Shown here: positions 1-64,000 of the stretch, piece after piece
Position numbering within the stretch: the first letter of the stretch is position 1
Layout of the letters: each line of letters starts with the position of its first letter
Origin: Apostichopus japonicus
Lineage: Eukaryota > Echinodermata > Holothuroidea > Aspidochirotida > Stichopodidae
Assembly: GCF_037975245.1 (NCBI RefSeq)
Contig: NC_092580.1
Coordinates: forward strand, 21,748,501-21,812,500
Direction: 5' to 3'
Length of the DNA: 64,000 nt
Translations under genes and position numbers: made by a program
The notes under the pieces: generated by a model
Databases searched by the model: none
What the model saw: only the letters and a program-made list of their open reading frames with translations
What the model was told of the DNA's origin: nothing

Positions 1-590
1 CAGTTCAAACTATGGAAACTTACAAAAAAAACTGATCAACACAGTCTGTGTTAGTGGTTCAAAATATGATGAAGTACATATTCTAGTGTCTGGACAACAA
101 CATGACAAAAAGGGTGTATTTTGTCTTTACCAATTACCGAGGTCATCACCTGTGACCATGTTTTCGTACAATTCTTTCAGAAATTGCTACATGCATTGTC
201 CATCCGTTATGAGGAACAGTACGCCCTTTTATATACAAACTCCTGAGTGTTTCATGCTACAGTGAAATTCATTCTTACAGTTGATTTTTTAACATTGGGT
301 AAAACACAAAATTACTCTGGAATTATAGGAAGCAAGTCTGTGGTTTACCTGTGATATCTGTCAAGGTTGACAATGACCATCAGTCACTTTGTCTCAATGA
401 TTGCAAAGAGGACAGGACTATTTAATCAACCCGTCAATTTGTTATGAAATATATTTCCCAATTTTTTGTTAATATCGGAATGATTGTGTATTTAATCTGT
501 TCTTTATACTGTCTCGTGATGGAATCATGGAGCAATATGTTCATGCCAAAACTGATTAATTTTAAACCGTTTTATTTCTTCACAAAATAG

Positions 591-3500
591 ATAAGTTGAA
601 GATTCCACGACATGAACGTTTATTTGATCTCTACGGTGAAGGTTAGTTTGATTTATGTTTTGTTTGTTCTATGCTGTTTAATCATTTGATTTTTTTTTTT
701 TCCTGTTCGATATTTTGATATTCAGCTGCCCTTTATATCAACATGTCTGCTCAAAAAAAAGAAGTGTTTACTCAGTTCACTATAGCTACCATTTGAACGT
801 AATTTGCGATGATGTGAGATCATGTTAGAAAAAGCTGTACACTATGTTTATTTGAGTACTTCTTAAATATTTTATGTGCTACTGTCATTGTAATATGCAT
901 TGTTTCCTAACTTTGTTCCCTTGTCAAATATTGACAAGTCAGATCTTGATTTTAGTTGATAACTTGAGTTTGCAAGTGGACTGGCATTCAAATGAGCAAT
1001 CAAGGGTTTTTAAAAGGCACTGCTAAAGGCCATTTAAATTTGACATCATTTTAAATGTGATGTAATTTATGTTAATCTTACTTACTCATGCTAACTCTCA
1101 CACCTAATACAGGGCAAAAATTTCAATGGTCCATCAGGTGGATTGATGCAACCAACTTTCTGTTTGGATGACCAATATCAGCTTCTGAGGTCGTCCCGAC
1201 GGACGTCTATAATTGTTTACATGAAATTCATATTACGTCGTAACTAAGTACCCTAAATAGGTCAAATGATAAATTGGTATCAGCGGCCACTACTTTCGGA
1301 GATAGTGAAACAGAACACAAATAGTGGTAGGCCTATGTATATATTATGAGTTTTACTGGCCCAAAAGCTGGTGTTCTATTCACCAATCAAACACCTCTCT
1401 GACAGTGTCCATATTGGTCATTCTTTGTTACTTTTTTAACATTTCCTTGGACAATTGTGTTCGGACAACCAAAAACTAAGACCTGGATGTCGGAGAAACA
1501 ACCAGACAATCCAAAACCCTTAAAGAGTGTGAAGACTCACGCACAAAGAAACATCTCATGCCGGTAATCTGACCTAGTTTCGAATGAGGTGTAACAGAAG
1601 TGTTAGACACCACCATCGATCCCAGAAAAATACACACACAGCTTGCTACCGTCGGTAATTAGACACTAGTGTACAGTCAATACATACAGCTACGGTAAAT
1701 ACCCAAAACACAGTTTACATAGCAGCGTGGACATCTCAGGTCTAGATAAAAGATAACAAGGTATCACGTTTCATACTGTCTGCATTTTGTAGGGACAAGA
1801 AGAAAACGTCATATGCAAGCAACGGAAAGTTAACTTTTACAGAGCGCGGCACGCGATTTGGGGCGAGTCTTCAATGCCTTTAAAAATTTGCAAGCATACA
1901 GTTAACAGTAAATGTTGTCCATGGTCTTGTTTTATTCCACTGGATAAAATGTTCTGCATTTACTTGTTGTTATTTTTATTTTGTCAAATAGGTGATGAAA
2001 ACTTTCTGAGATACCTAAAAAATGTGCAGACGGGCCACATCATCTTCATCGTTACCTTTGACGACGCTTCCTACCGCATGTCAGACGAAACCAAACATTA
2101 TCTGAAGGACCACTTTGGAAGCCGTGAAATAATCAACTTGAACTACCGGGGTTCCTGGGTCTTCGTAGGTCAGAAAGGTGGCAGGCATGCAAAAGAATTT
2201 GAGGCAGTAAGTATTTGCTTTTAAATGTTTTTGTGGCCATTTTGAGCATAAAAGGTTATACCTTCTTTCCTCTTGTTATTAGCTTCGTTGACGATTCAGT
2301 TCTTGTTTTGCTTTCTTCCCCTCATTGACGTGGGTAAAACTTTAATCGTTCCCTTCTGATATTTGCAAATACATTGGCATAAAGCGAATGGGAAAATGTA
2401 TTGCTTTAATGTTACAACAGATGGAAATCTGTTACTTTCCAAAAAACCAAAAACACATAGAGAAGGCCTTTGACACATTTAAGAATACCCATATGTAGCT
2501 AAAATTATAAACTATATAAAAAGTATGAAGTCAGCAAATGTCATAAAGTGGTTGTGATATAACAAAATGCAGAGCCCCCTCATAAAGGACCAAAGGAAGT
2601 ATGAAATAGTAATTACTAAACAGCCCTTTACATTGAAAAATGTCTTTGTACAAATATAATTAAATATATCTCTAAAGTGCCATATTCTTTGTTGTTTTTA
2701 CTTTCAGGTTGCACAGAGAGCTGACGAGGGTTCATGGGCTGACTCTGTAAGCATCAAGGGGTGCTTGTCCTTTCCATGTGAGATTTTAATAACAACAACT
2801 ATTGAACATGCATACACATACAATAATATACAATTTATAACTGAAATCATATAGCCATATTCCTCATCTCACTAGCTATCACTCAATCATAAATGCAGTG
2901 CTGTGAAGTGTCTCACCCTGAGAGGTGTAAAACCTGCTGCACACTGCCCGACTGAAAGCAGTCTGGCTTGATTCAACCATTAGAATGTGGAATATATCAT
3001 TGATGGTTGGGTAGTCTGCCTGTGCTTTATAAAGATACGACTGTGCCAGATTTTGCCAGTTTTTATGCGGTGTCGGTTTCCATAGGGGATATACTCAAAA
3101 TGTAGGGCTTCATGACCGCAATTGCCCAGTGTAAACAAGTGTAGCTAGTCACAAGGAAACAATTATGCATGTTACCAAAACAAGAACTAATCCTTAAACG
3201 TTAAAACTAGAAAACAGCAGTCAATTTCCATCCGGTTGTGTTAAAATGGTGAGTGTATGGCTTGCTTAAGTAGCTGAGTATGTCTTACCAGTCAACAATA
3301 AAATATGTTTAGTCCTTTTGACGACATAATATACAATCCATACACCCACGCTATGAATGTGTTGCAGGCTTTTAGCAGGCAATATGCTGATGTTTTGGCT
3401 TGAAAGAAGAGAGACTTTCTTGAGGTTTTCAGCATCTGTTCATCCGCGTATACCACCTGGACCAACTTTGTCAATGAGGAGAAGTGCAAAAAAATGTACC

Positions 3501-6500
3501 AACCATGGAAGCCCATGTGACGTGCTCCCTTGTAGCACTCACCTGATCCTGATCTCGTAGCTACCACATTCCTTGTGAAGCTAGGTGAACAGTGTTTTCT
3601 AGCAAAGTGGTACATTGTTCCAATGTTAAACAGCAGTTTTCAATTCCAAAATTTGACATTTTGAAATATTTTCTTTCAAACAATGGAACTGCAGCTGGAA
3701 CGCATGTAGCTTATTAGGACTCTACACAAATGAACATAGACATGAGAAGCAGAAGACAGGATTCGTTGTTCCTTAGCAACACAAGTCTTATCGCCAATTT
3801 TGCACATAACATGATCATAGGTGTGACCGCCGTATACATTCTATAAAAACTCTGACAGTAGATGTTTGAATAGTTGCCAGGGTCCATGCAAATCAAGCAT
3901 TTTATGTGTGAAAGTAACTCTGAACAACATTTACATTCAAACATAAGTTATTATTATTCTCAAATTTACTGTACATGCCCCATTGTAGTGGGGTACTTAT
4001 GTCTACGGAACGCTAATCATTTGGAACTGACATAGGATTAAATAATATGTTAGTAGCACCTGGGAGCATGTCACATGAATCGTTGGTATTTATTCTTACC
4101 CTGGAGTGAGAGTTCAAGGTCATTTTTAATTTGATGCATCTGTTGAGTGAAGGATGCTAAAACATTAAACGTTGCATTCATGTGTATTTGCTATAAAGCA
4201 GGAGACATTCAGTTGTTAATGCAGCTGTTTATATGTTTAATGTATTGAACTTGATAAAAGTTTAAATAAATTGTCTAGTGAGGCATGATCAACCATTTAT
4301 TTATCGTGACAGTGATTTTAAATAGATCTCATATTTGTGGTATGGTTATCAAGGATGAAGTGTGGGGGGAGGGGGTTACATTGGTTTCCGTGACAAAAGG
4401 CTGTAGAAGTAACGACACGGTCAAAAATGTGATTTGAAACGAAAGTTGAAGAGAGAAGACAAGAAAATTTATAGCTCCGTGGAAAGAAAATTAACTCATC
4501 ATTAGATCAACTTTATTTTAACATTCAGCTCTTTTGAAAAATGAAACTGAGGTTCATCTTGAATGTTTCTTGATTATATTCTGATTGTTTCCCCTAAAAT
4601 TTTCCTTTTGAGGATTGACATGTTTGATTGAGGGTATCTTGACTTGTTGCTTTCAATCACTGTTGACAAACCATGTCTGTTATATCTTTCTCTGAAGTGG
4701 TTGATTCCTACTTGCATACAAACATTTTATCAGACTTGGAGAATGTTTCACCAGGTATAGTGGACTCTTTTCCTCTTATCCTTATAAATTAAATAAATAA
4801 TTATATAAATTAATCAATCAATCAATCAATTGGTCAATCTTTTTCTAACACCTTGCTTGTGGCTGAAAATTGCAAAAGGAGAGGGAAATTAGATCTTTAA
4901 TATTATTATTGGCCAGAAAGTAAAACTCTTAAGACTGTGCATGTTTTTGCTTCGACTGTTGCTTAATTTTCCTTTCCAAATCACTAGTCTATTTGCATGA
5001 AAGAATTCTTCAGTAAAACTAAATAGTGAGTACCAGAGAATGACAAATCTCTACCTGTAAGGTAACTCTCTGATCGCCATATTTACGGAAGGTTTCTTCC
5101 GTTTTTTCAAAGTGTGTAAAATTTTCTTTTTTTTTATCATGTAGTTTAAATGACCTCATTTGAAAGTGGAACTGTAGCAAGGCATCAACTGCCGATTTTT
5201 CTCTTTTTATTTAGAATACAAGAATGTTTTCAGGTGGAGATTTTCACAATTTTAACCTCTTGCTATATAAAAATACAACTGCTTGAAAAAAAATTGAACT
5301 TTCTGGCATTTTGTTAAAATTTATAACACCCATCAGTTACTGTACAGTCTTATTACAGCAGCCCAGTGATATTTGCTGGTAATAATCAGTATTATACAGA
5401 GCTTTTGTTCAGTACAGATTGCAGAATTTTTGGGGGGACTGACTATGGTTACCAAACTTATCAATACTTCATGTTCTGAATGTCTACTGGCAGTTTTGTT
5501 TGATCTACTGGCAAACAGCAAAATGCACAGGTGTTATAGTCAGTAGATAGCCTAAAGTTCAAGGCCTGGGTTTATAAAGAAAAATATAATAATTTTAAAT
5601 TGATTATTAAACTGAAGTTTGAAAAACCCAACCATGTTCTCATCTCGGTTGTATTTGCAGTGCAATCTTTTCTGCTCAAAGATATTCCAGTCGGATAAAT
5701 TTCAACATGTCATTGGCTGGAAAGTTTATCCAGCCGAGCAGCTAGTGTGTTTTTTTTTCAGGAGTTACGGATCACATCACTCACTGTCCAAAGTGCGGTG
5801 ACTCGAACAAGTTTATCAACGGAGTAATACAAAGACCGAACTCAGTGACTGAACTCAAGTCATGAGAACCTGTTAGTAGGATGACTTGACTTATCTTTTT
5901 GCTCCTTTTGAAGCAAAGGTAAAACAAAGAAAGCAAAGAATAAAAAATAAGAAAAAAAATAGAAAAAAATAAGAAAAGCCTGAGCAGTGCCTCTAAAACT
6001 AACAACTTTGCTTTAATGGAAAAAGAGCAAAGAACTATCTTTTCTCTCTCTCTTTTCATAAAATTTCCCAGTCAGCTTTCTGTTGTTCCATTTACTTATA
6101 CATTTATGTATCAAAAGTCAAATTTCTCTCACAATACCTTTCCTGCTGCTTCCTGGGTTGCATTGAATGAAACGCGGGCAAAACCAATGGTTACAGGGTA
6201 TGCAAGGTACTGTGGCTTCTGACTGGCGCCCCTAGCAAAGAAATGGCCTTGTAGGGAACCCCACCAACTAATAGCTCGATAGCTTTGGTCGTTAGAGCAT
6301 TGGGCTTGTAACCAAGAGGTCACTGCTTTCAAAAATGTAGTTGTGAATTTCTTGCTACTTTTCCATCGTTTACAAAGTGCCAGTCAGTTTTTCAGTTCTT
6401 AATTTACTTATATAACTTTGATTTAAAGCAGTTTCATGCATTTTATTTCTGAAATAAGACACCCAAAACTAGCTTTCCCACCTATTCATTTAGTAACCTT

Positions 6501-9500
6501 TAAAAGTTGAGGACATTTTTTTTTTATGTTAATAATTAAATTAAATGGAAAAATACATTATGCCAGGGCAAGAATTGAAATGTAGTTAAAGACATTTACT
6601 GAGAAAACCACAGTTGTAACTTTTAAAGACAGGAAAATGAGGATGCCAGGATTAGCTCTAACCTTTCTTGGTAAATTTCTTTGCAGTGAAAAACACTAAC
6701 AGTGCAATGTGTGGGATGAAACTTCCTTGCTCTGGAAATGAAACTGCTGTGAAAATTGTCTCTGCCAGTTTGGAAAATACAGCCTTGCTTCCTGTATCGT
6801 TTTGTGTGAATGGTAAAGAGTAAGTAGATGGATTTATTTCTGTTTCATCCACTGCAGTGGTGGCCACTTTCGGCCTGAAATTCAAATTCAAAATATGCAC
6901 AATGCTTATGGCTTCTTCTCTGTTTGTCGTCTGTGGAAGATAATAACAAATCTAGTGTTTTCATAATGTTGTAAGTGCTCAAAAGTGCATACTTTTGCAT
7001 GTGCATATGTGCAAATAAAAACATTTTCTGACTCTGAGGTTTATCATTTATGGAACAGCACATTTGTTCTAGATGTCCTGTGTTTAATCATCACCAGCAT
7101 AGATACTAGTTACATCTGCTATGAAAGTGTGGTAGGCTAGATACATTGGCTTTGAAAGTGTGGTAGGCTAGGTACAACTCCTGACCTGTGTTAGGCTAGG
7201 TACCTCTCTTATAGCAGTGTGGTAGGCTAGATACATCTGCTATGAAAATTGTGGTAGGCTAGGTACATATCTGCTATTTGAAGTGTCTAAGGCATAGGCT
7301 ATAAGTGTTGATATTTGTTTTGGAAAATGACTGAATTTTTCTCACGGTTTGGTCATGGTGTTACTGCAACAGACATTAAATATTTTGTCTCCCCTTTGTT
7401 TACTTGTGAAATTTAAGAAAGAAAACTAGCTCATAACTGTAAACTGGATAGCCCACTCAACATGAAGCATGAGTTTCCAGCCATTCGGATTCTCCCACAT
7501 GCATGTATGTGGCTGCCTATAAACTACTGCCTTCCAGGCTGATCAACTAGACCTATAAACCTGGAATTGTTTTAAAAATTGATTAAATCGATCTGGACAT
7601 TCACGTAACACAGACAAAAAGATAGTTATACTTTATCATAAACCAGCTTCTGTGACATTTAAACTTTCCCATTGTGTGTATCCCGGCCAAGATTCCCTCA
7701 TTACATCATCAGAATCTTTAATTGTTTTCTTCTGTTCCTCCCATCTAGAAAGTTTGCAAACATTGGCGGCCGTGGGCTGAACTTTCTAGTGTACGATTTG
7801 GACTGGGGATCAGTCATCAGATCTCAATCATTTGATACTTATGTATCAGGTATGACAGTCATTATTATTTGCCTATTGATTGTAGCATAGGTCTGGCATA
7901 AATGCAATGTTCCCTTACACTAATGATCAATAAAATCTTGACTATCAATCTATATAGTTCTACCAATGACAATATTCAACCAACACTCTGGTCTACGATG
8001 TTAATATTTCCTCATGCAATATTTCTCAACACTATTTTTTATGGGGCAAAAGAGGTCAAAAAGTCAAAAGTATTTGTAGTGCAAACCAGATGAAAGCTGT
8101 GTAAATGAAATAAAAGTGTTTTAAAACAAAACATTACTTATCATAGTCATTGTCTTTTATACTATTTCACTTTTTGTTCAAAGCTAAGAGAGTCGTTTGC
8201 CATAGCTCATACTCTCTGATCTAAGTTCACATCAAAGACACTTTCTCTTAATAACCTCAAACATTTTCCCTTGTATTAAAATGTCCAATATTCTTCCTGT
8301 TAAGATTTGCAAAAGTTCAGTCTTATATGAATTGTCTATACTAACCAGACTGCCATTTAAAACAACTCTTCTGTAAATGGGTAGAACAGCTATATGCTTG
8401 CTATATATCTGCTTTAACCTGTGAACGTATGATCATTGAAAAAGAAAATAATATTTCTATGTTATTCATGACCACTTAATCCATGTGTTTGTTTCATAAT
8501 TTCATGTCTATATTAGTGTCATGCAGAGTTCTATATGACAGAGTGTAGATTCATTTCTGTGTGTAGATTTATTGAAGTATTCTCCTTCATTGAATTCACA
8601 TTCGCAGAGGCCGAAAGTGATAGATTGGTTGAATTTCTACGGGAAGTTAACGAGAGGCAACTCCTGATAGGAGCAGTGTCTGACGATGCCTCGAGATGGT
8701 AAGATAAATGATAAAAGTTAACTTTGATGCATCTCATAATTGCATTATACTTTTTGAGGGAGTAATAGTCATAATATGCAAACTAGCAAATGGTTGTATT
8801 TTTTTCGGTCCGTAATATTTTTTTCATGTATTTCTATCTTGTTATCGTTTTGTTAGTTAATTTCTCATTCATGCCAAAAATTGTATCTTCACCTGTTAGT
8901 GATAAACTGTCACTACCAATGCATACTTTATTTCATCTTGTTTTTATAAGTTTTCACATACATTTGGACATAAAACTAGGCCCCCTCCCCCTTCCTCATG
9001 AATGAAAGAAGTTTTGATATGATTCTGGTTACTCCAGTACATGTGGCTTTATTTAAAATTTTGTGCTCTCAATTAGTGTCCAAGAAAAATTGCCAATAAT
9101 TTCTATAGTAACAGTTAGTTTGTACATCTCAACTTGACAAAATAAGCAGCAAAGACAAATTTGATTTGATTTTCAAAATTTAAATTCAACAAAACTCTTC
9201 CATCTATCATTGTTGAGTTGGTACTTATGATGTGTATTACATAATGAGAAAGCCTTGTGATATTTGGACATGAATATTCATTTTGAAGCAGCCAATATAT
9301 GTTGTTTGTAAACACAATTGCACATGTGCAATGAATATTTATTTTGGAAAAGCCAATAGTCTATTTATGTGAGCTCCAGCTAGAAATGAATATTCATACT
9401 GTTGTTCATATTCATATTGTCGTTGCAAGGTCGATGGAATCTGTTTACTTCTAGATCATTATGGTATATTTTTGAAAATTACTTGAAAGTCACAACAAAT

Positions 9501-12500
9501 ATCACGGACATCTACCCTCTTGAATCTACCTTTGAAAATGATCATTATTAGAAGGAAAAAAATGGTAATCCTTGTAACTGCGATTCAGTCGAGTGCCTAG
9601 AATTTTTTAAGTTGATTTTACTGTTTGATTGCAGATTTTAAAGTGTTCTATCTGTCATGGGTATAGTTTCTAAAATATAATGTATTTGTTGGGTAATTGC
9701 CTACTTCTAGTATCATCTTTATCTACTTAAAGGGTGTGAAGACTCGCTCAAAAAGAAACGTCTAATGCCGGTAATTTGACCTAGTTTTGAATGAGGTGTA
9801 ATAGAAGTGTTAAACACCACCATCGATCCCAGAAAATACACACACAGCTTGCTACCGTAGGTAATTAGACACTAGTGTACAGTCAGTTCATACAGCTGCG
9901 GTCAATCACAGTGTACAAACCATACAGCGATGGACATCTCAGGTCCAGCTAAAGATAACAATTGAGGTATCACATTTCATTACTGTCTGCATTTTGTAGC
10001 AACACGAACAAAATGTCACTTGCAAGCAACGGAAACTTTACTTTTGCAGATGGCCGCACGCGGTTTGGGGAGAGTCTTCAATGCCTTTAATTAATCCTTT
10101 TGCAAATCCATCGTAATCCTCGTACATTGTTTTTTGTCTTTATCGTCATTGTAGGTTGTCTGTCCATGCAAAAGATATCTTGGAGAGATTTGGTGCCATC
10201 AAGATCCACGACTTAACGTTTAAAGGAATGTGGGTGTTTGTTGGCATGAAAGGTATACAGGGTTCTTCCCCCTTCGAAGAGATGAATCTTGCCAGCAACG
10301 TTAACGATAAATCAAAGGCTAAAGTGGCACTGAATGCCTGCATCCCAGACAAAAGTAAGTTTGTCCATTTAACTCAGCTTTGCTGCCTGTGTCTGAATAC
10401 ATAGAGTTTCATGTTTGTTGTAATTATGTCATCTCATCACTTCATTTTGTGGATGTTCTAGTTTTAATCATTTGGATATGCAGGATGTCCATAAAAAAGA
10501 CAGCCTGCAGTTGTTTCTATAATTATGTTTGAAGGAAAACAGGTTTAATAAACTACACTTTCCTTATAAAACAAAGGAAGATCCTTCTTGAGTGCTAAGG
10601 ACACATAATTTAATCCTCAAGCATAAGTGATCGAGAAAAGTAATGTGGAAATGAACAGTGGCAAATTTGAGGTTTAACAGTTAGGACGAGGCAGTTTAAG
10701 ATTGTTCGATTTAGTACGATTAAATAGACATGTATGGGTTACAGTAGATCGATGTTACTTTTTAAAATGCTTACCTCACCTTATCTCTCTCTCTATTTGT
10801 CAGTCGAGGGTTTCCGGGTCTTACATCCGTCCGAGGTGAGAAGACGGGAGTTTTGTAAGAAATATCCGTCGTACGTAGATCTCTGTTCTGGTGAGAGGAA
10901 GAAGGACCTCAGGGCGCTGCCATTGGATGATATGTCTCTACATAAGAACAAAGCGTACAGCACCCCCATACTGGTCATTGGAGGTATGAGATGATTCTAT
11001 AACCTCTGCATGTAGGATCTGTCATATGATACAGTGTTCATACAGTGCATATGATACAGTGTTCATACAGTGCATATCATACAGTGTTCATACAGTGCAT
11101 ATCATACAGTGTTCATACAGTGCATATCATACAGTGTTCATACAGTGCATATCATACAGTACATATCATACAGTGTTCATACAGTAGACAGTGTTCATAC
11201 AGTGCATATGATATAGTGTCCATACAGTGCATATCATACAGTGTTCATACAGTGCATATCATACAGTGTTCATACAATGCATATGATACAGTGTTCATAC
11301 AGTGCATATCATACAGTGTTCATACAGTGCATATCATACAGTGTTCATACAGTGCATATCATACAGTGTCCATACAGTGCATATCATACAGTGTTCATAC
11401 AGTGCATATCATACAGTGTTCATACAATGCATATGATACAGTGTTCATACAGTGCATATCATATAGTGTTCATACAGTGCATATCATACAGTGTTCATAC
11501 AATGCATATGATACAGTGTTCATACAGTGCATATCATATAGTGTTCATACAGTGCATATCATACAGTGTTCATACAGTGCATATGATATAGTGTTCATAC
11601 AGTGCATATGATATAGTGTTCATACAGTGCATATCATACAGTGTTCATACAGTGCATATCATACAGTGTTCATACAGTGCATATGATACAGTGTTCATAC
11701 AGTGCATATCATACAGTGTTCATACAGTGCATATCATACAGTGTTCATACAGTGCATATCATACAGTGTTCATACAGTGCATATAGTGTTCATACAGTGC
11801 ATATCATACAGTGTTCATACAATGCATATGATACAGTGTTCATACAGTGCATATCATATAGTGTTCATACAGTGCATATCATACAGTGTTCATACAGTGC
11901 ATATGATATAGTGTTCATACAGTGCATATGATATAGTGTTCATACAGTGCATATCATACAGTGTTCATACAGTGCATATGATACAGTGTTCATACAGTGC
12001 ATATCATACAGTGTTCATACAGTGCATATCATACAGTGTTCATACAGTGCATATCATACAGTGTTCATACAGTGCATATCATACAGTGTTCATACAGTGC
12101 ATATGATATAGTGTTCATACAGTGCATATCATACAGTGTTCATACAGTGCATATCATACAGTGTTCATACAGTGCATATCATTCAGTGTTCATACAGTGC
12201 ATATCATACAGTGTTCATACAGTGCATATCATACAGTGTTCGTACAGTGCATTCACAGGGATGCATGCGGGACTGTTTGCAGAGGTTGACTGCTGAATAA
12301 CAAATTTATACAAATGATTGCATTCACCAATATGTAGAACATGCAATGCAGTAAAGGCTTGTTTATAAATTTCGTAGCTTCCATATAAAGATAATCTAGA
12401 TGATTTGTAACATAAACCAAAGCTTTAACTGTAAATCAGTTTTCCTGATGACATCATTAGAATGAAAAATAAGCTTAGATTCTTTCTTGCTGTAGCATAC

Positions 12501-15500
12501 TTAAGGTTACTATGCGACAAGAGAATATTCATTGAATGTCAATGTCTTTAATTAGGACTTTAGTTATTGAATTGAACTGTATGCAAATGATCCTATGGAT
12601 AACAGTTAACCTTTCACATAAGTGCCAAAATTGACTACCCGTTTCATTCATTCATTCACTCATAGGTGCTGATCTGAAAGCATTGCAAAGATGCATGGAT
12701 TCATTGCTAGAAATTCCAGGACTTAACAGGGATAATGTTTATGTAGTCCTAGAAGGTCACTTTGAGGAACCTAGTGACCTGGTTAAACTCTATGGATTCA
12801 GGGTCAAAGAGCAACCGAGTTTCCCAAGTTACCATGGTGAGAAGATGTTTGGTTCTATGTTATCTATGACAGAGGAAGTTATTTCCTCATAATGATGACA
12901 GTTTGTATTAACATTTATTTATCAAACTTAAGATTAGGCTTTTTAGAAGTATCACTAATTGTGTAATGTTTTGGTGTGGAGTTTTGATTTGAAAGTTACT
13001 ATTAAACAATAGACAACTAACTGACAACTGCATAATTGAACTTGCATAGGTTGTCCTCCTAGATTAATCAAAATTATAAAACAGCTAAATCTAATTAAAT
13101 AGTAAATCTAAATCTACATATTCTCATATTTTTAATTAATAAATTTAACTCTGTACTCTAAGAGAACATCATTAAGGGTTATAGGTCTAGTTTCAACAAA
13201 AGGCCAGACAAAAATATTGCTGTTATCAATCTGATAAAGGGCCCAGATTAAGAGAACTTTTACAGCTCAGCTTGTAAACTGAGGTGATGCCTTTATATTT
13301 TTGTATGTGAAATAACCTTGAATGGGTTGTCTTTTATACTTTTGTACACTACTGAGTGTCCAATCAAAAGACCTTACTATCAGTTTAGTTCTTTACAAAA
13401 ATTTGTATAATTTTGTTCCTTACTGTCAATGCTCTCCTTTTTCACTCGACAGAAAATTTGCGAAGGGCTTTAGAGCTAAGTCTGACATTTCAAAAGGACA
13501 AACCTTATGTGATTGTTCTTGAGCCTTATTTGGAAGTGTCTCCTGATTTTTTGAGGTATTTCTCCCAGACTCTTCATCTGTTGGAACAAGACCGATCACT
13601 TTTGACAGTTTCAGCGTGGAATGAAAATGGTGAGCCATTCGCAACAAAGAGATAGATACTTCTTATTTGCTTTTGGTTTCGCTTTGGTTTGCATTTTTGG
13701 ATCAGACAACAGTGTACCAGATCTATATAATACATCTCTTACAAAGAAATGACAATAATACTTCCATAATGGTAATGGGGTTAGTAACTTTGCTATGATG
13801 TAATCCATTAAAGTGGAGACCACATTAATTTTTTATTTATAAACAAACTCAGTAGGAAAATCAGCTTCTTTTCCTTTTCTCTTTAGGTTTCATTCATTCA
13901 TCCGGTGCAGCCCAGATTTTTTACAGAACACAAAACTTCCCTGGGTTTGGGTAAGTCTGGTTTATATTGTTTCAGATTACTTCATTATTTCTCTGTCATG
14001 AATTGTTTTTCGCTCTAGTATTATAAAGTCAAATATAAAGTCAGCATTGCAATATCAACAAGTCAACATGGACACAGGTTTGCTTTTGTACATAGAACCC
14101 TGGTCAGTTAGAATTTGAAATGTAGACGGTTGTATTTCTTTTGATTCCCTTGGATCATTTGGTCACTGAGTTTGTATCAGGCTAACAGACATTTAACCTA
14201 GTGAGGCAATATGCTAGATTTGCTAAAATGCCTACCAGGATTTTGAAACACCCTTTGAAGCACCTTCTACAAAGATTTAGATTTAGAATAGCTTGGTATT
14301 CATAGTATGGGAGTCTTTTATTGTTGCTAATAAATCTTAACTGCAATAGATATAAGTTGAGCGAGGATTTCTAAAACTGAATTTTGGTAACCAGTAATTC
14401 TTCCTTTGCTTCATGTGATGGTCATTTTTGTCTACTAGTCATGCATGTATTTATACTGTTTTATTCTATTCAACCATGTACAATGTTTTATCTTTGATGT
14501 TTGTTTTTAGATGGGTTTTAAGTAGACCTCTCATGGATGAGATTAGAGACACAAAGTATGAATGTTGTCAAGAGCCAACCTGGAGGGGATGGTTTCAAGG
14601 TAATGTATTTAATGATTGGAAATTGTTCTACATCTCCTCCTTCCTCTCAAGAATTTATTAATTATGTCTTTATTTTGATAAAAGTTTTGCTCTCATACAA
14701 AGATGAGCTGGAAATCTCTGATATTTTCTGGCTTAATTCAGAGACAAATTTTTAATTCATTTGTTCTGCATTAGTCAGATAGCTAAGTAGCTATGGTAGC
14801 TGAGTAGCAACATTCGACTGGATTAGTTACTATCACTGAAAGTTGGTAGAAAGGGTTAGTAGGGTCAAAGGGAGGGGGGGCAGAAGGGGGGGGGGGGAGA
14901 GGAGGAGGGAGACTTTGTTTAAATTGTAGAAATCAGGACAAATGTTGAAGGAAGCTAAATCAAGAAGATTGTAATATATGAATAGTTATGCAGATCTTTC
15001 ATTTTCCACAGACTCTTAATAAGTAAACATACAGTGTGATATTTGCAAAATTGTCTTATGTTTTCAAACACTGATTTAAGACAATTCTAGCATCCTTGTG
15101 GGAGAGATAATTAACACATTATTGTGTAAAGATAGACTGGGGGATCTTTGCATCTCATATGTAAAGGTAATGTCACTTTATCTGCCTGTCAGCTGTCGTA
15201 GAATTTTATTTCAATTTGCAATAAGAAAGTAATACATTTTTTTTAGTCTTGATACATGACATCAGGAAAATTTTATTTCTTTATTGTTAATATTAATGTA
15301 TGCACAAGTGTTGCTGACTAATTGTCAAACTATGCAATCTCTGTCGGCTAGTGCCATTCTCATAATGTTATTGGCTGTCTAAATTGTATTATTTATAAAA
15401 AAAAATGTGCTATATTTTTATTAAAAATAGGTGAATTCTTGAAGGGAAGGGAGATAATAGTACCAGATCTTTCACGTGTAAGGCGTTCCTTGCCGACTGG

Positions 15501-18500
15501 TTTTACGATGGAGACACCGTTTCTACGGAGATACTTAAAAGATAGGATATCATCGATGTAAGTCTATCTTGCTGTGCATTCCAAAATGTAACCTCTTCTC
15601 CCAGTCTAGTCTATTCCAAAATGTAACCTCTTCTTCCAGTCTAGTCTATTCCAAAATGTAACCTCTTATCCCAGTCTAGTCTATTCCAAAATGTAACCTC
15701 TTCTCCCAGTCTAGTCTATTCCAAAATGTAACCTCTTCTCCCAGTCTAGTCTATTCCAAAATGTAACCTCTTCTCCCAGTCTAGTCTATTCCAAAATGTA
15801 ACCTCTTCTCCCAGTCTAGTCTATTCCAAAATGTAACCTCTTCTCCCAGTCTAGTCTATTCCAAAATGTAACCTCTTCTCCCAGTCTAGTCTATTCCAAA
15901 ATGTAACCTCTTCTCCCAGTCTAGTCTTCAGTTAGGTTGCTAGATCTTCATCAATGCATCAATGCAATACACTTAACAATATGTTTTATTACCACTTTAA
16001 GGGTGACTTTGGTCAATTTCTGTCTTTTAATATTTCATAGTCTAAGAAAAGATGGAAACTCAGATTGCTTGTAATGTTACTTTACTTATTCCAGTTTTCA
16101 ATGTATTTAGCTGCCTGAAATGCTCCTTTAAGGCTAAACTGATGATGTTGTTGGTTTTTCAATGCAGGCCTTAAAGTTAATGTACATCCATTGTTTTAAT
16201 CAATTCTAATATTAAACTCAACTTGCTCATCTTCTTGTAACTTCAGATGAACAACAGAAACTCCTTGGACGACATTCACCATTTATTTTATCCTCTGCAA
16301 ATATTTAAATGCACCTTGAAAATGTTAACTGAGGCCGTCAAAAATGTTGCTTTTTGAGTTTTGTGTAGCATAAGAGGAACTGGTCAGTGTGTTGGTCAGT
16401 GTGTTGGTCAGTGTGTTAGACTAGAAGCATGCAAGTTCCTGCGAGTTTCTGCTTGCAGGAGGATCTAAAATACATACAATATATACATACAAGTACTTTA
16501 ATTGATGGTTCTCAGATGTTTAAATGGTCATTTTAAAGACTTAAATTTGTTTACTGAATACATTTTTGCTTGCCGTATTTTTTGACAGCCTATAATATAT
16601 CAAAATAAATTTGTTGCCTACAGTTACCCAATGAATTGCATATTGTTTCTATTTACACATCTCTATTCCTGAAAATATTCCTGTCTTAGAGCTGTAGTCA
16701 TTACATTTTTATTTTTTCAGTTGGTTGAATAACATCAATAAATAAACATCTTTCTTGTCATTTGTCTTTGTATCTTGCAAATCCCTCATCTTTGATATTA
16801 TGATTTTTGTTTATTTTATTACTTTCCTAGCAACTCCAATTTAGAGCCCACAGAGACATACAAATTAACATATCATGAATACGAAACAGAGATTAAGTCT
16901 TTGATTGCCAGCAGTAGATTACTTAACACTACAGTATTACACCAGTGCTTACAAGATGGTACTCGACTTGCTACAAGTCTTTCTTTGGGATCAAGGTAAG
17001 AATTCGACTTATTATGTAATTTATGTCAAACTCTTTGATGGCAGAGGGGAGGAATCATTTGTACCGAGAGTTGTCAAGGTCCTGCTATCCATCTCACTGT
17101 TATCCATAACAAACTTTGGTACATATTAAAGCAAACAATACATGTACTGACTCAAGAGCTGGATATGAATAGTGGTTCTAAAATTTAACTTTCTATTCCC
17201 CCCCTCCCCTCCCTTCTCTGCTACATCTGTCCCTCACCTAATACAGACATACACTTGCATGCACACACACACACAGATATATGCTCACTTGTCCATTGCT
17301 TGGGTTTCTGTTACAATACTAAGCAACCAACCCTGAAACCCCCAGCTTGCCGGTTATATCGCAATACATTTAGTTTGGCGGTCACTGAGAATTGTTTACT
17401 TCAATCTCAGTTTTAATATGGATTCACTTTGGCCGGAAAGTCATATTTTGTGTGGGACACATATTTTGGTTTCTTTTAATGTGAACACCTCGCTCAGATT
17501 TAATGGAGTGATTTTACTAAGTTTTAAAACCTACTTAACATTTATTGCCATCAGTTATACACACCGTGTCCTGATACGATTAAGCGTTACCACTCTGATA
17601 TCTCTGTGGTCATCCACAATAGGACAGACAGTCACTGAAATCTGCCAAAAGAAGAAGAAAGAGAAAGAATATTTATCATTATCCCAGGCGTGTAGCCAAG
17701 GGGGGGGGGGCGAAGGGGGCAGCCGCCCCCCCCCTTGAGCATATTTTTTACAATTTTTTTTAAGGTTTTTATGATATCGCTAGTATTTTCAAAAGAGAAA
17801 ATGCTAAGATGCAACTAACAAGGCATGGGAAGTGCCATTTTCGGCGATCTGGGAGGCATTTACAGCCAAAATTTTCTTGTACGCTTCGCGCCAACCATGG
17901 TGGCGCTACGCTTAGATAGTTTGCAATGCCGAATCTACAGTTTCGCCCCTCCCTTGGCAAATTCCTGGCTACGCGCCTATATTATCCATATCTCTTTGTA
18001 TGTGGACAACATTTCAACATTGCTAAGCATTTGTCTTCATATCTCAGTTTGCCATTGTCTTGGTATGATACATTTGTTGGGTATTATTATTAATCAGATT
18101 CTCAACCAGATAGAGAGGGTAAAGGAGTAAATAAGTGGGGAATCCATAGTCATACCCCTTGTTCAAATGAAATGAGTTTAAAATTACCAAACCTGAGGAG
18201 AAGGAAATATAACCAGGATTTGTTGAGGAGATAACATTTTGCCAATGAGGAAACTCATTTACTCTTTCCTCCATCTTGTTACAGTGCAATCTATTCGGTG
18301 TATTTTCATCAGAGTTCTGCCATAGATGATTCTGTCGTCAGGAAGCTAGCCTCTTGTTTCGGTCTTTCTAACGAGGAGGAAGTACCATTTAGAAACTGGC
18401 ATGAGTCTGTCGTCAGGTGAGTTTCTAGCTGACATGCTGCGTCTGTAGATGTGTGAATGACTCAATGCTGCTACCTACACCGTCGGTACCTACGATATGT

Positions 18501-18927
18501 GATATGGATGATGCCGTTTTAAGAGATTCGCAAATGTGGTTACTCTCGGATGCTATTTTATGTTGTCAGCATATTTTCAGATGTCAAGAATCACCATAGC
18601 TACGACAGGACGATATTACAAATAAAATCCCTTGATTTTGCCTGTAAAACTGTTTGCATTAGCACTAAAGACTTGGACAATGGCACTGTACACCTTAAAC
18701 ATAATCTCTTGGTTAAATAGCATCTAGTCATGTTGATGTTAGTAACCTGCAATTAAAAGTCTGTATTCTCCTAAACGACTTACGTTTATGAGTGGACTAT
18801 TTTTACATAAGTTTCCAAAATTCTTTCTTTTTCTAGGTTTACAAGATACAAATCTCAGTTTATTCTGGTGGGCTCCTACTCCAAGTTTTTCCTGAACAAG
18901 CCCATCAATACAGTTATAGTGACATGA
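591..18927 (+). CDS. POMGNT1-like: POMGNT1-like (GT13 family) protein, 3' part, probable pseudoenzyme
   Basis: Sixteen in-frame exons: 591-641, 1992-2206, 2708-2777, 6687-6819, 7749-7849, 8608-8698, 10155-10354, 10804-10983, 12666-12836, 13453-13629, 13887-13950, 14511-14599, 15431-15557, 16831-16995, 18285-18416, 18837-18927 (TGA). They give about 685 codons; the start, signal anchor and any earlier exons lie left of the window. Domain order: ILEI/FAM3-like domain 1 (exons 1-3, FDDAS and SWVFVG motifs), a Cys-containing linker (exon 4), ILEI domain 2 (exons 5-7, SDDAS and MWVFVG), then a GT13 domain (exons 8-16). Family POMGNT1 adds beta-1,2-GlcNAc to O-mannose on alpha-dystroglycan in the Golgi. 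Here the acidic metal-binding motif reads LEPYLEV, the Trp/Asp catalytic segment reads TWRGWFQ, and the CNR-like motif reads VIGGADL, so catalysis is unlikely. The remaining fold is well conserved (SPDFLRYF, SAWNENG, PDLSR). I am sure of the family, less of the function. Confidence 0.85.
1520..1883. mobile_element. MITE, TTAA-flanked, copy 1
   Basis: A 364-bp element in intron 1 of the POMGNT1-like gene. It is bounded by TTAA at both ends, with terminal inverted repeats reading inward as AGAGTGTGAAGACTC on the left and AGGCATTGAAGACTC on the right. A second copy of identical length lies at 9727-10090 in the same orientation and is alignable end to end by eye. A TTAA target site is the hallmark of piggyBac-type transposition, so a non-autonomous piggyBac-like MITE is the likely class (inference). 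No coding capacity. Confidence 0.75.
2778..6686 (+). other. intron 3 of POMGNT1-like gene
   Basis: A long AT-rich intron between donor CCAT|gtgaga and acceptor ttgcag. I see no exon-like segment in either strand that keeps phase. It contains a possible degenerate MITE at about 2938-3135 (loosely inverted ends around ACACTG) and an ATCA microsatellite near 4811-4830. Confidence 0.5.
6257..6335 (+). repeat. possible degenerate tRNA-derived SINE head
   Basis: The stretch around GGTCGTTAGAGCATTGGGCTT followed by AACCAAGAGGTCACTGC resembles a decayed tRNA with A-box-like and anticodon-arm-like segments. No intact B box is visible, so this is only a suggestion. Confidence 0.25.
7088..7290 (+). repeat. 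imperfect ~31-bp tandem repeat
   Basis: About five to six degenerate units end in GTGGTAGGCTAG and continue with RTACATCTGCTATGAAA-like sequence, in intron 4 of the POMGNT1-like gene. Units differ by several substitutions and small indels. Confidence 0.7.
9727..10090. mobile_element. MITE, TTAA-flanked, copy 2
   Basis: A 364-bp partner of the element at 1520-1883, in intron 6, ending only 65 bp before the exon 7 acceptor. Left end is TTAA then AGGGTGTGAAGACTC; right end is GAGTCTTCAATGCCT then TTAA. The two copies share the interior blocks GAATGAGGTGTAA, CACACAGCTTGCTACCG and GACACTAGTGTACAGTCA, with scattered substitutions and small indels that suggest independent insertions of an older family. 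Confidence 0.78.
11023..12258 (+). repeat. 25-bp satellite/minisatellite array (~49 units)
   Basis: Uninterrupted tandem array in intron 8 of the POMGNT1-like gene. The 25-bp unit is CATATCATACAGTG followed by TTCATACAGTG. Common variants are catatGat, ataTagtg and atacaAtg. Variant-marked blocks recur in the same order (about 11480-11640 and 11820-11980), so the array has grown by duplication of multi-unit blocks as well as single units. Because 25 is not a multiple of 3 and the unit has no stop in any frame, long but meaningless reading frames run through it. Confidence 0.95.
14868..14915 (+). repeat. G-rich tract with quadruplex potential
   Basis: Several runs of three or more G, including one of about twelve, separated by short A/C spacers, in intron 12 of the POMGNT1-like gene. 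They could form a G-quadruplex in the non-template strand. No function can be assigned. Confidence 0.5.
15578..15927 (+). repeat. 35-bp minisatellite, 10 units
   Basis: Ten near-identical 35-bp units, each beginning ATTCCAAAATGTAACCTC and ending CAGTCTAGTCT. They start 20 bases after the exon 13 splice donor. Divergence between units is almost nil (one or two substitutions), which indicates recent expansion or active homogenisation. Confidence 0.95.
16379..16416 (+). repeat. 12-bp triplicate and SINE tail
   Basis: Three copies of GGTCAGTGTGTT. Just downstream (about 16428-16490) is a fragment containing GCTTGCAGGAGGATCTAAAA and TACATAC repeats, identical to the 3' tail of the SINE at 49645-49910, so this is probably a 5'-truncated copy of that SINE. 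Confidence 0.65.
17685..17979. mobile_element. hAT-type MITE, 295 bp
   Basis: Terminal inverted repeats read inward as CAGGCGTGTAGCC and TAGGCGCGTAGCC. Flanking 8-bp sequences CATTATCC (left) and TATTATCC (right) agree at seven positions, a near-perfect target-site duplication. An 8-bp duplication is typical of hAT transposons. The left end carries long G and C runs that can pair. It lies in intron 14 of the POMGNT1-like gene and has no coding capacity. Confidence 0.72.
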
Positions 18928-18981
18928 AAACAGTTGCAAGTGGGAAAATTCTAGTCTGAGGAATTCTACTTTGATGGCCAA

Positions 18982-18987
18982 AATAAA
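18982..18987 (+). promoter_or_regulatory. polyadenylation signal of POMGNT1-like gene
   Basis: AATAAA 55 bases after the TGA stop. It is the first canonical hexamer downstream. Alternative sites further on cannot be excluded. Confidence 0.4.
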
Positions 18988-21716
18988 ACCCCTGTTGAAA
19001 ACAGGAGTATGACGGTTGCATTGTACTTGGACGGCATGTTATCATCACCGTTGGGTTGAAGATGTTAATACTCCCCATCTAAGGTGATGTATTCATAAAT
19101 CACTGCCTGTCCTAATGTGGTTTGCCAATGTGTGCTATGTACTAAGATATTTGGATTTCTCAAAAGTGTACTTTAGTTGGACAATGAATGACCAGTTTGG
19201 TCTTGGTCTTCTGATTCCAAGTACTATGTAAAGATGTGAGGTATTTTAACTGTATTGTGTGCATGATAAAAATATCAGCTGTGATATATGAACGGATTTT
19301 ACATTGGAGCTTGGCTGAACTTACAGTACTAATATGCAACATAATAGACACTAATATGTCAAGAATTGTTGTCTTAAGTCTGTAACCATTGGCTTACAAT
19401 ACCCCAAATTGACTGCCCGAGGTTGGGGACTGCCATGGGGAAGTGATATGATTAGGTGGAAGATATTAAATTTGAGAGGTGTGCAAATGATATTTTATAT
19501 ACAAAAATGAACTAGAAACATGAATGTCATCATTCCTCTACAGAGCAGGTGAAACAAGTGGTGTAGCCAGGGGGGGGGGGGATTTCCCCTGAAATATTTG
19601 CCTGACTGCCACAAGAAATTGTCAGTAATTTTTTTTTTTTTAAAGAAAATTCATTTCGCCCCCTAGAGAACATTGGTCCCCCCCCCCTAAACAAGACTAG
19701 CTATGTCCCTGGTGTGTACTCAAATGATAATTTCATTAGCTACTCTCATTTTATGATAGATCCTCTTGACTGGAGATGAACGATATTTGCATTTTTCAAA
19801 TTTGGGAATTGTTTTGAGAGCTTCAAGAATTTAAGGAGATTTTGAAAAGTAAAATATTGCACCAAAAAGCAGCATTTGTTAACAAGGCATCTGATACACA
19901 CGATAATTTTCACATGTAAAGCATGGATATGCTTCATATTTAGTATGCCTATCCTCCTCACTGAATATGCCAACCATATCGTTTTCTGTTGAGGTCAAGT
20001 GTGATTTGAGGTAAACAGGTGAAAACTTGTAAACACAACAACATTTAAAAGTAAAACTTGAATCAACTTCATACGTCATGTGTGTAGGTCCAAGTTATTG
20101 AATAAAATAATGCTGTGGTCAAAGGTAACTTGAGAGTAGCTATCTGAAATCCTTGTAATCACAATCGCTCCGATAGCAACCAATATAAATGTTACACTCT
20201 TCAGGTAATGTATCTGTAATGACTTCCCTTCAGAAATTGTCTTCTTTAATGCTGATTTTAATTTATATTTTTTATTCTTTTCTAACTCATACAGTCTTGT
20301 AAAGTATGGAAATTTTTTTGTTTTACTTAACCATTTTTCTATCAGGTTACCTTAGTTTTATTTTAATTTGTTTTCCAAATTATTTCTAAATATAATTAAT
20401 TTAACAAAGAACAATTTTTTTTGGTCAATGTTTTAGTGAAAAATAAGAAAGATAATTTTGAATTGTACAACTCAGTTTAATTGTGCGTTATGTATGAAAT
20501 GATATTTTCACTTGACTTACTCAACTTGTGTCACAATACTGAATGACTCTGTTAGAGGAGAAACCATATGTCAGGATAGAAAAATGAATATTGTGACCTT
20601 TGCACTTACTTGACTGCAACATTTATTAATACTTCTTTTTATGATTATTACATATATTATGAGCATTTGCCATCCTTATAACTGGTTATCACTATTATTC
20701 TTTGTTCAATTTTGTCTTCCATCACATACCATATAAATGTTTGTATGATTTTCTTGAAAATATAAATTATTTGAAACTAATCAAATGAAAATGATATTAC
20801 ACAGCACTTTTGTTTGTCAATGTGCACACTTGGTGCTGTAGCCTTCATAATAATAATCTAAAATATTTACAGATATGATTTTGTTATTCTTTGAATTTAT
20901 TGTAATTGTGATGAGTGGATGAACTTGAGTTCGATTGGGTCCTTGCAATCAATAACAACATTCTGACTATGGGTTGCAAATTGTCATGTTCTGCTGGTTT
21001 ACAACAAACCCAGTGAGGGTAGTTGGAAGGACTGGGGGGGGGTGGGGGGAGGACAGTAATTGGGAATGTATATCTTTGAAGAAAATTCTGTTTGCAATTG
21101 TTTTTTATTTTTAATAGTAAATCCTTACATCTTGACATTCTTCTGTTCATGGCCATTTAATGTCATTTTATTATGGACTGAAATTGGAACATTTTCACCT
21201 AAGAATCACATGAAGGCTTGCTAGTTGCAGCACATTATTTCAGTGGTTTAAAGTTTAGATTTCAGGAGTGGGGAGAACAAGCAATTTCTGTTGGTACTTT
21301 TTTACATTTATTTTTTAATATTGTGAAGCTTTTTTCTTTATAAAACTTCCTCTCTTTAGATATCTATATTGTACATAAGTGACTATATTCCTTATTTTGT
21401 TTTCTATGTACCAAACAGAATTTTCTTACAGCTGTTAGGTTCAGCTTGTTATAAGCCTCAACACATAACTAACATTCTACAATCTGCCACAGCTCTAAGC
21501 AGTATTTAACCTCTAACATGGTCTGTGTTTTGAAAGTATTAATCTCGACTCATTTTCAGTTTTCATGCATGAAATCCTTGTTCCATCAATAACTGTTTTT
21601 ATTAATAAACAAACGTGAAAGACGCAATAAATTATTAATCATGACAATTTACAACTTAATGTATGATATTCTTTTTGTTTTTGGTTTCGATGATAATCGT
21701 AACCTTTGCAATCATG

Positions 21717-21762
21717 CGTGTGTGTATGTGTGTGTGTATGTATGTGTGTGTGTGTGTGTGCG
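21717..21762 (+). repeat. TG/TATG microsatellite
   Basis: Alternating GTGTGTATG and GTGTGTGTG tract. Confidence 0.85.
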
Positions 21763-21769
21763 TGCGTTT

Positions 21770-22070
21770 GTGACGCCCAGCTTGTAAACACGATATCTCA
21801 AGAAGGGAAGCTTGGACAGTTCTCATATTTGGTACATAGGAGTATCTTATTGAGTACAAGAAGCCTATTGTTTTTGGTGTAGGTCAAAGGTCACTTGGGG
21901 TCACCAGGGGTCAAATAGTGAAAAGCTTGTAAACATGATATCTCAAGAAGCAAAGCTTGGATTGATTTCATTTCTGGTATATAGGTTGACCACATTAAGT
22001 ACAAACAGCCTATCGTTTTTGGTGGATATCGAAGGTCATTTAGGGTCACCAGGGGTCAACTTGTTAAAAC
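21770..22070 (+). repeat. dispersed repeat, two tandem ~130-bp units with GGTCA motifs
   Basis: Two related units share, in order, CTTGTAAACAYGATATCTCA, AGAAG, AAGCTTGGA, TTGGTAYATAGG, AAGTACAA, CCTAT, GTTTTTGG, AGGTCA and GGGTCACCAGGGGTCAA. Related but more decayed sequence continues to about 23060 and recurs near 30190-30370. Unit 1 contains a perfect AGGTCAAAGGTCA at 21881-21893. Confidence 0.75.
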
Positions 22071-23273
22071 CTTTTCATAATATACGGTATCTCCCATCGT
22101 CCAGCCTATAAGTATATGACATGGGCGATTCGCCTCATAAGAAAAGGAGAGCCTACTGACAATTGAAAATGATCGTATGGGCATCCGTAGATTTGAATCT
22201 GAACTCGCGACAATATCCCCATTGACTTAAGTGTGTCGCTAGAAGTCCTGAATTGCTATGTACATATCTACATACATGTACAGTGTCTTCCAAGGCTTGC
22301 TTTCAGACCATAGATATATAAAAGTACTAGAGCTACTTCAACACTTGTGACTCATCCGTATGGATATTTTGCTAAAGAGTTGATGTGATTTCGATGGAAT
22401 AGTGCACTTGAATGGCGAAGCATGCCTTCTCTAGAAAATATTTGTAGATCATTGGTAGTTCTGGTTGGATGTAAGTTGCACAGGTACCACGAATTTCAAA
22501 ACATTTCTTGGCCAGCTGCCAAGGAGAAACTAGGTCAAGCACCTGTGAACTTGAGATTTGCTTTCACTCCATGGAGTTGGCTGTAATGTTGGCCTAGTTT
22601 TTCTCAATAATTTGTGAAACTACCATTGACAGGGTGTGACAAGGTTGATATTTTGGGACTAGTTGTGAATGGGGTAAGGGATTGTTTCAAAACATAACAG
22701 TCATGTGATCCAATGTCAACAAAGGTCAATCAGGGGTCAAAAACTAGTATTTTTGCAATAACTTGAGAACCAAATGTCCATTAAGGTTGGGAGTTACGCT
22801 ATTGTAATACAATAGTAGACCTGCATTTGGGTGACCTTTGACCTCAGGTTGACCTCCAGTGACCTGTATTAGCTTCTTTCAAGTTGATTCTTTGAAGTTT
22901 TGTGGGCATATTCCAATCTGAATTGTCCATAAGTAGACTCCTCTGCAACCTTAATGTGCGAAGTTATTAGAGATTTGGTTTGGTTTGTAATACTTGGTGT
23001 GCAGATTCATAAAATTGAGTACAAGAACCCTACTGTTTTTGATGGAGGTGTGTATAACCACGTACAGACTGACCTGTGTTAGCATGCCATAGTGTTATTG
23101 TAACAGCTAGTTCTGGTTATACTAACAAGCAGAAGTCTAGTGCATTGAAGTCATCGAAACCTCAATGCATTTTGCATTCTGGTTTATATTTGTCACCAAA
23201 ATCAGCAAAGTCATTTGAGAAATAGATCTTTACCTTCTGTGTGCTGCCATTAACATGAATATGCTATGTCACT

Positions 23274-23365
23274 TGGAGTGACTCGAACTCGGGAGCTTAT
23301 GATTGAAAGGCACTGGCTTTAACCCGCAGCTAACACTCTAAGTTAACCACTGAGCTAACACACTG
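23274..23365 (-). mobile_element. tRNA-derived SINE head (family A), copy on - strand
   Basis: On the minus strand it reads TGTTAGCTCAGTGGTTAAC (RNA polymerase III A box) and later CTCCCGAGTTCGAGTCACTCC-like sequence (B box GAGTTCGAGTC). It shares both boxes and the CACTCCAAG junction with the copy at 49645-49910. The anticodon arm region is expanded by a partial duplication (GTTAGCTGCGGGTTAA). It lies just past the 3' end of SPDL1. Confidence 0.75.
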
Positions 23366-23541
23366 AACACACACTATTGGATTTCCCCCTAATGTACTAG
23401 CTAGACTACAAAAAATGGTTACATTTCTTAATTCATTCCAGAGCTGGACCATGGACGCAATTCAATTGCAAAGGGCAGAGACGACCTCCAATCCCCCACC
23501 ACTTCACAAATAATGGAATAAAACTAGGGACACAACACAAC

Positions 23542-23547
23542 TTTAAT
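23542..23547 (-). promoter_or_regulatory. candidate polyadenylation signal of SPDL1
   Basis: ATTAAA on the minus strand about 80 bases after the SPDL1 stop codon; the commonest variant hexamer. No AATAAA is seen nearer on that strand. Confidence 0.35.
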
Positions 23548-23623
23548 ACTCTGTAAATGTAAACAACTAATTCTTGTTGTCTGATTTAAGCTGTGCATAA
23601 AGTAAAAGTGTTACCTGTAGGTT

Positions 23624-26600
23624 TCATTGCTGTTTACACTCATTTTGAGAACTCTTATTTACATAAACTACTCTATTACGCGCTTTCTTGGATTTTTTCG
23701 GAGATGCAGTCCTGCGGTCGCAGTTCTTATCCTGTAAAACGCTATGTTCAATAGTTTCATCCGATGCGATCACCTCTACGTCATCACTGATCGAAACTTT
23801 CTTTGTCTTAGAGTCACTGTTGCAATCAATTTCTTCATCTCCAACAAGTTCAACATTTTGTCTCTTTTTGCCTCTGCTCTCGTCCGCACTATCGGAACCC
23901 CCATCTTCAGTTGTATCATGAGCCGCCGTCACCCCACTGGTGACCCTTCCATCCAGCACCACCTCCGCATCTCCATCTCGGTGTAATGATGTCGTCATTG
24001 CTTGCTCTTTATCGTTTTCCTTGTCAGTCTGGTCGTCATTAACTTCCGACACAGGAGGTCTCTTCGCAATGGCAACTTTCTCGAGGTTGCCACCCTTTAT
24101 TACTTTGGCAGCCGTCTGGAGACCTGGAGGCGAAGGGGGATAAAATGGGAAGAAAATACAAATGTGTGGAGAGAAATGGGAATGGGGAGGGGGTACACAG
24201 ACTCCCCAGCAGACCATTATGGAAAATGTATGAGTCAAAAATGTAGGATGAAAGCAGACATGATGAAGTCAAATTTATTCCTGATCATGTTAAAATAAAG
24301 GAATGCGGGATTCCAAAAAGTGAATATAAAAGAGAAAACACTAAATATTTATATAGCCCCTATATATGTATACTTTATATTTCATGCTAAGTTGGTACCT
24401 GAAATGACAGACAAATACGAAATGTTCAAATCGTTTTGACTTTCAAAGCCATACAAATGATATACGCCTACACATTTTTCACACAAATCCCCAATATTTT
24501 AAAAGCATAGGCCTAGTTCCGCCAATGATAGTATTACGACCAGAAATGCAGGAAAAGTAGTATAGGATTACTGGAAAGCTTTGGGAACATTACCCGAACA
24601 CACAATCATACAGTAAACTGGCACTGGAATCTGATCCATGTTTGTGTACGACGAGATGTTTCCAATATCCCAAAAATCGTTGAAAAATAAAACATCATAC
24701 ATGTCGTACTCGCTTCTGTAAACATAATTTTAATGCACTTTATGTCTGCATGATTTGTTATTTAAATGTGGGCATGACCAATCACATGAAAGTTATACAT
24801 GCGATTTTTATGATCATCCACACCCCCCCTTCCTCCGGCCCCTAATTCGTAGTGGCTGGGTTTGGATAGCTTTGAGGGTGCTCACGCAGGGAAGTCTTCT
24901 ACATTGCTCGCACGCACCACAAAACAATATCAAAGGGAACGGGGTCCCTTATCTCTCCCGCCCCTAGTACTGCACCCATGGTAGCAACAAAGTTCCGCAG
25001 TCAATTAAAACATGCAACCAATTGACTAATACAGCATATAACGAAATGTTCAAGCTACAACGCAACGTTTCCTCCATTCCGATGAACACGCTTTTATTTC
25101 AATTGTCAGTGTCCGGACGTAGGAACGACTGAACACATAAACCTAGCGTCACCTCCCGACAAACCCGCGATGTATCGATCCTGAGAGGAAAAGTAGTTGT
25201 CGGCCACAATACAGTAATTGCACACAATGTGTATCAGTACAACGTACATAGGTATGTGATGAACAAAGACCTTAATTGTACGTGATACGATACCGCGGCT
25301 GTATGAACACAATAACCTTTTACAAGTGATATGCAACCGTCTGCTGATTGTGTGCACCGTTCATAGGTAAAAATATATACAAAGGTTCAACCAGTGTGCA
25401 AAACATTCAGTGAAATAGGTCAAGAGGGATACGTGGTGATAATTTCAGAACAGAAAACCATTTTTCAGTGAAGGTTCGAAGGCTCCGTTTGAGACGAGGT
25501 TTGCCAAGTGATACACCGTGTACTCGGCAATACATTATGAATCCATATGCTGTGGTAGATATGCAGGTATATTGAACACCGCGGGTATTGTGTGTAGAGA
25601 CATTGCGATGTTTTAACGAAAAGGGCTACAGGGTCTGCTGCATAGCTCCTTTCACTAATATTTCAATGCGGAGCTTGTTAACGCTATATCCGCTAAATGA
25701 CGTGCATTTCCAGTTTGATTCGTTTTATTACAGGGAAAATAAATTAGATATTTATTTAAAGAGAAAAAAAGGTGCGTTGACACATCGGAAGCCAACAGTT
25801 AATTTAGACGTTTAGATATAGGCTAGGCCTAGGTTATTGTAAGTTGTAGGGGGAAGAAGGATGCATGCCAGTTTAGTTATTACATATTCAGGACTGGTTA
25901 TGAAATTTAAGCTTTACACCAAGGGAAGATTGAGTGGTACAGAAAATGAACTTCTTAATTACAATGATTTATCGGTACTAAAAGCAGTGAATAATCAGTG
26001 TGAGTGAAAGTCCTTATATTGTTTTAAGTGGTTTCTTCCTGACCTGAACAATTAAGGCTGTAGTGTAACAATCCAACTTTAACGTAACTATTGGAACTAA
26101 TGTTTAACCAGTTTGAAGAATTTTGGGTGGGAAATTGTTTTATTGGGGGTCTTTTGAAGGCTTATTTTGACCTGTTGGTTTAGGACATGGTCATTCGCAT
26201 CGTGGGCTAGAACTGGGTATGCAGTCCAACGGTTCTAGTGCGATTCTGCCATTCCGCCATAGGTTTCGATCTGTTCCGCCATGGCGGAAAGGCTCGAAAC
26301 CTATGGCGGAAAGGTGCATTTTAGGAATGGATTTTACACAGAAATGTATCGGTGAAACTTTTCTGATTTAACATGGAAAGATAGGTACACCCTCTTCAAA
26401 TGGGACGGTTCGCTGGATAGACTGAATTGAAGTTAAGACAACATTAGGGAATAGATACACAGTCTTTAATGTACATGTTGATTGAATAGTTTTAATTGTA
26501 AGTTCCTTAGAGTCGATACACTGTCTTCAAATATATAATATAGTTGGTTGAATAAATCAAATTGATTGTTAATTAAAAAGATTGACTCTGATTGCTAATT

Positions 26601-29600
26601 TAAATGACCGATTTTGTGGATTTTGCGGGCCTAGGTAGTGTGCTCTTTCCGCCATACAAAAGTGCTTTACCACCTTCGGAGTAAAGCATGACAACATTGT
26701 TATCACTGTTTGCCCTCGCAAGCATGTTTCTGTAGAGCTAATGTAACTCTCATATACGCCACTTTAAGTAGCTCATCTGAGCATTAATGAGTTATAAAAA
26801 CGATGATTTAGCTCATTCTTTGCATCATGACTGTACATGTCTACTAGGTTTGTATTGACCAAAAAAAAAAAAACCTTTTAATTAAGACCAAATTTGACCT
26901 TGAAATGCCCACATAGTCCAAAATATATTGGTAAAATGTGATTTTTGAGGGTGCTGTTCACAGGCATTGTTGGGCATATGACCCTGAAAATGCAGTTTAT
27001 TCGTAGTCCTTTTAATATGCTAGTGTACCACCCTCTTAATTGTTAAGCACCTGTACGCTAATTCTAAGAAGTTGTCATTAGAATTACTCGCAATTTTTGT
27101 GTTGGAAATTTGAGTAGATAACATAATATACACAAACTTTCTACTTGAGTTTTTTAAAAAAAAGGGTCAACACACCACTGAAAAATGGTGTTTAAAGAAA
27201 AAATTGAAATTTACCCTTAGGGCCAAATTGGACCCCAATTAGGGCCAGAAGTGAGATTTCTCAAGTTTAAAGGCGCAGTTCGTAAAACATACGACCCGCT
27301 TGACTTTCTATTGGCACTTTTCCTGTACAACTACCACTGGACAAGGATACTATGCAAATTAAATCTCAAACATGCCTTGTTTGTGAATATGAAGCACACT
27401 CAAAGTATGGCCAGTAAAGGGCCCCTATCTCATTTTCTGCCATTTTAATTACTTGATACGAAAAATTTAGACCGTAAAATGTTCCTCAAAATTAACTAAA
27501 TTAGAAGACTGATCACATGTCTTCCACAATATCTGCAATATCAGACATTAAATAATTTACATTTATGCAAAAGATGCCTCCAAACTTGAGGGAAAATTTA
27601 GGGCTTTTAAAATGCAACCTGGATATGGTTGCTAGGCGTGGCCGTATCCTAGCAACGAAAAGTTTTAAAAAGATTTTTTGCCCAATTTCAACCTTTGAGA
27701 TATGTGGCAAGACACCGTATCAATTTCAGGCGATTCGGAGAGGGTTGACGTGGAATTGACCCAAAAATCTGTTGACTTGGCATGGATTGACCCAACTGTA
27801 TTCGGTCGCAAAAACTCAAGTCACCCTCCTAATCGACAAATCCCTCTTGAAAAATAGTGAAAGTAGGACACTCGTTATATGACATTTAAACTAGTCATAA
27901 TTTTGAATTTCATTGAAGTTCAATTTTCATAAATTAATAACTGATAAGATGAAGCATAAGGGGAAGGGGAAGGGGGGAGGGGTTGGAGGATGTGTGCCCT
28001 AACCCCTAAGTTTTCTTGTTAATTGGGCTTTATACTGGTGCATTTTGGCACTTCCAAAAATTTGTCCCCAGTGGGTATATGAGATAAGCTATATATGCAT
28101 TTGGGTGTTACTTGGAATCACTTTGGTACTTTAGAATATGGATGACAGTAAAAAGCTATATGATGATGTTGACATCATAATGCTTCAGATGCATTTTGTA
28201 GTGATTTAATTTCTTGATTTCAGTGACTTATCTTTGAAATAAGATAACTTATGGAATGTTCTCTTTTCTGAGCTGTCAAATTATTTTGGAATGATCCAAC
28301 AGAACACAATTTTTTTGGAAGAATATTTTCTTCTGTGAATAGATGATTTTCTACCTTTTTTTTTTTTATAAAGAGAACAAACATTTTTAACTCATTTTCC
28401 ATGATGATGTCACTCTCTCAATGTAGCCAGTAGATGCGTTCCTTCAAATTAGACAAGTGTAAAATATCAGCATGTGAAGATGCTATCAGGATGTGAGTTC
28501 TACAGTCTGTCTGTTCCAGAAAATTTTCTGAATTTCGACAGTCACATCGACTGAATTTCAGAACTTGGGAGTAGTACCATTTCCAATTGAGCTCATGTGG
28601 AGAAAGCAGTCCATGTGTAAATTTTTGGGTGTCCGTGGGGGTTTCATGATTTATTTTCCCTGTTTGTGTTAAAAGTAGATATAGCATTTAAGATATAAAA
28701 AAACAAAGAAAGGCAGGATAAAGAGTGACAGTGAAGGGTTGGATGGCATATTTGCACCAAATTAACAAAGAATTATGAAAGGGATCAGAATGACCTTACA
28801 ACTATTATAAGACATATATGTTTTGTTCCTTCCTCACATCACAGCATCCAAATTTAGAAAACGGAATCAAGATGGAGCTTCCACCACTTCTCTTGACTCA
28901 CAAGAGAAACACCAAATCCATCGTCTGGGAATACTTTGGCTTGGAGTGTAGTGAAGATGGCAGCATGAAGGACCGAGACATGGCCGTCTGTAACATCTGC
29001 CTGAAGAGAATCAGCGCCAAAGGAGGAAACACCAGCAACTTATTTCAGCACGTCGGAGTTCATCATCCGGAAGAGTACGCCATCATAAGGGATAAGAAAC
29101 TGACGTGTTACGGCACCCCTCGGAACAAAGATGCTGTGGTAGTCCCCGAGGAACTGCACAGGAAGGTGATCTCGGTCTCGCCGGCACCAAAGATCCGCAA
29201 GAGGAAACTGCCGTCGGGTATTTCCTCGGGCCATGAGATGTATCTTCCTTCTCCGTCCCACTCCACGGCCGCCGTTGTCGGCGGTAAACCCTCTGGGGAC
29301 GCTGCCGTTAGTCCCAAGCACAGCCGAATGACTGAACATATCCTATACTTTCTTGCCAAGGAGTTGGTATCACCGGATATCATGAACAGCAGTGGTTTCA
29401 GACGGCTTCTTAACGGATTTGACTCGCATTATCCAATCCCAGACGGTCAGTACTTTCGTGTTAATTCCTTTCCAGGATTTTACAGTGGATTGCGTACGAC
29501 CATCGCAGAAGAGGTCTCCCGCATGTCATTCTTCTCCGCCACCATCGACATTCTACCGCTGCCCGGTGACGGTGGGGGTTCATATCTAATCTTTTCCGTA

Positions 29601-32600
29601 CATTTCATTAACGATAATTGGGTCTTGAAGCATTGTTGCCTGGTTACTATGTATGTCCCTCCCAAGCAGGCAATTGAAGCAACAGCTGATGGATTGATCT
29701 CTCTTCTCGTGCCCTGGAATCTACCTCCTGAGAAACTCACCTGTGCTATAACAAAAGAATCGCGAGATCTCACCAAAATCTTGGAATATTTGGGATGGCC
29801 GCAACTGCCGTGTTTCGGTTCACGACTCCACCAAGCTGTCAATTCAGCTCTCGAGAGTGATAGCATAGCGACGCAATCGATAAATGATTGCAGGAACTTG
29901 ACAGCTAGCTTTTTGCAAAATGTTGAAAAGAAAAGGAATTTATGGAAAGTCAAAGAAGAGTTGGACCTTTCTGATTATAGTCTTCAAATTGTAAGTAGCT
30001 TGTTTGCGATAGCCAATGGAGCTGATACATGTCACAGCAATGTGTCATTCAATCTCTCTATCGGTCTCTCTCTCTAACGATTGAAGTATAATATTCATTT
30101 ATCTAGTCTGTCCATTAATGTATCATTCAACATTTATCAGTTCAAAGAGTGTTGCTCCCAGCCCAGTTGCTCAAGTTGTTGCGAAACCAGGGCTTAGTAA
30201 ATGTTTACATAAAGGGTAGGTTGAAAGGTCGTTTAAGGTCAAGTCAATCCAAACATGAAATCCTGTGAAATGCTTCTCCTTTAGATTCCATCGCATCTGG
30301 ACTAAATTTGGCGTCCGTGGTCAGCTGGTCAGAGGATGTCAAGGGTCATATATGGTCATAATTGGCCAATATGGATCTTCTGCTTATGGCTTTAACCAAT
30401 TTTGACCACAGTTGCCAACATTCAACATTCACGAGTTGAGCTGAATGTGGATCATCTTGGGTGTTTTTTGTTGGGGGGTGGGGGGGGGGTAGCTAGAAGG
30501 GAGTTGCCATTTCAACAATTTTTTCAGAGAAAACTTGAATATGCATCAAATCTTTCGTAATTTGTACTGCATCAAAGAAGATGCCTGGGTAAGTAGATGC
30601 CAGATAGTGGTAAAATGAATTTGAAATTTAATTCCAAGTTTGCATGGCACTTTGTTTTTTCAGGATCGACCTGGCAGCTGGCAGTCTACACAAGAGATGA
30701 TGAGCAGTGTGATAAAGCTGGAACCAGCTATTAGAAAAGTCCTCACAGACATCGAAGAGCCTCTCTTGGATGGTTTTCCTCTGTTCAAGGCTGTCAACGC
30801 TGCATTGGAGGTAATCACTGAAATAACAGGCATCCTCACGAGTGAGCATTACGTGACCCTCTCATCGATCAAGCCTCTTCTCCATCTGATGACCACGTCC
30901 ATTTTGGCAGTCGCTGTTGATGACCACGAAGTGACCAAAAACCTTAAGAAACACATCGCAGAAACTCTGGTTGCTAACTACCAAGAATATCGCTGTCAGG
31001 TTGTCTTGAACATCGCTACTCATCTGGATCCACGATTCAAAGCTCTATTCAGCGACCAGAGTCAAGCTGAAAACGTTTCCGAAATACTCATCACCGAAGG
31101 CGTCGAGAACTTTCAGACGACAAACAGCAATGGAGACGGCGATGTGAAGGCTGAGTCAGCAGAGAGTGAACTTTCCAAAGGCAAACAGGGTGGTGCATTG
31201 ACAAAGAAGAGGAAAAGCCTCGGTAAACTGTTGGAGGAGCTGAAGACCGCCTCTGACATAGAGACGCCACCCACCAAAATTCTCCGTAAAGAACTCAATT
31301 CGTACCTCTCGGCGCCAAAGGTGGACAGTGAGTGTAACCCGCTCGACTGGTGGAAATTGCAGTCTGGTAGTTACCCAAACCTTGCCGTCTTGGCGAGGAA
31401 GTATTTGAGTGTTTGCGCCACGAGCGCACCATCTGAAAACCTCTTCAACCAGAAGGACGAATCCCCGTTTTTGAGTGGAATGCTTAAAGACCCAGAGGAG
31501 GTGAACATGGCAATATTTTTATCAAGAAACCTGCAGAGTACTCTCTAATGTGCTGACTGGGCTATGCTAGACAATTGATATTTGGGGCATGGAGGTAGAA
31601 TTTATATCGGCAAAAATGAATGAGTTTCTTGCCATTCATAGACTTCAACTGGGAATGATAACGATTAGATTTTTCATAGCAATTTGTGAGGTTTGTGCAG
31701 TTTACTTGTGATAAAAGATTTCTCTGTACAAAATTGTCCTTTGCATTTCTTTGTGTTTGTAGCATGTTGGGTTTCCTAGTATACTGTTCTGCTAATTAAA
31801 TTCCAGGCCAAGATCAGAGAGTATATAGGAATTGTCCATACAGTTTAGCATGTCAATTGCTTAACAAGGTTCTAAAGTACCTTCAGTTTTCATAATTCGC
31901 AATCATTGATTCGACCTATGTAATATATATAGATATCTCAGGTGGGATTGGTTGGTGGGAGTTTTGGGCTATTGTTATAATTTGTTAAGCATGCTGGGGG
32001 ATTGTTATTACTAACAAATGAAATTTCAAAATAGCAAGAAACATTTCAATATTTTTATAATGGTTTTATTTGTTCACTTTTGATATGTTAACCAGATAAA
32101 TGTTTTGAAGAAAAGACACCAACGTGGGTAAAGTTTATGTGGGTAAATATATGATGTCACTGCACAGTGAATGTTGAATGTTCCAATCATTGACAGTTTG
32201 CACTTTACAGTAAAGGAGATATGTATATTGGTCCAAATGAGTACATTTGTCCAAATGCCTTTAATTTTCATCAAAGTAAAATTGCTGATTTTATGTGAGG
32301 TTGTTTATTATTTTGTTTAATTACTATGGATTCCATATAACCGAAAGAAAATGAGGATAATAATTCATGTTTGGTTAGATTTCAATACAGTTGAGGCTTT
32401 GAATGTTCATTGACATGGTTTGATAGTGTATTTATTTATGTATATGTCCTAAAGCACAGACCAACAATTATTTTACAGCAGATAAAATCATGGATGAAAC
32501 GAACGAAAGATAAGTGACAATCGTGGAAAGGAGTAGTTATGACAGTAAACTTTTTGTTACGAAAGGAATCAAGTGTCTGAAATCTTTGATCATATCCTAT

Positions 32601-35600
32601 TGATTTACTATTACTTTGCATGTACAGAAGTAAACTTTGAAAACAAATCTATATACTATTTCTTTTCTTCTCTGCTTTTCACTTTATGCATATTAAAGAA
32701 ATACAAACATATTAATAATGTCAAAACTACCCCAAATTGATTGAATGTGCTCCTGCAATATCTTCATATTCACTACTAAGCTTATTATTATCAAGTAGAT
32801 CTATATCAGTTTATACAAGCTTGACATTATTTAATAATACTTTGTGGATGAGCAATAACTCCTCATTCTCTCCTCCCCATTCTTGATCTGTGACAAGCAT
32901 GGTGTACAGTAGGTAGCTTGGTAGTATTTGAATGTGACAGTATTCAATATTGCTGCCTAATGATAAGGTGTGCCACTTTTGAAATCGAATCTCTCTCATC
33001 TCAATTAAAAAATATCACAAACATATTTTATTGTTTTTAAGAGATTATGTCATCTTTATTGCTTCAGAAGAAAGACCAGTAATAAAGCACTACCTTGTCT
33101 ATGAATGAGTTGCCACCAGCCCTTGGTATTTTCATGGTTTCATTGCATGTTAGCGACCAGAAGATGACAAGTTAAAATATTTGAAAATGAGCAAAGTTTG
33201 CTTAAATACACTCTCAAGTGGGTTTTCCCCCTTAAAGTCAGATGTCCCACTGCCCTTAAAAGTTTGTGCCCCCCCCCCACCCCCCATCAAATCCTCTTCT
33301 GCAGTCCCTGATAGCTACAGCAATATCCATACATTTCTTACTCATATTTATTACAGAGCAGGAGGAACGTTATGATTTTCGATGTATAATATTTTTATAC
33401 ATTGGAAGAATAAATAAATGAAACTGTCACAGTGCTTAATCTTTCCAGTAGTAATAAACCTGTAAACATGTAATTAAAAAAAAAAACAATGAACCACTGA
33501 CCTTCATTCCCTTTCATCTTGACCTTTTCTCGGAGGTCGCTGATTTTAAGCTCCATTTTGAGGTTGACAACTTTACTCTTGTCCAATTCCTTCTTGAGGT
33601 CATTCAGCCTGACTTGATATTCGCTCTCTTTCGTCTCCGATGTCATGCGCATCATTCGTTCGGTATTTAACTCCTTCCTGAGTTTGTCACTTCCTTTTCT
33701 GCGTTTCAAGCGAGAAAACAAAGAGAAATTAGTAAATAATTTGCATTTCAAATACACCACAATCTCCCCATCCCCACCCTGATGATTACATCTCTGACCA
33801 GAGCTCCATGTATGTTACCGTACTAACAAGAAGACCAGATCACTAGTTAAATATGAATCACTCATAGAAAGAAACTTATTACACCTAATACCGAATAATT
33901 GCTGAGCTCAGAAAACCAATTCATACTGTACCTTTTGAATTCCAAATAGCAATAAGTTTAAAGATTTCAAGATAAAGCAAAATGGAGTATTCATCTGCCA
34001 AGGTGCATTTATATCTGCAATAGCATATAGTCACAATGTCAGAGTACTACGTCATTTCGGTTAATTTATATGTCACCAGTATCGATATGAACATATTTCT
34101 AAACAGGAGCATCAAGATTAAGACTATATGACAATCTATACGCATTACCATTAAGATGTAAACTGAAAGGTTTATAAATGGTCATAGTGGAAGGCTAAAG
34201 ACTTACGGAAGGCTACACTGCCCTTCGTATCCTCACCTCCAACCAATCAATATGCACAATTTGTCAGTGGAGTTTTTTGACATCAAACTTAAAAAGAATG
34301 CAATGAAGTGATGCGATTTAAAAAAATTGTGACATTATGATGACATTGGTGACACTACGCTAAATAATCATGACAATGCAAGCTGCTCAACCTTTATTCT
34401 TGTCGGCTGACTGAATCTCTGAACAGAATTAGTAAGAAATAAAGAAGAGCAGTTTAATCTGTAATATCCTAAATGTAGTGGAAAATTTTACTGTTGGTAA
34501 GCTTGCATATGCTCCATTCTTACTAGGGAGCAATAAAGAACTTGTTAAGATTTTATTGGTAGAAAAACTTTCTTGCTTTTTTGTTAATATGAGATATGTA
34601 AAGTCAAACAAATTTTGTTTACTTTGCTTGCTCCAGGAGAAATGCCAGTCCTCCTTCTGATGTGTTGTTTTCCTCGACTGGCTTGTCTGTATGATGCGGC
34701 TGTGGCATCTGAAATGTAAATACACCAAAATATTTCAATTTTCATCATTTTATTGGAAAATATGACAGAATCTTTTTCTAAAGGATGGGGAATTGTATAG
34801 TAAATAGAGTTGTTAGTAAAAATTATGAAAGAGAATAATAAACAAGAATACAAAAAATGTTGTAGTCAAGTATTTAAGGCAGTGGACTTGTGATCTTTGG
34901 TTTTCAGGTTCGAGTCCTGACCAGATCATTATGTTGTGTCCTTGGGCACGGCACTTTTTCTCCATCACCTCTCTTAACCCAGGTGTATAAATGGGGACTG
35001 GGAGGTAACTTGTAATATAGTTGTGTGTGCCCTTTTGTGGCTGCACCCTATGGGAAGTCCCCCATTGGACACGTAAATGTGGTGCATGGTAGTGCTCAGG
35101 AGGGATTGTTTGATTTGTGCATATATACTTGGTGTGTGGGTGTGACAAGGTACCAATGACCTGGTTATAAGTGTTGTAAAGTTGTGCGAGGGGGCCTTGG
35201 CCTCAAAACAAAACTGTCAACCTTCAACTTTGAAAAATAAACTAACGGCAAAGTAATGCAGATGAGAAACTCTTAGTAACAGCAATATTCTGCAATATTA
35301 TATTCTGCAAAATATGGCCAGAAAAAAAGGCAGGAAAGCTGCTGGTGGTATAGATACAAGGAGAGGACATGGTACCTAAACTGTACCAAAACAAGGCACA
35401 TTTTGTTTCTTAATATTTTTATTTTTATATTTTAGTGAATGCTGGAGGGATTTATCTTTTCAGTTATGGTCAGTTTGGTGTTACCTTGGCAGATTTGGTG
35501 CCTTCAGATTCATTTAATTTCTGGAGTAGTGTTTGATTTTGTTGTCTGGTTCTCACCAGCGCCTGCTGGACTTCCTTCACCTGATTCACCGACACTCGTC

Positions 35601-38600
35601 CATCATCGGTTTGAAGGAGGTTGACGACTTGTAACTACGAGTAAAACAAAATAAACTCTGAATATAGTAATTATATTAAATATACAGCTGAAAATTAATC
35701 AAATTTAAAATAAGACTAAAATTGTTGTAAAAATTGTACCACGGTTTATTTCATTGATTTTATTGTTGTCAGTAGTGCTTTTAGGCAAATGACATCTGTG
35801 ACAAGTACAGCAGGGAGCTGAGAGAATTCTATTATTGCTATACAAACCTGTCAGCTATTGTCGTGTTGCACAGATAGGGTGGGCCACTAGCATGATATCA
35901 GACAGGATGACTAATGAAGGACTGGAGGAGTTACAAGTATACACAGACTTATAGTCATAAACCATTAGTAAAATCTTGTGGAAAACTCTGTACGTTACAT
36001 ATTTACATATTTAAATAAGGACATTGGCTGGCTGCTCGCCCAGTTGTAAATGCAAAAATGCCAATATATGTATACTTTCATTTTTACACTAAGACCACTA
36101 AAGGATGCTCACACGTAGTGTTTCAAAAACTTAAGTAGTTGTATCGTACACCGATTTTTCTTTAGCTTTACTTTGAAAGAAATCTTATCAGAAATGTGGC
36201 ACATACCAGCGTCCTGCGAGAGGTCATGGTGGAGGAATGGAGGACAGTGCAGAGACTGTTCACACTATACTTGCAAGTACCAGATGTATGGCCACCTTGA
36301 CTCCCAGTTGACAGTAACATATTTAGAAGGAGGCATGTATTCACTTTTTGCTGCCTCACAACATAATCCAAATACTGGTAAGGAAGACCTTCATTAATGC
36401 TACAGGAATTACAGCCTATTGTCATTAATTAAAGACTGGGTTTAGCAAACAAATACTTCAAAGTGGAGTACATAAATCAAAACTTTCAGACAATGAATTA
36501 TGCAAATGAGCAAAAATTAAACTGCTAACCTTTAGCTCCTGAATCCTGTGCTTGTGGAAGTTGGCTCGTTTCTTGGCAGACTCGTACTGCACCGACAAGG
36601 AAATATACTTCTTCTCAATTTCATGCCTTTTGACTTCGACCTGAACACAAGAATGAATAACATATCGTATTATTTCTTGAATGCATTCTTAAGTGGGGAT
36701 ATGTAAAGAAAGCCTTTTCAAAATTTTCAATTACAAAACAAGAGATAATGATCACTCTCATGCACGTTCATTTATGAACTGTAAGTTTGATTAATAATAA
36801 TAATACTAATATTGAGGATTTATAAAGCGCAGACATATCCACCGATAACGATGCTCAAGGCGCATCACAATAGTACCCTGGTCAAAGATAACCTGTCAAC
36901 ATATAGACAATCCCTCCACATGGCAGCAGCTAAACAGCGCCAAACTGACTGTTTATCTCACAGGTCCTCATTTATACACCTGGGAGGGAGGCTATGGAGA
37001 TAAAAGTGCCTTGCCCTAGGACACAACTCAATGATCTTGCCAGGAATCGAACCTGCAAGCCTTAGATCACAACTCTACTGTCTTAACCACTAGGACACAA
37101 CACTCTCACATAATACTGTCATTTGTATTGGAATGCTTCACAGTGTTAGACAAACTCGGCTTACTGTTATTCAAGGACTTTCGTAAAATTCCTAAATGTA
37201 TGGGCAACGACTACTTTGCATCACAAAGCCAGATGGTTATACCTTTAAAGAGTGGGGAAATAGCTCAAAGATCAGCAGAACCTTATAAACTAAAATAATA
37301 TTATTTTATAATCCTGTTGACTTACTTCAGCAAACAGGGAATTCCCTTTCCTATTTGGATCCTGAGATTCTAATCTGAAGAGCTCCAACTCTGCCTGTTT
37401 CTCCTCGAGTCTCTCCCTGCACTCCTGTTGAAAATAAAGGAATTGCAAATATTTCTTAGTGCAGATTACCGTAGTGTAAGATTTATATTGACTTTCGACT
37501 CACAAGTTCTTCTTGAACAAAGACTTCACTAAGGTTTTAAGAAGAACAGATAATGTACAGTACAAACACTCATTTCAATTATACAGTCTCTTAATACTGT
37601 TAAGTTAAGACCTGACGTTTCGATCCTAGCAGGAACACCTTCTGATGCTTAAAGGTCGCCTCGGAAGAAGATCCTACTGGGATAAAAACATCACGCCCTC
37701 TAACTTTTAAATATCAACACACAGAGGCTTTTTTGCAGTAGATAAGCAATTTGCTAACACTTCTACTTCTCAGTTTTGTAATACTGTTTGAAACAAACAC
37801 TGTTGTCGAATGATCTGAACAAATACCAGGTCATGTGAAGGACCACTATCAAATAATGAAGTTTATTCAGTAAAAATGAAGGCACCAGCTAGATTCACTT
37901 TTTATATGAAGATATGTATATATTATCTTCATTTGGATGTTCAATATTCCAATAATATGCTGAATCTTGAGAACTCAACCTTTCATAACCTTGAATCTTG
38001 CAACGTTCATGCATATGTAATAACTTTGTATTCCACGACACACTCCCTCAATGTGTACAAACCTCTATTGCACGCTGGTAGGATACACACTGTTGATGGC
38101 GGTCATCAGCTATCTCTTGTAACTCTTCTAGCCTTTTGTTTGAACTGGAAATGGTCATCTCCTGCTGCTTACAAATCTCCTCGCTTTCTGTTAACTTATC
38201 CATTAGTAACAACTGGTACAGGAATAAAACAAAGAATTAATTATAATTAAGGCATATAGGTGGACATCAAGGTGGACATAGGTCGACTTAAAATTCTTAT
38301 CATGGGTCTGGCAATGGTGCTGCCAAACATGCTAGAATATAATTACCACTAGTAAAGACTCACAAACTTGTCAACACCACAGACCTGCTTTCAGCAACGA
38401 TAGACAGAAAAATTAAAGTTGTTTGCTAGCGAAGAAGCGGTGCCAGTCATAGGTTTGTAACAACACTTCTGACGGGGAGAATCAATTGTCTTAAATCCCA
38501 TAGCAACGGAGAGAATCAATTGTCTTAAATCACATAGCAACGGAGAGAATCAATGGTCTTAAATCCCATAGCAACGGAGACATTCACTGGTCTTAAATCT

Positions 38601-40243
38601 CATAGCAATGGAGAGAATCAATTGTCTTAAATCCCATAGCAACCTGCTATCCAAAGTGACCAAAATTATTACACAATTGAAGATGCATAAATCAATTGGT
38701 CCCTACAGAATCTCTTCATTTTTCATACTTTACAATCAAAGAAAATTTTTGTAAGCTTCAATGATGTTTTGAGAAATGTAGACACTGAATTACAACACCT
38801 GGCTAGGGTATTTCCCTTGTTTCTGTCTCTGGTGAATTTCTGCAGATCTTTGATCAGAGAGTCCTTAAAAACATGCTCACCTTGTCTACCTCTAGTTGAG
38901 TTGTTTGTTCCAAAAGATTAGCTACTTGGTCCTCCATATTCGTAGTTATATTCATCAATGTCCTATTCTGTCCAATTTCTGCCTGTTCAAGCCTCTCTTC
39001 CAAACACTGAATCTAATAATAAAAACAATATACAAAAAGAACTTTGTTTAAAGTGTAAATCACTCACAGGCTTAAAAATAAGCTGAGGTGTAACAGCTCT
39101 TCACTGGCCTATTCATTAAGGTACTCTTTGCTTCTACATATCTTTCTATATTCCTATTCAATAAGACTTTTACTATGCTTAAAGTCTTTTACTGTGGATT
39201 CTGTCACTTTGAATTATTCTCACACATTTTTAGGAGTATTATTCTATATAACTATTTGTCTCAGTGAGAGGAAAATGATTGCAAGGTGAAAGTAGAAATA
39301 CAATTATAAATTTCAGCAAGATTTACCATTCCTGTACTTATCAGCATAATTGAAGTCAATTCAATTGGACTTTTGAAGGTACCATGAGCAAACAGAAAAG
39401 TTAACTTAGTCTGGACGACCCTGGAGAAACGATTAAATTTCATACTGTAAAAACTCACCTTTTCTTGTAGCTGAGTTTCCTTCAGTTTAACAAGATCCAA
39501 GTCTGCCTTTAGTGAGTCGTTCGATGACTTTAGTTTCTGTAATTCATTTGCATGAGTCATTTGGAGACGTTCGGTAATTGCATCGACCTCCCGTTTTGTA
39601 CGGTCTGATGCGTTGCTCAACTCTGCCTCGTAGTGTTTCTCCATGTGGTCTTTTGATTCCAGATGCATTTGAAGCGAATATTTGGCCTGTTCCAGGCTCT
39701 AAAGGAAGACAAAAAAAAAAATGGTTTATCAGCAAACATCATAAGGTTGACAAGTACAGAGGAACAGTAGTGTAGGAAAAAAATGTTTGTCTCCATATTT
39801 GTTAACTATCCAAATGAAATGGAAAGCCTGGTAATTCTATAAGTTTTAAATTAAAATCTGTTTTAATAATGTAACAGGAAATAACATAGTCTGCAAAATT
39901 TATAAAGTACTTCGTTTTTCTGTGTACAAAGACTGCAATGTACATCTTTTCAGAAATTTGTATAGCAATTTGTGCACATTTGCGAAGCGGATACAGGATA
40001 AATTATTCCCTGATGTAGTGTAACGCATTGTCTCAACAGCAATCAGTTCTATGTATAGTATAATATCTAAAACATTACCTCAATTCTCTTATTACAATCG
40101 TCCATGTCTGCGTCATATCTCTCTGCCAGTTGCTGGTTTTCCTCCAGTAGCTGCTTTCCAGCCAAAGCTGCACGATTTAGGTTTGAATTACTCTCTTTCA
40201 ACTGTTGTCGCAGCTCCTCCATCTGTTCGAATTGATCCGCCAT
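23624..40243 (-). CDS. SPDL1: Spindly (kinetochore dynein-dynactin adaptor)
   Basis: Ten exons on the minus strand: 40243-40079, 39698-39459, 39012-38881, 38212-38063, 37424-37326, 36640-36530, 35634-35485, 34708-34623, 33698-33502, 24123-23624 (TGA). They give 609 codons in continuous phase; vertebrate Spindly is about 600. Spindly recruits dynein-dynactin to kinetochores through the RZZ complex. Visible landmarks: N-terminal coiled coil with CC1-box AALAG at residues 25-29 (dynein light-intermediate-chain contact); the Spindly motif NSLFAEVE around 257-264 (dynactin pointed end), split by the exon 5/6 junction; continuous coiled coil to about 440; a low-complexity acidic/basic tail with SPKKSKKARNR; and a terminal CaaX box, Cys606-Lys-Gln-Gln, predicted to be farnesylated as in vertebrates. 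The start is the first ATG after an in-frame-stop-bearing leader, in context AAGATGG. Intron 9 is 9.4 kb and hosts another gene. Confidence 0.93.
24124..28844 (-). other. distal part of SPDL1 intron 9
   Basis: No coding exon recognised. About 24800-25700 is relatively CpG-rich and could hold the promoter or a non-coding first exon of the nested + strand gene (a donor-like TTATT|gtaagt lies near 25837), but this is unproven. It also contains the GGCGGAA element at 26240-26672. Confidence 0.4.
26240..26672 (+). mobile_element. GGCGGAA-terminated repeat element, copy 1
   Basis: Starts with CTGCCATTCCGCCATAGG and an internal palindrome built on TTCCGCCATGGCGGAA, and ends near CTCTTTCCGCCATAC. 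The central 350 bp are AT-rich, with ATGTACATGTTGATTGAATA and TTGAATAAATCAAATTGATT. The same sequence, inverted, is at 40530-41145. It looks like a non-autonomous element or foldback repeat; no transposase. Confidence 0.7.
28845..28871 (+). other. 5' leader end of nested BED/hAT gene
   Basis: A pyrimidine-rich tract and acceptor (cctcacatcacag) immediately precede 28845, suggesting that the coding exon is joined to an upstream non-coding exon that I cannot place. Confidence 0.45.
28872..31548 (+). CDS. BED zinc-finger, hAT-transposase-derived protein (ZBED-like)
   Basis: Two exons, 28872-29990 and 30664-31548 (TAA), joined in phase 0, 667 residues. An N-terminal BED finger is visible: aromatic SIVWEYF, Cys40-x2-Cys43, His60-x3/4-His64/65. 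A hAT RNase-H-like core follows, with the first acidic residue kept (TIDILPL, about Asp226), but the position usually held by the second Asp reads ITKESRD. The C-terminal hAT dimerisation segment is clear (LDWWKLQ, ARKYLSVCATSAPSENLF, about residues 598-640). The length matches vertebrate ZBED1-type proteins (about 690). Intact frame, a spliced intron, no terminal inverted repeats seen nearby and a changed catalytic position suggest a domesticated nuclear DNA-binding protein rather than an active transposase. The whole gene sits inside SPDL1 intron 9 on the opposite strand. The ATG at 28872 (AAGATGG) is preferred over an in-frame upstream ATG at 28818 that precedes the splice acceptor. Confidence 0.85.
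30190..30380 (+). repeat. decayed GGTCA-type dispersed repeat in intron of BED/hAT gene
   Basis: Contains AAGGTCGTTTAAGGTCAAGTC and AAGGGTCATATATGGTCATA in the layout of the repeat at 21770-23060. A G-run follows at 30474-30490. Confidence 0.45.
31549..33501. other. 3' flank of BED/hAT gene and rest of SPDL1 intron 9
   Basis: AT-rich sequence with ATTAAA at 31795-31800 as a candidate polyadenylation signal of the nested gene. No other coding or repeat feature recognised. Confidence 0.45.
34868..35250 (+). mobile_element. tRNA-derived SINE (family B), + strand copy
   Basis: Head contains a B box (GGTTCGAGTCCTG). It continues with TTGTGTCCTTGGGCACGGCA and AACCCAGGTGTATAAATGGG, the body pattern common to tRNA-headed SINEs of marine invertebrates, and ends in an A-rich tail near TTGAAAAATAAAC. 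Located in SPDL1 intron 7. Confidence 0.75.
36793..37110 (-). mobile_element. tRNA-derived SINE (family B), - strand copy
   Basis: On the minus strand: CCTAGTGGTTAAGACAGTAG (A-box side), GCAGGTTCGATTCCTGGC (B box), GTGTCCTAGGGCAAGGCACT, CCAGGTGTATAAATGAGG, then an end reading GCGCTTTATAAATCCTCAAT with AAT/ATT triplets. The body matches the copy at 34868-35250, but the 3' end resembles an L2/CR1-type LINE tail, which would explain mobilisation. Located in SPDL1 intron 5. Confidence 0.78.
38473..38642 (+). repeat. 34-bp minisatellite, 5 units
   Basis: Five 34-bp units of CGGAGAGAATCAATTGTC followed by TTAAATCCCATAGCAA, in SPDL1 intron 3. The fourth unit is the most diverged. Confidence 0.92.
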
Positions 40244-40273
40244 CTTGTGTGATTACTTAGTTCCAACCGTTAG
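40244..40273 (-). other. SPDL1 5' UTR segment of first coding exon
   Basis: On the minus strand, acceptor ctgcag precedes CTAACGGTTGG, and the ATG follows 30 bases later. This implies an upstream non-coding exon. Confidence 0.5.
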
Positions 40274-40529
40274 CTGCAGGGATCATTAAAATAAGACAGT
40301 ACAGATTGAAAAAAAAAGACGTACATAAACTCCAGGAATGCAATTTAAGTGTCTCAATTCTTATCACATACATGTACAGTCATATACATCCAAAATGGTA
40401 CATTTCTGAAGTAATACAATAAATACAAATATACCGTAAATATTCAGTATGATCTGACTTTACACTGTTGATATCATATGAAACTGAAAGCACAAACTAG
40501 TTCCAACACACGTTTGTGTTTCGGGGGGC

Positions 40530-41145
40530 CATGTCATTCCGCCACCGGTACATTCCGCCATAGAAAATGTGCTCTTTCTGCCATTGAAAAAGTGCCATTC
40601 CGCCATGTTACTCCCATGGCGATACAGCACTTTTGTATGGCGGAAAAAGCACATTATTGTGGGTGCACTGTAGGCCTATATACACTGTATATTGCTTGGC
40701 GTCACACTACCTAGGCCCGTAAAATCCACAAAGCAGTCATTTAAATCAATAAGCAGAATCGGTCATTTTAATGAACAATCAACCTAAATTAATTTGATTT
40801 ATTCAACCAATTATATTAAATATATTTGAAGACACTGTATCGACTAACGACTCTTACAATTAAAACTATTCAATCAACATGTACACTAAAGACCTTGTAT
40901 CTATTCCCTGATCTTGTCTTAACTACAATGCAGTCTATCCAGCGAAACGTCACATTTGAAGACGGTGTACCTATCCTTCCACATGAATCAAAACAATTTC
41001 ACCGATACATTCCTGTGGCAAATCCATTCCTAAAATGTACCATTCCGCCGTAGGTTTCGAGCTTTTGCCCCAAGAGGATCGAGAGGATCGAAATCTATGG
41101 CGAAATGGTACGGCGGTATGTAACTATGGTGGAATGGGACTGGAA
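40530..41145 (-). mobile_element. GGCGGAA-terminated repeat element, copy 2 (inverted)
   Basis: Reverse-complement relative of 26240-26672: it carries TTTTGTATGGCGGAAAAAGC, the complement of the AT-rich core (ATTCAATCAACATGTACA) and a terminal CCATTCCGCC/TGGTGGAATGG inverted repeat. It is longer by extra GGCGGAA-bearing sequence at the low-coordinate end. It lies between the SPDL1 non-coding and coding exons. Confidence 0.7.
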
Positions 41146-41845
41146 CCTTGTGCTCCTACCATAACATAATGGCTTAAGACCCTTGAAATAGTTATCAAGA
41201 TGTTTTACAAGTACTGTATTTTGTTAAATGGCAGGAGAAAAGGTGGCATTAATATGCGAGCAACTCATAACGAGTGGGTATGCTAACTATTGCCATTGGT
41301 ACAACTGGTGTTTTCTCTTTACATTAGCAATCAACACTTACAGACCAGGCTGGTTTTGAGGTTGCATACCCAGTGATTTTAGCACATACAGTAGGCCTAT
41401 ATGATTTAGGTTTAGGCCTTTAGACCTGAAGCAACTCTAATGTTGTTTTAAACTTGCATTTTTAAACCTAGGCCTAGAGGTAGAATTCCCCTTTAATGGA
41501 TCAAATCAATTTCACCCCACCATTGTTCAACCTAAGTATTGTTTAAATCATGGGTGATTTCCTTTTATAGTTGGTAATGTGACTGTCTATATCATTTTCC
41601 AAGGATCAGATCATCAAGTAAAAATGAAGTGTGTTAATTTGTTAAACGTTGTTTATGTAAGTCCTATTAAGCTCCATACTTCATTGTTGTCAAAGATTTT
41701 ACCATTAATGTTACTGTTTAACTTTGTTTAACTTATATTATAGCGTTAGGCCTAAGTTACTAGGCCTATCACTTTGTTAATTGTGTTACACTGTACGGCC
41801 TAGCCTTCTGAACTGTAGGCTTAAATAACAAGAAATCCCACTTAC

Positions 41846-42120
41846 AAAAGATCACTTCTGACATGTATACGGCTGCACTGATTCAACGAACAGCACTTCG
41901 CTGCACCGTAAAAACCTGTTTTTTTTTGATAAATTCTTCGATGACTGCTTTCTTCGGTAAACCTAACTCACTGTAGTTAAGTACGAATCATATCTAGAAA
42001 GAACACTGTATGTTATGATTGCATAACTTATCAGAAACTATTGAGTACTAACGTTAGGACATAGTACCGTACTGTGTCGTTTGAAAACTCATTAAATTTG
42101 AAATGACCGCTTCTAGAAGT
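41846..42120 (-). other. candidate SPDL1 non-coding first exon
   Basis: A strong minus-strand donor CTTTT|gtaagtggg ends at 41846 and would splice to the acceptor at 40273. The upstream limit is not defined; transcription presumably starts between this donor and the E2F-type site at 42124-42132. Confidence 0.35.
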
Positions 42121-42123
42121 GGT

Positions 42124-42132
42124 GGCGCCAAA
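42124..42132 (-). promoter_or_regulatory. E2F-type site upstream of SPDL1
   Basis: The minus strand reads TTTGGCGCC, a full match to the E2F consensus TTTSGCGC. The position just upstream of the proposed first exon is what is expected for a mitotic gene under cell-cycle control, but a 9-base match alone is weak. Confidence 0.4.
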
Positions 42133-43952
42133 GATGTTTGGTAATTATTATAACACGCAGTTCAATACAAAACGGGAAACTACGTTAGCAAGTTAGTGTC
42201 ATCACCCTAACTTATCTACTGGAGGTGTAAAAAAGCGGTAGAATTGTAGGTCACGGTGATTTGACTACTTTTAAACATTCGTCGATAAAATAGGAAGATT
42301 CCGCAAAAAGAGTTGGCCACATGCATGTATATTGGCTGGGAAGCTAAACCTTCACTTCTTGAAGCTGAAAATCTGTAACATTATTGTGGGTTCATTCATA
42401 AGTGCCGTGATAATCCACACCATCAGCTATACTAATATATAGTATGGGTAGGTCATATATCAGTAGTAGTCATAGAAATTGATAAGGATGGTAGTAGTAC
42501 AACAGATATCGAGTGTGGACTTGGAGTTCTTCTGCGTTTGTCGGAAAACCCTGTTGGTGGTATAATTGTAAGGATGATAATATAGCTTAATAGGGACATA
42601 GGAAAAATATTGAGATAAAAAGTCAACATTTCTAGATAAAAAGTCAAAATTTTGAAATAACAAGTCAAAATTTTGAGATGAAAATAAAAATTCTGAGATT
42701 TGGGGACACTTTTTTTCATATGTCCCCCTGAAGCCACCGTAGGATATATACAGAGGCGTCTAGTGATGTTTTTGAGACAGAAGTTATATGGTTCTATACT
42801 ATGAAGAGAAAGATGGTTTAGGAGCAAAGTCATAAAGGAACCGACACCTTATTGGAGTTAAGTGCGCCAACCGTGGCACTCACTTTGTTACAAAATTAGG
42901 CTTAATAAGCTAATTCCCCTCAAACCGCTCCTGTTTCAATAAGCCCTTTGTATGATGTTCTTTTCACGCTCCGATAAGCAATTTTTAGGGTTACAAACTT
43001 GTATTTACGAAAACGCTGGGTTGGCCTATTCGACTATTTGCTTTAATGCTATAAGTATATTTACTGGGTACGTAGTACTATGAGAAAAGGTATACATTTA
43101 AAGTAAACACGATAAACAGATATTGAAGTACAAATTCATTAACATGACCTATGCAAAACGTGAAAGAACTACAATATTTGATGTGTCATTTATTAGTCAA
43201 ACGCTATTCAGATATTTCACAATCTTTTACATTTAAAGTTGTGAATGTATAATGTCTCGAGTCTTGAGGCTAAATGGGCGATGACGTCGATTCTTCAGTC
43301 GAGACATGATTGTTCATGGTAATTCTTTCGTTAATGTTGTTGAACATTAATAACAAAGAGAAGCGAAATATCGACAATGTTGCGTGTTGCTTATTTAAAG
43401 TTAGACAGATAATGCTATTATAACCTGTGCAATAATATTGTAACCATCAAATCAAGCGAGGAAAATGTTCGTAAAATAACCACTTTCTTCATGTTATATA
43501 CTATTTTTTTTTGTGGCAAAGATTACATAAGCACGAACATGTAGTATTTATCCTAGTGGTGCATGAATGTGACTGCTATAAGTTAATGCAAATGTTGGTC
43601 AAAGTTCACGTCATTATATATACCTTGCATATAGGAAAATATAAATATTGAGAAAACCCAACAAACATTATAAACAAATATATATAGGCTCATATGCAGA
43701 GACTTTGTAGTCATGCAGTATTTATCTCCTTAATTAGTGAATACTATAATTGAGAGTCTCGTCAAACTTAAAGGATCATATACCTTTGTGAGGGACATAA
43801 TATTGATACGATCAAAACGAAACTAAGCATAAATTTCGGGCCAAAGTCCTCGTTCATCGATAATAACGGTATTTATTGGGCCGATCTGTGACTTGAAAAA
43901 GCATCACATTTTACTGTGAACAGCCCGGCTCGTGTACGATCAGAGAAGAAAG
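42133..43952. other. intergenic region between SPDL1 and the Cys-loop receptor
   Basis: A head-to-head spacer holding both promoters. No additional gene recognised. At 42604-42700 there are four to five imperfect 20-bp units of AGATAAAAAGTCAAAATTTT type. Confidence 0.45.
42604..42700 (+). repeat. imperfect ~20-bp AT-rich tandem repeat
   Basis: Units of AAAAAGTCAAAATTTTGAGAT type with substitutions. Confidence 0.7.
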
Positions 43953-44276
43953 ATGGCTCGTAAAGCTGACCAAAAAGTGAATATTTCCTTCGTGATTTTA
44001 TTCGCGTTAACAACATCGTCCTTGGTGAATGACTGTAAGTGTGCAACCTATATATTCATACCATGGTTCATGATGGAATGTAAATGTGTAAAGAACAGGG
44101 AAAACCATAACTGTAGTTGTTTGGGTAGCACCGTTAAGCACACAGCTATAGTTATCGGATCAATTAATTTGTAGTTATTGTACGGATTTCGAAGCATGCA
44201 TTTGATGCTGGTTCCGAGTTGATACGGTATATAAAAACATGATAATTAATGAGATATGTTTACTAATGTAAGCAGG

Positions 44277-44334
<58 letters not shown>

Positions 44335-47300
44335 CCTGCTTACATTAGTAAAGTTGTATTAGACTGTTCACATGTCGAATTCCTTCATCTTCTCCCACTT
44401 ACTCGCCTGAACAATTAACTTTGAAATGTCGAAGCTGTAAAGCCAAGGGCCGTAGCCACGGGTAAGGAAAACGGGGCAAGGGATGATGGGGGATGTGATC
44501 GTGCATCTAATCCCTCTCGCCCAACAAAAAAAAAATATCAAAGGGAGGGTATATCCCCTAGACCCCTATCCGGGATGGACATCAGCCAATATTTGCGCCT
44601 CCCCCACCTCAAAAATGAATAAAGAAGCTATTGTTGCGGCTTGTAGTTTATGGAACTTGTTTTTCCGTGTAGTAATGTCCTCTCCAGCCATAACACTTAA
44701 ACTTTGGTCTGTCAAAGACAATATGAAAATTTATTGTTTTTTAATACATCTTTATCTTTTTATAATAACGATAAAAGCCTTTATATACTAATCCATACAA
44801 ATGACTTGATAATGTGTTTTTAGGATACTTGGAATAATATAATTTATCATGGAAGACGTTTGTTTTGTTAGACTTGATGTCGATTTAATACTGTACACTA
44901 AGGATGAATCTTTTTGTGAACACAAGTATCAAGACGTTTCTAAAAACAATTGGCTTCTCATTTCTACGTCTATATTATTATTTTCAGACACTCGAGTTGG
45001 ATTCACAAATGGCATATAGCCTATATGAATTTATCGTTTTGTATATTGTAACATGTCCAGCATACAAAATTACCCCTTTATGCAGCATACGCCATGGGTA
45101 TTTCGTTCTTACCGGGGTAAACAAGTTCATCATGGCAATATTTTAGTTAGAACGAATAATTTTACGATACATTTTATGGACGGGAATGAGACAGCTGTTA
45201 TATAAGTCAACAATGACTTATACATCGGAGCTTATATAGACATATAGGCTAGTACACACATATCAGCCCGTTATTGAGACTATATATGTTTAACTAATAT
45301 AAACCTTAGACTCAATCAACACTATTACTTTTATCTTAAAAAAGATGACCTTGAATTTATGAGGGTGCGTTTTGATAAAATACACTTATAACAACAGACT
45401 ATCCGTAAAATCTATATGACCAGTTTGGATTGTCGAATATTTCAATATCACATTAAGTTTTCAACAAAATACATTGGAAGTAGATTTTCATATGAGTTGA
45501 ATACTATTCACTTTAACGCGCTGACTATCACAACATATAGTGAGACATTTAAAGAAACTTTGTGGACCCGATAAATTTGTTTACAGTTGCATTATCCTAC
45601 AATGAGTTTTTGTATACAACAGCAACAGTTGAAAATTCTCAAAAATGATTATAGCGATGGTATGTTTCATCCAAGACCATCCATTTTAACCAAAAAATTG
45701 TTTACACAAACCTCCTCCCTTTACACCCTCCTACAATGACGATACAACTTAGCCACCGCCCCCCCCTCCCCCCACTACGAAAAAGGTGGTTATGCTTTTA
45801 ATATTATGATATTTATGATATTTAGTTAATACAATAAAGTTATGATAGTTATCATTATTATACGTTTAGAGAACTTTTGTCCTTTCTACGAATACAAATA
45901 TTACTAGATATTTGACATGAGCCCCCCCCCCCCTCCTCCCCCCCAACACAGACGATTCACTCTCATTTCAATATTATACTGCGTTTTTTACACTCAAGGT
46001 CAAAGTGAAAGCATAGAGGACCATCGTCTACTCCATCGTAGCCTACTGGATGAGAAATACGACCCTCTTCTGAGACCATCAAACGATACATCGTATCCAG
46101 TAAATGTTGGATTTAGATTCACACCGATTATTGCACTCTTGGTAAGCTCAGGGGCAGCGAAGCCTCCCCCCCTCCCCCACAACCACCCGTGTTTTGAAAA
46201 CTTCAAAGTGCACTTTTCCATAAGTGCCCCCATTTTTGGGGGCGGGGAGGGGAGTACCCTTTCCCCGGCGTTTGTTTGTAATTAATTGTGCCCTTTTGTT
46301 GAAAAATTCAATACGTTTGTAGTTACATAAGTGCCCCGTTGTTGGAGAATTAAAGAAATAAGTGTAATTACGAAGTACCCATTTGTTGAAATACATGTAC
46401 TGGAATATGTGTCAGTGTAAGACCTATACGAGCTATACGTCATTATCATATATGATTGAAGTTTGATTCGTCTTAATAATTATTCAACTATTGTAATTCA
46501 ATCGAACAATTGATAGTAAAAAGGGCTTTACTGTTATTTTCAATGGTTTACAAATTGTACTTTATGATCAGTTGATTACCGCATCAGACATGTATCATGT
46601 CCATGAAGGTCCAAGGAAAATTTGTCTCATAAATAGATATACTCTTTTATTTATTAAATCTATGGAATAATTTCTGGTTGAATTGGATTTGCAAAGTTTT
46701 CTAAACTTGACGGAGATGCAAGCCCAACCATAGCCTTTTTTACTTAGAGGTGCTTCCCCACCCCCCCCCCCACTTCCCCACGCTGGTAGAAGACGTTTGT
46801 TTTCACTTGGGAGATATCATGGTTTGAAATTCATACCAAGGGCCGCCATTTTGGCAATGTGTTATGTCATTTAATCAGACGGTCATCAAACTATGAGGCG
46901 CGACCAACAATTGGGCGCGAAAACTTTTCGGTGGATCTCATGATTTTCTCGGACGTTGGATTATATACAGTGGCAGACTGGCCACACGGGCATTTGGGCA
47001 ATGCCCGGTGGGCCGGTGGGCTGGGGAGCCTGGTAAAAATAACCTCCAATTTTCACTGTAGTTAATAGATGATACGGACGGGCTGTGTAGAAATATATTT
47101 TTATCTGTGGGAATCAGCTCATTAAAAACACCATGTTAGTTAGTCTGTTAGTTCGAAAAAAAGAATGTGCTATTGGCAACCTGTCCGTGCTAATATTTTT
47201 AGTACGGTGACCAAGTACGGTGACCAATGCATCCTGACATATACATAGCATTGGCAGAGAATACAGATTTTATTAATCTGCACCCCGTCCTCCAGAAAGC

Positions 47301-50300
47301 GAAGTACAAAAAGGTAAAATCTTATTTTGATATCACTCAGTAGCTTATTCCTGAGAGATTATATATGAATAAAAATGACCCACATACATGAGTAGGGTGT
47401 TTGGTTATAAAAATTAGACGAATGTTAGTCGCCGACTGTGTGTGGAAAAAAGGATCTTGGCCAAACTTGACACTAAAAATATAATTGAAGGTGTGGCTGC
47501 CAGAAGCAGCGAACTGCGTAGGCTCCTACTCTCGTAGACATGACATGTGCTCGTGTTATTGAACATATATGTTTTAGTGGATTTTATTTAGGTTTTTTTT
47601 TCTTTTTTTTTTCAAGCATCTTGTCACAAAATGCATGAAAAACTAAATAAAATCCAGTCTTAAACATATATTTTTGTCTATTTTTGTTAACGTTTTTTAC
47701 TTTTCTCAGTTTAATCAAGTGTTGCTTCTGGAAAGTTACTTTTGGGTCTTTTTTAAAGGATTATTGTTACCTACAAAATTGAGAAACATCGCACCATTTT
47801 GCAACTAGGCATTACTTAACTTCAAAAAAATCACCCTCCCCTTAGACCCCTCCCCCATGACGGCGATCACTATGTAAGTAAAATATCAATGAATAATGGG
47901 CCGGTCTAGGTGAAAAAATGCCCGGGCCGGTTTTAAGACCCAGTCCGCCCCTGATCATATATTTGCTATTTTTGTGTTTGCCGACGGAAATCGATTAAGT
48001 TATATTTTCTTCACATGAAGTCAAAAGTGGTATAAATAGCTTCCATGTATTTTGAGCTAAGCTGGGTCGTGAATCACTCGTCGCGCCGGTAGCTCCCGAA
48101 TCGTGAGCCTATAATAGTTTGCGGACCGCTGATTTTCTGCCACCGATAGCTGTAATGTTTTAGTTCTCCTTTTGCTTTTCTTTTCGTACTTTCATATTGA
48201 AAATAAGCAATATTGTCACCGACATCAATGTCAGTGTTAAAGGTAATGTAATCGCAGGTTCATTCAATGTGCATGAAAGAATATAAAGCCTTACGTAATG
48301 AATAAAGAGAAACATTAAAAATCCAATTAGCGCTGTGATGTCAGTTGCAGACTTGCATGCCCGGGTCTTCAGTCAGAATAAATTTAGACATCCATCTCTC
48401 AATTGAAATGACAATGAAAGTGACAATTTCCTTACTTGTCTATGGGGGGGGGGGAGGTGTGGGGCGGTTTGGGGGAGGTGTGGGGGCGGTTTGAGGGGGG
48501 GGTTGTGTATTACAAGGATCTCTATCACACAGATGAAAAATGATGGTTGCTTAATTATAGCTTTCATCGCTTTATATGCAGTTTTACAGCTTGTACTTTA
48601 ATTTTTTCTCATTATGTATCGATGTTAGTGAAGCCTATATCTCTTGTATTTACAGAATGAAGTAAGTCAGGAGTTAACGTTGAGGGGTATTCTGGTTTTG
48701 GTAAGTGAAGATCAACTTCAATAATTCCGGAAATTTTACGTTAAAGTTATGTTTAAGGAAATAAAAGGCAGGCTAAGGAAAAGGTTCAATCTGTAGAAGG
48801 CTTAACGGCCCATGTAATACAGAGCAGAATATCTTCGTTGCCGTCTCATTGGAAGACACTTATCGTTTAATTTCCATTTTTGAAGCTTTATCTCCCGTTA
48901 GATCCGTGAAACTCTTGCACACCTGCATTCGTCCCTTCGTAAAACACTATATATGCCTATGTACACAAAGTCGTAACAAACATTCATTGCTTCGGTAATG
49001 TACCAATTTGTCTACAGACATGGGAAGATTTTCGATTGAGATGGGACCCTTGGGAGCACAATTATATCAATGAGACAGACATACCTATGTTGAGATCCGA
49101 AGATTTACAAATATGGATACCAGAGCTGGTGTTAAATGAAAGGTAAGGCCTATATATAATTGAAAATGAGACCGTTTCCATATTCTGTTTGTTAACATAG
49201 ACGAAATTAATCTAAACCTCATATTTATCCTTATGTGATAGAATCTAAATCTCATATTTTATAGGAATACTTGTTGTACTCCCCAAACGGGGAAGAAAAA
49301 TCCTGCTCCGTTTGGGAGAGGTGGCTCAAATTCACGTTAGCGATTCCAATTTATAACCTATACTAACCATATACCACATATATGTCGTGAACTATTGAGA
49401 TCAATGGCCAAGAATACATAGGTGGTACAACTATACATTATCAATGCTATCCTGCAGGTATGTGTTTATTACCACAAAGAAAACAACTAAACAGACAATA
49501 AAGCAGACTTTTGTTCATGATACTGCATTGAGTCAATTTGCAGTGACTTCATAAGCGACCTTTGATATATATCTCTATCCAAAGAAAACAAAAGAAACTT
49601 GGGGAAAATCTTACCAAGCAAACGTAGGCATAAAAGGTTATTTAGGGAGTGTTAGCTCAGTGGTTAACGCCGGTGCCTTCAATAATAAGGTCCCGAGTTC
49701 GAGTCACTCCAAGATTAATGTATGTCGTCCAGTTACAGAGTTGTTGACAGTTGACAATTCATAATCATGGACGTTAAAATATGAATCTAAGACTGAAACT
49801 GACTTCGGTCAGCTTGCGGCTTTGATAAGGCAATGATGGCTTTTTCGTGAGTTCCTGCTTGCAGGAGGATCTAAAATACATACACACATACACACACGCA
49901 TACATAAAATGGGATTTACCTGCCTATTGTACCAGAATGATAAAATGGACGTAAGTGGTCAACTGCATCACGTGGGCACACATAAACTAAATCATTCCAA
50001 ATTGCCCCAATTATAGAAATATATGGGGCAGTTTCAAAGGTCAAATGGAACCAGTCGTTATCATTATCGCTTGTTTCTATCCTTAGCACAATTGGGAGCC
50101 ACTTTGAGCCATTTTAACCTAAACGAATTACCAGGTGCAGTGGACGTTGCAGTGAACCATATAGAATTGCACAGAGTAGTCTATTTTGTGTATGATTTGT
50201 CCGCCATTTAACTTGTCCCAGTCCCAGAAGGACCGGTCCATGCGACAAGGCCGTCAGGAGACGCTCCATCGATCGTGTCAATTAAGGGAAACCGGAATGA

Positions 50301-53300
50301 TATGGAATAAAGAAAAGTGCATGTATTATCATTTTCATAACATAATTAAGGGAAACTTATATAGCGCAAAATGGGGGCCCGGTGTCAGTTTTGCCCTCGG
50401 GTTTGATCTTACTTTCGAAGGTTTTGGTCCCGCGTGCGGGGGAGGGGGGGGGCGGTAGATGGTTACCAACGAACGGAATGTTCAACAGCTCTTGGGTTTG
50501 ACTGGTCATATGAATTGCATGAAGTGCGTTGGTTCGTCTGAAATATTGATCGTTTAAATAATAATTAAACATATAAATGTATCACTTTTTCAGCCTTCAA
50601 ACGGATTATGCAACTTTTCAACCAGAAAGTTACATTGCAAGATTGTACTCTACTGGACAGGTTTATTGGCTTACTTTGGCAGGGACGAAAACTTTTTGTG
50701 GGATAAATGTTCGTTACTTTCCATTCGATAAACAGAGGTGTTTCCTTACCTTCTCTACATGGGCATACCACAATGGTGAGGTAAGCTTTGAGGTCTCCGT
50801 GCAATCACGTATATGTATACGTCTGTCCCTCCCCCCCCACCACCACCACAATAACACCCGGGCGGGATGGCTCAGCCCCCCCCCCCCCCCACACACACAC
50901 ACACGCACACGCACATTAACAGATGGTAGAAAATCCTGGTGTACAGCACATTGATATGAACAGTTTAAAATGCTTCAACGTTGCAAAATATATAACCTCA
51001 GGGCCCTCCCCGGGCGACGTAACACCTTCTCCCCACCCACCCCCTCACCCCAATACAGAAATGGTGCCCATGTCAGTGCGTCGGTATATGTGTTTGTGTC
51101 TGCTTGGGGTGTGCAGTAGGAATCAGAGAAGGTGTCATTGGAGGTTAAAGATATCGCCTGTCCTTTAGGCTTGATTATGGCAATTCTCTTCTATTTGGTG
51201 TAGCTACATCCCAACTATCGAGATCATGCAAAGGATCCAAAACACGGCTGCTCGAATCGTCGATAGGGTGAACAGCTTTACCCCCCATCACTCCTATACT
51301 GGAAGAACTATACTGGTTACCAATAAGACTCCGTATTGATTATAAAATCCTCATTCTAGTTTTTCGTGCCATTAAAACTGGTACCCCAATCTACCTTAAT
51401 GTTCTGTTACATCAGCAAGCTAAATGTAGACCAATACGTAATTCGCATTATCAACTTCAGGTTCCAATGTCACGTACAAGATCTTTCGGTGACCGTAGCT
51501 TTCTAAATGCTGCACCACTTTTTTATGGAACTCCCTCCCGGTTGAAATTAGGTCTTTAGAGTATATTATTCAATTCAAGCGCTGTCCTAAAACTTTTCTT
51601 TCCTCTCATCAACTCAGTTTTTGTACATTCAGCACCCCCGTAAAGCGCATTGAACAACTTTTGTTGGAGTCTTCGCTGTATAAGACTAGTTATTATTATT
51701 ATTATTGTTGTTTATCATTCATTTTGTTTATTATCATTTCATTTTCTTGATTATTTTGTATTCTTGTTTCTCAGCAAATGTTTTACTCGATAGACAATTA
51801 CATCGAAGACGAAGATTACAAAAGATTTACAGTAAGCCACGGCCTTTGGGATGTTGAAACTTCCAATGTGGAAAATGGAAACACTTCATATGACTGTCTG
51901 CCCTGTGCAGACGAGGAACATTCATATGTCACCTATACCATCGATCTAACGAGAAGACAAAACACGGCTAACTTTTTAAATCTGATTTTACCATGCCTCG
52001 TGATGTCGGCTATGACTTTCTTGGTGATATTTCTACCACATGGGAATGGTGCGGAAACCGCAGCCTTTGGATTGACTTGTATCCTCACTTTGATGGTCTT
52101 TGTAACTTACCTTTTTACCAGTCTTCCTACCACTGGTCAACCTATACTTGGTAAGAATTGACGAAGTGCTTTATATCCCCCAAAAGTAATTTGTCAATTA
52201 TCTTATCCCGAAAAAATAGACGAAAAATGGATCGAGAAACACACACACACACACATTATGGTCGAATATGGCTAGGCATGAATATATTAAAGGAGCAGTA
52301 ATCCTAAATCATAGAGATATTTGCGATGTACAACTATAAATCCCCATAAGAGCTAACTATAGCAGAACAATGAGAAGAAACTGAAGGACTTTAACAAGTT
52401 TAAAATAAGACATGAAAATAGCCACACAACGGTTTTGGAGTGTTTAACGGTTTTTCTCATTCAAAGCAATATACCGTATTTGGAGATGATAGTTTGGTTG
52501 GTTTCTCACTTATACCTATCCATAAAAGAAAGCAGAAGAAAAACGATGGGGTGGTCGAGTATACCCTACTATGATACCGAACCGCTACTGTCAAGAGGCC
52601 CCCGTCAATAGCAGCATAGTGGGTACTCTTCGTTTCTATGTAAAATTATTCGGAAATAACGGTATACCGGGCTTACATGAATATATATGCTATACCGGGA
52701 TGTTTAAACTGAATGACAGACTTACCATAAGTGAAAACGACTCACCGAACTTGACTTTGAAATGTTAACAAAGATATGTTAAATGCTTTTGAAAAATTCT
52801 AGATCATTTGTTAAAGTTCGATATAATTATGTCTTTGAAGTTGTAGCATTTCTCTGTATAGTCATCTCTCTCGTTCCCTTACGTTTCTTCTTAAAGGTGG
52901 TTACATTGTGTGGCTGATCGTGGAAGGCGTACTCATTACTCTCTATGCTGTATGCGACTCTCACCACAATATGCACGTTGAGAAGTCTAAACTAACCACC
53001 AAGACACGAGACAAGAATGAGAAGAAGAAGAACAGTGTGGAATCATTTAGCAATGTTATTGCTGAAGAAGAAGATGATAATGATAAAGATGACGACCAAC
53101 AGATTCCTGACACACGTACTTCTAATATATGTAAACTCCCTGATAGTGAGATTGGTTCTTCTACCACAGACGACAGGTTGCACGAAGCCAATGAACTACA
53201 AGAACGCATTAATGAAGGTGCATCTGCACAGACAAGTGACGAAGCAGGCAAGGTTAGAGCGCCGAAATATCAGAGCGACGCCAAAATGGATGATTCTTCC

Positions 53301-53504
53301 AACAAGTTACCTGAAACGCAGGATAAAGGAGGAAATTATTACACAATCACCGCCTTCTTCATAAGGAGTTTATGGCCACAGAAAAAACCACTTTGGATAA
53401 ATATTATGAGAACTATCATGATCTTGATCAAGCTTGTTTCTACACTTGTATATATCTTCATTTTTGGATATATAAACACTCTTCAATTGAATTACAAATA
53501 TTAA
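43953..53504 (+). CDS. nicotinic acetylcholine receptor-like Cys-loop channel subunit
   Basis: Seven exons: 43953-44034, 45999-46141, 48656-48700, 49018-49142, 50594-50780, 51775-52150, 52897-53504 (TAA), 521 residues. The start ATG gives a signal peptide (ISFVILFALTTSSL). The extracellular domain has the WxD motif (LRWDPW), loop A region (WIPELVLNES), the 13-residue Cys loop Cys167-Cys181 (CGINVRYFPFDKQRC), loop B Trp (STWAYHNG) and loop C (YDCLPC, Cys235/Cys238). M1 (about 258-281, with LPC), M2 (about 289-308) and M3 (about 321-341) follow, then a long charged cytoplasmic loop and M4 near the C-terminus. Glu288 at M2 position -1' and the absence of the anion-channel Pro-Ala-Arg motif predict a cation channel. 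Loop C has CxxC instead of the adjacent CC of alpha subunits, and the loop A Tyr is replaced, so acetylcholine binding is uncertain. Potential N-glycosylation at NDT, NET and NTS. Confidence 0.92.
44259..44352. repeat. 94-bp perfect palindrome with (TA)n core
   Basis: Arms TTTACTAATGTAAGCAGGCC and its exact reverse complement flank an uninterrupted TA run of about 54 bases. The whole can extrude as one hairpin or cruciform. Located in intron 1 of the Cys-loop receptor gene. Confidence 0.93.
46968..47953. mobile_element. non-autonomous hAT-type element, 986 bp
   Basis: Ends read inward CAGTGGCAGACTGG on the left and CAGGGGCGGACTGG on the right, with further GGGC/GCCC-rich subterminal similarity. 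Flanks ATTATATA and ATCATATA match at seven of eight positions, an 8-bp target duplication as expected for hAT. No transposase frame inside. Located in intron 2 of the receptor gene. Confidence 0.75.
48443..48505 (+). repeat. G-rich tract with GGGGCGGTTTG units
   Basis: Two to three units of GGAGGTGTGGGGGCGGTTTG with multiple G runs, quadruplex-prone, about 150 bases before the short exon 3 of the receptor gene. Confidence 0.6.
49645..49910 (+). mobile_element. tRNA-derived SINE (family A), + strand copy
   Basis: Head of 66 bases with A box (TTAGCTCAGTGGTTAACGC) and B box (GGTCCCGAGTTCGAGTC) that folds like a decayed tRNA closing with GGAGTG/CACTCC. A roughly 150-bp body ends in GCTTGCAGGAGGATCTAAAA and a TACACA-type tail. 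Located in intron 4 of the receptor gene. Confidence 0.85.
50818..50912 (+). repeat. C-rich/CA simple repeat
   Basis: Runs of CCC, CCACCA and a CA microsatellite, directly after the exon 5 donor of the receptor gene. Confidence 0.8.
51160..51720 (+). mobile_element. CR1/L2-like non-LTR retrotransposon 3' fragment
   Basis: Conceptual translation with frameshifts resembles the C-terminal region after the reverse transcriptase of CR1/L2/Jockey-type LINEs: LDYGNSLL, then IMQRIQNTAARIVDR, LRIDYKILILVFRA, SRTRSFGDRSFLNAAP. Several frame breaks and in-frame stops show it is dead. It ends in an ATT triplet run (about 51690-51712), as L2-like tails do. Located in intron 5 of the receptor gene. Confidence 0.8.
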
Positions 53505-55070
53505 AATATCTTACGCTTCCAATTTATGAAAACTGATTCTGCTGGCAAGTATTTTAACCATTTGGAATTTCTACAATGCTAAAAGTAGACACCTTAAATG
53601 CTATATATCCGTTATGTCTTTCTCGGCATGATCTTTGTCCTATACCCCATGCAATAGTACATGATAACGTGATCAAAAGAGAGGGCGATGTTTATGTTTG
53701 CATAAAATAACACAGAATACTGTGGTTTGAAAAAAAGACTTGTTAGTCACTTCAATGAAGATTGAGAAGTGAAACACCATTGAATATGTTATCCTATTTC
53801 ACAGTGGCAGGGGAGCAGTGGCCACAATTCCCGATAGAATGATATAGTTAATTAATATTTACTAATTGACGGTGAATTCTTCACAGATATTTAAGTCAAA
53901 ATATAATTCCTACAAAAAATGCTTTTTTTCATTAAGGTCTGTTTGATTTAATAAGGGTAAACAAAATAAGTCTCTGTATTCATTTGGTTCACATGTCTTT
54001 GATTAAAATGAAATTGAAAATTCAGTTACCCAGAGAAATTTATGTATATTTTATATAGACCATATATTTACATTGTAAACCATATTACACCCTTTATCCT
54101 TCATGTGAACTAGTTAGCTATAGTTTCGATATGAACATAAAAGAAACCACACTGATATACCTTAACATAAATATTTTAAGTTGAATAGGTCCCGACTGAG
54201 ACATCTAGGCAATGTTTACATTTCTTTCATTATTAAAAAAAAAAAGTTTCAGAATCCATGTTTGTATTGTAAGTATTGAATTTGTTGTTAGAAAAAGTAT
54301 ATAGAATCGGTGTAAACAGTTTGTATGTACACAATTGCCATGTATTGTAGGCCTATGTTTATATATAAAGATATAACTTGATTGGTGTCAAAGTTCAAAT
54401 AAAGTCCATTCCAATCGATATTCATGAGAAGTTTGGACGTATACAGACCAACCTCGTCGTCTGTTGTCCATGCACTTAGTAAGGTGATGGCGCTGACTAC
54501 GATATGTGAGTTTCGAAAATCTCTAGAACCACAAACTGGGGGACAATAGATTAGAATGCATGTGAACAATTTTGTAACATACTTTTGTTGCACTTTCAAG
54601 AACTGAACATATTTAGCGAAAATTATCGCTGATGAATTTTCGAGTTTTGTTTGAGTTTTGTATGCACATATCATTATTCAACATCATTCTTATAGAACTT
54701 ATTTTAACCACTGGAAAGTACTGATTAATTTCACATGACGCAGTCAAGAAAGTACAAGTATTACTCTTAGTCTTATAATCAATACAAATCAGAGCATGAT
54801 ATTGTGAGGCGGCTCAGTCACTTGGCAACGGCATGGCCTAGTAATTTTACTAGTTTGCAATTATTTTGCGGAAAACATATTCTTTTTTAACCATAAGGAG
54901 GAAACAATAACGTGATGTAAGACGTGATTTAGGAAAGTTGAAGCAAACATCAGTTGGTACTGTATTATACTAATCATATTTAACTTCCACCATGTCTTGG
55001 AAATTGAAAAAGAGGGATAACTTTTCTCGTATGAAGCTGAGTTTTGATCTTGATAGTGATATTACTATTA

Positions 55071-55127
<57 letters not shown>

Positions 55128-57600
55128 GTATATGATATATAGGACTTCTTGTCAAAAAATGGCGTATATATATTTAGTCAACGGCGCATGATTATAAGCT
55201 CGCATTATATACCCACGATTGCAAAGAAATACACTTAAGGTTTTTTCTTGATTGAATAAATAAATGATAACCTATATTCACTGATATTGAGTTATTCGCT
55301 TTGTAACGTCGTTATGATTATGCACGGGAATTATCACTATATAATGTCAGTGCGACAGTCAATGGAACTGTGAACGCTTATCGGAGCTGCACGTAAGTAG
55401 AAACATTTCTGATTTAATTGTAGAGCGCCATCTGTTCCACTTTTTGATTGCCTGTTGATTCACAGGTAATAATAGTATAGATGAAAACCACCTTGACATA
55501 TACATTATCATGGCAGTGATTTGCATAACGTTAATTAATCCTGTCAACTGGTGAAACGCCGTTTGGTGCGCTATTATAAATTTCTTACTTCAAAGGTATT
55601 ATAGCGTGCATGGATGCGCGGGCGGAGGGGAGATGGAGAATTATGGGGACGGGGTGTGTGGATGGGAGGGCCTCGTTACTGACATGGGTGCTCCAGATGG
55701 ATATTAATAAAAATGTAAACTTTATGCTGTCGCTAAGATGGTTGTCCTTAAAAAGTGCACGAAAGCCACTAAAGAAATACATAACACTTTATCTTACATC
55801 ATATATATATCCTGTTCAACACAAACGATAACATTACGCAGATGTCTTAGTTCAGCATATGTAGCCTATACCTTGAATCCTAATTAGAATTATCATCTCC
55901 CCCCCCCCCAGGCAAGTAGCCTCGGGAGGTGGGGAAGGAAGGTTGCATAATGCACGGATAAATATCCTATACCATTACACAAATAAACCACCCAAACTTT
56001 TTATCAGTTTTATTATTCTAGGCCTACAATAGCCTTATTGTTTTACTTTAAAAAAAATCCCTTCTGGCACTTACAGTTTGACAGTTTGTGGTCAATATGG
56101 TTATTACGGAGTATGGACTGACATTTAAAAGCACACATATTCCATTTTGTTTTTGATATTTCATTTGAATTTAGAAAATGACTAGTTTTTATTATAAAAA
56201 CCAAAAACATGGAATACAAATGTAGGAAAAAAGCATTTAAGCCCCCTGCGCTGATACCCCCCCAAAAATGGTTACTCTTTCTACTGGCCTGCCCCCCCCT
56301 CCCTCACCTCTGTTCAACTGTCCCTTCGCAACAACACAGTCAGTATCACCATATGGAGGTAAACCTCGTAACATATGAAACCTATACCCTGCTGAGAGGT
56401 AATTAATTCTTCATGACGTAATGCTGATATAAATAGATCTATAAAAATTCAAGCTCGACAGTGCGCAGTTATTTATAAAAATTAAATATGGAAAATGTAA
56501 AGGTCCCTATTCGTTTCATCGTTCATTTAGTCGAGGATAGAATTTGTTTGAGATAAAAAAAATATCTAAAAATAGTATTGTTCAGGATGATTTGTTGAAA
56601 TTTTATTTACGGTATACTTAAGTTCTTCTCAAATTAAACAAAATGCCGCCCGAGGCACACTCTTTACGTTTTAAATGATGACGTATTTTCAAAACAATAG
56701 ATTGGTTGGCCGACAAGATCAATAGGGGATAAGGCAGGTAAAAATATGCATGAAAACGATGCCGCTCTGACGTCATTGATTTTGTTTTACGATTAAAACA
56801 CAAAAGCGCAAATTCACTAAGCGTATACATAGACTCGGCAATTTGAATCTAGTGGGAAATTCCCTTAATGGCTAAGTTTTTCCCCAAAAAATTCCTTCAG
56901 AAAGCCAGATCCATATCAATATCCATGAGGTCAACTTCATCTCCGGAGAGCCAAATGTTCCAAAAATATCGAAACTGAAAATGAGATGTCAAATGTCTTA
57001 CTCCGGGAATGCCGACAAATATGTCAGCACGTTGTAGTATGCTATTATTATGACGAGTTAGAAATGAGCGTGCCAGACATCCCCGCCCCCACCACAAAAA
57101 AATAAAATATAACTTAAATAAATAAAATAAAAATAATAACAAATTAAAAAAAAAATAAGCAATATTTGTACCTACAAGGTCACATGGTTTGAATTAATGG
57201 ATTATATTGCACGAAAGCTTCGAATTCGTGGCGCGCTGTGACACCATTTGTTTAATAAACGTCAACAGGTAAACAACGATTAAGACTAACATTCAATGCA
57301 TATAAGACTTGAGATATACTTTTAGTTCTGGATATTTATGGAACGTTTCGTTCTCCGTACTATTCACCCTTCTACTCATTCCCAGATATCGAGGAAGATT
57401 CCAAATCAAATGCTCTCCTGTTATCAGAAGTATAAGAATTAAATTTGACCATTATTTGATTTTCTATAGCATGTTGTAGATAAACTATCATCGGTTTATT
57501 CCCGCCAAATCTGCCGGGGAATTAGAAGAAAAAAAAAGTGTCCAATGCTTAATCAAGTTCTTTGCAACCCTAATGTTTTTATCTCTCGGGTATACGGTAT
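53505..57600. other. 3' flank of receptor gene and gene-poor region
   Basis: AATAAA at 54398-54403 is a candidate polyadenylation signal. A TA microsatellite lies at 55075-55124. Scattered open frames show no family resemblance or splice context. Nothing else recognised. Confidence 0.5.
55075..55124 (+). repeat. TA microsatellite
   Basis: About 25 TA dinucleotides, followed by ATTGTATATG. Confidence 0.9.
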
Positions 57601-57638
57601 ATTATACGGTAGATTGAACGTCTCTTATAAGGTACGGT

Positions 57639-57820
57639 ATAAGCTTCTCGACCTTTTGGCTAAGATTATGTGCATTATCTGTTCCCTTTCAAGGGGAATG
57701 ATGATACACACCTGATGATGATCACACAGTCACAGTCCCGATGCAAGGGGACTGGGGTTGAAAGCGGATCAGTCGTTCGGTAGTTTGGTTTTCATGCCCA
57801 GGTTCTTTGCTGGGCGATTT
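57639..57820 (+). ncRNA. U2 snRNA-like element (divergent, pseudogene or U2-derived)
   Basis: The first 45 bases match the 5' end of U2 snRNA closely: AAGCTTCTCGACCTTTTGGC, TAAGAT, then TTATCTGTTC. The branch-point recognition element normally reading GTAGTA is GCATTA here, so it could not pair with a standard branch site. Downstream sequence does not follow U2: there are hairpins around CAGTCCC/GGGGACTG and GCCCAG/CTGGGC, then a T run. No clear Sm site. The size to the T run (about 180) is close to that of U2. It could be a U2-headed SINE, a chimeric retropseudogene or a diverged snRNA. Confidence 0.5.
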
Positions 57821-57829
57821 TTTCTTGAA

Positions 57830-59370
57830 AAGTAGCTTTCACGATGTCTGGATAATATCTGAAGGCCCTTTGTGAGTGTGTGTGTCCAGAAAAAAAAAAA
57901 CAGGAATTTTAGCAATGAATAGCTATAACCATGCATGGAATCATGCAATTCTGACATTTTAGCATAACCCATGCACATCAATTTTTTTTTTTAAACTACT
58001 GTCTGAGTCTCGGGCTTTTGTGTAATGTTCCGCCGGTTCATGGCGTTATACTCACACGCAGGGCTACAACAAGACATGGTCATTTCGTGGTGTGCATGTC
58101 ACGGTTTTTCAGTCCTACGCAATTTCTTATTGGCATATATAAATTGAGACAAAGTATCCTATTATTGCAAATAAATTTATTCTGTCTCTCATAATAAAAT
58201 GATATTCGGTTCGCTTCGTGAATATTTGTTAACCTTTAAGGTGTGAATGATGTCAGAAACAGTCCCTCTCTTAATCCTCTGCCATGCGCAAAGCCTTAGG
58301 TCGCGGGCGTGTGTGTGCGTCTTTACTGAGTGTATTGTGGGCGTATGCACGCCACATGATTACATAAAATATTAAATGTTAAACGGGATTTCTTAAGGAA
58401 CTGTTCTTTTCTGTCAAGACAATATATGTTTTTTTTTAGCCATACGGCCATAAGAAAGGAAGATTGGAAACTTCCGTGTGAAAATACTTTCCCTAAAGTT
58501 TAAACATCCTGATAAATATTTATGCAAATATTTGAATGTTACTCTATTAGGCTTAAATTTCCTTACGATACATAAAGATATGTAAGGGATATTTCCAGCA
58601 TTTCAAATGTTTATATATATATATATAGAAAGATGTAACTGCATGTTTTGAATTTAAAACATCCATAAGGCCTTTGAACATTGGGATTATTTTCTCGTCA
58701 TTTTCGTTTAAAATCCAATTACAGAGGGTTGAGAAATAGATTAAAATAAAAACACAATTTTTACGAGGTTGAACAGTACAGTCACATTTCTTAAAACCAT
58801 TTAGTTGACAGTAGAAGAAGTTTCATGAAGATTTGGAATGCATGAGTTGCTCAATAATAAGAGTTTTACATTATAGTTTATTTTTTTTATTATCTGAAAG
58901 TAGTTGCATTTTTAGTTAGGATTTTAGTGTGTTCATCCCCCACCCTCTATTTCGTTCACTCATTTCCGTTATTTTTCCGTTTAATCACCCCCCCACCCAT
59001 CAACCCCACCACGTATCGGGTATTACCCCTCCCCCCCCCCACGGTACGGTACCTCACACTGGCATTTACCCTAGATGAAATGCAGCATATCTCGTTATAT
59101 AAAAAAGAATAACATCAAATAAACAATAATACAGGAGAAAAAAGCAAAGGAGAAGAAGAAGGAAAAGGGAAACAAAATGGAAAAACTGATTAAGCTTTTA
59201 TCTGGAGGTTCTTAGTATACTTTATTGCGAAATATCTTACTTGAACGACGAGGAAATGAATGTGTCATTTTCCCAACTTCCTCGAAGTGCCGAATGACTT
59301 TGAGACAGTCAGCTGGAAGTTGAAAACTTTTAAAAGTTCTTCCTAAATGTTATCCGTTATTGACGTTAAA
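57830..59370. other. gene-poor region
   Basis: AT-rich unique sequence with a short TA tract (58613-58626) and C-rich runs near 58980-59042. No gene recognised. Confidence 0.45.
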
Positions 59371-59424
59371 CTTAACTTCCAAATATGGCAAAGAAGGAGG
59401 AGTCCGTTACCAAGCTGAATATTA

Positions 59425-59550
59425 ACTTCTCTGTAATAACATGGCAACGTAGCAACATCGCCGTACACAAAGCGAAACGGCTACTGACGTCATTATATAC
59501 GCACGAAAGTATTCTATTTATAGGGTGTTTCCCCGAACGCACTTCCGGTC
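59425..59550 (+). promoter_or_regulatory. promoter-like cluster: X-box, CRE, ETS sites
   Basis: Within about 110 bases there are TAACATGGCAAC followed by GTAGCAAC (RFX X-box-like, 59436-59455), a perfect TGACGTCA at 59485-59492 (CREB/ATF) and ACTTCCGG at 59541-59548 (ETS/GABP). The surroundings are richer in CpG than the flanks. Probably a promoter; strand and target are not settled. Confidence 0.45.
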
Positions 59551-59789
59551 TAGCAATGTTTGTTCTCGGCATAGCGATTGCGTGAGTAATGTGAGTACAA
59601 CGTAAAGTCTGATAGATCGTTGCGTTGTGTAGTAGTAGTAATACAGTGTTGTACATACTGTACTGGAGCGTACGTTTGTGCTTTGCTATTTAGACAGCAC
59701 AGTCGGATCATAATACCCGGGAAAATAAGAGAAAGGAAATTCTGTATTAATTTTGATGGGAACTGACGACAAGAATTTTTAGTTTTGTG
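59550..59789 (+). other. candidate non-coding first exon of a rightward gene
   Basis: CpG-containing sequence downstream of the promoter-like cluster, ending in a good donor TTTTGTG|gtaagtc at 59789. No long frame opens in it. The coding exons would lie beyond 64000 or were not recognised. Confidence 0.25.
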
Positions 59790-62700
59790 GTAAGTCTTCT
59801 ACTCATTTTATCAGAGAGTGGTCTGTGAAATGACGCTCTATTCAATTAGTAAACTTTAATAGAAAAAAACAGTGGTAGAAAGTTTTGCGAATGTAGTGTT
59901 GTTACTGACGGAAGTGTTGTCAGTATCACAGATAGTAGTTTAGTACTAGTATTGTAGTGGCAGTAAAAGTTGTAATGGTAGACTAAGTTAAGAATTGTTC
60001 GAATGATTTCTGTTGATGGATACCTTGGCCTGTAACATTGTCAATGAAAAGAAACTCAGACATTCAAGCATCCACATTAACGGTATTATTCCACATATGC
60101 CTAAGTCTGGATATGTTGTGCTTGCTGACCTTGCTAAGCCAAGTGGCAGAATATTTTTACCACGGATAGGTATATTGCCTATGTCAGGCCTAGCCTAGCC
60201 CTACAGCATAGTATTGTAATGTCTGTTTACGTGATTAGTTGTAGCCTATACAGTAGTGATTAAGCAAACGGTACGCGAAGATTCGTTAGTGACATAGACT
60301 ACACTGGTAGAGCATCTTACTGAATTGTCTTACTTCCTTGTGTGAATGGCCTAGGGCAGGCTAGACTATAGACTAGAGTTAACCTGGTTTGGCCTTGACT
60401 AGGCCTAACGAGTAACGTTAGGTCATGTTAATCCGGTTCACAATGCACATCGTTTACAATTACTTGATTAAACCTGGCCGCTGCAACAAGATCTAGGCCT
60501 ACAGTTTATTTTTTTCTCAGTATAAGCCTAGCCTAACCTTAATCTACCTCATCAAAAGAATTGTGTCATGCATTTTTTTTTTACAAATGATGCACTTGGG
60601 AAGTTGGATTGATGGAGGACAACTGACATAACAAGAGTGGAATAGGCTAGTTTGTAAAACAAATTCAGACAATTTGCTGGCTAAATGCTAGTGCATTTCA
60701 TTGTTTGTCAGAAGAAAGTAGAGGCAGTTTTTAGCCAGTAGACATTCAGAACAGGCTCAACATATCAGCGTCAATTCAAATTGCATGATTTTCATACCTA
60801 CTGTAATCATGTGTTACTGCTTATTTATCAGCAAATATGATCAAGATACTCCCAAAAGCCTAAACAGTAACTGATATGTAATTTGGGACATTAAATGTAG
60901 AGTAAAATATATACCAAGGCATGAAATGGTTTGTACAAATTTGGTGTTATTTGAGTAAAAATTGCAACTGAATCGTAGTGTATTTTGCTCTTCTTGAAAG
61001 TACACATCTGTCTTGGTATGCAATTGCAAGACCTTTCACATGAATGGCTGGTGCCAAACATTTGGATGAATTTGAGAAGTTTTATTGTTATATCTATTGT
61101 TTTTATAAAAGTTTGCATGTGCAGGCCCTATTTATTTTGCAAAGAGAGTCAGCACAAATGAGGCAAATTTAAGATACTTTAGTCATGTAGTGCAAATAGG
61201 ATATTAGAAACTAATACTGCAGGTGTACAATGAAACCTAACAATCTGTTCTGGGCATTGTAAATTAATCCTAAACAGACACAATACTGCAAATTCTAGTT
61301 AGTTGGAAGACCGAAGAACTAATCTCATATTTGTTGGCCAGTCTTGAAATTGAAAAACGTCTGCTCCACGTTGCCCTTCTATTGGCACCACCATCTTAAA
61401 AATTGATCACACCGAATAACAAATTATGCTGGCTTCCTTTTCGGCACTTTGGTTCTGTACCCATTGATGACAGAATGGTCAAGTGTGGCCCTCTGGAAGT
61501 CTATTCACATACTGTTACAGAGCAATGGTTAGATGAGTTTATACCAAGCTTTCAGATGCCATCAGAAAGCTCATTAATTGAAACTAAATTTGTGGAAACT
61601 CTCTTTCTGGAAACTGGCTTGTATCAAACCTTCACTTTTTGATGAGTGCTCAGAGAGCTATGAGGCACACATGTTATTGTTGCAACCATTCCTGTTCCTG
61701 GGATTGCCACATAAGGCCCTCAACTTAAGGCCAGATATATCAAAGCAGTGGAAGATCCCACTCGGTCCAAATAATCTGGTCCCTGGTATTAAGGTTTTGA
61801 AATGGTAGCTAGAGGTTGTAGGACGGCACTCCAATCACTTGACTATGTTACCACATGCACCTCCTATCGTTTATACAGTATCATCAAATGTTTAATGGTG
61901 TGAGAGCCTGAGAGGATAACAGGAAAAAGAATGACCTGTAATTTATTGCTAAGACGTTTCCAACATAAATTTATTTATTGATATGTGATAACCATGTGCA
62001 GAGCCATTGTACATGTATTGTTACGTACACTGACTACTGCATTGGATATTCTCACTCATGTACTGGAAGTTTGGCAGCTTTGTTTAAATGTAGGCTAAGC
62101 ATTCAGGTATAAACAGTAAACAGATCAAATTGTGCAGTTGATCAATATTGGATAAGAGACCAGGATTTAATAGGTAAATATATAAAGTACCTGTACTGTA
62201 CTTGACAAGTTTAAAAGTACATAAAGAATCATCTAATACAAGAATTTTCCACTGGTAAATTGAAATGATATCAAGGACATCTACTGTTTATTTATACAAA
62301 ACTGCACACAACATACTTTCCTTCCTTGGAAGTTATGTTGAGTGACTTTTTACAAAGATCATTCATGGAATATTTTTGATCACTTTTCTCATAGGTACAA
62401 CAATACAGGCAGTTTCATGCCCCAAGCAATTAGGGTGTACTTGTACTTCTGTATCCTACCTTTACGTAGGACATGGATAAATCAACCGGGGGGGGGGGGT
62501 GGTGGGGGTGGGGGCAGTATGTCAGGGTAATGCTGACATGGATTACATTATGTAGTATTTATATGATCTATTTATGCTGTATGACTGAAATACTGCCCTC
62601 ATATTTCTATTTTCCACTCCAGCTGGTTATGTTTGTAGCGTTACATCTCCGGTAATCAAATATCCTCTAACAGAACCAATTAATGTTAGCCAGTTTGTTA

Positions 62701-63637
62701 TTTATCTCCCAGCAGATTAGGAAAATCCCCTAAAAGAGGTTCTCCTATTTATTCTTTGATAAGAAATATAAGTAAAGTAAAGTTAGGAATGTATGACACG
62801 GTATATTAGCAAAGTTACATATGCTATCCTACATTGCAAGAACTGCATGGTGGCAGAAGTTGTAGTTGTCGTAGACTGTACAGTAGAGCTATAAATGGAG
62901 TGTGTGTGTGTGGGGGGGGGGGGGTTGGGGTACACGTAATGGCAACGTGGGCATGAAACACTACTTTCATTTTCATTACCTAGGGTATGGTATACTGTGT
63001 GTGTGTACACGTCTTGTCTTACTCTAAGCAATACATATTTGATCATCGAACGTTGAGCTACTCATGAGAATGAATATCTTCCAATGAATAAGTGAAAAGC
63101 AGCGAGAGAGGAAAAGAAAAGAATTCACACAACAACAGATTTAATTATGCTCCAGTAATGAGGGTGACTTCATGGGTAATGTTGCGAATTACATTGTAAC
63201 AATATTGACACGTGTATTCTTCCGCGTGGGAGGGAATTGCCAGTGAAGGCGGTGTCTGATAATTGTATGTTTCGTTAAGTTCTGTTGGATGATGACTGCA
63301 TTTGTGAGAATACTACGGTATTCCACAAATCATGGAAGATACCGTATATAAAGTACAGTAGCACACCCATTCTGTATCCATTATTTAGCAGCATTGTGTT
63401 GAACTCATTCGTTATCAATTTATTAGCAATTATCCTGTAAGATTCTAACATTTGCCACTATAGAAGATATGGAATGTACCACCAAATGGTCATATTTGCA
63501 ACATTCAGGTGTGGGTTTCCTAAACCATTTGGAGCATTTTGAATATGTTATAGTTGAGTTAAAGCTTTAAATACAATGGTGGGAGTCGCCAATGACTTTC
63601 CTTGTTTTGGCAGAAAATGTAGAGTTGTTGTCATATT
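59790..63637. other. region without recognised genes (possible long first intron)
   Basis: Low-GC sequence. Two overlapping open frames at 61403-61642 and 61578-61808 would form one frameshifted stretch, but I recognise no family and see no splice sites that fit. G runs at 62489-62517 and 62909-62930. Confidence 0.35.
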
Positions 63638-64000
63638 GTGACAGGTACGTCCCGTACCGATTACTATAGGGCATTTTGTGACTGGTACGTCCCGTACCGA
63701 TTACTATAGGGTGTGTTGTGACAGGTGCGTCCCATACTGATTACTATAGGGCATGTTGTGACAGGTACGTCCCGTACTGATTACTATAGGGCATGTTGTG
63801 ACAGGTACGTCCCATACTGATTACTGTAGGGCATGTGACAGGTACGTCCCGTACTGATTACTGTAGAGCATGTTGTGACAGGTACGTCCCGTACTGATCA
63901 CTATAGGGCATGTTGTGACTGGTACGTCCCGTACCGATTACTGTTGGGCATGTGACAGGTACGTCCCGTACTGATTACTATGGGGTATGTTTTGACATGT
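63638..64000 (+). repeat. 40-bp tandem array, continues past window end
   Basis: About nine units of GTGACAGGTACGTCCCGTAC followed by YGATTACTATAGGGCATGTT, mostly 40 bp with some 36-bp units lacking one TTGT. Variant bases (C/T in CCGTACYG, A/G in TATAG) are mixed along the array. The right boundary is outside the window. Confidence 0.93.

Follow-up and report, generated by a model that had tools for sequence, protein, structure and literature searches.

Gene structure at the locus

The window analysed here, a 64,000-nucleotide stretch of the Apostichopus japonicus genome, holds 16 exons on the forward strand that join into a single frame of 684 codons without internal stops, as read from splice borders and translation within the window. 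An AG acceptor precedes all 16 exons, a GT donor follows 15 and a TGA codon closes the last, and the exon phases agree at every junction. The gene starts before the window does, and its N-terminus lies outside. Seven exons (591–10354) encode two ILEI/FAM3-like domains, and the nine exons downstream (10804–18927, from the first base of exon G1 to the last base of G9, where the TGA ends) encode a GT13-like domain. The preliminary description had assigned 16 exons to 10804–18927; that interval holds nine, and the figure of 16 is reached once the seven upstream exons are counted.

ILEI/FAM3-like domain 1 is spread over three exons in the window. I1a (591–641), with AG/GT flanks and an open frame, encodes the middle of the domain, whose 5′ part, including the R129-equivalent position, is not seen in the window. 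I1b (1992–2206), detected by tblastn with the human POMGNT1 stem, carries the equivalents of D179 and R207, and I1c (2708–2777) encodes the end of the domain, as indicated by the FAM3C match of I1a–I1c and by a phase compatible with I2a. Domain 2 occupies four exons: I2a (6687–6819), which opens it with the FAM3 pattern CG..PC..C; I2b (7749–7849), with the string GGRGLN and a retained R129-equivalent; I2c (8608–8698), in which the D179-equivalent is retained; and I2d (10155–10354), which ends the domain and has lysine as its R207-equivalent. The exons of the two domains are 3.9 kb apart, and phase and architecture together suggest that the modules are joined across this intron. Large repeats are present in the introns.

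Two FAM3-like modules

A Pfam search of the joined protein returned two ILEI stretches and GNT-I. The first module (I1a–I1c) matched ILEI at 1e-19 over profile positions 18–90, and the best PDB match of its visible part was FAM3C (55 bits, versus 37 for the POMGNT1 stem). Consistently, module 2 matched FAM3A best (65 bits, versus 36 for the stem) and displays a four-cysteine pattern like that of FAM3A. By these scores, both domains resemble secreted FAM3 proteins more closely than they do the stem of POMGNT1. The FAM3 proteins have no GT13 domain according to the available text of PMC9802357. The GT13 relation claimed in the preliminary description, which called the gene a POMGNT1 paralogue, was borne out, but the label is incomplete, because two FAM3-like domains lie upstream instead of one POMGNT1-type stem.

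The sugar-contact residues of the POMGNT1 stem are R129, D179 and R207, as given in the accessible part of PMC9802357. At these positions module 2 has Arg, Asp and Lys, keeping two of the three; a second FAM3 domain of the FAMP-1 type would be expected to show all three, and the Lys counts against that reading. Module 1 keeps the equivalents of D179 and R207, while its R129 position falls outside the visible part. The FAM3 modules of the window protein are likely to be sugar-binding modules.

The GT13-like domain and its active site

The GT13-like domain starts in G1 (10804–10983), which matches POMGNT1 and encodes a linker and the string TPILVIGG. G2 (12666–12836) has Asp as the R311-equivalent and Glu as the D338-equivalent (human POMGNT1 numbering), and G3 (13453–13629) reads EPY instead of the EED metal motif, with SAWN retained. 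YR and PGFG are retained in G4 (13887–13950) and PDLSR in G6 (15431–15557); between them, G5 (14511–14599) encodes Arg in place of the catalytic base D476. Alignment with POMGNT1 further covers G7 (16831–16995), a C-terminal part common to the two proteins, G8 (18285–18416), likewise C-terminal, and G9 (18837–18927), the C-terminus, with FILVGSYS and the TGA stop. All strings quoted in the preliminary description were found in the joined protein, both those presented as replaced motifs (VIGGADL over G1/G2, LEPYLEV in G3 and TWRGWFQ in G5) and those presented as signs of a retained fold (SLLEIPG, LEGHFEEPSD, SPDFLRYF, SAWNENG, PDLSR and FILVGSYS).

The window protein matched the human POMGNT1 chain 5ggf with an E-value of 2.1e-53 when the stem is included (query 46–566), rabbit GnT-I (1fo9) with 1.7e-19, and Pfam GNT-I (PF03071) with 1.7e-23 (83 bits, against a gathering cut-off of 25.4). 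In the GT domain, identity to human POMGNT1 is about 29–30%. Matches of this strength indicate that the GT13-like homology is not due to chance. POMGNT1 shares with the window protein the order of an ILEI-type domain followed by a GT13 domain, as well as the C-terminal extension, and GnT-I/MGAT1 shares the GT-A core motifs SAWN, PGxGW and P(D/E)xSR.

The roles of the active-site residues are known from GnT-I, in which, according to the available portions of PMC7014118 and PMC7948508, Mn is held by D213 only, D291 is the base, and the donor site further includes an Arg to the α-phosphate, a His, E211 and W290. Aligned with human POMGNT1, the window protein shows R311 replaced by Asp, E394 by Pro, D395 by Tyr and D476 by Arg, and no His at the H371 position in any of three alignments (Arg, Ala or Asn, depending on the alignment). 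E393, W475 and S496 are retained, and Arg replaces other residues at the positions of D476, Y499 and H500. Relative to human POMGNT1 as well as rabbit GnT-I, the window protein has lost the Arg that binds phosphate, the His, the sole Mn ligand and the catalytic base. The proposal that the donor-site motifs had been replaced thus holds for R311, H371, D395 and D476 but not for E393, W475 and S496.

For comparison at a similar distance, a pattern scan of genome contigs gave 52 matches, of which four, all bacterial, were confirmed as GT13 proteins and all four were used; they are 25–34% identical to human POMGNT1, about as distant as the window protein (28.9%). A similar scan of viral contigs matched 30 stretches, with none confirmed. 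All six of R311, H371, E393, D395, W475 and D476 are kept in each of the four bacterial proteins, whereas the window protein keeps two of six, and the Pfam GNT-I scores of the former reach 289–326 bits, versus 83 for the latter. Supporting the earlier view that these motifs are near-invariant, human POMGNT1, rabbit GnT-I and all four bacterial relatives share the same residue at R311, D338, H371, E393, D395, W475 and D476. A Fisher test of active-site loss against the other columns shared by the family showed no enrichment (2/6 versus 50/90 kept, p = 0.41), and the argument for loss therefore rests on residue roles and on the bacterial comparison. Collectively, the domain keeps the sequence marks of the fold but has lost the ligand for the metal, the catalytic base, the His and the Arg that contacts phosphate.

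Alternative explanations and a putative glycan reader

It is extremely unlikely that the locus is a decaying pseudogene still intact in appearance. Loss of catalytic residues and large intronic repeats would fit decay, but no internal stop occurs in the 684 codons and the splice borders are canonical. At least 8 of the 12 bases in four active-site codons have changed, and neutral drift that large would give about 19–36 stops in simulation, a poor fit to the observed zero; because mutation was simulated as simple point changes, and because the four codons had been selected for having changed, its odds are a guide only. The claim that the catalytic motifs were erased while selection kept the protein is supported by the lost catalytic residues, the whole frame and this poor fit. 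Partly wrong exon models, with two adjoining genes or motifs restored by alternative exons, are very unlikely too. The models leave 3.9 kb between the FAM3-like domains, yet all junction phases are consistent, and a forward-strand scan of 10355–16830 found no alternative exon with E(E/D)D, DxD, WD or NR-type motifs. That scan met one chance DLD, inside a stop-rich stretch. A further GT13 copy did not turn up within the window: tblastn with the window protein (E ≤ 10) placed 15 of 23 matches on its own exons, the best of the other eight having an E-value of 1.3. With human POMGNT1, nine of 14 matches fell on exons and the best other had an E-value of 5.1; in a looser run, the best off-exon value among the matches listed was 0.30. 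Thus nothing off the known exons fell below 0.3, although the POMGNT1 query was too weak to detect even exon G5. The preliminary description had asked about exons restoring the acidic or Trp/Asp motifs, and by tblastn and the forward-strand scan of 10355–16830 none is seen in the window.

With regard to function, the dead GT13 domain could pair with a working POMGNT1 (or with fukutin), the FAM3 modules positioning the protein on O-mannosyl glycans, much as COSMC (C1GALT1C1, GT31) serves T-synthase; we consider this unlikely. COSMC is not known to carry lectin modules. The accessible text of PMC7185993 describes COSMC as a GT-A-fold protein that has lost its DxD and xED motifs and acts as scaffold and chaperone of T-synthase, but it belongs to a different CAZy family and is highly similar to its partner, whereas the window GT domain is only 29–30% identical to human POMGNT1 and its upstream modules differ from those of POMGNT1. 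In the parts available of PMC8478517, the POMGNT1 stem binds fukutin and POMGNT1 is termed "a sort of enzymatic chaperone", which favours such a role; according to the same source, nematodes have FAMP-1 yet lack POMT1 and POMT2 and seem to be without O-mannosylation, which argues that the architecture there is independent of the O-mannose pathway. It is improbable that the protein still transfers sugar by an altered mechanism (independent of metal, with a different base, or with a different donor or acceptor), given that the metal ligand, the base and the His have all disappeared together. E393 and W475 are retained, Arg occupies the positions of D476, Y499 and H500, and, as stated in the available portions of PMC7185993 and PMC7948508, some GT-A families without DxD stay active via basic residues (GT14) and the usual base is absent in some inverting families. 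The GT14-like metal-independent version was set aside because the residue interpreted as gripping the α-phosphate has become acidic (R311 to Asp), the opposite of the GT14 solution.

We favour the interpretation that the gene probably encodes a FAMP-1-type protein, in which two or more putative carbohydrate-binding modules of the FAM3/ILEI type, arranged in tandem, precede a GT13 (POMGNT1-like) domain with the marks of the fold and unable to transfer GlcNAc. FAMP-1, and not a lone POMGNT1 duplicate, is the closest described kind because two FAM3-like domains lie upstream instead of one POMGNT1-type stem. Among the literature searched for pseudo-GT13 proteins, to the extent of the text available, the architecture was found described in PMC9802357 only, which reports it for C. 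elegans FAMP-1 (M70.4) as well as for counterparts in nematodes and amphioxus. FAMP-1 and the window protein both have tandem FAM3-like domains, and in each the C-terminal domain is a relative of the catalytic domain of POMGNT1; the correspondence is one of architecture, not residue by residue, FAMP-1 being compared by description only. In the accessible part of that source the similarity of FAMP-1 to the POMGNT1 catalytic domain is called minimal, whereas the GT13 relation of the window protein is clear (30% identity; E-value 2e-53 with the stem), and FAMP-1 Fam3L1 is without equivalents of D179 and R207, both of which are present in window module 1. The architecture of FAMP-1 was known; what this locus adds is a further predicted member with a clear GT13 relation.

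As a FAMP-1-type protein, it would act as a glycan reader or adaptor, not a writer. Within the Golgi lumen or extracellularly, the FAM3 modules may recognise glycans that end in GlcNAc, and the dead GT13 domain could provide a rigid surface for acceptor binding or protein docking.

These results bear on the question of whether the FAMP-1 family has enzyme activity. Here the GT13 domain is similar enough for a residue-by-residue alignment, which shows clearly that the active site has been lost, making the question testable with one purified protein. They also bear on a possible origin of the secreted FAM3 proteins from enzyme-linked lectin modules. We raise, tentatively, the doubtful possibility that proteins of the FAMP-1 type form a family of pseudo-glycosyltransferase lectins that is ancient in animals, with tandem FAM3 sugar readers on a dead GT13 body, and that a gene of this kind gave rise to the secreted FAM3 cytokines of vertebrates by shedding the dead domain. 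In that case, FAM3 signalling would trace back to the reading of glycans.

Exon structure and domain composition

When exon borders were placed by AG/GT sites and reading frame, a single frame of 684 codons without internal stops ran across all 16 exons, and every peptide string quoted in the preliminary description was present in the joined product. That description had assigned all 16 exons to 10804-18927; the 16 do exist, but only nine lie there, encoding the GT13-like domain and ending in a TGA, and the other seven lie at 591-10354, forming two ILEI/FAM3-like modules (module 1, 591-2777; module 2, 6687-10354). Because the first visible exon opens partway through a domain and the missing GRG-type stretch was not found in the three forward frames of bases 1-600, the gene most likely starts upstream of the window.

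Pfam assigned the GNT-I and ILEI families to the window protein, with two ILEI stretches in the joined 684 residues. The 572-residue part from 6687 onward matched human POMGNT1 (PDB 5ggf) over residues 46-566 (E = 2.1e-53), rabbit GnT-I (PDB 1fo9; E = 1.7e-19) and FAM3A (E = 3.4e-16), and the GT domain shared 99 of 331 residues with human POMGNT1. Module 2 alone was closest to FAM3A (65 bits, vs 36 bits for the POMGNT1 stem), with the four FAM3A cysteines matched at aligned positions; the visible part of module 1 was closest to FAM3C (55 bits, vs 37 bits for the stem).

Two copies of a repeat, 85% alike, occupy 1519-1883 and 9726-10090, in the introns directly ahead of ILEI exons I1b and I2d. 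Each has a short open frame with SLQCL-stop at its end and an adjoining AG site, and the repeat is either an intronic element or an exon-duplication relic. Minisatellites fill parts of the introns after the first GT13 exon (11023-12252, 25 bp x 49, with several frames open over long stretches) and the sixth (15578-15927, 35 bp x 10). Elsewhere, 28794-31548 holds a pair of long open frames that encode, in turn, a BED zinc finger and a hAT-type dimerisation domain, representing either a hAT transposon or a domesticated ZBED-like gene. The + strand at 50577-52161 carries exons for a Cys-loop ligand-gated ion channel (Neur_chan_LBD over the Pfam cut-off, Neur_chan_memb slightly below, 26.3 vs 28.1). 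A weak tRNA match was seen at 34856-34928 (31.2 vs Rfam gathering score 29), and a 40-bp tandem repeat of 9.3 copies (63632-63997) reaches nearly to the right end of the window.

Active-site residues of the GT13-like domain

Compared with human POMGNT1, whose numbering is used unless stated, the window protein has R311 replaced by Asp, D338 by Glu, E394 by Pro, D395 by Tyr and D476 by Arg, and H371 by Arg, Ala or Asn, varying with the alignment. The catalytic motifs previously described as erased are changed at R311, E394, D395 and D476, but E393, W475 and S496 are retained. Published accounts of GnT-I describe D213 as the only metal-bound residue, D291 as the proposed base, E211 and W290 as holding GlcNAc, and an Arg and a His common to POMGNT1 as holding the alpha-phosphate and nucleoside (PMC7014118, PMC7948508). 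GnT-I D213 and D291 correspond to POMGNT1 D395 and D476, respectively; in our reading of the alignment, the Arg and His would be R311 and H371. The window protein falls outside active POMGNT1.

Plain divergence was weighed against specific loss. Human POMGNT1 and rabbit GnT-I are identical at 96 columns, of which 52 are kept by the window protein, 2/6 at the active site and 50/90 elsewhere (p = 0.41), so column counting alone is no proof of specific loss. We judged other GT13 proteins of similar divergence a better control, namely four bacterial relatives from MAGs (two Hyphomicrobiales, one Actinomycetes, one Gemmatimonadetes), taken as active enzymes by assumption. Their identities to human POMGNT1 are 33.7, 29.5, 28.9 and 24.9%, vs 28.9% for the window protein; all four keep all six active-site residues, whereas the window protein keeps two. 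Counting up to human position 520, 34 columns are invariant across the other six sequences, and the window protein keeps 19 of them; it scores 83 bits against Pfam GNT-I, vs 289-326 bits for the bacterial relatives. The bacterial GNT-I-family proteins with complete active sites lie at L001:1980-3068, L002:1974-3056, L003:1890-2972 and L004:1953-2966.

Neutral drift would have to account for at least 8 base changes across four active-site codons (12 bases). In a simulation using simple point changes rather than dN/dS, and for four codons picked after the fact, drift at 20% of sites gave ~19 stops, the chance of that many active-site changes being 6e-4; at 50% of sites, the values were ~36 stops and 0.19. 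The observed frame has 0 stops vs these ~19-36, and the point-change simulation argues that the protein remained under selection while its active site altered. The preliminary description had also raised alternative exons restoring the motifs, and none was found within the window: tblastn of human POMGNT1 and the window protein against the whole window gave, among the matches listed, none with E under 0.3 outside the known exons, and a + strand pattern scan of 10355-16830 returned one chance DLD only. The human POMGNT1 search was of limited power, since it missed the exon carrying the D476 equivalent itself.

Sugar-contact residues and likeness to FAMP-1

According to PMC9802357, the POMGNT1 stem contacts GlcNAc through R129, D179 and R207; in FAMP-1, Fam3L2 keeps all three equivalents and binds GlcNAc, whereas Fam3L1, without the D179 and R207 equivalents, does not. 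Module 2 has R, D and K at these positions; module 1 has D and R at the D179 and R207 positions, the R129 position being outside its visible part. Judged from these contact residues, sugar binding by both modules is therefore plausible.

The same paper describes FAMP-1 as two FAM3-like domains followed by a C-terminal domain minimally similar to the POMGNT1 catalytic domain. Many nematodes are reported there to have a domain of this kind preceded by one or two FAM3-like domains, and amphioxus to have a similar gene; FAMP-1 transferase activity is described as unknown and its relation to FAM3 and POMGNT1 as obscure (PMC9802357). The window gene shares this architecture, by which we file its product as FAMP-1-type. 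The main rival for its role is that of a COSMC-like partner; we infer that the window protein serves to read glycans and that its writer domain is dead.
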